A stretch of 64,000 nt of DNA from Spinacia oleracea (Eukaryota > Streptophyta > Magnoliopsida > Caryophyllales > Amaranthaceae). A model generated the notes under the pieces. The model was not told where the DNA came from. It searched no databases and was given only the letters and a program-made list of their open reading frames with translations. The stretch spans positions 65,835,671 to 65,899,670 of the forward strand of contig NC_079492.1 of assembly GCF_020520425.1 (NCBI RefSeq). Direction: 5' to 3'. A program made the translations under genes and the position numbers. Each line of letters begins with the position of its first letter. Positions within the stretch are counted from its first letter, which is position 1. This document shows, piece after piece, positions 1-64,000 of this stretch.

Positions 1-1435
1 CACACGACGCACAACACGCAGCACAGGGGCAGCATAGCTGCGGGGACGCGATGCGCGCGCGGGGCTGGGGGTGTGCGAGCCTTGCTCGTGCGCTCTTGGG
101 CCTCACGCAAGGCATGGGGCTGGGCGCAAGCCTAGCCCGACTACGTAATCGGAATTTTTTCGTTGAAAATTGTTTATTTCGTTGGGCTTCGTATATTTGC
201 ATTAATTTGGGCTAACGGGATATTTAATTTAATATTTTATTTGCTTGGGCCGGGCCGCGAGTTTTAATTTAATATTTCATAATTAATTATCCGGAATAAT
301 TATTGGTTTGAGTGGGAGCCACTAAATGAAATTAAAATGAAATAATTATCTTTAATTATTTTCGTAGGTCGCATTATTTTAATTAAAATCAATTTTAATT
401 AGAATAAAGTCTAAGGATTAATAATTTGGAAATTGATTAATCTTTTAGGACGCGTTTATGTGAACGTGAATTTTATTTAATTCACGTAAATACTTGCATA
501 TTAACATGGGCCATTCGTTTTAGCATACGAATGGGTGAATGCATAGAATATATATTTTATGTAATGCAGGTACTCCAAGTGACTAGTATGGCCAATTTAG
601 GATAGTTAAATACGGTCTGCGTACCGTTCTATCTTTGAATGTAAAGTTTTAAATATGGTCTGCGTACCATGGAAATTTTGATGTAATTTATTATTTTCAA
701 GTATTTCTAAGTTTAGAACTTCAAGTTAGCATTTGAATGAAGATTCAAGACGATGCCAAGCTAACAAGGAGGTGATGAACATTGGGTGCTTCAAGACAAA
801 AGTTTTGGGCCATACTAGATCACCATTTATTTATGCACTTCAATGTATATATTATGCGTGAATGTATGAATGTATGTATGCTTTGCATGAACAGGTTGTT
901 TCCTATGAATCGATTAGTTTTAAGTTCATTATATAATCGAACCAACATAGAAACAACTAGGTCCAAGTAATATTGAGTTTAAAAATTGCCTTCCAAATCA
1001 ACACTTACAAAAATCTAGGGATCTAAGATAGTAGGTTTACGCTAAAGCGAGGTGCTATTTTAGTTGACTTAGGTGGTAAGGCGTCCTAAAGGAGCACGTT
1101 GATTGTGGTTACAACTCAAACAACGATGGCATTAAGTTGTGGCAATGGGATAAGTTATGGCATTAATTTATTAACCAAGAGTAATTTGGACATTACTAGC
1201 AATAGGTTTTGCTTACCTGAAATCTTAAACTACTTAAGACATGCTAAAGCTGCTTAAGGATTTAGGACTTTTGGGGTCTTGGAATCGTTTCATTCATTTT
1301 GGACCATGTTTTTGCTTTTTGCATGAATGAAATGTTTTAATAGCTTTAATGATTGCATGTTTTGCTTTTATTTCAAAGTTATTGAATTGTATGAATGGTT
1401 ATTTATTGCAAATTCTTTTCGATTGTAGTAATGAA
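1..1435 (+). other. Leader upstream of copia gag, no gene seen
   Basis: The first 130 bases are GC-rich and the rest is AT-rich. A phrase meaning roughly 'tggtctgcgtacc' occurs twice near 620 and 660. The stretch does not match the 3' LTR at 6249-7263 and has no recognisable primer binding site. It is probably the long untranslated leader between the 5' LTR and gag, or partly sequence of another repeat. The small ORF at 782-970 has no recognisable content. Confidence 0.45.
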
Positions 1436-3256
1436 ATGGCCGCGAACAATAAAACTTTCAATCTGCGTTCAATTCTCGACAAAGAGAAGTTGAATGGCAA
1501 TAATTTTCTCGACTGGCAAAGGAACTTACAAATAGTTCTTATGCATGAGGAAAAAGAATATGTCCTTGAGGAAGAGTTACCGCAAGAGGTTGGGCCGGAG
1601 GTAACTCAAGCTGCCCTTAATCGTTGGATTCAAGCCAACAGGGATGTCAAATGTGTGATGCTTGCATCCATGAGTCCTGAACTTCAGAAAACGTTCATTA
1701 ACTCGGATGCTTACCAAATCATCTCGGAGTTGAAGAACATGTTTCAGGACCAAGCCAGAATCGAAAGATTCGAGACTCAGAGGTTGATCCTTGAGACTAA
1801 GCTCAAGAAAGGAGAACCAGTGAGCCCACATGTTCTTAAAATGATTGGACTCTTTGAGAACATGAGAGCTCTAGATTCCGACGTCTCAAATGAAATGGCT
1901 ATTGACATCATTCTCCATTCGCTTCATAATGGCTATGATCAGTTCAAGTTGAATTACAACATGAACATCATGGAGAAATCTCTTACTGAGCTTCACGGTA
2001 TGCTGAAAACCGCTGAAAAGACGCTCAAGCAAGAGAACAAGCACGATATGCTTATGGTGCGTAAGGGCAAGAACTTCAAGAAATCAGGCAAGAATAAGGG
2101 CAAGAAGGGTAAGGGCAAGGCTTCGCCCTCATCCAAGTCCAACGGCGCCAGTTCTGGTAAACAGAAAAGGGCGACTCGTTCTCCTGCCGACTCTGAATGC
2201 TTCTACTGCAAGAAGAAGGGGCATTGGAAGGGGGATTGCTTGAAGAAGAAGGAAGATGAGAAGAATGGGAACGTTGCTTCTACTTCAGGTATGTATGTTA
2301 TACATTGTAATCTTGCTAATTCTACTTCTTGGGTATTAGATACTGGTTGTGGCTCACACTTATGTTCCAATTCACAGGGACTAAGGAGAAGTAGAAGGCT
2401 TGATAAAGGCGAGATGGATCTACGCGTGGGAAATGGAGCACGGATTGCTGCATTAGCCGTAGGATCTTATTTTATTTCTTTGCCTAGTGGGTTTGTTTTG
2501 GAACTAGAAAACTGTTACTATGTTCCTAGTATCACCAGAAACATCATTTCCGTTTCAAGTTTGGATTCTAAAGGTTTTAGTTTTCAATTTAAAGACAATA
2601 GTTGTTCTTTGAATGGAATGTTTTATGGTTCCGCACAACAAGAAAACGGTCTTTATGTGCTAGATACGAGCAAACACATTTATAACATAAATACCAAAAA
2701 GGCTAAAACTGGTGATTCGGATCTCACATTTCTGTGGCATTGTCGATTAGGCCATATAAACATAAAGCGCATGGAATTACTTCAACGGAAAGGAATTCTA
2801 GAATCATTCGACTTAGAGAAGATTGATCAATGCGAATCTTGTTTACTTGGCAAAATGACAAAGCAACCTTTCTCAAAGGTGGGAGAAAGAGCAAGCGAAC
2901 TACTAGGGCTAATACATACGGACGTATGTGGGACTATGAGTACGAAAGCTAGAGGTGAGTTCAGCTATTTCATAACGTTTACGGACGACTTCAGTAGATA
3001 TGGCTATATTTACTTAATGACGCACAAGTCTGAATCGTTTGAGAAATTCAGAGAATTTCAAAATGAAGTAGAGAATCAACATGGAAAGAAAATCAAAGCT
3101 CTAAGATCGGATCGAGGAGGTGAATATCTTAGCCACGAGTTTGATGACCATCTAAAAGAATGCGGTATTCTTTCTGAATTGACTGCTCCGGGGACACCTC
3201 AATGGAATGGAGTGTCGGAACGGAGAAACAGGACCTTACTCGATATGGTCAGGTAA
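1436..3256 (+). CDS. Copia gag-protease-integrase part of the polyprotein, ends at a premature TAA
   Basis: The frame is open from 1349, but the natural start is probably the ATG at 1436 (MAANNKTFNL), because the 29 codons before it look like leader. The copia Gag domain is followed by a lysine-rich stretch and a CCHC zinc knuckle (CFYCKKKGHWKGDC, 2198-2239). The protease motif DTG is at 2339-2347. The integrase His/Cys zinc region runs from HCRLGHINIKR to CESC, and the catalytic core includes HTDVCG, TFTDDFSRYGY and RGGEY. The frame stops at TAA 3254-3256 inside the integrase, where this family normally reads through. The same frame resumes at 3257, so the product would be a truncated Gag-PR-INT. 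Confidence 0.88.
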   Translation: MAANNKTFNLRSILDKEKLNGNNFLDWQRNLQIVLMHEEKEYVLEEELPQEVGPEVTQAALNRWIQANRDVKCVMLASMSPELQKTFINSDAYQIISELKNMFQDQARIERFETQRLILETKLKKGEPVSPHVLKMIGLFENMRALDSDVSNEMAIDIILHSLHNGYDQFKLNYNMNIMEKSLTELHGMLKTAEKTLKQENKHDMLMVRKGKNFKKSGKNKGKKGKGKASPSSKSNGASSGKQKRATRSPADSECFYCKKKGHWKGDCLKKKEDEKNGNVASTSGMYVIHCNLANSTSWVLDTGCGSHLCSNSQGLRRSRRLDKGEMDLRVGNGARIAALAVGSYFISLPSGFVLELENCYYVPSITRNIISVSSLDSKGFSFQFKDNSCSLNGMFYGSAQQENGLYVLDTSKHIYNINTKKAKTGDSDLTFLWHCRLGHINIKRMELLQRKGILESFDLEKIDQCESCLLGKMTKQPFSKVGERASELLGLIHTDVCGTMSTKARGEFSYFITFTDDFSRYGYIYLMTHKSESFEKFREFQNEVENQHGKKIKALRSDRGGEYLSHEFDDHLKECGILSELTAPGTPQWNGVSERRNRTLLDMVR

Positions 3257-5413
3257 ATGATGGGTCAGGTCGAACTTCCTTTACCGTTCTGGGGACATGT
3301 GTTGCAAACTGCAGCACTCACACTGAATCGTGCTCCGTCAAAAGCTGTTGAAAAGACTCCATACGAATTATGGACTGGGAAACTTCCAAAGTTGTCTTTT
3401 CTGAAGATTTGGGGTTGCGAAGCATATGTCAAGCGATTAATTTCGGACAAGCTACAACCTAAATCTGACAAATGTTTCTTCGTTGGGTATCCAAAAGAAA
3501 CTATGGGGTATTATTTCTACAACAAGTCAGACAACAAGGTATTCGTTGCTCGTGACGGTGTCTTTTTGGAAAGAAATCATATTTCCAAATTGTCAAGTGG
3601 GAGAATAATAGATCTCGAAGAGATTCGAGACGAACAACAAACTCAGAACTCTTTAGAAGCAGTTCAAGTTGATGAACCTCCAAGGTCTTTAGAAGAGCCA
3701 GTGGGAGTAGTTCCTCAAAATGTTGTTGCCCCTCGTAGGTCAAATAGAACTATTTTTCAGCCGGACAGATGGACAGGCGTCCTCTTGACTGAAAACTTAG
3801 ACGTTCTCATATTGGATAGTGATGAACCTTTGACTTACAAGCAAGCTATGACGAACCCAAGCTCCATTAAATGGTTAGAGGCCATGCAATCTGAAATAGA
3901 CTCCATGTCTGAAAATCAAGTCTGGGATTTGGTTGATTTGCCGGATGGGTTCACACCTATCGGATGCAAATGGGTCTTCAAGTTGAAGAAAGACAGAGAT
4001 GGAATTGTATACATATACAAGGCTAGATTGGTACCAAAAGGTTACAGGCAAGTTCACGGCGTTGACTACGATGAAACCTTTTCTCCAGTCGCGATGCTTA
4101 AGTCTATTCGGATAATCCTTGCGATTGCCGCTTTTCATGACTATGAAATATGGCAAATGGATGTCAAAACTGCCTTCTTGAACGGTGTTCTTGAAGAGAC
4201 TGTGTTTATGACACAGCCGGAGGGTTTTGTCGATCAAAAGAACCAAGGAAAGGTATGCAAGCTTAAGAAGTCCATCTACGGACTAAAGCAGGCATCAAGA
4301 AGTTGGAATAAACGATTTGATGAAGCAGTCAATAAGTTTGGCTTCATCAAGAATCAAGACGAATCTTGTGTATACAAGAAGGTCAGTGGGAGTAAAATTG
4401 CATTCCTAGTCTTGTATGTTGACGACATACTGCTTATTGGAAACGACATTCCTATGTTGGAGTCTGTAAAGACTTGGCTCGGGAAGTGTTTCTCAATGAA
4501 GGACTTAGGAGAGGCACAGTACATATTGGGCATCAAGATCTATAGGGATAGATCTAAGAGGATGATTGGACTAAGCCAAAGCACTTACATTGACAAAGTG
4601 CTAGCTAGGTTCAATATGATGGAAGCCAAGAGAGGCCATCTACCCATGTCACATGGCATATATCTAAGCAAGAATCAGTGTCCCAAAACATCTGATGAGC
4701 GTAGAAAGATGAGTGGAATTCCATACGCTTCGGCTATTGGATCCATCATGTATGTTATGATTTGTACAAGGCCGGATGTTTCGTTCGCACTCAGTGCAAC
4801 GAGCAGGTACCAGTCAGAACCAGGTGAGGCGCATTGGACTGCTGCCAAGAACATCTTAAAGTACCTGAAAAGGACTAAGGATCGGTTTCTGGTTTATGGT
4901 GGTACAGATGAGTTGATTGTTAAGGGCTATACGGATGCAACCTTTCAAACCGACAGAGATGATTTCAGATCACAGTCTGGGTTTGTGTTCTACCTCAACG
5001 GCGGAGCAGTAAGCTGGAAAAGTGCTAAGCAAAGCACTATTGCGGATTCTACAACTGAAGCCGAGTACATTGCTGCCTCAGAAGCAGCAAAGGAAGCTGT
5101 TTGGATTTGGAAGTTCATCGAAGAACTTGGTGTTGTCCCCTCCATTAAAGGACCAGTGGCTTTGTATTGCGACAACAGCGGAGCCATTGCCCAGGCAAAG
5201 GAGCCTAGGAGCCACCAGAAGTCCAAGCACGTACTGCGGCGATTTCATATACTTCGAGAGATCGTTGAAAGAAAGGAAATCGAGATTTGCAAGGTTGGAA
5301 CTGACGACAACGTCGCGGATCCATTGACTAAACCGTTGCCACAAAGTGAAACACAACGCACATGTAGCAACCATGGGAATCAAGCATGTTGGAGAATGGC
5401 TTTGATTTTCTAA
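3257..5413 (+). CDS. Copia integrase C-terminus, reverse transcriptase and RNase H
   Basis: This is the same reading frame as the upstream ORF, separated only by the TAA at 3254-3256. The integrase tail (TPYELWTGKLP, KIWGCEAYVKR) is followed by the RT domain (KARLVPKGYRQ, YDETFSPVA). The RT catalytic YVDD is at 4415-4426. RNase H follows (GYTDATFQTD, STTEAEYIA, DNSGAIAQAKEP, KSKHVLRRFH). The length and C-terminus (ADPLTKPLPQ then a short tail) match a full copia polyprotein. RT and RNase H motifs look intact, but without readthrough of the stop they would not be made as part of Gag-Pol. The ATG at 3257 is probably not a natural start. Confidence 0.88.
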   Translation: MMGQVELPLPFWGHVLQTAALTLNRAPSKAVEKTPYELWTGKLPKLSFLKIWGCEAYVKRLISDKLQPKSDKCFFVGYPKETMGYYFYNKSDNKVFVARDGVFLERNHISKLSSGRIIDLEEIRDEQQTQNSLEAVQVDEPPRSLEEPVGVVPQNVVAPRRSNRTIFQPDRWTGVLLTENLDVLILDSDEPLTYKQAMTNPSSIKWLEAMQSEIDSMSENQVWDLVDLPDGFTPIGCKWVFKLKKDRDGIVYIYKARLVPKGYRQVHGVDYDETFSPVAMLKSIRIILAIAAFHDYEIWQMDVKTAFLNGVLEETVFMTQPEGFVDQKNQGKVCKLKKSIYGLKQASRSWNKRFDEAVNKFGFIKNQDESCVYKKVSGSKIAFLVLYVDDILLIGNDIPMLESVKTWLGKCFSMKDLGEAQYILGIKIYRDRSKRMIGLSQSTYIDKVLARFNMMEAKRGHLPMSHGIYLSKNQCPKTSDERRKMSGIPYASAIGSIMYVMICTRPDVSFALSATSRYQSEPGEAHWTAAKNILKYLKRTKDRFLVYGGTDELIVKGYTDATFQTDRDDFRSQSGFVFYLNGGAVSWKSAKQSTIADSTTEAEYIAASEAAKEAVWIWKFIEELGVVPSIKGPVALYCDNSGAIAQAKEPRSHQKSKHVLRRFHILREIVERKEIEICKVGTDDNVADPLTKPLPQSETQRTCSNHGNQACWRMALIF

Positions 5414-6248
5414 GTATTGTTTTAGAACATCTGTTAGATCTATGTTTAAAACAATTGGTTTAACCATTTCATATTTATGAAATTTATTTATTTCATATTC
5501 ATTTAATTGTGGTTTAGAATTAAATGATAAGTCCATGTGATTCAAATCATTCAAATGGGATGTCAAGATGGATTCTTCGACAAAGAAACACCCATAAGTG
5601 AACTTGAATATTGAAGTCACAAAGGATCCCTAATCCAGGTCATTGAAAGGTGGACAACCAATGACTAATGAAGATTAGATTGCAAGTAGATTACTTAGTT
5701 CTGTTTCTTGAACTAGAGTGACTGGATGTCAAAATCTTTTGCATAGATACTTATTGGATCTTGTATCGGATTGACCATGAGAACGCTTTAAGAGATTAAA
5801 GTCATGTCATAGGTAGTTCTCATTAATGGTGATTAGAAACCGTTCCTCGGGACATGAGCGATTATGTCTGCTCGTTTGAGAATTAGTTCGCTTTGATACT
5901 AGCTAAACGTCGCACCGTAAAAGGAGGCTATAAAAGCAGTTATTGGGCGTACTATGAATCAAAGTGAGTGTTCATAGATTGCAAGAATGGATTGTCCTCC
6001 TATCTTTGATAGGATATGGTGTTGTTGTGTAACAAGGCCTCTCGGAGAGTTAGATACTGTAAAATGCATGGTTGTGCTCAGAATGGTTAGGCTTAACTTT
6101 CTGCAAAAGTTTGACAGTTGAACTCTGTAATCCGAGAAACACTTCTGGACCTAATAAGGATGGCTTGGATCTTACCTTATGTTCAGTAAGTAACACTAAG
6201 AGACAAAGGAATGTGGATGCACACTTGTCTGAATGACAAGTGGGAGAT
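5414..6248 (+). other. Copia 3' untranslated region with polypurine tract
   Basis: About 835 bases without coding potential separate the RNase H stop from the 3' LTR. The purine-rich AAGTGGGAGAT immediately before the LTR (about 6238-6248) is the expected plus-strand priming site. Confidence 0.7.
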
Positions 6249-7263
6249 TGAAAGAAATATGTCCTTCACCCAAGGTGCATTAAGTCTAATACCAAGGTTC
6301 AGATTAATTGCGAATAATTAATTCAGTGAGATCAAGTGATCGGAACAGCTAGCTGGAGCAATGCTTCCGATCAGTGAGTTCTAATGGATATTGAACTCAC
6401 AACTTACTCTTGACTGAACCTACAAGGTCACACCAATGACACGTAACAGATCACCGGATGAAATGAATCGGAAATTCATTTAATAGCTTTTCGGGAATTA
6501 GTTGAAAACGTATTATACGATACGACCTTTGTCGAAATCGTATATCGTATCGCGAATATTCGTAAGCTGGGCGACACGAATAAATCGTATCGTACGACGG
6601 TGATTTGTCGTATACGAAACGATAAATAATATATTGGAAATATATTTAATCGCGAATACAAGGAGCGGCCCACGAGCCGAGTGCACGAAGCACTCGAGGC
6701 CCATGGGCGCGCGCATGAATATGTGAGCAAGCAAAGCAACGCGGCAGCAGCGAGGCCCAAGAGGCGAGGGGTTGTGCGCGTGCGTGCGGGCCGAGACCAC
6801 GACACAACAGCAGCGCGGCCCACGGCCCACTGGTTGTGCGTGTCCGTGTGCTTGGCGTGCGGGCTTGCTAGCCGGCCTTGCCTCTCGGCTTGGTCGGTTA
6901 GTAAGGTTATGTAAATAACCTTACAACCTATTTTCCAACTTAGTACAATCATAACACAATACACACAACCCTAGGAGAAAACAGAGAACCCTAATTCTCT
7001 TTGTGCCTCCATAGTGTGTTCATCCCAAAAGGCAAAGTATCTTGATCAATTGTCTAAGCTACGATAATCAAGACGGATCTGATCGTGTTGGTGAACCAAG
7101 TAGAGGAACGACAAGTGGAGTTCTTTGTTCGTGTTCGTTGACAGATTATTGTGGAAAACACGCTTCGAATGTAAGTTTGCTTAATCTGTGCTTTATACAT
7201 GTTTCCTGGCTTTGGGGATTGTTCCGCACATGTTATTATGTTTAGTAGTATTCCCTAGTACCA
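6249..7263 (+). repeat. 3' LTR of the copia element
   Basis: It begins TGAAAGAAATATG directly after the polypurine tract and ends CCTAGTACCA at 7263, giving TG...CA termini and about 1015 bp. Its start and end align with the solo LTR at 56889-58284: shared AATTCAGTGAGATCAAGTGA, CTTACTCTTGACTGAACC near the start and TGTTTCCTGGC...TTCCGCA near the end. The middle (6660-6880) is GC-rich. The right boundary rests on this alignment, because the left TSD cannot be seen. Confidence 0.75.
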
Positions 7264-9585
7264 TTGGGAAATTATATGAATAAAATAAACAATCATACTT
7301 TTGAATTAGTTTAAGTATGACTTTTTAGTGACTAAACTGGACTCCACTTTTAACCTTTATATCTACCTCCCATATCTCTCTATCCTTCTATATCTCTCAC
7401 CAAAGTCACTCAAACACTACACTCTCTCTCATCCGCCATTTTGTTCATCTCACAGCCGGATTTCAAGGAGATTCTCCTCTCCTTACCTTCGAAGACCAAC
7501 ACGAGATATAGGAAACCTAGATATGCAACAAAAGCTGGAAAATCCAACTCATCCATGTAGAGTAATTGTCTACTTTGTATTCAAGTAGGAAAATCTAGTA
7601 AACAGGCTAAAATCCAGTAGTACCAACAACATAAATCCAAGCAGTAAATTGTTCACAACAATAAAATACCAAATGCAAGCATGAACAACAAGCAAATAAA
7701 ATGTAATACAAGGGAAGTTATAACATATTGCAATGACATTTCACTGTGTTCAAGTAGTCAGAAATCTATTAGTAAGGGCATCAATTCAACAATAAATTGT
7801 TCACAACTCACGAAAATAACAAACTACGTGTACGCATGAGCCAAGGATTCAAGCAAACATGGCATAACCTCATTTAATACAAAGGAAGCTCTAATAGATT
7901 GCAAAAAGTGGATGGAAACATGGACTAATTAGAGTATTGACATTTAAAATAGACTATATGGAAGAAAATTAAGATAATTTTATCTATGCAATGCTTGTGA
8001 AAGATCCAAGAAAAGCTTATCGTTTTCCAGATAAACTTCTATAGCAAAACTGAAACTATTTCCATTAAGGTATAAAACATGCATCATGCATACTTTTTAT
8101 GCATGATGCAAAGAAGGAAGACCTTCATTTTCTTTTGAGGAAAATGATGACCTTCTTATGAAAGCTAGAGAAGCACGTACCTCTTATAGGCCAGTCGAGT
8201 CATACTGACAGATAATAACATGAAACACATTTCTCACAATTTATTGAAATTAAGCTAGGAGAAATGAAAATTCATGGCTCACAACACTTCCCCGGGACTC
8301 ACATCACCCTTGTGCCAGTGATCAAGAAACTCTCTTTGTGCCAGAGCTGCTACTAATATTCAGAGATGATCATCAAACAAACATAAATTTTAAAAGGCTC
8401 AACTAACAGACAAATGCATACTAAAACTTTATAATGCCCATCAATCCTAACTAATTAGGCATTAATTAAACCCTCAATGCATTTTAGGATGCTTCCCCAA
8501 AATATAAACAAATATATAAAAATTAGGCCTACTAAGTCTTGATGAAAATATTTGATTATTTATTTGTAGCTCAAAACAATACATAACTTTCCATTAGCAT
8601 AATTCACCATACCGTGAAGGCATTTAGAAAAAATCATCACTGACGAGTCATCCAAGTGACATTTTTATTACAAATCTCATTTCATTGAATTCACTTACAC
8701 AATTACACCTCAAAGATATGCCAACATGATATCCAAATCTCATTTCATGCTTAGTTTCCTTGGGTTCCGGACACCTTCTCTATTAAATCAATCCCAAATC
8801 AACTGTTTATTAAAAAAAATGGCAATATCTTTATGGAGTTACTGAATATTCATGGAATCTGAATATTTTGGATAACCAGAAAAACAAACTTAGTTAAACC
8901 AGATTACACCATCAGATACCCGAATTCAATCAACCGCCTTAAAATTTTTAAACAATTCTAATGACTATTAAAATACAGGTTTTGGAAATGATAGTCGAAT
9001 ATCTAACACTAGAAATGAAAAAATAGTATGAGATAGTCAACTATCTAAAACTAGAGATGAAAAAATTACAATGAATGTGTAGGAAAGTTTTGGAAATGAT
9101 ATAGAAGTTTTATGATTTGAACAAAGTAGTATTTTGACATTACTATAATAATACTGGAACGAACCCAGATTCTCTAACACAATGATAAGGTAATTATGAA
9201 CACAAAATAGAGGAAGGTTGTATGATTGATTGATAGATAAAAGCTTAAAGCTTGAATAAAAAAAAGTGAGAACTTCCGAGAGGTTCTCATCCCAATACTA
9301 GTCAACAATACCAAGATGATTCTATAATAGTCTCTCCCCTCTTCTCCTCCTAATTACAAATACCTTACAAAAGACAAGAACAATAAAAGAAGCTAAGTAA
9401 AAGACAAACGAGCTTTAATTCCTCCTTAATGACAAACCACGCTTCCTAGTGGATTCGAAACTTGTTTGTCAAAATGGTTGCTTCTCCTAGTCGTTCGGTG
9501 TTGGTCGTCTTCTTGCGTAAGTGTGCAGAATGGGTTGTCTTGGTGGGCTAGGTGTGTGTGTTGCAAATACAATTTTTGCATCCTA
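7264..9585 (-). other. Diverged copy of the duplicated non-coding block, no gene recognised
   Basis: From about 7540 to 9430 the sequence aligns by eye with 53690-54870: the same phrases on TGCTTGTGAAAG, GATGCAAAGAAGGAAGA and CAGTGATCAAGAAACTCTCTTT. An exon-like module on the minus strand (8181 to about 8344) ends in a splice donor, complement of GTAC|CTC. Positions 7264-7540 look like a CT-rich promoter or 5' UTR on the plus strand, but no ORF follows. Confidence 0.4.
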
Positions 9586-10146
9586 CTCCCTACGTTTCTA
9601 TTTGTTTGTTACGTATTCATTTTAGGGTGTTTCACAATAATTGTTACGTGGGAGAATCTTTCCTTTTATAAACTTATTATACTATTGTAGACACCTACTT
9701 TTGTCCCCATTCCCGAAAGGGAAGGTTCGATGATGAGAACATAAATCTCCCCTTGGCAACGCATCTCTTATAAAATAACGAATCTCAATCACCCTTTTCA
9801 TTTCACCCGAAACCTGCTATTTATAGAAACCTGCTAAAAATAGTAACTGCCGTAATGGGCAGTTGTTAAAAGTGGCAAGTCATAAAAGATAGAAACCTGT
9901 CAGAATTAGGTGTTGCACTCCAACATAAATCCTAAATGAGATAGAAGTTGCGAGAGAATCCTATTCCTAATACGATTCGACAATAAGAGTTACGTATTAA
10001 ATTAAAATTCTAACGAGCCTAGAGTTCGTAACGGGCCCAGACGCATCCCGTCATAAAATTAATACGCACTAAAAGACTCGATTAAGTCTCATACACTCCG
10101 GATTCTAAGAGTCCGAATCTGACAAAGAAACGGCCCAAACATCAAT

Positions 10147-10245
10147 TTCAACGCCCAGCCCAGGGCGCTGAAATTGCCTGGATCCTATTATCAACGCCCA
10201 GAGCTGGGCGCCGAAATCTTTGACGCCCAGCCCTGGGCGCTGAAA
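10147..10245. repeat. Three GC palindromes in the 5' LTR
   Basis: Three successive hairpin units of the form CGCCCAG-N-CTGGGCG, each followed by GCTGAAA or CCGAAA, at 10147-10173, 10192-10216 and 10221-10245. The same unit recurs in the 3' LTR and at four internal sites. Confidence 0.85.
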
Positions 10246-10320
10246 ATACCTGGGACGTGTTCTTTCCTAATTCCTCGTGGATTAGAGTTCTACAATTCTA
10301 TCTTTCCACGAACTCTTTTC

Positions 10321-10328
10321 TATAAATA
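10321..10328 (+). promoter_or_regulatory. TATA box of the gypsy 5' LTR
   Basis: TATAAATA lies about 75 bases downstream of the palindrome cluster. The 3' LTR repeats it at 26253-26260. It probably drives transcription of the genomic RNA. Confidence 0.7.
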
Positions 10329-11188
10329 TAGCCCCAAGTTCGACGTGAAAACAACACACAACACACAATTCATATTCTGAGTATTGACTCTAAACCCCTA
10401 AGCCTAAGCCTCACGCTGCGAAATTAATCACACGTTCTGTCGCAATCGATCCAAAAATCGAACAGAACGTATCCTGTCCCGTAATTTGAGATTCGTTAAA
10501 TAAAAGGAGAAATAGCAAAGTCAAAGTGGTTAGTTTTCTAAGAACCGTGACGCACCTCTCAAGGGTGCGTCGTAATGTGTCCCTTTTCCATGGTTTAATT
10601 GCTTTCCTCGCCCTTTTCATAAACTGTTAAACTAATCAAATCTGATTGTTCTATCACGCCTAATAAAGATAATATGTTGGGAAATTGGATTATCATGCTA
10701 GGTCCCTTAATACAATCTAAATCAGATAATCGCGCTCGATCTAGTATTATATGTTGCATGTTGTTAAAATCAACTCAGATTAGTTTAATAGTTAACGCAT
10801 GTCCCTTCAATTATTTATGTTGAGCTAGTAAGGATATCCTGCCTCTGGAGTTATCGAAGAGAGAGGACTCCTCTCGGTAGTTACAGTCCCCCGATCCCTC
10901 AATCTCTACCTTGCGGGTGTATGTTAAGAGATCCCCACACCAGGGATCACAAGGGAACCTACGGCCGTCGTGGTCAAACATAATTGCACTCCCTTTATGT
11001 CACGATAACCGGGTTTTGTCAGTTTTTCTCATTGTCGTTAAAAACTGAATGGCGACTCCTATATTACTAGTCAATTGGGTGTAAACTCACAGGAAATCCA
11101 ATTACACTTGATTTGACAAAAAAGAAGCGTCACACCCACGAGGGACGAGGTCACGCATTAGCCTCGTTCTTTTTCGACCCCCTCACAG

Positions 11189-11206
11189 TGGCGACTCCAC
11201 TGGGGA
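11189..11206 (+). other. Primer binding site of the gypsy element
   Basis: TGGCGACTCCACTGGGGA starts one base after the LTR. It is an 18-base site complementary to a tRNA 3' end finishing in CCA. Ogre/Tat elements are known to use a tRNA-Arg with this kind of sequence. The exact isoacceptor is inferred. Confidence 0.8.
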
Positions 11207-12411
11207 TAGTGAAGGAAATACTCGTGCTTGTAGGTAATCAAAATAGCCGAAGGGTGAAACGATCCTACCCCGCGTTTATTTCCCCATCAAGTTGGGACGA
11301 CCTGAAAATCAGCATATTAATGTGAACGGGCAGAACCGCATAACGAATCTTGGCTCCCTCAGGGAGTTAGGACTAAGGATACCCATCGCCAACCGGGGGG
11401 TGCATACGCTTCGAATGTTGTCCACTCGGCACTTTCGCTAGTAGTACACCCGTCCCAAACCCAATCGCTCGCCCATTAGGTCCCTCTCATTGGTGCATGC
11501 CCCCTTGGCTTACATCGTGATTGGCCTCTTAGGCGAAATTCGTCTGTTGAAGGCACTACCTCGACTGGGGCATGTGTTGGATCTGCGATAGAAGCGGTAC
11601 CAAGCCAGGCGCAAATACTACCCATAGAAGCCCATCATAAACTACATGACATATTATTATTTCCTCATGATGTAATGTTAGTTATGTGTAGCAAAATATG
11701 TGATTGTGTGTGACAAACAACGTTAGAAAACCAACGACCTTAAAAATTGCCCAAACATTCATAAACCAATTGGCCAAAGAGTTATACCGAAATACGTGTT
11801 CCGTAAACCCGAACGATCGCCACAAAAATAAGAGACACTCGGGATGGCCTGTAACGAATCCCACAAACGCTGCCCAACGCGTAAAGGACGTTATTAGGCA
11901 AGCACGCAAAATCAAAGTCGCATAAACAAAAAGTAGACGTAAACAGAAAGCGAGAACCAGCCAGGGACGCATTTTCAACGCCCCTGGTTGGGCGCCATAA
12001 TTTCTCACGCCCTACGCTGGGCGCTGAAGTTGTTGCCTGGCCTTTTGGTCAGGCGCAGCAGCCTCGGTGCCCGCGCAAAAAATATGTAGCAAAAAAAAAC
12101 CATTCGTAAAAATTGCTGCAAGGGCGTATGAAAAGCACTCGATTCTTAAAGCGACTAAAAAATATATATAAATAAATAACTCTTTGTGTCGTTGTTAGGC
12201 CTCCTACGACGACAATGCTCGGCACCAAAACCGAACATGCCAATAACTATGAATGTCACAATGGGCAAGTGTATCCAAAATCCAAAGAATGACCAAAAGA
12301 AAGAACCAAAAAGTGTACCAACAAAAGAAAGAGCGAAAAAACCAATAGAGAGAGTCAAAGTCTAGACTAAGTAATGCTTGAAACTTTGGGGCCTAAACTT
12401 TAGCTTATCTT
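11207..12411 (+). other. Gypsy leader between primer site and gag, no gene seen
   Basis: No convincing ORF. A pair of the GC palindromes sits at 11973-12029. The short ORFs on either strand here do not resemble known proteins. Tat/Ogre relatives sometimes carry an extra ORF in this position, and none is recognisable here. Confidence 0.5.
11973..12029. repeat. GC palindrome pair in the gypsy leader
   Basis: Two imperfect hairpin units (CGCCCCTGGTTGGGCG and CGCCCTACGCTGGGCG), the second ending in GCTGAA, separated by about 10 bases. Confidence 0.75.
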
Positions 12412-14663
12412 ATGCATAGGACTGGTCCTGCCACTTGGTGCCGATCAGGAAATCAAAGGTTAGTGCGTCTCGAAGATACATCGCCAACACCAGATTTAGT
12501 GACTCCAAGCTCCGTCCGTCATCCCTCATTTCAAGGATCTCCGCTTCCCCAACCTCGATTCGCACCCTCAAACATGTCCATCGAAGAATTGCGAGACCAG
12601 ATGACCCAAATGACCCAACTCATGGGCTAACTGAAAATGGAAAACGAAGCCTTAGCGGCTGCACAAGCCAAAAATGACCTCGATAACGAAAAGAGGATTG
12701 AAAAAATGGTCCTACAGCAAACCATGGGGAGCAAGTACTTCTCCCTTGATCCTGAACCTTTTCCTGGCAAACTACCAGAAAAGTTTAGTTCATCTGACTT
12801 ACCAAAGTTTAAAGCCACGGACAATCCCCGTGATCATCTATTGAGCTTTGTGAATGCCATGAACTTGAAAGGCGTGGACAAGTCCATGTATTTACCTGCC
12901 TTTCCTTTGTCCTTGGAACCTGTGCCGCTCAAATGGTACTACCACCAGGACCCTAAGCTCTTCCCCACTTGGGAAGACTTTGTCAATGTCTTCATCAAGC
13001 AATACTCGTCGAACATGGATTTTCAAGTCACCATGCGCGAGCTGGAAGTTCTCTTCCAAAAGAAAAATGAAGGTTTCACAACCTACTTTGCTAGATGGAG
13101 GGACCAGGCGGCCCAACTAATCAACAGGCCTCCCGAAACAGAATTGGTCCAAAAATTCATTGACAACCTGGACCCGGCTTACAGACAACACCTTAGGTAC
13201 CTGGGACTTGACACTTTCAAAAGAGTTTATGATGTGGGAATAAAGATCGAGGACGACCTCGCAAAAACAATACAAAGTAAACCCGCATACAAAAGCAACA
13301 CCTACAACAGGGGCAACACGTCCCAAGCCCAAGAAGTGCATGTCGTAGAGGAGACTCCCGCCCGAAGAAATCCTGGAAGATGGGTCCGAGACCGAAAGTT
13401 TGCCCCACTCGGGTCGACTTTGGTACAAGCCTTTGAAAGACTAACCAATCAAGGGAAGTTGAGACCTATAGGCCCCACCCGTGACCCTCCTGTCAAGGGC
13501 AAATATTGGGTCGAAGGTACTTACTGCAAATTCCATCAAGGAAATGGGCATGACACTGAAAACTGCTGGAATCTAAAACATACGATCCAGGACATGATAG
13601 AGGATGAAGTGATACCGCTCCCTAACGTTGGCAAACCCAACAACAACAAAAGCCCACTCGGCTCTTGTCACGTCTCTCTCGACCAACCAGAAAATGAGAA
13701 CTTCGACCCTACGGTGTATATTACACCTCAAGGTGCACCACTCGCTGTGGTCCCTATGGATCGAATCGAGAGAGAAGTGTGCGATGTGTGGGATGATGAT
13801 GCTGAAGATATCTACCTATCTCAAGTATCGGGCCAGGACCTCTTTATTGAAACTTGGCCCGGGTATGCTCTCATTGACACCACCCCTCAGGAACCCGAAG
13901 TCGAAAATCTCACCCGATCCGGAAGAGTATATCAATCGGATATTCGCCCACCTCCTACAGACGATATCCCAGTCAGACAAACTCCTGAGAATGGACGGCA
14001 CACCACCGTCGCGGAAGTCATTGAAAATCCTCTATTGAAGCAACTAAAAAGAACCAAGGCCGAGATTACCATCTGGGATCTCATGTGTACTTCAAAGGAA
14101 CATCGCGAAAAGCTTATTCGCTCACTTGACCTCATCTCGTTGCCTACAGATATCACACCTAACTCATTGGTTAACCACGTCACGAGAGATGTTGGAGAAA
14201 AGGCCATAGTTTTCACTGACAAAGACTTGCCCAAAGAGGGGGGTGCTCACAATAAAGCCCTCTATCTAGTGGTTGGATGCAAAGGACAAAACATCCCCCT
14301 AGCGCTCGTAGATAACGGTTCGGCAGTTAACGTTTGCCCATTGCGAACCGCCCATTGCTTGGGGCTAGGAAACGATGACTTCCAAACCTCCACGCAAGGG
14401 GTACGAGCCTATGATAACTCTCGAAGGCCTGTGTTGGGAAAAATCAACCTTACCATACAAACCGGGCCTGTGGCACGCACCACGGAGTTTCAAATAATCG
14501 ACAACAAGCCCACTTTCAACCTCCTCTTGGGGCGACCTTGGCTCCATGACTTAGGAGGTGTGGCTTCTACCTTGCACCAAATGGTTAAACTTAACCATAA
14601 CGGGGTAATACTGGAAATCCGCGCCCCTCCTCTCGACATCAGTTGTACTATGGTTGGAACGGC
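12412..14663 (+). pseudogene. Gypsy gag-protease, left part, interrupted by CACTA
   Basis: The frame opens at 12412, meets an in-frame TAA at 12628-12630, and continues in the same frame from 12637 to the CACTA junction. It contains a retrotransposon Gag domain (WYYHQDPKLFPTWEDF, FTTYFARWRDQA, LVQKFIDNLDP). A Cys/His motif of the Tat/Athila type follows (YCKFHQGNGHDTENCW, about 13523-13570). An aspartic protease region (PLALVDNGSAVNVCPL, about 14302-14342) has a DNG active-site variant. Beyond 14664 the apparent frame reads CACTA terminus and stops at 14686-14688. The frame resumes after the transposon at 19672. At least two nonsense codons plus the insertion make this copy non-functional. 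Confidence 0.88.
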
Positions 14664-14689
14664 CACTAGTGGAAAAAACCCCTGTTGAG

Positions 14690-15000
14690 GGGGGCATTTC
14701 AGGCTTGTTGAGGCGAACATGGCCCGCTTCGACAGAGGGGGCTTCAACAGGCCAGAGATCTGTTGAGGCGGGCTTGGCCCGCCTCAAAAAGATATCTGTT
14801 GAGGCGGGCATTTGAAAGCCCCCCTCAACAGACAAGCCTGTTGAGGCTCACATTTATAAAGCCCCCCTTAACAAACAAGCCTGTTGAGGCTCACATTAAA
14901 TTGCCCCCCTCAACAGACAAGCCTGTTGAGGCGAACATTAAATAGCCCCCCTCAACAGACAAGCCTGTTGAGGCAAACATTGTGTTGCCCGTCCCAACTA
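14690..15000. repeat. Left subterminal repeats of the CACTA element
   Basis: The phrase CCTGTTGAGGC and its inverse CCCCCCTCAACAG alternate about every 50 bases through this stretch. In En/Spm elements such repeats bind the TNPA-like protein. Here only the array is visible. Confidence 0.8.
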
Positions 15001-18000
15001 GCAGTCTTAATCAACAACACGTAAGCTGGGCTACCACCACTAATATTCTGCTTTAATTTTCTTTGTTAGGTAAAGAAGAACTATAATACTCATAAAATAG
15101 ACAATTGTAAACAATAAATACTTCATTCACATTAATATTGAAATAATATTGTTTAATGTAATTTTACAATATAAATTCACACAAAAATAATTTTTGAATC
15201 TACAAAACTAGCTGCTACAAAAGGGAGTGACAATACTTCAGCAGCAACATTTTGTGTCTAATACTATCAGACTCTTGGGAGGAAATATTGTATGCGGGAA
15301 TGCCTTGTTGCGACCAAAAGCAGAAGGCAGAATTCCTCCCTGTTAAGGCAACAAAAACAGGACATTGAATCATATGCAAAATTACTCTAACAACATTCTA
15401 TTTAGACATTTAGCAAAAAGGTGGTGGTTTGGAGTTGATTCCAGAGCCTCGTTGAAGGTCCGAGTCCATTTCTAAATTGAACTTCATAAGCTATTCAGTT
15501 ACAAGGCAATCAACTCTTATAAAAAAAAGCTCATGTTACACTCAACAGATGCAAGAACAAAAGAACTGAGTAAATACTGGGTAAACAATAAAAGGTACCT
15601 CGGAAAATTACAGTCTCTCCTTTACAAACGAACAGAAAAAAGTTCATTCAGTTTTCACAGAGAAGGATTTTACCTAGTCAAAAGCCCAAAAATAGCCTTA
15701 ATAAACATGTGATACTTACTCTTAATGGTTCTGGTACAAGGCTTTCCGGAGGAATATCTGAAAGTTAAAGTTTTAATCCACATTCTCTTGCAAGAATTAT
15801 TACCTGCCACGTAGAAGCTTCTGTAAGAAAACAAACTATTGAACTCGAAACAGAAAGCTAGGAGTGCATGTATTTAGAAAATGATAACTTGACTTCACCA
15901 AGACCCCGTACTCAGTGAGGAGTGATTATTTTTGGCTAGTTGTAAAACAAAATGTAGTCTATATACTCTGTAACAAATAGTACTACATCTATAACAATTT
16001 CAGATGCTAAAGGAAATAATCTCATGATAAGTCATCAATTGAGAAGATAGAGCAGATACATCGCAACAACTTTAAATAACCAAAGAAAGGAAATAAATAG
16101 TGGAATAAATAGTTTATCTCAATGGTGGCCTTTGGGTTTCAGCATCAGTTTACAAAAAGCATAAATTTCTCCATTGTCATTCGGTCAGGATTGGTTACAA
16201 AAGCAGTTAAAAAGCTGTCAACTTGTCACTAGATAGGAATCTGAAAGATTAACATGGATACACATTAAACCACCAATGCAATGATTTCTAACACACATAA
16301 TCCATTTCCTATAAACAGAAATTGTCATTCAGTTTCCAAGAAAAAGAGAAACAAAAGCAAGGTAACTTGGTTTTTTGCTGCATAAGCCCCATTGTTGATA
16401 GATACTATGGGATCCCTAGCAAGTTTTGGTGCACCCCCTCAAAGAATTTACCAATTAAGTCAGCTCAAATTCACAGACAATCCATTCGTATGCATTACAA
16501 GCAAACAACAAATCAGCATTGCTAGTTAAGGAGGAAGGATTGAGGAGGAGAGAAATCCCACAAGACCACTCTTAAGCCCTGACATCTGGAAAATGTGGAA
16601 ACATATAATACTTAAACATTTTCATGTCTTGGACTGATTTAACAAGTCAATTCAAGGACAAAAACATGGCAATTTCATAAGATCAGTATACACGAAGAAG
16701 ATGATACTTGTAGAAGAAGGAAAACTGGGAAAACTAAGGAAAAAATGAATCAGGATTGATTAGAAGTCTTAAATAATAAGTAGTGCCCATTTTAAATCTT
16801 TTCTATAGAAAAAGGCAGCACCCAAGTACAGGATTGCTTAGCTCCCCTAATTTGAGGCACAATTCCATAATATATGCCTACTTTGACTTCTAGAAGTTCT
16901 GAGAGAGAAATAAAATCAAGCAAGTTCATTAGCTACCATTTCCTTTTTTGAAAATGACAGTTAACTAAAAAATAATGCTACTGGTTAGGTTTCTTAATAA
17001 ATTCACCAAAATTACAGCTTGAACCTCATAAGACCGTAGAGTTCCAAATATTGAATAATTTTGTAACACAACAATCTCCAAACAAAAGTTCGCAATGAAA
17101 TATTTAGAGTACATATGCAACAAATGCAAGGCAGAAACAACAACAGAAGCAATAAAAATGATCATATATGAAGTTCCCCCTCCCCTCATCTAACATACTG
17201 ATAATAATAATGTATAAGGCGGTTCCCATTTGCGAATTTGCCAATCCCAAAGACAACTAAACTCCCACTCTACAAAAGATCAAGCACAGTCTACGTTGTC
17301 GAACCAACAATCAAATCAACCTCTATACAAGTTATGCAAGAGAATAGTCCTTCGGTCAGTTTGGTTTTGAATACCCAAATTACCTCCTCAGTTATTAATA
17401 ATTTGACAACAGTTAGCTATCATCTAGATATTGTTGCATAGGGGGTCAAATTAAGATATAGGGTAGTAAAGACTAAATAGGAAATGTGAGAACATAAGAG
17501 CTCAACCTAAACTAAATTGCATTGCATAACTACTCAACTAAGTCAGAACAAAATGTCATCCAAGAAATTACAATAGTTTTACATTCAGTGAGAGAAAGTG
17601 ATAAATATAAAGAGGAGAAGTTAAAATCATAATAGAATGGTCACGAAGTAGCAGTTGAATAATAGTAAAATAACCAGAAAAAATCTTACTAAAACAGCGA
17701 GACGAAAACAATACAATGACCGATTCAAAGAAATTTCTCAGATTGCATCCATGATTGGAGTGCCACCTCTTTCTATCTCCAATTTAATTTCTGACTTACA
17801 ATATCATCTAACAAAGTTTCTAGATAAAGGAACCGAGTCATAACCTGTATTGAAATTAATCACTCTGGAGTCGGTTATACTGGATGCAACAAGAGTCCCG
17901 ATCACTTCATCTTCTGTCATCACTATGATTTTTTCAACTTACATGAACTTAGACTTGTCTTTCTCTTTTTCCCTCATGTTTAAATTCTTGAATGTACATC

Positions 18001-19219
18001 ACCAGAACCCTTATTAGGTAAAACACTGAACTAGTATTGGCACTGCTGAAGGTTTGGCATATCTTCACTAAAGTGCAACTACAAGAATTATCCACAGAGA
18101 CATAAAAGCATAAGTTACAGCAAAAATTGCTTATTTTGGGTTGGCCATGATTTCTGAAGAAGATAAAAGCCACGTCAGTACTTCCATTGCAGGCACACTA
18201 TAAGTAATTCAAAGTTATATAATCAGGTACAGCGATAACTCCCAGCTCCCTCTGTCTAGAATTAAAAGCCATATGCTACTGTATGAAGTTCGGAAAATAC
18301 TGTCACATTTTCTAAAATAATATTGGTTTATGATTGGATTTCTTGTATTCAGAATAAGTGACAAGAAGAGGATAACGCAAGCAACTAACAATAGTGGTTT
18401 TGTAAAACAGGATATCCTTAATTACGAGGGGTTAGGGAGAAATGACTGCTAGTTCCGGGAAGAGGAGTAGTTCTTTCATGTCTATGCTTAAAGCTCGTAT
18501 TTGAAAAAGTAGATATTACATCACAATTTATTGGGGGGGTATATTGCCCCAGATTCCCAGAGAGTATCTATCACACATATAGCTAACAGAGACAACATAT
18601 GTTTACAGCTTCTGGTGCTTGCTTCTGTTAAAGATAGTCAAGGAATGCAAAATAACACGCAAAGAACTGAAGATTACTCTAAAAGCTTAATAGCAAGCGT
18701 GAGTTACTGAGTCCCTACTTCTCCTTACAGTCCTAAGCCTGAAAGTACCCAATTCAATTTCAGATACTAAGATGTCGACTTATTATATTGATATGAATAA
18801 CGAAGAAATTCAGTATGCAAATTAGAAGCGTAAAAGAGGAAAATTATTGAAATAAACCTTAGTTGCGATTATTGCAAATATCGAAACCCCTAACCTAATA
18901 AATTTTAAATACAGATCTTCACATTATGCACCGAGGCATCAAAAATTAGATTTAACCAATTAAAAACAACATAACATCATAGATCTACACTATATACCGA
19001 AATGCGGCATCAAAAGTTCAAATTGAACGATTTCAACACTCATAACATCAATTTTTCGCAATAACAACATAAAATTAAGAAAAAAAGAAAGCAGAAACGA
19101 TAGATCTAGAGAGAAGAAGAGAGGTTATACCTGAATACCATGCTCGAGACAGTAAAGCTACCAACAAGAATTTTCGACCTGGATATCAGCTTGACCGATG
19201 TGGATTGAAATTCCTTCAT
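15001..19219 (-). pseudogene. Gene-like insert inside the CACTA, possible captured host gene fragment
   Basis: On the minus strand, 5' to 3': a CT-rich leader, a TATA-like CATAAAAG near 19293-19300, and an ATG at 19216-19218 that opens a 30-codon exon (starts MKEFQSTSVK, ends VSSMVFR). A splice donor CAG|GTATAACC follows near 19130. The remainder looks like long AT-rich introns. Near 15345 the sequence TTAACAG resembles an acceptor, followed by 32 open codons (GGILPSAFGRNK...) and a stop. I cannot name the gene, and no other exon is convincing. A captured, intron-bearing gene fragment is plausible, but this could also be unrelated filler. Confidence 0.35.
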
Positions 19220-19499
19220 TTTCGCTTGAAATTTTTAGATGTAACACGAAGATAAAATGTTGAAAGAGGAGAGAGAAAGAGAACGAAATCGAGGGCTTTT
19301 ATGAAGACACCTTCTTTGAAGAGAATGAGGGAGAGGGAGAGAAGATATACCTTCCATGGAAAGGGGCGGATGGTTTGAGGAGTTTTGAACCGGGAGCGAG
19401 GAGAGGGGAGAGGAGAGAGAAATGATTCTTTCACGCTAACAGAAGAAATGAGGAGGAGAGAGAATTAAAAGTTGGAGTATATGCGATTATTATTTGTTA

Positions 19500-19660
19500 C
19501 AGCGAACCTTTAATGCCCCCTTCAACAATTGATATTGAAGCGAACAACAAAAATGTTCGCTTCAACAACTCTTTATAATGTTTGACCCGCGTTGACCGAT
19601 TGGTTGTTGAAGCGTATTTCTCTATGCCCCCTTCAACAAGGGGGCTGCAATAAAGATTTT
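19500..19660. repeat. Right subterminal repeats of the CACTA element
   Basis: GTTGAAG/CTTCAAC motifs with GCCCCCTTCAACA mirror the left subterminal array in inverted orientation. Confidence 0.75.
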
Positions 19661-19671
19661 TTCTACTAGTG

Positions 19672-20395
19672 GGCCGAAACTGCAGACGACCTTTATGGGT
19701 TCCAAATGGATGAAGCAATCCAGTTCATCGAAGACTATGATCCAGCATTCCTAGACCCGCGCGCATCCCGAGTCGTCCCTAGAATGCTGTTAGCTCAAGG
19801 TTATTTCCCAGGAACCCCATTGGGCATAAGGAAGAAGGAATACACATTCCATCCTTTACCCACCAAATCTACTCCCTTTGGCTTAGGCTATGAACCAACG
19901 GAGGAAGATATTGATGACCGCCTGTCTGGGCTACGCCTTAACAAGGCCAAACAAACCACCCTCCTTCCCCCGTATCAAAGGACCCTTAACGGGATGTTCG
20001 TACGGGAAGGAGAAGAGCACCCATGCTGTGATTTCCCTGAACCCTTCGTTCAGGACGGCTTGCTAAAACCCGGATTTGAAATTTTCCATGACTGCCACAC
20101 CTTGGATGAGGCACCCCACCTCACCAAGACCAAAACAGCTGAAATATTGGACAACTAGGCTCTATGGATATTGTTTAACGAATCGAGGCCTATGGAGGAC
20201 GAGACTGTGATGACTACCCTAGCTTTACAAGATGAAGGTTTCGACCCAACCCGGTTAATAGCTCCTGCATCAACACTAGAAGAGATCGAGAACGGATGGG
20301 TGAAGACATATCAGTGGGTCAACGCAAAAGGAATAGAATTCAAGATGAGTACCGATGAAGGACCAAAGTTTTACGAGACTAAACCCAAGGCTTGA
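19672..20395 (+). pseudogene. Gypsy gag-protease, right part after the CACTA
   Basis: The gag-pro frame continues directly from the TSD (AETADDLYGF...), reads through GIRKKEYTFHPLP and GMFVREGEEHP, and meets an in-frame TAG at 20156-20158. It resumes in the same frame (NESRPMEDETV...) and ends at TGA 20393-20395. Its composition resembles the spacer that follows protease in Tat-type polyproteins. No RT follows, so the polyprotein ends before pol. That is unlike an autonomous element. Confidence 0.82.
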
Positions 20396-21710
20396 GCCAT
20401 ATAAAGAACCATAGTAAAAAGCGCCTAGTAGTTCTTTAGATTGGTAGAAAAAAAAATAAAGGCTTTAGATGGTCCTAAGACCCCTTAGAATATAGGTTAA
20501 TTTTATTTCAGTGTGTTTTGCTTACTTTCCAAATTAATAAAGGCGTAATATTCCTCCTAAAAACTTTATTTCTAACACTAAATGAGCACCAAACGTACTT
20601 GCAAAGAGGCGGTCCACTCTAGGCCCAATAAACAAGGCCCACTCGGTCTTGAATCGCGACATCGGAATTCATCAAACCCTAAAATGAACCACATTATCAT
20701 ATTACCAAAACGTAAGGGTCTAACCCATGCAACCCAAAGAAAGCAAAAGAAACCATGCAAATGTTGCTCAAGAAAAAAACTCATAAAAATAAACGCCGCC
20801 CCCGGCATCAACACGCACCTCAGCCCACTCAAAAGCCCATACAAAGATCTTCATATCTTCCGCACCCTAACTCCATTTTCAAAGCCTTTTCGAGTCACGA
20901 ATAGAAAAAATTAATCCGGACAAAAATGCGTCTCACGCTAACAGTCAAAAAAGCCTCCGAAATAGCCTCAAAATTGATTTTAATACGAGTAAAAAGCAAA
21001 GCACAAAACGAAGAAAAAAAGAAATAAATGCAAGAACATGTGAAGCAAAGCGTCAAAAACGACCGCCCAGAAATCATTTTCAGCGCCCAGGGCTGGGCGC
21101 CAAAATCTTTGACGCCCCAGCCTGGGCGTTGAAACTCTCTGCTTGCCTAACTTATTTTCAGAAGTGCTCGTCATCTTATCCGCACATAACGGAAAAATAA
21201 CGAACACTTGGGGGGTACAGCACGTATCCAGATATGCGTACCAAAAAATATAACCGTACAAAAAAAAACAATGGAATTTGACCTTTATATGCGGCTTACG
21301 GCAAAAAAAAAATTAAAAAAAAAAAAAAAAAAACAGCAGACGAAATTAATGATGTACTTCACTCATTTGACCGATTAAATAATATGTTTCCACCTCAGGG
21401 CATATCTATTAAAATCCGGCATCCTAGAATTTATTCTAGCTAGAACTACGCGCGACCTGATTCTAACAAAGATACGTAGGCAATCCTATTTATGGATTCG
21501 GTCCAATTAAATAGCAAAATATATATACATTGTGCAAAAATGTTAGACATATATAAAATATAAAAAAAAGGGGGAGAAGCAAAAACGAAAGTAAAAAATA
21601 AAATACGCCTTTATTAAAAAATAATAAGAAGGAAAACAAAAGTTCTAAAAGGGAAAAAACAAACACAACTGGAATAAACAAAGGGCACCTACACCCTAGC
21701 AGGAACTACA
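20396..21710 (+). other. Non-coding stretch between gag-pro and the antisense gene
   Basis: AT-rich sequence with a long A tract near 21307-21332 and a palindrome pair at 21078-21135. RT, RNase H and integrase would lie here in an autonomous element, and none of their motifs is present in any frame. Confidence 0.6.
21078..21135. repeat. GC palindrome pair downstream of the antisense gene
   Basis: CGCCCAGGGCTGGGCG and CGCCCCAGCCTGGGCG separated by CCAAAATCTTTGA, ending in TTGAAA. It is nearly the same arrangement as in the LTRs. Confidence 0.85.
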
Positions 21711-23518
21711 CTACTCTAGCTCTTCCGGATCATCAAATAAAGTCTTGTAGAGGGCAAGGTTTGCAGGATCCACCCCCACAGTCTTCTGCGCTGCCCCTAT
21801 ATCAATCTCCATAAGGACCGGCTCCTGGACACTAACTTCCAAAGATGCCAAGACTTCAGAAACATTCTCAGTTATAGCCCGCTCAGCCTCAAGGGCACAG
21901 ACAATGGTGGGAGAAGGATCATCAACATCAACTAGATTAGTCACTGTTTCTACAGACGGCTGAGCCTTCCTAACCCATACATTGTTCCGGCGACGATCTC
22001 CGCGAGAGCTTGCATTTCTTTTAGCAACGGCAGGCCCCTTCATGTTAGGCATCTTCTTAGGCCTAGAACTGGAACGGGGAGGAACTTCATTTCGCTTTCG
22101 ATCAGGACGAGCTTTCACAGTCTTAATACCATGGGTGCGAAGATTGGCAGAATCACGGCCCTCATATCTAACCCGAATACGAGGTATCAAAAGCTCAGCC
22201 GACTCCCCATTTCGAGCCTCGGTCCTCACAGCTTTATCATCGGAGCTCATCCACAACTTGTAGTTTTCAGAAAGACCCACAAAGCCATTTGTAGCTACGG
22301 CCCAACGCGGGAGACCATCATAACACTTAGCCCACGCTTGAACCCGTGCTTGTGAAAAGGCCGCTACTTTAGGTGGTACTGTATCAGAAAAGGGGATAGT
22401 CTGCCTTAAGCCGTATTGGCGCATGACTCGGTAAGGAAAGATATAAATGGGACGGGATAGCCCCAACAAAGAAACATAAACCGATACATCAGAACCCCCC
22501 GTCATAGTAGTCAAACCCCACCACGGTACCACCCATTTAATAGAACAGATACCATGAGTAAAAAAGGAGGCCCACTCGGCCTCGTCCTGGCCTCGGTGCA
22601 AACACTTCCGGTTACCCAAGGCTATAGGGCGATAATGTTTAGGATCGGCAGGAATTTCTAAGAGCCTAAGTCGTTCCATGAGCCAAATCTGCAAAAAACG
22701 GGTACGATCAGATCAAAAAATAATAAGTAAACAAACGAAGCCTGGGGCGCAGTTTCAACGCCCAGGACCAGGCGCCGAAAATTCTGACGCCCAGCCCTGG
22801 GCGCTGAAACTCAGCTCCAGGCAGGACGAGTAAAAAAGAATGCAAAAAAAACATGCGCAAGGAAAAGATCGATTACCTGCAGCAATAGGGGGCTCCCCTT
22901 AAAATATTCAGATTTGGCATCCTTCTTCAGTTCATCCGCACTCAGCAAAGTCTCGGCAACAACCAACGGCATAATAGAATAGCAACTTTCCATCTGGCTA
23001 ATCAAGGGGATCAACCTTATGTCACCGAACTCACCATTGTTATTCGACAGCAAATAATGATTCAACAAGCAAAATATAAGGGCTCGAATGTTCAATTTTT
23101 GTTCGGTTATATTTTTACTAGGTCTAAAGTGATGTTTTACAAGCTTTGCCAAATTAACCTCATCACCTACAACAATCTCAGCAAGCATGTTAGCATCTAG
23201 TCCTAGGAAAGCCCCTATGGTTGTTTTATCCTCTTCAATGGTGCCAGGGGTGGCAGGAGTAGCATTAGTAGGATAACCGAGGATCGCGGCAAATTCATCT
23301 GGCAAAGGACATATTTCGTCGCCCCGAAAGACAAAAACATGATGATCGGAATCCCAAAAGCTTAGGGCTGCATGCAGAAAGTTATAATCAATATTAATTT
23401 GTTGTAAGCCTAAAAGTGCCTCTAAGTGGTATTCTTTCAACAAAGCCTTTTCTGTAGGAGTAAGGGCTCGTAGCCAGCGCCTAATAGCTCGTTGGAGTGA
23501 GAAGGGAGGAATCGACAT
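21711..23518 (-). CDS. Antisense two-exon gene, plant mobile domain-like protein carried by the gypsy element
   Basis: Exon 1 is 23518-22877 (214 codons, starts MSIPPFSLQRA) and exon 2 is 22688-21711 with a TAG stop (325 codons). The intron (22876-22689, 188 bp) has donor CTGCAG|GTAATC and acceptor TTTTTTGCAG|ATTTGG. It is phase 0 and joins ...SPLLLQ to IWLMERL... in frame, giving about 539 aa. Exon 1 has FWDSDHHVFVF, then GDEICPLPDEFAAILGYP. This is the pattern of plant mobile domain-like proteins (DUF7745-type). Exon 2 continues the domain, then becomes a basic, low-complexity tail (RKRNEVPPRSSSRPKK) and an acidic C-terminus. Antisense ORFs with this domain are known in Tat-lineage elements. 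Function is unknown. No stop or frameshift is seen, in contrast to the sense gag-pro. Confidence 0.8.
22752..22810. repeat. GC palindrome pair inside the intron of the antisense gene
   Basis: CGCCCAGGACCAGGCG and CGCCCAGCCCTGGGCG separated by CCGAAAATTCTGA, ending in GCTGAAA. It lies wholly within the 188 bp intron (22689-22876) and fills about a third of it. Confidence 0.85.
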
Positions 23519-23604
23519 GACAAAATCAAGGAGAGATTAAGACTAAGCAACTGCAAGAGAGAAGAAAATTGAGAGTGATAGAAAATAGGGACGTATCTAG
23601 CCCC

Positions 23605-23612
23605 TATATATA
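23605..23612 (-). promoter_or_regulatory. TATA box of the antisense gene
   Basis: The minus strand reads AGCTATATATAGGGGC about 87-95 bases upstream of the ATG at 23518. That spacing allows a start site near 23575 and a short leader. It suggests the gene is transcribed independently of the LTR. Confidence 0.65.
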
Positions 23613-23693
23613 GCTGAAGACATCAAGTGACATCCTGATCTCATTCGGAAACGCGTTAAGAAATCTGAAAACCAAAAATCGCCAGGAGAGGAC

Positions 23694-23750
23694 TTTCAGC
23701 GCCCACGGCTGGGCGCCGAAATAATTAACGCCCTGCCTTGGGCGCTGAAT
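23694..23750. repeat. GC palindrome pair upstream of the antisense promoter
   Basis: CGCCCACGGCTGGGCG and CGCCCTGCCTTGGGCG with CCGAAATAATTAA between them. It is about 85 bases upstream of the antisense TATA box. Confidence 0.8.
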
Positions 23751-24639
23751 ATGCAGCCCAAGGCCCAGATTTCACAAAACGCGGAACAGGAAAGGACGTA
23801 AAACCGTGTTGCTAGACACGAGGCCCTATTGCAATTAAGATCAAGCCCAAAAGCACCTTTAGCACCCAAATATCAAAAAAGATTGTTAAAACTTGGTCAA
23901 AACTTAGACTCGTCTCAAGGAATATATGTGTACACTTTTCAAAACAAATATGAGCGAAATAAATATCAAGGTCATTCTTCGAAACACCAAAAAAATATTG
24001 TTAAGTCGTTGGTTTCTCAAAATAAAAAATATTTGTTTGTCAAAAGATTAAATCCGGGCCAAGCTAAACCGGATATTATTGGAAAATAAACTTTGTCGCC
24101 AGGAAACTGAAGTCGCACTCCACGACCTCACCAAAATAGCACACCACTATAAAGGCCGCTCGCACATACGAGCACGACCCCAAACATGATTAAAGGACGT
24201 TATAAAATACGTACCTCTCTTGGCGAAAAATGACCGACGAGCCCAAGTGCTTGGGGGCTCGCGAAAAAATATATGCTCCAACAAAGAGTGTGCGGAGTCA
24301 AAATCATATTCCCGGACTACGCTACACGCAGTCCCGTGTTTGGATAAACTCAAAAGAACCGGTTTCGACCTCAGAGAAAGGTCGCCGTTAACACTTGTAC
24401 ATGGTCCTCCGATCAAAGACAAAGTAGTGGCAAAAACCGAGCCGTAAAGACTAGCTCGAAACCATGAACAAAGATGACCACAAGACAAAGGTCCGTCTAA
24501 ACTCGTTGTCAACCCACATTCAGGTTACAACTAAGTCCGAGCATCCCTCGAAAGAATTCGCTCTTGCAAGAATGAATAAAAGAAATTCTCAAAAGAAATC
24601 ACGATGAACAAAAAAGGGAACTTGCCCATCTTCAGTTGG
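23751..24639. other. Gypsy internal region without a recognised gene
   Basis: No convincing ORF on either strand. Several short open frames exist (23829-24089 plus, 24147-24512 minus), but they have no family motif and uneven composition. Confidence 0.5.
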
Positions 24640-25105
24640 CAAGATCGCGTCACGAACCACGCGAGTTCCCAAATTGAAAAAAAAACGAATTCAGGGACGT
24701 CCACCCTCAGCGGACAGGGCTCGCCCACCCTCAGCGGGCGGGGTCTGCGTCACTAGCCGCGCAGGTCCTCAGTTTTCGAAAAATAAAGTCTTCAAATTCA
24801 AAATAGGCTCGCCATCTTCAGCCGGCGGGGTCTACGTCACAAACCACGTAGGTCCTTATTTTCAAAAAGCACAAACAAATTTCAAAATATATTCGTCCAC
24901 TTCTATCGGACGGGGTGTCCACCCTTAGCGGACAGGTTCGCCATCTTTAGCCGGCGGGGTCTACGTCACAAACCGCGTAGGTCCTTATTTTCAAATTTCA
25001 AAAACAGATTCGTCCACTTCTATCGGACGGGGTGTCCACCCTTAGCGGACAGGCTCGCCATCTTTAGCCGGCGGGGTCTGCGTCACTAACCGCGCAGGTC
25101 CTTAG
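24640..25105. repeat. Tandem hairpin-rich repeats before the gypsy 3' LTR
   Basis: Modules such as CCACCCTTAGCGGACAGG, CGCCATCTTTAGCCGGCGGG and GTCTACGTCACAAACCGCG recur several times in order. Each is partly self-complementary (GTCC...GGAC, CGCC...GGCG). Tandem repeats upstream of the 3' LTR are a known trait of Tat/Ogre elements and can seed satellites. Confidence 0.8.
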
Positions 25106-25344
25106 TCGCTGCAGCGATAACTTTTTTCGGTTTTCCCTTTTTCCAAAAATTAAAAGGATTGGTTTTCCGTTTTTCCAAAAAAGAACGATGTGCTGGACTT
25201 TCCTTCGTTTTACGTCCCATAAAAACAAGGGGGTTTTCTCATTTAGCTAGCCCTGAAAATGAGAATCTTTAAAAACATTTTTACCTCGTGGTTGGGCTTG
25301 GCCAGGCCCAATTACACTTTATAGCTTTAATTTCGAAAACATCT

Positions 25345-25465
25345 GTAGCTACTCCCAATGACAAAGTGAGGGAGTTTCTACGCCTCTTTAGATACTTCCA
25401 ATGACAAAGTGAGGGAGTTTTATACTATCTGTTGACAAATCCCAATGACACGTGAGGGATATGTC
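25345..25465 (+). repeat. Short tandem motif near the gypsy 3' end
   Basis: The phrase TCCCAATGACAAAGTGAGGGAGTT occurs, with variation, three times between about 25350 and 25460. Confidence 0.6.
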
Positions 25466-25602
25466 GACACTTCAAGTGATGACCCTTAAGTCAAATGTTA
25501 TCACTCGGGGGCTCGTGAGACCCTCACAAAAGCAGGTCACCATGGCTTGTGTGACGCACTCCGTCTAATACTTTGACCATCGTCTTACTCCAAGACTCAG
25601 TC

Positions 25603-25617
25603 AAAGTGGGGGCTAAC
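25603..25617 (+). other. Polypurine tract of the gypsy element
   Basis: AAAGTGGGGGCTAAC directly precedes the 3' LTR TGTAGACACC. It is the expected plus-strand priming site. Confidence 0.75.
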
Positions 25618-27120
25618 TGTAGACACCTACTTTTGTCCCCATTCCCGAAAGGGAAGGTTCGATGATGAGAACATAAATCTCCACTTGGCAACGCATCTCC
25701 TATAAAATAATGAATCTCAATCACCCTTTTCATTTCACCCGAAACCTGCTATTTATAGAAACCTTCTAAAAATAGTAACTGCCATAATGGGCAGTTGTTA
25801 AAAGTGGCAAGTCATAAAAGATAGAAACCTGTCAGAATTAGGTGTTGCACTCCAACATAAATCCTAAATGAGATAGAAGTTGCGAGAGAATCCTATTCCT
25901 AATACGATTCGAAAATAAGAGTTATGTATTAAATTAAAATCCTAACGAGCCTAGAGTTCGTAACGGGCCCAGACGCATCCCGTCATAAAATTAATACGCA
26001 CTAAAAGACTCGATTAAGTCTCATACACTCCGGATTCTAAGAGTCCGAATCTGACAAAGAAACGGCCCAAACATCAATTTCAACGCCCAGCCCAGGGCGC
26101 TGAAATTGCCTGGATCCTATTATCAACGCCCAGAGCTGGGCGCCGAAATCTTTGACGCCCAGCCCTGGGCGCTGAAAATACCTGGGACGTGTTCTTTCCT
26201 AATTCCTCGTGGATTAGAGTTCTACAATTCTATCTTTCCACGAACTCTTTTCTATAAATATAGCCCCAAGTTCGACGTGAAAACAACACACAACACACAA
26301 TTCATATTCTGAGTATTGACTCTAAACCCCTAAGCCTAAGCCTCACGCTGCGAAATTGATCACACGTTCTGTCGCAATCGATCCAAAAATCGAACAGAAC
26401 GTATCCTGTCCCGTAATTTGAGATTCGTTAAATAAAAGGAGAAATAGCAAAGTCAAAGTGGTTAGTTTTCTAAGAACCGTGACGCACCTCTCAAGGGTGC
26501 GTCGTAATGTATCTCTTTTCCATGGTTTAATTGCTTTCCTCGCCCTTTTTATAAACTGTTAAACTAATCAAATCTGATTGTTCTATCACGCCTAATAAAG
26601 ATAATATGTTGGGAAATTGGATTATCATGCTAGGTCCCTTAATACAATCTAAATCAGATAATCGCGCTCGATCTAGTATTATATGTTGCATGTTGTTAAA
26701 ATCAACTCAGATTAGTTTAATAGTTAACGCATGTCCCTTCAATTATTTATGCTGAACTAGTAAGGATATCCTGCCTCTGGAGTTATCGAAGAGCGAGTAC
26801 TCCTGTCGGTAGTTACAGTCCCCCGAACCCTCAATCTCTACCTTGCGGGTGTATGTTGAGAGATCCCCACACCAGGGATCACAAGGGAACCTACGGCCGT
26901 CGTGGTCAAACATAATTGCACTCCCTTTATGTCACGATAATCGGGTTTTGTCAGTTTTTCTCATTGTCGTTAAAAACTGAATGGCGACTCCTATATTACT
27001 AGTCAATTGGGTGTAAACTCACAGGAAATCCAATTACACTTGATTTGACAAAAAAAGAAGCGTCACACCCACGAGGGACGAGGTCACGCATTAGCCTCGT
27101 GCTTTTTCGACCCCCTCACA
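25618..27120 (+). repeat. 3' LTR of the gypsy element
   Basis: It runs from TGTAGACACC to CCCCCTCACA, 1503 bp, about 98.6% identical by eye to the 5' LTR. It is followed at once by the TSD ACTAT. Confidence 0.95.
26079..26177. repeat. Three GC palindromes in the 3' LTR
   Basis: Same three hairpin units as at 10147-10245 in the 5' LTR, in the same order and with no visible change. Confidence 0.85.
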
Positions 27121-27402
27121 ACTATCATTTTTTGTGTCATCTTTTAATTTTAATTGGTCTAATTTTTTCAACTCATTAAATATCTTTGCAATTTCCCAAG
27201 AATGTTAAGTTAGCAATCTTTGTGCTTTTCCATTATTGGTTCATTTTGATAAATAAAACAATCTTATTGATTGTTGTAATGATTAGTGGATTGAGGTTTT
27301 ACTTGGCTATATTTTTTAATAAAAAAGAAAAATAATCTTTATTATACGTTAATAAACGTGCAAAAGTCCAAACGTAACAAACCAAAAGAAACGGAGGGAG
27401 TA

Positions 27403-30059
27403 ATATATTTCTTTCCATTAAAACTAACCATAAAAATTAGATATTGAAAAGTAAAAAACGACACTTATTTTAGTAACAAAAAGTGTACATTATTTATTCA
27501 TAAAAAATTGTAAAGGCCAAGAATATACAAGTCCCAAACCGAAATCTCCATTCTCACATTAGTCACATAACAACTTCCCAAACCTATAATCAAATACCAA
27601 CTACACCACTACCGTTCGTAGCTCCTTATAGAACCTAAAAAAAATGTTCTAGTTAAACTTAAATTCACAAGCTAAGATTTGGTGCATACTTCATTTGCAA
27701 TCCATATTAATTAATCAATAAATAAACACGCTTGTGCTTAATTCACAAGATTCGATGTATATTAGTTAAACATAAGAGAAAAAACTAAACAAATCAACAA
27801 CCCAATCATTGAGTTGCTTGTCCCAAAAAGGGAGGTCAAATGGGGATGTCTCACTTGACTGCCTTAATAATACTTGTATTTCAGCAGAAATTCATTTACA
27901 AGTTGACAGTATCAGTCTCTGGTTCAGTTTTAAATTAACTAACAGCTCAAGCTAAAATTACTATCTCAATAAAAGAGGCACTATATATATTTGTTCCAGC
28001 ATTCCATGCATGATACAAATAAGGAAGACCTTCATTATAACAGCTAGAGAGCGTGCACCTCGTATAGGCCAACCCACGACAGTTAATAGTAACTCACAGC
28101 ATTCTTGAAGCAGTGATCAAGAAAGTGAGAAACTCTCTTAATCCCCTTGAATAAAAAACCTAAAAGCACTATACTTTTCATAGTCAGTGTTGCTGCTATA
28201 TTCTAGAGATACCCATGAAACGAGCATGAATTTATATGCACCCATTGAACAAACAGATGCAGCACAAAAAGTAAAATACTCATGAATATTTTCCTGATTA
28301 ATTGAGCATCAGCTAGACATTAACGGCCCGTTTGGTAGCCGGTAATAAATGGTATCAATGAGAATGAATTTGAATATAAATTTATAAGGAAAATCAATAT
28401 TTATTCCCAAGGTAATGCTAGTTCACTTAAAATTATCTATTTTTTCTTCATAAATTTCCATTACCATTCATAACCATCTGGGGGTGGTATTGGGTGGGAA
28501 TGCAAATTTATGAACAAAAACGCAAAGTTTGAGATAAAGTTTCATTACCATGGACATTATGCAACAAACTGATATTTTGATGCAGAATTTAATGAAGGAC
28601 AAAGTTGCTAATTTTGATTAAAAACAGAAAACACATAAATTGACCATGATAATTCCACTTTCAACAGGTGGATTCTCTTCAATATGAGCTTTCGAGAGGC
28701 TCACTCTCTCTCACTAACAAATCACACAATTCTCAACATACCTCCACTAAACCTATGGTGCCCTTATTTATAGCATCTCTACTCTAACTATCCTATGGAT
28801 ACTAACATTAATATTACCTGCACTACCTATTATGACCTCCCGCAAACTAGTTCATTACACATTATGATGTATTTTTTCTTGCCAAATAACACTTAGATTT
28901 ATTCCCATTCACACCATTTATTAACGGCTACAAAATGGGCCGTTAATACATTTCACGATGCTGACCCTAGAACAAATATATACCAATTAGGACTGCTTTG
29001 TCTTCATTAAACTTGGCTCAAAAATAAGAATTAATAACACTTCATTCGGAAAGCATAATCCACCATACCAAAAGAAGATACAGTCAAAATTCTTGAAATC
29101 GACCGGCTACCCAATGCTAGATTAAATTTCATGTCTTTCCCCCACTTTTTCTTAGCTTCCACTTCTGACTGGGTTCGAAAACAAGCTTATATACACTCTC
29201 TAAACACACTTTAAGACTCAAAAACTGAATACCCATTAACCAAAACCAATCAGTATGATATAAAAAAGAAAAAGTAAGCACTAAAACTACGTGAAAATCT
29301 GTCAACTACAAAATAATAGATTGACCACATTGAACAATAAATCAAAAGTATTCTTTAACAAAGAAATTAAGGGAGGGGGGGAACCCAAGAAAAAGCATCT
29401 CAAAATAAACTACTTTTACCTAGGAGAGAGAAAAGGGAACAGCTTCCTTCCGGTGATGTACCTGAAAACAAGCAGGACAACCCAAAAAAGACAGATTAGA
29501 ACTCAAACAAGTGATGAAGAAATCAAGGGTTATGAAGACCAAATTCGACCAGAGATTAACACTCACCATATTACGCTGTATGAGTGTATGATGAAAGTAT
29601 TAAAATACGAATTTTCCAACAAAGATATATAGACATCAAATTTAGTACGAGAAAGAGAAAAATACCAGACGAAGTACTTGGAAATGGAGAGATTACATTG
29701 TTTATTCACAGGTAGTCATAAAGATAAGTACTAATTTACAAGTTCCAAACCTAAGTTACATTTCTCGCACATAAAGACATCAGATCAAATCGTGGTTGTT
29801 ACATCGTTGTCCATTGTGGCTCCTAAACAACCAAGAATGAACTTTTCTAGTTAAACTTAAATTCAAAATATCTATTTATTTATTACATACGTTTGCAATC
29901 CGTTAATACATATTGATCAATCATCAAGGACCTCTGTTGCCTGTACTTGAAATGATCACATCTTCGACAAATGAGGCGACTGAAATTTCTATTCGCAAAA
30001 GATTCATTTGTTCTTTTGGCTTTGGGATGTAATGGACTAAATCAAAAAGCCTCTTAAAG
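27403..30059 (-). other. Duplicated non-coding block with one exon-like module
   Basis: It holds the module 28059-28159 on the minus strand: acceptor TTTTAG|GTTTTTTA, phrase GTTTCTTGATCACTG, donor CGAG|GTGCACG. The same module recurs near 8181, 40001 and 54255. Phrases around TTTGCAATCC recur at 27690 and 29890. A MITE-like remnant begins GGCCCGTTTGGTAGC near 28325, but its other end is not visible. The ORF at 29291-29632 has no recognisable content. Confidence 0.35.
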
Positions 30060-30235
30060 CCTCTTCGATTCCTTTCCATGAAGTAAAAGATGGTCGTCTC
30101 ATTTTCCTATTATCGCTTTTGGGTCAATTGGAAACAACCTCTCTGCACCGGGTAAAGTTGCATACGTCCGACCCCCCCTTACCCGCTTGTTGCGGGAGCC
30201 TCTTTGAGGCAATGGGGTAATGATGATGATAATGA
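30060..30235 (+). mobile_element. Probable SINE remnant, copy 1
   Basis: The sequence TCAATTGGAAACAACCTCTCTGC, then a GTAAAG...TACGTCCGACCCCCC phrase, then CGGGAGCCTCTTTGAGGCAATGGGG, ends in an AATGATGATG tail. It matches the 3' region of a very common plant SINE type (Au-like). A clear 5' tRNA-like part is not seen. A second copy is at 52240-52412. Confidence 0.5.
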
Positions 30236-30361
30236 TGATAAAGGATGAGAGATCTCCAAAGAATCACTTACATCACTTGGATATTCAAGGAAGGAGTCAT
30301 CCATTTTTTTAGCCTCTATTTGAGGATCTTTCCGACCTTTCAAGCGCAAAGACGAGAATCC

Positions 30362-30691
30362 ATTAATCAATGGAAATAGAAATTGTAGGCTTACGCTCAT
30401 CAGTGTGGCTGAGACCAGGGTTCAGGTGGTCGAGATCAAGTACAAACTTTTTGGGCAAGACGTTGATGTGTGTCCATAGACGACACCATCGCTGGGGTAG
30501 TACGCACAATAGAGGCAACCATGGTACGGATGCAAAGGAGAGAGAGAATGTCGATGGAGATTGCACGGGGAAATTATAGTGGTGGTATTGGTTGTGGTAG
30601 GCATTTTCGTGACCCCTTTGCAAAAGTCAGACAGCAGCTTTGGATTTGGCACGAGGACGAAAATGAGGTAATGGTTACATGCGGTTGCAAA
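30362..30691 (-). other. Exon-like segment, gene not identified
   Basis: The minus strand has a strong acceptor-like stretch, ACTGCCTCTTGCAG|ATTTGC, at 30691-30692. Beyond it two frames stay open for about 70-105 codons. One ends with LDLDHLNPGLSHTDERK and a stop at about 30363. It lies downstream of the promoter module at 30956-31205, like the segment 36640-36853 in the next block. Overlapping frames are also open on the plus strand, so coding status is doubtful. Confidence 0.3.
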
Positions 30692-30955
30692 TCTGCAAGA
30701 GGCAGTTGTTGTTAGTAAAGAATCAATCTTAATCAAATCTGGACTTTGATACTAAGAGATCATTTTATCACATCTTATTATTTCAGGTCAAATTTGTATG
30801 GTGGCAAAATTCCACCATAGAAAGATAACCAAATGCACCGCTTAGAAGAAACAATTGTAAGCATTCATAATCAATTAATCCTATATTTATGTATGCAAAT
30901 GCACAAAAATGGCAAACGTTTATATTGAACACAATTGAGAAGTTAGATGGTCTAC

Positions 30956-31205
30956 CTCCCATTCGACAGAGTTTATTTTGGTGAATTGCTGACGCAATAT
31001 GATATATGTTGGGGCTTAGATCTCTTCCTTTTCCTCTTCCTCGGACATTTCATGGTAGCAAGCATAAAAGCTACTTGATCCTTTTGAATCTCCATGCTAA
31101 GTTGCTACTCAGTAAAACAACGACCAAGAAAACCAGAGAGAGAGAGAGAGAGAGATGGACAAAGCACACTGATTAAGAGATGTGTGATATCATTTTTATA
31201 GGGAA
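30956..31205 (-). other. Promoter and first-exon module, copy 1
   Basis: Minus strand: TATA-like TATAAAAA (31193-31200), the block ACACATCTCTTAATCAGTGTGCTT, a CT repeat, then an ATG in good context at 31093-31095. It opens a 40-codon frame (MEIQKDQVAFMLATMK...) ending TAA at 30973. A splice donor GGGAG|GTAGACC follows at 30956/30955. Copies 2 and 3 are at 37766-38040 and 49248-49455. Confidence 0.45.
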
Positions 31206-31908
31206 GTCCTTGGACACAGAGAATCACAGATAGAGTTTCCACATCATGCTGAGTGAGATGGATAGAGTTTTACATGTGAAAGGTAAAATAATTTACGCAC
31301 CCCATTAATTACGTATAATACACATATAAAAGTGCAAAGGAGATTTAATTTTTAAAAAAAAATGAAAAAAAGGTTGATTTGCTTCCATTTATGAAAATCT
31401 TGCTTTTTCAAATACCCTTCAGTTAGCTACTTCAACATGAAGAGAAGAAAATACAACCTAACCCAAGCAACATTATAGCTACCAATTGGCATTATCTTTT
31501 CTCCAAAATATTGAACAACGTTGCAATAAACAATAGTGAATAAAGAAGGTTTCAAACCAATATTTGATAGCAAATTTGTGAAAGATAAAATAGACAGAAA
31601 GTTTTGGTTCCTTCTTTATCGTGATAATGAACATGAAATTGCTGAAACCAGGATCAGTTACAGTAGCTGAAAATAAATGAAAAAATAATAGCCAAAATCC
31701 AAAATCCTACTAGATTTCGAAATTAATAATTTGAAACATATTAACATGCACTGAGGACGTGAAGTGAAGATATGTCACTAAATACTACGTATTTCACAAC
31801 TTATTAGTAGCTATACCTTGGTCTTTAAAGAAGAAAAAAGTATATATACCTTGATAACCGAGGAGCTCAAATGCTAGCATATTAAATTATGAACAGTGAA
31901 ACGTGTGA

Positions 31909-32013
31909 TTAGTGTAATTTGAATGCTATGTCTGCCATAGAATTCTTCCGCGGAGCAAGTGAGAGTGCAACATCAAGTCCACGAGCAATCAGGTCACTAC
32001 TTCTCCAAATTAT
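31909..32013 (-). other. Exon-like module with conserved acceptor, copy 1
   Basis: The acceptor is TTTTGGAGGTTTCAG|ATAATTTGG. The open stretch has SSDLIARGLDVAL and a stop near 31909. Related sequence follows GGGGTTTCAG near 39070 and near 50530; the latter reads LIAHGLELTVGSMEELYGRRALNIRKFDLLGSQ before a donor AAG|GTATG. Confidence 0.35.
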
Positions 32014-32119
32014 CTGAAACCTCCAAAAGTTAAAAGAATATGAAGAAATGGAATGAACACAAAAGGAGGAAATAGAACGAAAAACTTTCAACTTTTAAGA
32101 GAATTCTCAATACTTGTAA

Positions 32120-34400
32120 TATCTCGTGGGTTGAAACTGTTCCAACCACCCATCAGTTAGCTACTCTAACGATAAGGCAAGAAAAAAAAACCTATCAAGA
32201 GAAACAGTAGGACTAGCAGTTAATATTTCCATTTCCTCGATTACCTGACTACTTGTGAACAAGCATGGTGAAGGTAGAAAACTTTGATACAATACAGGAA
32301 ATTTATCTCATGAGAAGGGATGTATACCAAATCAATGCAAATAGAGGTGTATAACAAATATGTCATTCTAAAGGTGTAGCATTGCTGAGTATTGCAGAGT
32401 CATCTGCCTTATATACACTCCACTTGACACTGATAAAGAGAAGATCCAGCAAACAACAAAAAGATTATAGCCCAAATTGGACAAAACCATAAACATCACA
32501 GAACAGAAAACAAAATCCAAAAACGAACTTCAATGCTCCATGAAATTTTTGGAATTAAACAAGTCAAAATTCAAAGCTATACATAGCAATTTAAGTAATA
32601 AACAAACGGAACGTGATTTGCAAAATTATTCTCTCCCAAGGATCTCTATAAGAAGCAAACAGAAGGTCAAGAAACCATTCACTCCCTTAGTCCAATAAAC
32701 AGGGGTGTGCAGCCTTGGGGAGTGTAAGATTTCAAGAAGTCGGTTAGATTTTCCGTATACTTCTTCCTCTAATTTCACATTCTTTATCTATGCAATTTAA
32801 GCAAGGGCCAAGGGTACTGTCACATTTCATATTCAGTCCTGAACTATTTTGCCCCAGTAAAAGAAACTATTTTTTTTTGGTAATATGTATCTACTTAACT
32901 ATTTATTATATTAATTTCTTTAACCGCCACACTCCTCATTGCTTCGAAAAACCATAGTGGAGAGAGGTTGTCTAGATTCGTGCAACCACAATCAAGCCAA
33001 CATAGTATATTAGAACCACTTCCACAGATCATAAGGCAACTCTAACAGCTTTGCCACTAAGAACAAAATTTTGAAAGTTAAATTTTCTTACTATATGAAT
33101 ATACACAGTTCCACACGAACTCACACATGCGCACGCACACACTCACACACAGAGAAGTGAAGAATACTGAACACTTTTGATATATGCACAGAAACATGCC
33201 CCTTAAGATCAACTAATTACCAATAAAAATGGATGGTAGGAGGCTTAAAACATTAAAGCACCCTATACCAATCAATCCTAACATATTGTCATAACTGAAC
33301 ATTTGATACATTATATGTTGCTAACCATGGTGACACATTTTTATCACAAATCTCAACCCATTTTAGTCAGTTTTCTCAAAGGAAAAAACCCACAGGATAT
33401 ATCCAATAAAAGCACATTATCACAAGCACAAGGTCATATGAGTTGTTGTTTAATTTTCTTGTCTTATCCCATTTATAGAAAACTCCGACCAGGGACCATT
33501 TTCAACTTTTGACATTCAAGTTCACTTGATAGACATTTCTTAGTCACAGGACTGGTCCTGACAGTCTATCTCGAATATATCGTCAAATTGAAAGGACTCA
33601 TCATTTATTCTTAGCTTCCACTAATGACCAGGTTTCTAAACAGTTCTACAAATAGCAATAACTAAACCATACACACTTTTAGAGTTTGAAACCCTTTTGA
33701 GAATATTGAGACCCAATAATTGAATATCCATCAACCAAAAACCCTTCAACGTGATTATGAAACTATAAAATTTAAATTTCAAATACTTGAACAACTACCC
33801 AAAATAGCAGCAAGTCAGCAACAACAGCACTGAACACATGGTCTTAACACTCTCCAAGTATCCAATTCTCCTAATGGACTCCTCCACAAGCCACAGCTTC
33901 CATTTCTTCCCCTTCCCCTGAATTATCCTACCAATAAATGGGAAACAAATAAAAATAATATAAATTAATTTACAAACAATGAGGTAAAACTACATGGGAA
34001 TCACAATCTTTGTCTAGATTTTTTTAGGGTTTTCGAAGAAATCACGAAAGCACCAATCAATAATACATTGTTTCTTTCTCACTAATTAACGAGTTTTTTC
34101 TTTCCTACAATTTCTGTAGAATTTTGATCAAATCATCTTCGTTACAAAAAGAATTATACAAATTGCTAAACTTTGAAAAAAAAATTAGGGTGGGTGAGGG
34201 AGGAGTTCAACGAATACCTGGCTCGACTTCACGGAAACCCGAGAGAGTAAAGAGTAACCAAGGTTGTCAGCGGTTGCAGTTCAAATTTGGACGAAAGTGC
34301 AATGAGAAAGCCAGAGTGTCGGATCATTTACACCCCTCTTACTCTATTTATGAATGGAAACGAAGAGAGTTACTTAAGAGTAAGATTAGCGCTAGTATAA
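32120..34400 (-). other. Duplicated block A, with two 5' exon-like modules
   Basis: It aligns by eye with 40770-43800. Minus-strand modules: a first-exon-like segment ending GTCGAGCCAG|GTATTCG at 34218, and a second beginning TTATTGGTAG|GATAATTCAGGGG at 33927. The block B equivalents end GTCGAGGAAG|GTATTTC at 43647 and begin TTATTGGTAG|GAGAATGCAGGGG at 43404. Splice sites are better kept than frames. I see no recognisable protein. Confidence 0.35.
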
Positions 34401-35020
34401 GCTAAGAATTCTACGTTATTTTTTTATTAATTTTTATTTATTCTCAATTAATCGGATTCTTGTTGAGACCCTTTGAGACTTACTTAATTTTTCCACTTCA
34501 CCCCTCGTACTCATTCAAGACTCCTCAAACTTATGAAAATAATAAAATAAAAAATAATAAATAATAATAATTAAGATTGAATTTAGTGTTTAAACGTCTT
34601 AAGTAGAGTCTTGGAATTCCAAGACTCTTGCTCATACTTTTATCATACTCTTTCACTTAAATGGGAGGTCTTAAGTTAATACTCAACAAGACTATTGCTC
34701 AGACTATTGCTCAGACTACCGCTAATCTTGCTCTAATACTAACAAACTAACTAGTTTTAGTCAGCCTATAAACAAGATTAGCATTAGTCTGAGCAATAGT
34801 CTTATTGAGTATTAACCTAAGACCTCTCATTTAATCGGGAGAGTATGAAAAAGTCTGAGCAAAAATCTTGGAATATCAAGACTCTACTTAAAATGTTTAA
34901 ACAATAAATTTTATCGGATCTCAACAAGAATTCGACAAATTAAAAATAAATAAAAACTACTCCATAAAAAGCTGATGTGAAAGTCTTAGCTCAGACTAGC
35001 GTTGAAGTCTTGATGCAAGA
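34384..35020. mobile_element. Foldback/MITE-like element forming a long hairpin
   Basis: The inner arms (about 34590-34735 and 34775-34910) are inverted near-copies: GTAGAGTCTTGG...CCAAGACTC against GAGTCTTGATATTCC, and TTAATACTCAACAAGACTA against its complement. Outer arms carry TCGGATTCTTGTTGAGACC and AGATTAGCGCTAGT-like ends. No clear TSD. Transcribed, it would fold into a hairpin with arms of roughly 145 bases or more. Confidence 0.6.
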
Positions 35021-35046
35021 GTTTAGTGGGTCGTCTTGCAATAATA

Positions 35047-35185
35047 TTTTTTTATAGGTAAGGAAAGTTCCTTTAAAAGTAAGAGGAAAATATGAGGGTT
35101 CCACCTCTTGCAACGAGTGAGTATCGACCCTGTCACATGGGTGGAAGGAGGTCTTCCAAACCACTAGGCCAACTCTTGGTTTTTG
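35047..35185 (-). mobile_element. tRNA-derived SINE
   Basis: The minus strand begins about 35185 and has an A box TTGGCCTAGTGG (35161-35172) and a B box GGGTCGATACTC (35119-35130), spaced as in a Pol III promoter. A short body and an A-rich tail (TATAAAAAAATATT) follow near 35047. A TSD is not clear. Confidence 0.7.
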
Positions 35186-35859
35186 GGGTCTTGTTCCATA
35201 ATGTAGTGCAAGACTATCATGAGTTTTGAAGGTGGTTTTGAAAATACAAACTCATTCCAAGACTCTGTCATGGGGATGAAAAGAGTGACATTTAATTATT
35301 TTTATTAACCAATGTCATAATGACACGGCATTTGAATTATTATTATTATTTAAGGAGTTTAAGTGATATGGAATGAGTTTGAGGTTAAAGTGTAAAAGTA
35401 TGAAGAGTCTTGTTTAAATCTGAATAATATAAAAAAAAATATAGAAGTTAGTGAAAAACTAATGTGGAGGAGTCTGGAGTTGTGAGTTGTATCGGTCCGT
35501 CGGCACGTAAAATGAGAAAGAAAAACAGCGTGAATCAAGACAGAAGAAATATTAAGTGTGGTGAGATATACCCTTGAATGCTCGACTGTCGAGAGTTATG
35601 CAAGCATATCAAAATTTTCAAAGAAGTTGTACCAAAAATGAAAACTGAGGATCTCTATGTTGAAAAAAAAAATTCAAGCGCTTGGCTTCCATTCATAAGT
35701 AATTTTTACGAAAATAAACTCATCAAAGATAGTTTGATGACAATTTTTATTGCAGATTATTATTTACTCAATAGAACAAGGGGAAACGATAATTTATTAA
35801 ATAAAACACATTCGGAATATTTATAAACAATAAAGGAAAACACATTCGGACTATATATA

Positions 35860-36320
35860 AACAATAAAGGTCAATAATATACATGTACATGTTAGAACGT
35901 TCCAAAACATTACATTTTTCACAATATTTTTGGTACATACTTCGTTTGCAATCCATTCGATACATATAAATAAATCACCCAACACATTCTCTCCTGTGTG
36001 ATACTCCTACAACGACAACGCGTACACTTCCGCCATTGCCGCCATTGCCGATTTTCTTTATAAAGTACCCTATCTTTAAACGCATTTTGTAAAATAAAGC
36101 TATGGAATATTGACAAACAATAAAGGTCAATAATATATGTATACATGTTAGAACGTCCCAAAACCTTACATTTTTCACAATATTTTTGGCACACACTTCG
36201 TTTGCAATCCACTTGATACATTTTTTTTAAAAGGAAAATCACACAGAAGTTAGGACAGTCTTCTCTCAAAACCTCCTAACTTAAATCCATATGATACACA
36301 CAGAGTATAAATAAATCACC
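35860..36320. repeat. Direct duplication of about 255 bp
   Basis: The phrase GGTCAATAATATACATGTACATG...CATACTTCGTTTGCAATCC at 35870-35955 recurs at 36124-36210. The following TAAATAAATCACCCAACACATT and CTCCTGTGTGATAC also recur. Confidence 0.65.
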
Positions 36321-36424
36321 CAGCACATTGCACCAAACTCTCTCTCCTGTGTGATACAACAACTTACAGCAACAAAATGACCATGATACCCTCCTTCCTA
36401 CTTGCATAAAAAGTCCCAGTGAGT

Positions 36425-36614
36425 CACTGACCATATACATATGTAGTTATGTACACTTCAGCTGGTGAGTTAACAAGGCCGAGTTGAAATCACTGACATG
36501 TACATATGTAGTCACTTCAGGTGGTGAGTTAACAAGGCCGAGTTAAAATCACTGACATGTACATATGTAGTTATGTACACTTCAGGTGGTGAGTTAACAA
36601 GGCCGAGTTGAAAT
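36425..36614. repeat. Three tandem copies of a 59-66 bp unit
   Basis: Units start CACTGACC/CACTGACATG at 36425, 36491 and 36550. Each contains ACATATGTAG and GGTGAGTTAACAAGGCCGAG. The middle unit lacks about six bases (TTATGT). Confidence 0.85.
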
Positions 36615-36639
36615 CACTCTTAGCAAAGATCAGGCCTTT

Positions 36640-36853
36640 GAAGAACTACTTGCATTCATCTCACTGGAGTACTCGAGGAAGGAGATCATGTCTGCAGAGG
36701 GATCCACCAAATCCATCTCATTCTCAATCTTGTTTCGTTTTCAGCCAGGTTGATTTTGTAAGAGAACATTCAACACTCGACCAATAACGAAATTTTGAAA
36801 GATCGGATCTGGACATGGTGAAAGGAGAGTGGATCCAAGTGCGGCGACAACTG
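36640..36853 (-). other. Exon-like segment downstream of promoter module 2
   Basis: The acceptor TTTTCCTGCAG|TTGTCGCC lies near 36854. One frame reads VAALGSTLLSPCPDPIFQNF and on to a TGA, then continues in the same frame as KRNKIENEMDLVDPSADM...EMNASSSSKA and a second stop. It looks like a decayed C-terminal exon of an unidentified protein. Block C has a comparable acceptor, TTCCTGCAG|ATGTTATTC, near 48682. Confidence 0.35.
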
Positions 36854-37257
36854 CAGGAAAATTAATCAACATGGTAAGATGAACAACTGTTTGGTACACG
36901 GTAATAAACGAGGGTAATGGGAATGGATATTAACAAAAAATAAATCAAGAAAAAAAGAAAAACCCCATGAGCCCACATTTCAGTATCAAATATTCTCTAT
37001 GTTCCATAATGATGTTTCAGTTTCTATTTTTCATGTTTGCCAATGGACATTTTATATCATTCTTATTTTCAATTATACATTAGTAAAATAATTATAAAAA
37101 TGATATGTTTAATGGACTCATTGAGACTAATCAAACAAGATTCCACATGAATATGTTTTTTCTTATATGTAGAAAAGAATTTAGAAGAATCTTTTAATCA
37201 ATTGTGGATAGTGTCAAAACTTTAAATTGGAATTATCATTGTGGAACGGAGTTATAG

Positions 37258-37695
37258 GAAACCATTCATAATTGGTGAATCTGAGGGTGAAGAAATCTCA
37301 GACAATAAACTCATACAGAAATTACAGAACTTTTTCATATTTCATGTCAAATTTGCAGGATTGAATTTGTACCGTAACCAACTGCAACACATAGGTGATA
37401 GAACCAACCACTATAGGCATTCATCATAACATTGAAATGCAGGGTTGGTACACGGTAATAAACGAGGGCAATGGGAATGAATATTTAACAAGAGCAAACC
37501 ATTCATAATCGGTGAATCTGAGAACTGAGGATGAAGAAATCTTAGACAATAAACTCATGCAGAAATTACAGACTAACGGTGAAAGTATTTTATTTTATGT
37601 CAATTTTGCAGGGTTGAATTTGTACCGTAACCAAATGCAACACATAGGTGATAGAACCAACAAATATAGGCATTCATCATAACATTAAAATGCAA
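37258..37695. repeat. Two tandem copies of a 200 bp unit
   Basis: The stretch with ACCATTCATAATTGGTGAATCTGAGG...GATAGAACCAACCACTATAGGC at 37258-37440 recurs at 37497-37695. Related units occur near 48715-48900 and 48990-49180, always just downstream of a promoter module. Confidence 0.7.
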
Positions 37696-37765
37696 CCACA
37701 TGCAAAAAAAAAAAAAGCCATAAGTACAAATTAAACACAATTGAGAAGTTGGATGTATGGTATAC

Positions 37766-38040
37766 CTCCAGTTCATTAGGGACTATTTTGGTAAATCGCT
37801 GATGCAATATGATATATGTTGGAACATAGATTTCTTCTTTCTTTTCTTCTTCCTTGGACGTTTCATGGTAGCAAGCATAAAAGCTATTCGATCCTTTTGG
37901 ATCGCCATGATAACTTGCTACTCAGAACAATGACAAAGAAAACCAAAGAAAGAGAGAGAAGAGAGAGAAGAGAGAGATAGAAGGAAGGCCAATAGAAGCA
38001 CACTGATTCAGAGATGTGTGAGCATCATTTATATAGGGAA
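37766..38040 (-). other. Promoter and first-exon module, copy 2
   Basis: Minus strand: TATATAAA (38028-38035), then ACACATCTCTGAATCAGTGTGCTT, a CT-rich leader and an ATG at 37905-37907 opening 41 codons (MAIQKDRIAFMLATMK...) to a TAG at 37783. The donor is CTGGAG|GTATACC at 37766/37765. A second frame (GDPKGSNSFYACYHE... to NELE) is open across the whole exon to the donor. Confidence 0.45.
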
Positions 38041-40770
38041 TGAATTAGGGTTTAGGAGTAGGGCATAGAGTTTCCACCACGTCATGCTGAGGTGGGTGGT
38101 ATTTTACATGTGAAAGGTTAAAAATTTTAAAGCACCCCATTGATTACATAAAATACAAAATTTAAAATGCGGAGTATTTTTTTTAAAAAAAAAAATCAGA
38201 CATGATATGCTTCCTTTTATGAAGATCCTTTGGGGTGCGAACGGTAAGTCGATAAGGTAACAAATATCATCATTGTGAACCAAGAAATTTCTTACCAAAA
38301 AAGCATGATTCAATGAAATTTACCCTTTAAGCATGTCAAAAACATCAAAAGGGATCGATATACATCTTCAGAAGGTAATAACCACAGGCCTTCTTACGTG
38401 AAAATATGCTCCAACACTTCGATGTTTTTAAACTACTTGTATATTTTATTGTGACTTTAAAGAGAGCAAATATTTTGATGAACTAAGAACAAACTATCAG
38501 ATAGTGGTCTTACAACATCAGACCACAATAGTCTGCAATCATAGAACTTAAATCATGGGTATTTCAGAGTAAGAGGACTTAAGTTTACTACGAGTTGGTT
38601 AGAAGTCCTGAAGGACTTTAGATTATGAAGCAGTGCCGTGTACTTATCACAGACCAATATGTATAAGCAAGAACAGTTACTATAGATTAATAAGTGCAAA
38701 ACTTCAAAAACATTCTACAAATAACGGAGTCCAAAACCTAATAAGTAATAACAATGATTTATTGGCTGACTACTTCCATATACACGAGAAAATAAGAACA
38801 GTGATTCACATTCGAATTCAAATAGGGTTGCATGAAGAGAAGACAACACGTAAATGAAATGGAATGTAACAATTAACATGTTCAAACAAATGCGTCACGA
38901 TTTCCAAGTCAATTGTTCATACTTTTATGGTATCTTTACCTTGGTCTTTAAAGTAATACTTCGTATAATTTTGTAATTTTCTGCTCGTCTGCCATACACC
39001 TTTTCAAATTGATCTTACCACCAAGTCCATGAGTGATCAAAGTTATTAGATCTCATAGTTAAATCTGAAACCCCAAAACGATAAAAAGAAGTAGAATAAA
39101 CCACAACAATAGTTTCAGATCTTACGGGAGAGAGATTCCAATACTACTGAATTACTGATCATAAAGTGGCACTACCCATCAACAGCTACCTACTGTAACA
39201 TTAAGGCAGGGAAAAAAAACTTAACCCAAGACAACATTTAGCAATTGTCATTTCCGTTTCCTTTATCCAAAACATTGATCTTGTAAAAGGTAGAAGGCTC
39301 CAAAACGGAGTTTGATAACACCTTACTACCGATAAAACAGACAATAGAACTTCGGTTCCTGTTTCTACAATGACAAAAGAACACGAACAAGGAGCTGCAT
39401 TTTCATTCTACCACAAGTTCACAAGTCTCCGCATAGTTCACATTTATTCACAAATTACATTAACAAAATGGTATACCTTTCTCAATACAAAGCCAAATAA
39501 ATTGACGCAAAGTGTGAGGTGTTTTCAGCATTAAAACAAGTCCATTGTGGAAATCATTTTAATTTGACATCAAGTATAAAGTATAAACACGTAAAGCTTG
39601 CATTATTGAGCTTTTACGAACTATGATAACTTTTAAGCAACAATTTATTCAATGTCAAACTCATGTCTTGAATAGTCAGTCACGGATGGTTTACATTGCG
39701 AATATAGGAAACATACGTCAGTATATTGTGTGATTCAAAGCTCAAGTCCACTAGTCCAATCACCCCCCTCCCCCTTCCCGAAATAGAAAAACTGTAATTA
39801 GCTTCTATAGCTACACACAAAGCCAAAAGAAGAGACTTGCAGAATGAATATTCGGCATACCTGATGCAACATTTACTCAAATGAAAAAGAACGAGCATGC
39901 ATAAGCCAGTATATCATCATATAATGGATAAATACCTTTTAATATACTTTGAAAAAAATAGGCTACAAGAGTGAATAGCAATTTTAAGCAGACAACATAC
40001 CTCGTATAGGACTGAGTCAAACTGACAGATACCAACATGGACGGACTTCTCTCACAGTTCCTTACAAGTTCCTTACAAGTAAACAGTGCTGAAAATCCAC
40101 GACTCACATCATTCTTGTGTCAGTGATCAAGAAACTCTCTTTGTCCCCTTAAGACAGAAACCTAAAAGAACAACGTTGTTAATGCCAGATCTGCTACTAA
40201 TATTCTAGATACTATCAAATGAGCATAAATTTAGAAGGTATGTCAAATAAACAAATGCAGTAGCAAAAGTATAAAGCCCACCAGTATTAACTAATTAGGC
40301 ATCAACGAAACCCTCATTAAATTTTGGGATGCTTTTCCCAAATTCAAAATAACATATACCAATTTGGCTTGCCACTGTCTTAACAAAACCATTTAATCAT
40401 CTACTCTTAGCTCAAAAACAACAATAAATAACACTTCTTTTGGAAACGATAAATCACCATAACAGTAAAAAACCTCCAAACCGACCAGCTAGCCCGAATG
40501 AAACAATAAATACCATAAAAACTTTAAGATGATAAATATTAATCCGTTGCACTCAATTACACCTTGATGAAAAGATAGCAGGATATCTAATTAAAGCATG
40601 TTATCACAAACATATGATTTCATGAGTGTAATGTCCAGTGGTCCTGTGATGGTGAGAGTATCTTGGTAAATCTCCGTGCCATGTCATTTTGGCTGGGTTG
40701 TGCCAAGATTGTAAAGAAAAAGAATACAGAATTTTGAAAACTTGACTCTTCAGAGTAATACTACAGTGTT
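38041..40770 (-). other. Duplicated block B, middle part
   Basis: Intron-like sequence with an exon-like module at 40001-40161: acceptor CTTTTAG|GTTTCTGTC, phrase GAGTTTCTTGATCACTG, donor CGAG|GTATGTTG. A stretch at 39680-39930 matches 51220-51500. No convincing coding frame. Confidence 0.35.
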
Positions 40771-43700
40771 TTGTGGGTAGAAAGTAGAAACTGTTCCAAA
40801 CATCCATCAAATAGCTACACTTACAATAAGGCGAGAAAATAAACCAAACCAAAGCTAAATAAGACTAGCAATAATTATTTTAACTTCCTCTTCTGCAATT
40901 TACTCAACGATTTGTGAACAGGAATATAAAAGTACGTCACTCTCAAAATGTAGCATTGCTGAACATTGCAAAATCATCCACCTTGTATGGACTCCACTTA
41001 AAAATGATAGGGAGAAGATCAGCGTACGACAAAAAGATTATAGCTCAAATTAGACAAAACCATAAAGAATATAGAACAGATAACAAAAACCAGAACAGAT
41101 TCAATGTTTCATGATTTGGGGGTTATAGGATTCAAAATTAAAAGCTACACACACCAATTTAAGTGCTGATGGTACTAACTTTGCAAAATATCTCTCCCAA
41201 GGATCTCCATATGAAGCAAACAGATATTTAAGAAATGAAACATTCACTCCTTTATCCCGAAAAGGGTTGTTCAGCCTTGGGGGTGTCTCATTTTGAATGC
41301 CCTTGTATTCATATCAGCATAAGATTTCTTACAAGTTGACAATATTAACATCCGATTCAACTTTATTAAAAACTAGCAATATCTTATATGTGTGATGATC
41401 ACTAATAGTGAGTTGGCCATAAAAATTACAAGTAGGTTGTACAGTATGTTAAACTAGGTAAAAATTTCATAAATTAACAACCTTCCACAGATGGTCATTC
41501 TTTTGTCACAAAGAGTTCTGCAGCTTAACACTTCTTTAAATGAACAGGAGGCCACAGTTTCCTTCTTTCAAATTTCAGTAGTCTCACCACAGTCGCAAAT
41601 GTATTTCATGCATTACATAACCCCCATCCCTTTTTACATCTCTAGCTCTCTACTCTAACCCCTTTTCATTTTGGGGATGAAGGATGGAGGTAAGCCCAAA
41701 AAAAAGGTATACTAATGAGCTAAAACATTACATAGGAGATATGTTGTGGCATCCCTATTACTTAGCTTTACAGATCAAATGGATAAAAGTATTTGAATGC
41801 CAAAATCAATCTCACTGTCTCCAGAATTCAGGCAAGAAGCAAGTAGGAATAAACTGTAAGACTTTGGATAAGTTGGTTGGATTTTCAGTACACTAGTTCT
41901 TCTACATTTCCCACTGCGCAATTTATACGAGGATGCTGTCATACCTCATACTTAGTCTCCAAAAAGATTACATATCCTGACAATTTGTCAACTTACAAGC
42001 AGTGATATCAACAGTATGAAAGGAAAAGGACGTACATGATCCTAATTCCTAATATTAAGCATTTGCTATAAAGTTTCTCGTAAATTCCCGTGTAATACCT
42101 AACCCATCAAACTCTCCATTGGTTCGAAACATCATAGCGACAGAGTTTGCTAGATTTTTGCTAACCACAATCAAACCAGCATAATCTATTAGGACCACTT
42201 CCGCAGATCATAAGTTAACAACAGATCTACGTCTTCTACCACTAAGAAAAAAGAACAAGCTTCTGATAGCAGTAGTTCTGCTTACTATAAATGGTTTCAC
42301 ATGCACAAACATACACGCACAAAAAAGAGTAAGAGTCATCCTTCAAAACAAAGTAAAGTAAGTAAATAAATTGAAGCTTGCTAAACAAACCCATTAAAAC
42401 TCTTGCCTAAACCATTCCAATGTATTCCTCCTAGGTTTACACTAAGGGAACTATCATACAGGAAAAGGTACATGGTCCAGCAACTCCTAATTTTCAATAA
42501 TACTCTGTATACCTACTTTGTCAATAATACTACCTGCTAGAAAGAAATGAGATACTAGAGAAACTCTAGTCACAGAGAATAAGGTTAATGCAGAAATGAA
42601 ATTTTGCATTAGGTTACCCTTCACACATAAACATGACTCGAGTTACCTTATGATTCAATATTCCAGAGTAAGAAGTTGAGAGAAACTTGGTTAACAAGAA
42701 ATTTTCTCAAACAAAGGAAGTCATACCTCGCCCTTAAAATAGATTATTGTGGGAAAAAGTGAAGAACACTCCCTACTGTTGATATATATGCACTGAAACA
42801 AGTCCCTTCATAGACTTAAATCAACTAATTACCCCGTAAAAACCGATGTTTAGAACTTTAGAAGCACCCTTGAACATTCTGATCAAAACCTAACAAATAG
42901 TCATAACCGAACACTCGAAACTACAGGTTGCTAACCAAGGTGACACCGTGTCACTGACACATTTTTATCACAAATCTCAATCCATTGCAGACTTGCAGAC
43001 AGTTGTTCAACGAAAAAACCCACAGGATACAGGAGTTGATGATTAATTTTCCTGCTTTACGCCATTTATTTCTAGCTTCCACTATGACCAGGTTTTAAAC
43101 AGTTCTAGAAATAGCAATAATGCCAATAATTTAGAGTTTGAAACCCTCTAAAGATCAAATAATTGGATATCCATCAACAGAAAACCCATCAATATGAATA
43201 TGAAACTACTAAGTATAAAATTTAAATTCCAAAAAATTAAACTACCCACCAAGCCTGAAATCCTCCAACAGCAGCACTATCGCATAGTTTTGAACACCGG
43301 GTGAATCCGAAACCAAAGGTGTCGTCTTGAACACTTGCTCAGTATTCAGTTCTTCTAATGGCCTCCTCCATAGCTTCCACTTCTTCCCTTTCCCCTGCAT
43401 TCTCCTACCAATAAGAAAAATTAGAAACATCAAAAATCAAATTAATAATTAATGGGAATCAGAATCTTTGTCTGGATTTTTGAAGTCAATGAGGGTTTCC
43501 AAAGAAATCCCAAATCACCAATTAATAATACTTAACTTCTTTCTTTCCTCCATTTTCTGTAGAATTTTGTTCCGATCATGTTCATTACAAGAACAATTAT
43601 AATATACATAATTGCTAAAACGTAATTTACCTATTATTAGAAATACCTTCCTCGACTTTGAAGGACATGATGGAAGTTGCAGAATTGCAGTCCAATATGG

Positions 43701-43800
43701 AAGAAAAAGGGGAAAGAAGGAACCTTTCATAACTATGGAGACATGCAAATGAGGAAAGAGAAGAGAAATTCAGAGAATGACGGGAAACTGAACGTCTGAA
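40771..43800 (-). other. Duplicated block B, 5' part
   Basis: It aligns with 32120-34400 with extra sequence inserted. Exon-like modules start or end at 43404 and 43647, as described for block A. One frame of the second module has ENAGEREEVEAMEEAIRR before a stop, and another has MQGKGKKWKLW. Neither is recognised. Confidence 0.35.
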
Positions 43801-43906
43801 CCCAAAACTTTGATTGTGGCCAATTCAGTAGTCACTGGCTCACTGCTAACTCGAGAGAAGTTTAATCAGTAATACGGAGTATCGTATCTATCTCTATCTA
43901 TCTACG

Positions 43907-45560
43907 GATTTTTTTATGAAATACCCTCAAATTTTGGCGTAATTCACCAAATGCCCCTCGACTTTCAGAAATTCAGCAAATACCTTCACAAATGACTTAA
44001 TACCCAAAATATCCTTACTAATGACACGCCGTTAGTCCTCCGTTAACCTAATTTTCAAATTCACCAAATACCCTATTTTAATACTTATTTCACCAAATAC
44101 CCTTATTCTGAAACTTAATTCATCAAATACCAATAACTTACAATTACCCATTTTGATGCTCAACAGCTAGTTTTTGTGTTTGAAAATTAGTCGTTGCTTA
44201 TTGTTTGTTTATAAATACCCCTTTTCTGACTGTTTATTGTAGTTTTCCTATTATTTTGTTAATTTCATATCATTTTTGTCATGAGTTTTCTTTCAAAATC
44301 ATCATCCACACCCAATGAGTCCACAAATGTAAGAGTCCAAATAAATTTTGTTATTGTGGGAGAAAATTTGACATCCGAATCTCTGATACAACACTCAATC
44401 TGAAGCTCCGATACAACACTAAAACAAAAAACACTCCTAAAAACACCTCAAAACGTCGCAAATCTTCAAGAAATAGCTACTTCTTTTGTACCTTATTCTT
44501 TATAAGTAATTAAATTTACCACGCAATCGGAAGGTATTCCTTTTCCAATATGGGAAATATCTTTAACATGTGCAAACAGATTAAAAATAAAGCTCTTATT
44601 AGTTTTATTCTATCGCTTCCATGCCACCTATTTAACATTAACTCCCTTTTGTCTCTTGTCTCTACTGCCTCCAAACATCTTTCTTCCATCTCCTAACTTT
44701 CTCTCAACCTTACAGTCGAGGCATAAAGGTTTTCCCACTTTTCTTTTGAGCTAGGTCCTATTGAGATAGTCAGATTTATGGACAAATATCTATTTTTGGA
44801 TTTGAGGGAACAAGAAAAAAAAAATGAAACTAAGGTATGTTCCAAATCTCATGAACCAGTGAAAAAACACGAATCTTGGGACAAAGATTTGCCTCCAAAC
44901 TCAATATTTTCACATCATGAATCCAAGTTGAAATCGAGGTTGTGATAAAAATGTATGCGTTATTGAACTTGATTTCTTAGTCTCTTCACCATTCGGACAA
45001 TAAGAAAATTAAGGTGTTAGCTTTAAATTGAATTACTTCAGCTTCACTCATATCAGATTCCTTTGAAAAGGGGTTTTTTACTGAGTGTTGTATCGGAGCC
45101 CCGGATGGAAATTTCCTCCCACAATATTAGAAATTGTTTGGGACTCTTACATATGTGGATTCATGGGTGTGGATGATGATTTTGAAAGAAAACTCATGAC
45201 AAAAGTGATAATAAATTAACAAAACAATATAAATAGTCAGAAAATGGGGTTTTATAAGCAAACAATAAGCAACGACTAATTTTCAAACATAAAAAGTAGC
45301 CGTTGAGCATCAAAATGGGTAATTTTAAGTTATGGGTATTTGGTGAATTAAGTTTCAGAATAGGGGTATTCTGTGAAATAAGTAATAAAATAGGGGTATT
45401 TGGTGAATTTAAAAATTAGGCTAACGGAGGACTAATGGCGCGTCATTAGTAAGGGTATTTTGGGTATTAAGTCATTTGTGAGGGGCATTTGGTGAATTTC
45501 TGAAAGTCGAGGGGCATTTAGTGAATTACGCAAAAATTCGGGGGTATTTCATGAAAAATC
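43907..45560. mobile_element. Long terminal inverted repeat element, MULE or foldback type
   Basis: The arms at about 43907-44410 and 45068-45560 are inverted near-copies for roughly 490 bases: ends ATGAAATACC, then CACCAAATGCCCCTCGACTTTC, GTTAGTCCTCCGTTA, GTCGTTGCTTATTGTTTG and GTGTTGTATCGGA. The core of about 650 bases has no ORF. Both ends abut TCTA tetranucleotide repeats, so the TSD cannot be read with certainty. The arm length suits a TIR-MULE, but no transposase is present. Confidence 0.75.
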
Positions 45561-45575
45561 TGATCTATCTATCTA

Positions 45576-46567
45576 TCTATTATACTATATATTGAGACAC
45601 CAGGAATGACACGTGTTAATTCCTGGTGCAATTTTTTTCCGCCAAAAACCATTTTCCCAAAAAAGTGTATATGTTTTGTTTTATTTTTATTCTCTACCTT
45701 TTTTTAATAAACTATTTATGTATGGAAACAAAATTTAGTTTATAAATTATGGCAATAATAGATATTCCCTCTGTCCCAGATTAGTTGTTACACTTACCTT
45801 TGCACAAAGTTTTAGGTGATAAGTGGTTGTTTGGTTATCAATTGTTATTTTATTGAAAAAGTAGATGTGATAGGAATTAGTGGAGTATTTTTTTAATTGA
45901 ATGAGAGAGGGTGTGGGAACTACAAAAAAATTAGTGGGAAGAGAGAGACAATATAATAATTGTGGGGTCATTCCTAATTTAGAAGTGTAACAACTAATCT
46001 GGGACGGACGAAAAAGGAAAGTATAACAACTAATTTGGGACGGAGGGAGTACGACGTAATAATAATTAGGAAAAATTGACATTAATAATCTCAACTTTCA
46101 CTCATCTTCTCAAAATAATCTCAACTTTGAATTATTTTAGAATAATCCAAACTTTAGGAGGTACCTTCTCGAAATAATCCGAACTATTATTAGTGTAGGC
46201 AAGAAAAAGAATAGTTGGCTTATTTTGAGAAAGTCCCCTCAAAAGTTGGGATTATTTTGGAATAATCCAAAGTTGGGATTATTTTGAGAAGATGGGTGAA
46301 AGTTGGGATTATTCATGTCAATTTTTCCTAATAATTATTCTAAATTGGTAATATTTTAGTCAAATCTTTATATTAATAATAGAAGATATATCACTCAATA
46401 TTTTGGTCAAATTATCATATATAACATTTTAAATATGCATATTAGATGAATAAATTTAAACGAGTATGTTAAAAATATTATAACTATGCAATAGTTGGAA
46501 AATATTCAGTTAAATATTTTGTTGAAAAAAATTATCAAAATCCGTGCGTGCACGGGATCTAATCTAG
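45576..46567 (+). mobile_element. Non-autonomous Helitron
   Basis: It starts at a TC (TCTATTATACTATATATTG) after an A. It ends CTAG at 46567, followed by T. A hairpin CCGTGC-GT-GCACGG (46542-46555) lies 12 bases before the 3' end. These are the hallmarks of plant Helitrons. The exact 5' base is uncertain, because the start lies in a TCTA repeat. No Rep/helicase coding. Confidence 0.72.
45775..46049. mobile_element. Stowaway-type MITE inside the Helitron
   Basis: Left end TTCCCTCTGTCCCAGATTAG, right end inverted (CTAATTTGGGACGGAGGGAG). TA flanks both sides (45773-45774 and 46050-46051). Near the right end a block of about 50 bases is present twice. Confidence 0.8.
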
Positions 46568-47584
46568 TTTGTACAACAATTAACATTGGTATGCACTATG
46601 CAGTGGACGGTGTGGTTTTCTAGGGAGAGTTGTTCTCCCTTTTCTCTAAAAACCTATCTCCTCAAATTAAGAAAATTTTCAAGCCTGACTTCATCTAGAT
46701 TTCAATCAAGCAAATTTCTTGTCAATTTTATCGTTAATCAATAACTATGGGTAGTTCTTCTTTGCCCTTTTTTTTGTTACATGAATTGTTCTCCGTATCA
46801 AGGAACTCGAGTTCTTGGTGTCTTCGGCTTCTCTTGGTTGATGGTTTGATGTCGATTTTTTTTGCCGAGACCCCGACTGTGAATTAGATTAGCTTCTCTC
46901 ATACGCTTAGTTTTGAGAAGCTAGTGACTTTTTCTTTTTTATTTTATTTTGTTATTTTTTTTACTTTGCCTATGGAGACTATAAATTCAGTGTACCTTTC
47001 CGTTACAAAAAAAAAGAACATAATCTCTTCCACTATTATCGTTTTACTTCACCATAAGCTTGGATGCTCCACTGACGCAAACACGAGATGGAGAAAATGG
47101 AAAATTTTGGATGTCCGAAATAAGGGGTTGCGACGAGAGGTTACAAACTTACAACACTATAAGGTTGAGAAAGCGAGAAGTGGTGAAAATTGAGTTGGGG
47201 GATGTTTTGGGCCTATTTTATTTTTATTTTCAAGATTTTTGACACAAGGTTATGAAACACTTGAAAACGATGATTTGTGATCTTTTTACCATATAGATTC
47301 TTCAATATACAAGACTCGTGTGGAATTTCATGAAACAAATACATTTTAACAATTGAATTTGGACCTCAAATTGCAAAATAATACAGAGTACTTTTTTTTA
47401 TTCATACATATAGATTCTTTTTATTATTTGTTTTATCACGATAAATTGATAATACATTGTTTTTCATAGATGTATAAATTGTACTACAAGTTATGGCAAA
47501 GATTGTGGGTTGAGTACTTGCCAAATAGTGTTTTGGATGTAGCTAATTCTGATTTATTGCCCTTTTATGGGTTCCTTCACACGC
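46568..47584. other. No gene recognised
   Basis: T- and A-rich sequence with small ORFs only (46924-47193, 47060-47242) that have no recognisable domain. The start near 46620-46680 looks like a transcript leader of a retroelement, but nothing confirms it. Confidence 0.4.
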
Positions 47585-47859
47585 AATTTAGAAGGTGGAC
47601 CATGGTGCACATAGAGCATGGTGCACCTTAAGAACACTAGTATATAATTGAAAGAACATCCGGTTACAAGAAAAGAACATGAGTATTTTTTTATTTAGGT
47701 TTTAAATAAATAGTAAAATAATATATTATTTTTATAATAAAAAAATGAAATATTATATCGCATGTTCTTTTGCCGTAGTGTCATGTTATTTTGCTTATGC
47801 ACATATGTCTTTTGGTGCACCATGCTCTATGTGCACCACGGTCCATAGTCCACAAATTG
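47585..47859. mobile_element. MITE with GGTGCAC-rich inverted ends
   Basis: The left arm GGACCATGGTGCACATAGAG and CATGGTGCACC is inverted at 47813-47853. The core is A/T-rich. TSD not clear. Confidence 0.6.
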
Positions 47860-49247
47860 TTCCTTCACACAGTACACACAAAAAAAAATGTACTACAAAG
47901 TTCCTTTTTATCATGAAGCATTGAATTTCATCCATAAGAACGAAAATTGTTTAGATCCGAAATGGTGAAGGCATTTCCTTAATAAAAAAGTAAATAAATA
48001 TACATATAGGAAGATATAATTATTTAAGTCGTACATTTGTTTGATCTTCATAAAACAGTCTTCAATTGTTCGAAAATAATCTCACCTTTAGGCAGAACTT
48101 CCCTATTTCGCGAACCCTCAAAAACCCACAATTGCTTTTGAGTTTTGACCCTCAAAAACCTCATCATTTGATGCCTCAGAACAAATCATCTTGTTCACCA
48201 TCAGACTCAAACAACGGCCTAATCACATCCTCACACTTCTTCTTTGTTAGAGTTATGGTATATCTAAGGTTCTAGTATGTTTAGGAAACTAGAGTTGTGT
48301 TATTATAGGAAATTAGGTTTAGGACTCTATTAGATTCCCAAACTAACACAACTCTGCTAGAACCCTAGATATACCATAACTCTTAACATTCTTGATCATC
48401 ACTTAATTCTTCATTATTATCAACATCCTTTGCTCATTTCTTTTCTTAATCTTGTTCTTGAGCAATCGCAGTGATCAGGCCTCTACAGAATTACTCCATC
48501 CGAAACGGTGAAGGCATTTTGGCTTCCCTTATGTAAAAAAGATATAAAATACACAAGTTCCAAACGCAACACCAGCAATGTTGAGCATTTATGAGGAATT
48601 ACTTTGAAGAAGAATCAGGTGATTAGCACATTGTTGAGATCTAAAACACGTGACAAAGAGTTCGTCTCCCTGAATAACATCTGCAGGAAAAAAACAATAT
48701 CATGGTAAGATGAAACCATTGATAATCCGTGAATCTGAGGGTGAAGAAATGTCAGAAAAACTCATACAGAATTCAGAAATTAGACTTATGGAGAAAAATA
48801 TCTCACTTCATATGTCAAAATTGTATGGTTGAATTTGTACAGTAAACAAATACAACGCAGAAAACCAACAAATGTAGGCATTCATCAATAATCATAATGT
48901 TAAAATGCAAGCACACGCAAAAAAAAAATGACAAACGTACAGGGAAAAAAAAACATCGTGGTAAGATGAACCGGCCACTTAGAGTTAAGCGTAGGTGGTA
49001 GGAAACAATTGATAATCTGTGAATCTGAGGGTGAAAAAATGTCAGAAAAACTCGTACAGAAATTAGACTTATGGAGAAAATATCTCATTTCCTATGTCAA
49101 ATTTGTACAGTAACCAAATACAATGCAGATAACCAGCAAATGTAGGCATTCATCAATCATCATAATGTTAAAATGCAAGCACAAGCAAAAAAAAATAATA
49201 TGACAAACGTAAAAAATTGAACAGAATTGAGTAGTTGGAAAGTATAC
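47860..49247 (-). other. Duplicated block C, 3' part
   Basis: It contains a candidate acceptor TTCCTGCAG|ATGTTATTC near 48682, two copies of the repeat unit also seen at 37258-37695 (48715-48900 and 48990-49180), and the MITE at 48250-48382. A phrase GAAACGGTGAAGGCATTT occurs near 47960 and 48500. No coding frame stands out. Confidence 0.35.
48250..48382. mobile_element. Small MITE with TTA target duplication
   Basis: The 26-base inverted ends GAGTTATGGTATATCTAAGG... have one mismatch. TTA flanks both sides (48247-48249 and 48383-48385). The size (133 bp) and 3 bp TWA-type TSD fit PIF/Harbinger-derived MITEs. Confidence 0.7.
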
Positions 49248-49455
49248 CTCCATTACGATAGGGACTATTTTGGTGAATTGCTGAAGCAATATGATATATG
49301 TTGGAGCATAGCTCTCTTCTTTCTTTTCTTCTTCATGCTAACTTGCTACTCTGAAGAACAATAACAAAGAAAACCAAAGAAAAAGAGAGATAGATAGAGA
49401 GGGAGAGAGAGAAGCACACTGATTAAGAGATGTGTGATCCTCTTTATATAGGGTT
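49248..49455 (-). other. Promoter and first-exon module, copy 3
   Basis: Minus strand: TATATAAA (49443-49450), ACACATCTCTTAATCAGTGTGCTT, a CT-rich leader, and an ATG with codons 2 to about 19 of the other copies missing in frame. That leaves 23 codons (MKKKRKKRAML...) to a TAG. The donor is ATGGAG|GTATACT at 49248/49247. Confidence 0.45.
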
Positions 49456-50613
49456 TTCAATTGTTATTGCCACATCATGCTGACACTGACACAGATAGTA
49501 TTTTACATGTGAAAGGTTAAATTTTTTTAAGCACCCCATTGATTACATAAAAAACAAAATTTAAAAACACAATACGGAATATTATTTTTGAAAAAATCAG
49601 AAGATGATATGCTTCCATTTCTGAAATTCCTTTGAGGTGTGAATGTGAAGGTAACAAATATCACCAATGTGAAACAAGAAATTGCTTACCATAAAAGCAT
49701 GATTCAATCTCAATGAACTTGACTTTTACCCTTTAAGACTGTCAAAACCAAAAAAAAAAAAAAAATCAAAACAGATATAGATAATTACCACAGACCTACT
49801 TCCGTTAAAATATACTTAAGATTTAAGATGTTTCTCCGCTACTTACACATTCTTGTTAACAAAAGAATGTAGCAGATAGTTGTCCGGAAAGATGATAACA
49901 TTGCAGTCCGCAATCTACATGACGTGAAAGAAATGTTCGGTATTTGAGGAACTTAGCCCTCTATTTGTGATGTGATATACTGATGTCTAAGGACGGTTGA
50001 AGGATAGGTTTTCCAACCTCAGCTATACCCCTCAACAAGAACCTCAAAACTTTAGATAATGAAGTAAGTGTCGTGATTGTAATTTACAGGCCTATATGTA
50101 TAAGTCAGTGAGTATTGTAGATTATGAAGTGCAAAAATTCAAAAACCTTTCTACAGATAATGGAGTAAAAACCTAATAAATTATTGGCTCGCTACTTGCA
50201 TATAGAGGAGAAAATAAGAACACTGATTCACATTAGACACCAAATAGGGTTGCATGATTAGATGACAACAACTAAATGAAATGCAGAAATGGAATTTATA
50301 ATTAACATATTCAAACAAATGCTTTCCAAGTCGATTATTCCTAGCTTTACAGTAGCTATACCCTATACCTTGGTCTTTAAAAACATAGATATACATACCT
50401 TGAGAACCGAGGAGATCAAATTTTCGTATATTGAGTGCTCTTCTGCCATATAATTCTTCCATTGATCCTACTGTCAGCTCAAGTCCATGAGCGATCAAGT
50501 TTCTAGATCAGCAAATTAAAGCTGAAACCCCAAAAACTAAGAACAAATAGAATTAATGAATTACTGATCACACAGTGACACTGCCCATCAATTAGCTACC
50601 TACTTCAACATTA

Positions 50614-50674
<61 letters not shown>

Positions 50675-52239
50675 AACCATCTACCTTCATCCAATCCGTA
50701 CAGGTAATTTGACGTCACATAACGTTTTAGTGCAGTGATTTTTTCAACCATTTTTTAGATCCTCCAAATAATCTAAGCAGCTATCTTATGTTTAGCCGGC
50801 ATAATAAACTAAATTACTCGTTGTAGAAAGATATACAAGTATAATACTTCAATGAAAAAGTAGATAAGCATTTACAAGAACAAAACTCAATCAACGTAAA
50901 ATTTAACTCACAACTCCCAAGTAGACTGTTAGATGTATAACATATATGTCAACCTCAAAATGTAGCATTAACCCACTGGGTAAAGATGCAGAGTAAAAGA
51001 TCCAAACAAACATTATATAGCCAAAAATTATCCACAACATTTTTCTTAATCAACTAGGACTTCTGCAAATAAACACTGCTTTAGATGAACATGGAGCTGC
51101 ATTTCCTTCTTCCACAAGTTCACAAGTCTCCCCATAGTTCACATTTAGTCACAATTTACGTTAACAAAAAGGTACTCCGTATACCATTCTCAACACAAAG
51201 CCATAGTATTATAAATTCATGCCTTGAATAATCTTAGTCACGGATAGTTTACGTTGCAAGTATAGGAAACATATGCCAATATTAATGTCTGGCATTCAGA
51301 GATTAAACCCATCAGTCCATCACCCCTTCCTCTTCCCGAAACAAAAACCTGTAATTAGCTTCTACAACTATACACGAAGGCACAAAGCCAAAGCAATAGA
51401 CTTGCACCATTACTATCTCCAACCGAATGTTTGGCATATCTGATACAACAGTTAACCAAATGAAAAAAAACGAACATGAATAACATATCAAGCCAATATA
51501 TCATCATATGGAACAAAATGACATCAATAAGCTCAATCATCAAAAAGAAACATCCAGACTCTAAAAAACATTTTAAAAATTAAATGCAGCAATAACAGAA
51601 GCCAAATTAGTACAACATTAGGCTAGCACTGATTTCCTTACCGACAAGGCTTATATTCATTCAAAAACATCTGACATTGTACAATTTCTTTAGTGCAGTG
51701 TCAGAATCCTCCAAATGATCAAAGCAGAACTTTCATGTTTAGCTAATATAGTAAACTACACAAGCCCTTTTAAGAACATAACCAAATCAACGCAAAATCT
51801 AACTCACCATGACATTAACTGCAGAAGGATAACACTACTTGCTCTCTGCAGTAAAATAAAAGGTCCAACATAATACTTAGATTTACCACAAGCATAATAA
51901 AACAAGCTGCACAGTGCTGTAAATCCTATACTATCTATCTGTTGCAACTTGAGAGAAATCTAGCTATCTGTCACTAACGAGTACTGTAGTTTGCGCAGGC
52001 TTTGACTTAAACTCTCTAAGTTTTTCATCTAACCAACCTAAAGGCTTTCCCCTGCCAATAAATAGTTTTTTTATATAAACTCTAGCATATGTATATAGGT
52101 ACAGGATGAGAAACAAGATCAATTACTGTTAGCAAAAATCTAAGGGTACCATCATATTAGCAACATATTGATTACTTTTCTGAAACTCCGTTAAATGATT
52201 TTTTTCAATATGCTCGTTGTCCTAGTTATCACTCTCAAA
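49456..52239 (-). other. Duplicated block C, middle part
   Basis: It includes the exon-like module near 50410-50530 (acceptor GGGGTTTCAG, donor AAG|GTATGTATATC), sequence matching 39680-39930 at 51220-51500, and an AG microsatellite at 50615-50674. No recognisable protein. Confidence 0.35.
50615..50674. repeat. AG dinucleotide microsatellite
   Basis: About 28 uninterrupted GA units follow an AAGACAGAGA start. Confidence 0.95.
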
Positions 52240-52412
52240 ACCTCTTTGCTTCCTTTCCATGAAGTAAAAGATGGTCGTCCCGTTATCGCTTATGGGTCAA
52301 TTGGAAGCAGTCTCTTTGCAATTGTAGGGGTAAGGCTACCTACATCCGACCCCCGCTTACCCCGCTTATTGCGGGAGCCTCTTTAAAAGCAATGGGGGTA
52401 ATGATAATGATG
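52240..52412 (+). mobile_element. Probable SINE remnant, copy 2
   Basis: Same phrases as 30060-30235: GGTCAATTGGAAGCAGTCTC, GGGGTAAGGCTACCTACATCC, CGGGAGCCTCTTT..AGCAATGGGG and an AATGATAATGATG tail. Confidence 0.5.
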
Positions 52413-52935
52413 AATGATGCTCGTCTTCCTAGTATCTTAAATGTGAACATAGAGGGAAAAAAAATACAAATGACAACTTTGACAAGAATTGTATTTAAAA
52501 GCAAGTTAGCACTCCAGAACCAAAATATAAGATTCATAATTGTTAATAGACACTGTGCCCAAAGTTGCACGCTACTTGCCCTTCCTCATCAACCATTTTT
52601 TTCATAGGGACTTTCTGCAGTTAAATCTGCTTTAAATGCTCAAGGATTCAAGCCTAAGTTGAACAAGGAGCCGCACTTCCCCCCTCTTATCGAGTTATCT
52701 CTACTCCACCCATCCTACCAAGATATCACCTCTAGCTTAATAAACATTTTAGATTTTTTTTCTTTTTATGGGTGTGGGAAGTTAAATGAGGTGAAAAGAT
52801 ATACTACTGAGATAAACATAATACATAGTATTATGCTTGACTATTAGGTAAACATATTAAATGCCTACAAAGTACAAACTTAGGGAATCCGGATTTCAGG
52901 CAAAAAGGAAGTAGGATATTGATAAGCACAAATTA

Positions 52936-53241
52936 GAAGGTGCACCCGTTTGTATGTAGTTTTACATGCAACCGGGCTAAAAGGACATTTTTTTGCAGTT
53001 TCAAAGCACATTAACGATTTAAAAGAAGATTAATGATTAACAAGCACATACTTATATATCTCTGCCATTTCTTTTACTTGCAAAACTTTGTTTTTCATCT
53101 GTAACAATGTGCTTTATAACTGTAAAAAGTGCTTTAATTTGTATATGTGTGCTTGTAAACTATAAAAATATGCTTTTTGAGGGGTTATAAGTATAAACGA
53201 ACCTGTTGCATGTAGTTCTACGTGCAACCGGGTGTACCTTC
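52936..53241. mobile_element. MITE with GAAGGTGCACCCG inverted ends
   Basis: Left GAAGGTGCACCCGTTTG, right CGGGTGTACCTTC, with TA on both sides (52934-52935 and 53242-53243). Subterminal TGTAGTT..ACATGCAACCGG is also inverted. Confidence 0.65.
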
Positions 53242-53249
53242 TACCAATT

Positions 53250-55640
53250 GGGATATAAGTGTATGATTATGGAAAGTTTATTAGACTTCAGTACACTATT
53301 TCTTCTACTTTTTCCCTTCTTTGGATATAATTTGTAGCAAGTCCACAGAAAGATTTGATACCTTTGACAGTATGCCAACTTACCACTATGCCAGGAAAAG
53401 AAATATAATAACATATCCTGATCTCTTTAATTGACATCTACTGCCTAACTTATCTTGACATAAACGAATACCAAGCAATTATAACCACTTACCTAAGAAA
53501 AACTATGATCAACCAGCTATTGGCATAAGTATCCATCTTCCGACCCATTTAATTTAACTCCTCCTTTGCGCTAATTCAATGCTTAACCTAGAGATGAATC
53601 AAAACAGAAGCTGGAAATATCCACCTTGTCCGTGCTGTTACTAACAGTCCATCGGTGAGGACTAATTATTAATCAAGTAGGGAAATCAGGCAAACATCCC
53701 CAACTCCATTAATACAAACTACTCAACTACCAAAGGCATCAATCCAAACATTGGATTGTTCACATTCTTCACAACCAGCATGAACTAAGTAAACAAACAA
53801 ACATGACTTAACCTAATTCAATAACAATCCATCCATGTAGATCATTACTTATTCAAGAAGGAAAATCTAGCAATTAGTCGAGCAACATTAGTAATCATAC
53901 TAACCAGCAACAAACTAAGTGCATGTATGAATTAAGGAGACCAGCAATCATGATGCAACCTCATTCAATACAAGGAGAGCTTTAAACAAAATGCAATAAC
54001 AGCATGGAACCGAGAACTGGACTACCATATCAAATGGATCATATATTTGGAGGGGGGGGGGGGGTGAAATGTTTGTTTGTGCAGTGCTTGTGAAAGTTTC
54101 AAGAAAAGGTTTATTATCTCACTTCTGAACTTCTATAGCAGAAGACATGATCGAGCCCAAATTACTATTACCAAAAAGGGTGCACCATGCCTGTCTGTTC
54201 CATGAGTGATGCAAAGAAAGGAAGATTTTTATTATAGCTGGAGAAGCTACATACCTCGTACAGGTCAACCGAGTCAATAGTCATACTGACAAATAACACA
54301 TGGAATGACTTTCTCTCCGTTTCTTACAGTAAGAAGTGCTGAATATACGTGGATCACGAGTTCACGACACTTGCCCACGACTCATATCATTCTTGCGGCA
54401 GTGATCAAGAAACTCTCTTTGCCTCGTAGACATAAAAACCTAAAAATCTAAAGTACTGTTTTGTTCAAAGTCAGAGCCGTTCCTAATATTCTAGAGATGC
54501 CCATCATACCACTGTAATTTTGTAAAGGTCCATGCCATCAATCAAACAAACAAATAGAGAATAAGGAGAATGGATATCAATCCTGATTCCGGACTAATTA
54601 GGCATCAATGAAACCCTCAATACATTGCAGGATGCTTCCACTAAACTATCAACAAATATAAACCAATCATGCCTGCATTGTCTTTCGGTAAGACGGTAAG
54701 TATAATTCGCCATAATGAGAAGTGATACATAGAGCCAAAACTCAAACCGACCAGCAAACCAAGTTGACACATTTCTATAACAAATCTCAGTCCATTGCAT
54801 TACATTCACTTACACCTACGCCTCAATGAAAATACAGCAGAATATCCAATGAAAAAACACAAGTTCATATAAGTTCATGCTTAGAAAACAATTTCATTCT
54901 TTTTCACCTTCTTTTCTTTCCTTGATAAAATCAATAGAGGGATGGAGGAGAGAAGAGAAATCTTCTTCATTTTCTAGTCATCTCCTACTTCTTTTCTTAG
55001 CTTTACCAATGACAAAGTACAAAATCTCCAAAAATAATTTTTTCTCTCATTCAGAGAGCTCCAAACGGGCGAAATGAGCCGAATGGGAGAGTTACAAATG
55101 AGCAAAAAAACAGCCTCAAGTGTATCTAGACAGCTAAATACACCCCGGTGTATAATGGATGACCCGAACCAATCAACATGACTTCACATTCACAACCCAA
55201 AAAAAAAAAATACCAAATTAGCACATGAAAAAGTTTTCAACTTCAAAACAAAATAATGACCAAATCAAGGAAATCTAATCTAAGAACCCACCAAAATGCC
55301 ATGACAAAGAGAGATACTTTGGGATCACTGCACGCAAAAATGATACAAGTCAACTGGATAAGACTTTGCGAAGGCATCAACACTCAATTTTCATCTTTCT
55401 CTCTCCAAAAGTACATTAATGGAGACTGGGGTAGTGGGGTTTCTTGCCATGGAGCAATTTGAGTGTTCATCACAACAAAGCGAGATTCTTTATTAAGAGC
55501 CTTTGAATTCAGATTACTCCAAAAATCAGAAGAAAAAATAAAAATTCAGCTGAATCTTGAACGATAAAGAACTCAAACATCCCTAGATTGCTTGATTTTG
55601 CAGGAAAAAGAAAAAAAAAAAAGAGATGATACTTACCTGA
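53250..55640 (-). other. Duplicated block C, 5' part
   Basis: It aligns with 7540-9430. Exon-like module 54255-54439 (acceptor TTTTTAG|GTTTTTATG, donor CGAG|GTATGTAGC). A first-exon-like donor GCTTCAG|GTAAGTATC is at 55637/55636. A 13-base G run is near 54051-54063. Confidence 0.35.
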
Positions 55641-55643
55641 AGC

Positions 55644-55831
55644 TCTGCTAGAACAGTCATATGGGTTTTGGTCCGTTTGGATTAAAATTTTGCGTTTTCT
55701 GGGTTTCGAGGAGCATTAACCTAAAACATCAAAAAGTTCTGCTAGAACAGTCATATGGGTTTTGGTCCGTTTGGATTAAAATTTTGCGTTTTCTGGGTTT
55801 CGAGGAGCATTAACCTAAAACATCAAAAAGT
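55644..55831. repeat. Perfect 94 bp tandem duplication next to the tRNA
   Basis: Two copies, 55644-55737 and 55738-55831, look identical by eye. Each ends CATCAAAAAGT, so each supplies a minus-strand TTTTT of the sort that terminates Pol III. Confidence 0.9.
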
Positions 55832-55834
55832 AAT

Positions 55835-55907
55835 CGCCCACCGTGGGGCTCGAACCCACGACCACAAGGTTAAGAGCCTTGCGCTCTACCAACTGAGCTA
55901 GACGGGC
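55835..55907 (-). tRNA. tRNA-Lys (anticodon CTT)
   Basis: The minus strand reads GCCCGTCTAGCTCAGTTGG at the 5' end. The acceptor stem GCCCGTC pairs with GGTGGGC (two G-U pairs). The D arm has TAGCTCAGTTGGTAGAGC, the anticodon stem is CAAGG/CCTTG with loop CTCTTAA, and the T arm is GTGGG-TTCGAGC-CCCAC. There is no intron and no encoded CCA. A TTTTT lies a few bases downstream (55826-55830 complement) as a Pol III terminator. Confidence 0.96.
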
Positions 55908-56888
55908 TAATATCTAATTTTTAGCGGATTTCTTTTAACATGATGCTGGAGATTAGGATCAATCAAAACATTTCCTATCAGACCGCCTGATGGCCACGCG
56001 CCTGTCAGACGACCCATTTGCTCACGCGCGCGTTGGTTCACTCGCAGCATAAATACAATTTTTTTTTCCTTTTACTCTCTCCTTCATTCACTTCTTTCTT
56101 TCCATGAAATCAAGTTTCTCTCTCATTTCATTTTTCTCCTCCGCGAACCCTAACATCGATTACTCTCACTATTCACTCCGCCGCTAGCCTTCATCCGCTT
56201 CGCCGGAGTCCTTCATCACCTACGGCAGCATGGACTACGACGGCGAAAACGAGGTTTCTCCTCCTCCGCAATTTGAAGCTCCTCCGCGATTTGAAGCTCC
56301 TCCACTGCAGAATCAATTTTTAAAAAAGTTTTAACTAGTTTTTTTTAAAATTTTTAACTAATAGAGAAAATGGTTAAAATTTGATTTCTAATGCTACTTT
56401 TCAAATTTAATTTTAACTAATTATGGTCATTTCTTAACTATTTGGTTGCGTTTCGTAACTAAATAATTGTTTTATTTAACTAATTGATTATAAAGAGTAA
56501 CTAATACTTTTTTTTAATCAGTAAACATTTTAGTTCAATTGCTTAACTAATTGGCTCAATTCTGTAACTAATTAGTTCCATTTATTAACTATTACTTTCT
56601 TCATTTGCAGGTTCAAAAAGTATTTGGGACAATTTAACAGAGGATGAAATTAGAGGACCTTTAACTGGATATACCGACACGATAGATCAACTACATTAAC
56701 TTTATGACAGACTTGTACTTGTTGGATTTTCAATAAGAAAAAATACAACAAGGAGAAATCCAAAAACGGAAGAGATAAAGGAAAGATACTTATGTTGTTC
56801 AAAGGAAGGAAAAAGAAGGGGAAACACAAAGAACATGAAGAAAGAAGAAACAAATGTATCAACTAAAAGCAAAACAGAAGGGCAGTCG

Positions 56889-58284
56889 TGAAGGAAATAA
56901 TGCCCTTGGTCCAAGTATGCATATAATATTAAGTCTAATAAATGTGGTTCAGTATTAATTAAACAAGTTAATAATTCAGTGAGATCAAGTGAGCTGAATG
57001 CCTAGCTAGAGGCCGCTTCAGTTCAAGTGGAATTAATGATATTAATCCACAGCTTACTCTTGACTGAACCCGTAGGGTCAAACAAATAGTACGTAAACGG
57101 ATCAAGTATTTAATGGCATTAAATACTCCATCCATGGATATTCGGAATCGATGGATCTTGGTTTCAGTGGGAGCTAAGATCGTCACAAGCAAGAAATGAA
57201 TACTCCGGAAACGATGATATTGCCGGAAACGGAAATATGGATCGTAGCGGAAATATGAATATTATCCAAGTCGTAGATGTTGCCGGAAACGGAAACATGG
57301 TACGTATCGGAAAATATTAATGGAAATGGAAATATTGCCGGAATCGGAAATATTGCCAGAAACGGAAATATTGTCTGAATCGGAAATATTATCGGAATCG
57401 GAAAATAATTCCGGAAACGGAAATATTAAATATTTGTTCGAAACAGAAATTAATTCCGGAATCGGAAATATTAAATATTGGTCGTATTGGAAATGAATTC
57501 CGGAACCGGGAATTTAATCGGAAGCGCATCGTACGAATTAAGCATCGGACGAGGCTTGCTAGACGAAGGCCCAGCACGAAGCCAGGCCCACGCCAAGCAA
57601 GCCGAGCGCCCAACACGAAGGCCACAAGCCTCGCCAGGCCCAGCGCAAGGCCAGGCCCAGCAAGGCTGCTGGCGCGCGCGCTGAGCGTGCTCGTGGGCTG
57701 CGAGGCAGCGCTCATGCGTGTGAGCCGCAAGGCCTGCGCGGTGCGTGCTTCCATCGTGGTCGTGCGACGCTCGTGTTCGTAACGAATCCTAATCCTATCG
57801 GAATTCGTGCATTGATTAAATCCTAATCCTAAAAGATTAAATTTATTATTTAGAGTTCTAATAGGATTCTAATTAATAAATTCATATCCTAGTAGGATTA
57901 TAATTCCTTTTCATAAACTCTATAAATAGGTGCCTAGGGTCACATATTTTCATCGAGATTTGAAGTATTTAAAAGGTAAGATTTTCAAGCAAAAATCAGC
58001 CAAACACTTGCAACCCAATTAGCCGAAATTCCTAGTAACCTTAAGGGCGATTCTAGTTGGTCAAGCTTAAGGCGGATCCGGACGTGCTGTGGACTATCTA
58101 CGGAGGGACGACACTTGGAGTCCTAAAGACTTGTTCTTGTTCGGTTCGGGCGCAACTAGGGAGGGCACGCTACAAAGTGTATGCATCTAAATTATGCTAT
58201 ATGATTATGTGTAAATAATATGTTTCCTGGCATTATGGTTTTTCCGCATGATTTATGTTTATTCATATGTATCATAACCTAACA
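56889..58284 (+). mobile_element. Solo LTR of a copia element in the FAR1 DNA-binding exon
   Basis: It runs from TGAAGGAAATAATG to CATAACCTAACA, 1396 bp, with an exact TSD AGTCG (56884-56888 and 58285-58289). A TATA box TATAAATAGG is at 57921-57930. Both ends align with the copia 3' LTR at 6249-7263. A simple-repeat region with GGAAACGGAAATATTG variants fills 57200-57500, and a GC-rich block fills 57540-57780. No internal region remains, so unequal recombination between LTRs is the likely origin. Confidence 0.95.
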
Positions 58285-60192
58285 AGTCGAAGAACCCAAG
58301 ACAGCAAAAAATTACTAGAACATGGTGCGATGCAGAAATCCGAGTGAAGTTAAAGAGTGAAAGAACGTTTGAAGTCTTTCATCATGTTATAGAACACAAT
58401 CATGAATTAACAAGAATGTCACTACAACACTTTGAAAGGTACAAATTGAATCTCATGATGAATTTCATGCTCAACTAATTAAATTCCATGCTTAACTGAT
58501 TGGTTTCCATGCTTAACTATTTTCTTTCACTACTTAACTGATTGGTTCCATAGCTTAACTAATTGATTCAAATAATTAACTGATTGGATTAATTTCTTAA
58601 CTAATTATTTCAATTGCTTAACTAATTGATTTTCAGATCCAAAGAAAAATTGATGACAAAAAAGCACAAGTAATTGAAGGACTCACTCTATCAGGAATCA
58701 CACAAGAAGATTCCTATAGATATATGTGTAATTAATCTGGGGACTCAAAGGTGCTTGGGCACACATTAAATGACCACATGAATTTTACGAGTAGATTGAA
58801 AATGAAAAGAATAGAAGGAAAAGATTCACAAGCTGTTGTGAATATGTTAATTCAAAAAGGAGAAGAAGATCCAACTTTTTTTATCGAGTCAAGTTGAATG
58901 AGAAAGATCAAGTTAAAAGCATGTATTTGAGAGAAGGAATGATGCGAGAAGACTACGATATATATGGTGATGTGTGTGTGTTTGACACAACTTTCAGAAC
59001 AAACAAGTACAATTTAGTTTGTGCACCTTTTGTAGGTGTCAACAACCATTGGAGTAATGTGATGTTTTCTTGTGCTTTTATTGCCGATGAGAAGACAAAT
59101 ACTTATATGTGGCTATTAGAAGCATTTCTGTAATCTATGGGAGGAAAAGAACCTATAACTATCTTTAATGATCAAGATCAAGCAATGGAAAATGCTATTG
59201 AACAAGTAAGAGTATCTTAACTAATTGATTTTTATATTTAACTAATTTCTTAAAATTCTTAAATATTTGCTTTTGTTCTTTAACAGTCACTTAAAAGGTT
59301 TAACTACATTGATAACCATTCTTCAAAAATGTCTTCCGACTTAACTAAATAGTTTAAAGTCTTAACTAATTGGTTTGAATACTTAACTAATAATATTATG
59401 CAAATATTTTCGCAGGTGTTTCCTAATACTAGACATAGATTATGCTTATGACACCTACAAAAAATGTTGTGTCAAGATTTGGAGACTTAAAAATTAACAA
59501 AATATTTAAAGACACATTCAAGAAGTGCTTATATGGTTGTTTCAATGAACAAGAATTTAAATCCACTTGGTTTGACATATATGATTCATAAATATAACCT
59601 TCAAAATCATGATTGGTTTACAAATTTGTATACCATAAAAGAAAAATGGTGTACAACTTTGAACGGGGATTTTTTTTCCAGCTGATATATTGTCTTCACA
59701 AAGGTTAGTTTATCAATTGAACTAATTTCTTTAAAAACATAACAATTTCATTTCAGCTCTTAATTAAAATGATTATATGTTGAACTATGGTTAGTTAACT
59801 AATCGCATTAAAAATATGACTATTTCATTTCATTTCTTAACTAAAATGATTATATGTTGAGCTAGTTCATTTACTATGGTCAGTTAACTAATTGCTTTTA
59901 AAAACATGACTATTTCATTTCATTTCTTAACTAAAATAATTTTATGTTGAACTAGTTCATTTACTATGGTAAGTTAACTAATTTGTTTAAAAACATGATT
60001 ATTTCATTTCATTTCTTAACTAAAATGATTATATGTTGAAATAGTTCATATACTATGGTCATTCAACTAATTAAATTTAAACGATAACTAATTGGTTTTA
60101 AAGCGTAACTAATTCGGTATAGTTTTTAACTAATTGAATATTATTCTTGTTACACAGGAGTGAAAGCACAAACCATGCAACTGGATTTAAAG

Positions 60193-60624
60193 TAGACCTG
60201 ATCAAGATAAGCCCGGTCCGTCGGCCCGACCCGTCCCGCTCGAAATTTTCACGGGTTTGGGCAGAATTTTCCGGCCCGGAAACCGGGCCCGGCCCGACCC
60301 GTCCCGAAAATTTATTTTTTTTGGGCGGGTTTGGGAAACACAAAAATACCATTTTTAGTTATAAATTTGGCCCGGCCCGAAAAGCCCGGTATTTTAGGTC
60401 CCGAAAATTTATTTTTTTGGGCGGGTTTGGGAAACACAAAAATACACTTTTTAGTTATAAATTTGGCCCGACCCGAAAAGCCCGGTATTTTAGGTCCGAA
60501 AATAGCGGGTTTGGGCACAAAATTTGGCCCGAATCTTTGCTCGGCCCGGCCCGACATACCGGGCTGATTTTTTATGCACGGGCCCGGCCCGAACCCAGCC
60601 CGGCCCGCCGTTTGATCAGGTCTA
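60193..60624. mobile_element. hAT-type MITE in a FAR1-like exon
   Basis: Perfect 13-base inverted ends TAGACCTGATCAA...TTGATCAGGTCTA with an exact 8 bp TSD ATTTAAAG (60185-60192 and 60625-60632). The inside is rich in GGCCCG and holds two copies of a unit of about 105 bases (GGGCGGGTTTGGGAAACAC...). The long ORFs here come from this composition. Confidence 0.93.
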
Positions 60625-62329
60625 ATTTAAAGGCAACAAATCCACTACCCTAACAAAATTCTTCGCACATTTTCGGAGCAACTGTAGATCGTTGGAGGTA
60701 TCAAGAAGATCAAAATGAATTTGATTGTGGAAATATTTTGCCTAAATCAGATTTTCCAATGGTTGGAATGATTTAACAGGTAACAAGTGTTTACACACTC
60801 ACATTGTTTAGAGATTTTAAAAAGGAATTCAAGTACGCAATGGGTTGCATCTCAACTATTGACCACATCAATGGAAATTTCTTTGGTTACAAAGTACAAC
60901 ATGAATCTTGGCAAGAGCATACTGCCAAATATGTAGCATTTGATCCAACAACGAATTCCATTGCTTGCACTTGTAGAAACTTTGAAGAATCAGGTTAGGT
61001 TATGCTCCTAACTAATTGCTTTGAAAACTTAACTAATACATTTTAGTTCTTAACTAAACTCATTATATGTTGAATTAGTTTATATACTAAGGATCGTTAA
61101 CTAATTGCATTCATATGTAGACTAACTGGATTAAAATCTTAACTAATTGCTTTAAAAAGTAACTAATTAACTTCATTTGTTAACTAAACTGATATGCTAA
61201 ACTAGCAAATTTACTAAGAACTGTTAACTAATTGCATTTATACATACACTAATTGGTTTTCAAACGTAACTAATTGCTTCAAAAACCTAACTAATTGATT
61301 TCAAGTTTTAAATGAACTGATAATATGGTGAACATGTTCAATTACTAAAGTGTGTAAACTAATAGCACAAATAAGTTAACTAATTGGTTTTAAAATCTAA
61401 CTAATACGGTATAGTTTATAACTAATTTATTTCAATTCTAAAACTTCTTGTAATTTGATGGAATATTGTTGATTTACAATATGCAGGATAGTTATGTTTC
61501 CATGCAATCCGAGTTCTACATATACATTCTACAATTAACATTCCGTAGAAATATATTCGCAAAAGGTGGACAAAGTTTGCAAAAAGTGAAGTATGGAAGA
61601 GAGTGGAACATAGAGAAGATAATGGAAATGGAAAAAGGGAAATTATTCCATGGAGTTACGAGATGACAAGAAATTTTTACAACTTGGTTATTAAATGTCA
61701 GGGGAATGATGGAGCAAAAAAGGTTTATTACTAACTGTTAGTTAACTAATACATAAAAATTAGTACTAATTACTTCCACAATTTAACTAGTTTTGTTTTA
61801 ATTCTTAACTAATAGATTCTTAAAGCTGCTTATGCTCGTGCTAACAAAACCATAAATAAGATACTAGAAGCAGAAAAGGAAGCAGAAAAGGAAGCAGAGA
61901 AGGAGGAAACACAAAAGGCAGAAGAGGACGTGGCAGCACAACAAGTAGCAGAGCACATGGCACCGTCTTCATCGTTATCATCATCAAATGCACCATAAAT
62001 AACAACTGAGAATCCACCACTAGTGAAGACAAAAGGGGGAAGTAAAAGACATAAAGGACACTTTGAGATAAGGATATCATCAATACAACCTACAAAATTT
62101 GGAACTTTTGCAACCAAAACCACAACTATTTTAAAGCTTTGTAATTTAGTCAAGTCTGAATATGTATTAGTTAATGAAAGACAGGAAATAGTTGCAACTC
62201 TTATTCAATTTAATAGGTTAACTAATTGAATTGTTGGGTTAACTAAATTGTTTTATTTGTTAACTAATGCATTACATTACTTAACTAATTTTGTCTATTT
62301 TTGTAGACAGCTAAATCGCGTCTCCCCTA

Positions 62330-64000
62330 ATGGGGTGATGACGATACTATTATCCTTGCTAGGTGGTTGGTGCAACTCCGTGCGGAAGTCCCAATCGCTA
62401 AAATATATTCCGAAATCCAAAATCCAAAGTCCAATTCCCGAGCTCGTTCCCATCACGGAACTCGGTACAAAATTCAACTTCCAAAAATCAATTTCAAAAT
62501 CCAAACACAATCTTACCCAATGGACCTCTCCATTGGTTTTACAAGGCCTTTTCCAGTCAAAATGACATTAAGCAATCCAAATTCGGGCGCCGACCCACAA
62601 AACCGAGCATGCTGGGCCCCGTCCCGTAAAACCGAGTTCAAACCCGAAAACGGCTTGTTTTTAGATGCAAAATCAAATCCTTAATCATTAAGCATTCACT
62701 ACGTGCCAACTTCGTACAATTCGTACAAAGGTACATCCATAAGAGACAAAGGGAAGGACGGTGTCATCGTCCTTGCTTTGGCGGATTCTAAGCCACGTCA
62801 CCTGCGCCAAGCGCAGCTAGCTTTTGGATTTTGGCCGATTAATTATCTATTTAAGCCCTCATTTCTAAGCATATGGGGCAGCAAATCAAAAACACAACGT
62901 CGTAATTTCAAAATCTTCTCTCAAAATCAAAATACAAAATCAAATTCTAAACTACAAATTCCTATATAATTTCAAGTATTTAAGCAATTGGGAGCACTAA
63001 TCGAAATCCAGCCTAACCCTAACTAGGTAATTCCAAATCCCTGCTTAAATCTACAATGTATTCTATTCTTCTACCTTTCTAAATACAAAATCCAATGATG
63101 TTATCATTAGGGTTCATACCCTTGATTAACTAGGAAAAACTATGCCAAAGGTGTCATCTTTGGGAGGTTTCACTCTTGAAACCCTCTCCAAATGATTGTC
63201 CAAAATACCATTTCCATTATGTCATACAAGATTCAATCTTTATTCCAAAAATGATTAGTAAAGTTGACACTTTTACTCTTAAAAGTGTTACTAACAACAA
63301 TCACACATTTTTACAAAATCAAAACTCTTTTATGATTCAAATACAAGTTATGGATTCTATGATGTTTAAGGTTGTTTGTAATCACTTCCTTAAATTAGAA
63401 TCAATGTCAAAGTTGTGGAGCATATTAAAGTTGAGATCTTTTTCACATTAAAATATTTGGACTTTAAGCATTTAGCCTCCCAAGTTCAAGATTCAATATT
63501 CAAGATTCAATACACAAAGTTCAATGTTCAAAGTTCAATTTCAACAACCAAAATCTAAGACACTTTATGATGAGCAACTCATCTTAAAGTTGTTTAGAAT
63601 TGAATCCGTGTCGGACGCACTTATTATTAAGTAGTCGTTTGGCGTTCGGATCTCAAATACAATAATGCAATTCCAATATCGCAATTTCAATAACGCACTT
63701 CAATATCGCACCTTTCAATAACGCATTTCAATATCGCACCTTTCAATAACGCATTTCAATATCACATTTCAATTTCGCACCTTTATTATTGCAATTTCAA
63801 TTCCGCACTCTTTACTCACCTTATTTTAAGGTGATGTGGTTTTGTACGCACTTTCAATAATTCCTTTACTTGTTGTGGTGATGCTTTACTTGTTTATTGC
63901 TTTCATCACCTCACATGCTAAATCTAACAAAATACAAAGTTACATCACGCTTAACAAAGATAATTCTTGGACAAATCGGCCTTAGGTTCCTTTAATTAAC
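62330..64000 (+). mobile_element. Probable LTR and leader of another retrotransposon, cut by the window end
   Basis: A TATA-like TATTTAAG (62848-62855) is followed by a leader-like, stop-rich sequence with many AAAATCCAAA and TTCAA phrases. The left limit near TGATGACGATACTATT is a guess, and the right end is outside the window. The ORF at 63176-63451 has no recognised domain. Confidence 0.35.
63672..63790. repeat. 28 bp tandem repeat
   Basis: The unit CGCACCTTTCAATAACGCAT and its TTCAATAT tail repeat in tandem (starts near 63707 and 63735), with shorter variants on both sides. Confidence 0.8.

Follow-up and report, generated by a model that had tools for sequence, protein, structure and literature searches.

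Paired palindromes at fixed spacing in the non-coding parts of a spinach LTR retrotransposon group: a candidate protein-binding DNA module

Introduction

Among the described systems nearest to the one reported here is that of the VANDAL21 transposons of Arabidopsis, in which VANC21 has the target motif YAGTATTAY; in the available text of two papers (PMC5735166, PMC10398659), this short motif is repeated in one family's non-coding parts, in one orientation, and is dense only there. According to that text, VANDAL21 is a DNA transposon whose binding protein is proven and whose tandem arrays are dynamic, whereas the element considered here is an LTR retrotransposon whose dyad pairs are rigid and whose binding protein is putative.

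Two groups of retrotransposons are also relevant. In the available portion of PMC11963269, Retand carries, between pol and the 3′ LTR, tandem repeats as well as antisense ORFs, an antisense product is proposed to bind DNA, and the antisense genes are given no known function. Antisense ORFs and 3′-region repeats are common to Retand and our element; Retand differs in its TRP28 domain (PF04195) and tandem arrays, whereas the antisense product here weakly resembles DUF7745/PMD. A plant mobile domain (PMD) is present in 57% of Ogre elements according to the part of PMC6317226 available; they are alike in being Ty3/gypsy elements with a PMD-type extra gene, which in our element is weakly PMD-like. 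The open-licence literature searched, as far as its text was available, names no such module in Ogre elements; 'hairpin' and 'palindrom' are absent from the texts of PMC6317226, PMC6337768 and PMC7840529, and in that of PMC11963269 'hairpin' is absent and 'palindrom' occurs in a cited title alone.

Here we analyze palindromes within a 64-kb stretch of Spinacia oleracea NC_079492.1, hereafter the window, and their relatives across the genome.

Results

The palindromes lie in a young, abundant retrotransposon family

The element that carries the palindromes (Table 1) reads as an Ogre/Tat-type LTR retrotransposon of the Ty3/gypsy superfamily. Its gag matches PF03732 at 28.7 bits (cut-off 24.1), and TGGCGACTCCACTGGGGA, a putative tRNA-Arg primer-binding site, follows the 5′ LTR. 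No reverse transcriptase was recognized in the five element proteins scanned (69 ORFs of at least 60 amino acids were listed there). Exon 1 of the predicted antisense gene scores 24.7 of the 26 bits required for DUF7745 and 17 of the 34.9 required for PMD, both under cut-off. A domain scan and a sequence-based structure search recognized no DNA-binding domain in either antisense exon; the structure search left exon 1 without a match, gave exon 2 one match (E 0.94) and returned chance-level matches alone (E about 0.05) for an ECT-like ORF. In an Rfam scan of the window, the sole model to reach its gathering score was a tRNA.

The family is large and, judging from its sequence identity, young: the 150 antisense-exon candidates scored, from 6167 in the genome, are 94–97% identical (the window itself aside). 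Retrotransposons of this type are very abundant in the genome.

Table 1. Features of the window element (window coordinates)
Feature	Position	Strand	Basis
5′ LTR of host element	9686..11187	+	repeat pieces 98–99% identical to 25618–27120
Single unit in 5′ LTR, 43 nt ahead of pair	10146..10173	+	motif scans
5′ LTR pair; TATAAATA (at 10321) follows its centre by 104 bp	10189..10245	+	repeats, motif scan
Leader pair, between LTR and gag ORF	11973..12029	+	repeats, motif scan
gag-pro ORF	12637..14688	+	Retrotrans_gag above cut-off
3′-flank pair, ~580 bp past antisense gene stop codon	21078..21134	+	repeats, motif scan
Antisense gene exon 2 (predicted)	21711..22688	-	ORF; splice AG read from sequence
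Predicted intron GTAATCG...TTTTTTGCAG, 188 nt, joining two ORFs in frame	22689..22876	-	sequence reading
Intron pair	22753..22809	+	repeats, motif scan
Exon 1 of antisense gene; weak resemblance to DUF7745/PMD, under the cut-offs	22877..23518	-	profile scores
TATA box, antisense gene	23605..23612	-	sequence
Promoter pair, upstream of antisense promoter; centre 110 bp before TATA	23694..23750	+	repeats, motif scan
3′ LTR	25618..27120	+	same repeat pieces, 98–99% identity to 9686–11187
Single unit in 3′ LTR	26078..26105	+	motif scans
3′ LTR pair	26121..26177	+	repeats, motif scan

A window scan for CGCCCAGNNCTGGGCG with up to four mismatches identified 14 palindrome units – four internal pairs and three units per LTR – starting at 10152, 10195, 10224, 11979, 12008, 21084, 21113, 22759, 22788, 23700, 23729, 26084, 26127 and 26156, plus seven extra matches with 3–4 mismatches. 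Pairs in the window element have a pitch of 29 nt start to start and flanks of TTTCA...GAAA, and the five pair positions make up one family of 77-nt direct repeats, whose six copies all lie on the + strand. The original prediction, of about 14 hairpins with common spacing that bracket and interrupt the antisense gene, thus agrees with the scan, which places pairs in that gene's 3′ flank, intron and promoter; its coordinates were accurate to 1–2 nt. It had further described the hairpins as otherwise absent from the window. The 12 matches to GCGCCCAGNNCTGGGCGC with up to three mismatches (0.02 expected) all fall inside the element. The heptamer CGCCCAG was counted 21 times where 1.8 would be expected, a number that 0 of 100 shuffles reached, with 19 matches within the element and two outside it, at 120 and 6567. 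The description of the hairpins as a CGCCCAG-N-CTGGGCG type needs correction: CGCC/GGCG and the spacings are conserved from site to site, but the CAG/CTG portion is not. Conservation extends over a unit TTTCA-N-CGCC-N8-GGCG-CNGAAA, mainly as pairs at 29 nt.

In the loci sampled, pairs are confined to one element group and hold fixed positions

A search of one strand of the genome (894 Mb) gave 20,686 matches to the exact palindrome and 0 to its reversed control. All 20 motif loci taken from the genome search match the window element, as do the three of 20 random 10-kb loci that contain pairs. Outside this genome, the 28-nt form of the motif was found in 77 stretches of a prokaryote collection and five of a viral one, in each at a single place. 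Within this sampling, the motif is specific to the family and lies in the element's non-coding parts, a VANC-type feature.

We examined copies chosen by the neighboring exon. The intron pair was present in 20/20 and then in 19/20 further copies, and the promoter pair was recognizable in 20/20. Of the 20 copies in the second intron set, 17 are in exact register, L171 and L172 carry small deletions, and L184 holds other sequence. A tiny mobile insert of MITE-like kind, for which varied insertion places and empty sites would be expected, was rejected on these occupancies (39 of 40 and 20 of 20), the lone exception being L184. Confinement to the group and fixed position, both posed as tests at the outset, hold as sampled. 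Distances between pairs were taken from 47 of 100 rows listed; these rows were chosen by eye, mostly as clusters resembling one element, and the distances are examples rather than a census.

Spacing and half-sites are conserved more than the rest of the unit

Spacing was measured in several ways, with the two listings (50 places; 100 rows) drawn from the first 7 Mb of one contig. When the gap between exact units could range over 2–32 nt, it was 13 nt (39), 14 nt (1) or 27–28 nt (10) at the 50 places listed, the last being the LTR spacing, and no other value occurs among the matches listed. Neighboring units within 80 nt in 42 sequences, with spacing not preset, lie 29 (35), 30 (1) or 43 (4) nt apart. 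Inside the unit, where 2–30 nt was allowed, 99 of the 100 rows listed have 8 nt.

The half-sites are kept as well. Mismatches to the scan motif number 10/1312 in CGCC/GGCG versus 207/984 in CAG/CTG, a contrast that the scan does not favor. In copies picked by the antisense exon, not the motif, half-sites are intact in 76/80 (promoter) and 77/80 (intron) cases; one promoter copy, L048, has lost a half-site and failed the 28–30-nt pair scan, yet is included in the promoter-presence and half-site counts. Insertions and deletions avoid the intron core (1 versus 111 in its flanks, 27 copies), the 3′-flank core (0 versus 59, 9 copies) and the core of LTR B (0 versus 36, 6 copies), with flanks 2–4 times longer than cores in all three. 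At the promoter, the marked indels number 2 and 6 in the core and 5 and 6 in the flanks, and at the leader 7 in the core and 36 in the flanks; we take these core indels as alignment artefacts, which is unproven, because pairs at both positions are still 29 nt apart.

Two other measures were set aside. Substitution constraint was rejected as chief evidence, since promoter and LTR cores are hardly or not at all above their flanks: the 59-nt promoter core has an identity of 0.899 against 0.913 (core higher in 3/20), and core and flank are about equal in LTR A. CpG changes affect 4/168 half-site cells versus 21/289 flank cells, but p 0.03 rests on non-independent copies and is weak evidence; other core CpGs are the most variable (33/84 changed).

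Copies of one pair position are 85–97% identical, and identity between positions is mostly 60–76%; the positions therefore evolve apart, each carrying its own sequence variant across the sampled copies, which does not support the suggestion of a homogenized family of tiny inserts. The same figures bear on a passive origin, in which a short unit was copied within an ancestral element and carried along by recent amplification with no function. The size and youth of the family fit such a history, as do homology extending slightly past the units, identical orientation at all positions and the near-flank conservation of promoter and LTR cores; because the copies are young, part of the sharing of pairs among them is descent. 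However, across eight class rows the half-site columns are identical in 16/16 cases versus 12/41 for other core columns (partly ascertained by motif) despite the divergence between positions, spacing is preserved, and pairs persist both in two families and in derivatives that have unalignable neighboring sequence. A functionless relic seems unlikely to us.

Pairs recur in a second family and in derivatives

One locus, L086, represents a second element family, with an antisense PMD gene (42.1 bits, cut-off 34.9) flanked by a pair on either side. Apart from the pairs, the DNA it has in common with the window element amounts to one 72-nt island plus a weak match beside a pair. Derivatives with a mostly unalignable interior (L033, L003–L005, L015) retain pairs, and derivatives without an alignable antisense gene retain them as well.

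The distance from pair centre to TATA box is 104–105 bp in 10/10 LTR pairs (eight loci and both window LTRs) and 109–111 bp in 5/6 antisense promoters. It fails in L086, where TATA is absent within 230 bp of the pair, and the window's intron and 3′-flank pairs adjoin no promoter. We rejected the idea that the antisense promoter is an inverted copy of the LTR U3: good alignment between the two is limited to the pair, which matches best with both in the + orientation.

Inner-stem variation is not compensatory

A pair could instead fold, as two short hairpins or one 22-bp foldback, in genomic or antisense RNA and act in packaging, dimerization, splicing or small-RNA production. Strong foldbacks are predicted for both strands, and for the intron pair the antisense strand is predicted at -68.5 kcal/mol versus -54.3 for the sense strand. 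The antisense strand is the more stable in 27/27 intron copies and, by average, in 9/11 site classes; as 9/11 class averages are too few for a sign test, we rejected this preference as proof of an RNA and keep it solely as unexplained. Mismatches in the intron stem are mostly A.C on the sense strand, which makes them G.U on the antisense strand. Among LTR substitutions, 7/14 preserved sense pairing versus 3.7 expected (p 0.003, one test among eight), and paired cells far exceed slid registers, a result that any palindrome must give.

Covariation was assessed in 54 aligned pairs (52 distinct), with promoter and intron sets thinned, from 82 in register. The underlying scan was limited to spacings of 28–30 nt and passed over L002, L004, L005, L007 and L009, which are duplicates that overlap other loci. 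Two of the 84 pairs it found were dropped: L033:5529, with a spacing of 30, and L069, with a 2-nt deletion. For the two folds, 498/500 and 500/500 shuffles scored at least as high as the data, and RNAalifold found two-sided change in 0/10 consensus pairs. The within-site substitution test was null in 7/8 cases, and intron, promoter and 3′-flank substitutions do not favor pairing on either strand. The exact 8-nt and 13-nt lengths also have no evident reason as loop or linker. The search for compensatory changes proposed at the outset thus speaks against an RNA stem under selection: the outer half-sites are preserved and the inner stem is not. Kept spacing and half-sites, together with an inner stem that changes without compensatory substitutions, disfavor a conserved RNA stem and favor a DNA-binding protein; we consider the RNA reading improbable.

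Discussion

With moderate confidence, we interpret the paired palindrome as a cis-acting DNA module bound by a protein, probably sequence-specific and dimeric. Of the possibilities raised in the original prediction, a protein-binding signal best suits the kept half-sites and spacing, the fixed positions and the confinement to the group as sampled. Each pair would present two dyad-symmetric sites with half-site TTTCANCGCC, CGCC and GGCG lying 8 bp apart and the sites 29 bp apart, and a dimeric sequence-specific protein would bind them. In the LTR and the antisense promoter, ~105–110 bp before TATA, a pair may serve as an upstream control element for sense and antisense transcripts, and the leader, intron and 3′-flank pairs would extend the occupied region across the non-coding parts. 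The action may be on transcription or on silencing. A symmetric DNA site would not need the single orientation seen at all five positions, and this counts against the interpretation, as do the weak substitution constraint at promoter and LTR and the failure of the TATA distance in L086.

Plant dimeric factors bind inverted half-sites of comparable geometry: ARF everted repeats and VOZ sites have about 7–8 bp between half-sites. Their half-site sequences differ from that of the unit described here, and we know of no 29-bp pairing among them.

As a special case of the DNA-module model, the antisense protein of the element, or a relative of it, may bind the pairs. Such a protein would shield the element from silencing or tune its transcription, as VANC does for VANDAL transposons. 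The pairs occupy non-coding sequence in the LTR as well as on both sides of and within the antisense gene, and the same bracket recurs around the PMD gene of the second family; for comparison, VANC21 binds intron, intergenic and terminal non-coding motifs in one orientation (PMC5735166, available text). However, neither exon has a recognized DNA-binding domain, and pairs persist in derivatives where the antisense gene does not align; we judge a self-encoded regulator doubtful. A similarly speculative and rather unlikely extension is an operator system in which the antisense protein binds the LTR, leader and gene-flank pairs and protects or activates all copies in trans, while derivatives that have lost genes keep their operators and so remain under this control. 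If true, a retrotransposon would have VANC-like anti-silencing, and the antisense PMD genes of Ogre elements would be assigned a function.

We know of no function for Ogre antisense genes. Because the paired module brackets and interrupts such a gene, lies at matching distances from the sense and antisense TATA boxes, and is found again both in a second family and in derivatives, it offers a concrete target sequence for seeking the protein. If the antisense protein does bind the pair, the self-encoded control of silencing found in DNA transposons would apply to retrotransposons as well.

Paired palindromes and their host element

All of the GC palindromes in the original prediction were recovered, at the coordinates given there, from this LTR retrotransposon of probable Ogre/Tat type, giving 14 units of the form CGCC-N8-GGCG. 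The heptamer CGCCCAG occurs 21 times in the window, where 1.8 occurrences are expected. Units are arranged as pairs, 29 nt apart, with one additional unit in each LTR, and repeat comparison within the window places all of them in one 77-nt repeat family with a single orientation.

Across 82 pairs in register, the half-sites (CGCC and GGCG) depart from the scan motif at 10 of 1312 positions, versus 207 of 984 for the inner CAG/CTG part. Given this contrast, the module is best written as TTTCA-N-CGCC-N8-GGCG-CNGAAA, twice, with 13 nt separating the two 16-mers. A comparison of eight class rows found agreement in 16 of 16 half-site columns, 12 of 41 other core columns and 42% of the outer flanks – a comparison that is partly circular since the classes were found via the motif, a circularity from which the 82-pair contrast is free.

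Features of the element and its neighbors in the window
Feature	Positions	Strand	Basis or remark
5' LTR of LTR retrotransposon	9686-11187		repeat comparison within window
3' LTR of LTR retrotransposon	25618-27120		repeat comparison within window
gag-pro ORF of element	12637-14688		
Antisense gene, two predicted exons	23518-22877 and 22688-21711	opposite to element	
Nested CACTA-type transposon	14664-19671		5.0 kb, interrupts element
Tandem repeats of ~117 nt	24699-25127		head-to-tail, ahead of 3' LTR
Copia-type element	1349-5413		two long ORFs with gag, integrase and RVT_2 domains

A predicted 188-nt intron (GTAATCG...TTTTTTGCAG), read from the sequence and the ORF list, links the antisense ORFs in frame. 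The nested transposon has ends CACTAGTGG.../...CTACTAGTG and a 3-bp target duplication (GGC); another genomic locus, L042, holds the same site uninterrupted. The ~117-nt repeats contain GGCGGGGT motifs. No reverse transcriptase was recognized in five scanned element proteins (window 9686-27120), and in six examples chosen by eye from the genome the LTR lies only 5.4-6.0 kb from the 3'-flank unit, so pol may be missing from this abundant family.

Confinement of the module to the element in sampled loci

Searching the genome (894.2 Mb, 242 contigs) for the exact palindrome yielded 20,686 and 20,592 matches on the two strands, with some places counted on both, and none for a reversed-motif control. 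These high counts agree with Ogre/Tat being described as the most abundant Gypsy lineage in spinach (PMC6337768; see also PMC7840529). All 20 loci cut from this search, several of them overlapping, matched the window's element (at least 80 nt, E 1e-10 or better). Among 20 random 10-kb loci, pairs were present in three, the same three that alone matched the element; the remaining 17 held three isolated 3-mismatch hits in total.

When only the antisense exon was used to pick copies, 20 of 20 had a recognizable promoter pair (16 with all four half-sites intact) and 20 of 20 a recognizable intron pair (17 with all four intact). Further intron stretches retained the intron pair in 19 of 20 cases, and an exact search for the intron variant by itself gave 1,146 matches on one strand and 1,021 on the other. 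Among 47 rows picked by eye, distances were 1645-1656 from 3' flank to intron (three cases), 942-947 from intron to promoter (3/4) and 2193-2435 from promoter to LTR (5/6). Copies from the same position are 85-97% alike, whereas different positions are mostly 60-76% alike (79% in one comparison), which argues against tiny inserts that are still mobile or being homogenized.

Spacing is rigid. Permitting 2-32 nt between exact units returned 4,680 places (control, 0); among the 50 listed, from the first 7 Mb of one contig, the spacing was 13 nt 39 times, 14 nt once and 27-28 nt 10 times, the last being LTR triplets. Permitting 10-14 nt returned 3,357 places (control, 0). With flanks fixed and 2-30 nt permitted inside the unit (11,841 matches on one strand and 11,687 on the other; none in the control), the interior measured 8 nt in 99 of the 100 rows listed from the same 7 Mb, with many different inner sequences. 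With no preset spacing, neighboring units (≤80 nt) in 42 sequences lay 29 nt apart 35 times, 30 nt once and 43 nt four times. The cis module is real, abundant, bound to the element and unusually rigid.

RNA stem or DNA site

Pairs fold well in both strands, as expected of any such repeat. The compensatory changes that had been proposed as a check on the stems did not emerge in 54 pairs (52 distinct): for the long foldback, 498 of 500 shuffles scored at least as high in covariation as the real alignment, for the two short hairpins 500 of 500, and RNAalifold identified two-sided change in 0 of 10 consensus pairs. Substitutions in the intron, promoter and 3'-flank classes showed no preference for pairing on either strand. 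Pointing toward RNA structure, LTR changes favor sense pairing (7 of 14 versus an expected 3.7; p 0.003 in a single test out of eight), and the antisense fold is the more stable one in 9 of 11 class averages. For the intron pair (window 22753-22809), antisense RNA folds far better than sense RNA in all 27 copies tested, and most stem mismatches become G.U when read on the antisense strand. A separate function as RNA is possible for this intron copy.

Fixed spacing, free sequence and invariant half-sites are together the trace expected of a dimeric DNA-binding protein, which would bind the CGCC/GGCG half-sites at their fixed spacing as a control site. Counting against a protein site, the promoter core is not above its flanks in substitution conservation, and the aligner marks indels in the promoter and leader cores. 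On balance, the sequence evidence favors a DNA site.

Pairs persist in a second family and in derivatives

We observed pairs in L086, a 4-kb locus with an antisense gene encoding a plant mobile domain (above cut-off), a domain reported in 57% of Ogre elements (PMC6317226). The DNA that L086 has in common with the window consists of the pairs, one 72-nt stretch (window 21440-21511; L086:427-497; 87.5% alike) and a weak hit adjoining a pair. One pair lies ahead of the gene and one past it, and a third unit, different inside, follows again 29 nt on (counted in the sequence). The 72-nt stretch is on the antisense gene's 3' side, where L086 otherwise hardly aligns.

A derivative locus, L033, keeps the LTR and leader and still has pairs, although its interior mostly fails to align; L003-L005 and L015 are pieces of a similar kind. 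In these loci, a counterpart of the 3'-flank pair sits within a 90-245 nt island. The pairs in L086 and the derivatives are the strongest sign of the module itself being kept.

Derivatives also contain an ORF antisense to the element (L015:1716-2150 (+); L033:7972-8340 (+)). It resembles part of a plant ECT protein, a YTH-type m6A reader, though a Pfam scan of the ORF returned no hit; if so, a captured host gene fragment in these elements would be of interest.

Relation to promoters

The pair center lies 104-105 bp from the TATA box in 10 of 10 LTR pairs (eight loci plus the window's own two LTRs). Of six antisense promoters, five place it at 109-111 bp, and the other has an altered TATA. In L086, no TATA was found within 230 bp of the pair. 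A promoter link is thus present in the window's family and is unproven in the L086 family. A TATA-like TATATATAAATA 162 bp downstream of the leader pair (window 12163), also found in L029, may drive gag from inside the element; no TATA-like stretch was seen after the leader pair in L019 or L038.

Known systems and likely role

The module was not found named in the open-licence papers searched. The nearest documented system is VANC21, described as binding the non-coding parts of VANDAL21 (introns, intergenic stretches and termini) through arrays of YAGTATTAY motifs that share an orientation (PMC5735166). VANC21 binding is documented; the module is a candidate binding site, and we do not file it under VANC. 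For Retand elements, antisense ORFs have been described along with tandem repeats in the interval from pol to the 3' LTR, and DNA binding has been proposed (PMC11963269); the ~117-nt repeats resemble these arrays. The module is most likely a protein-binding control site of the element.
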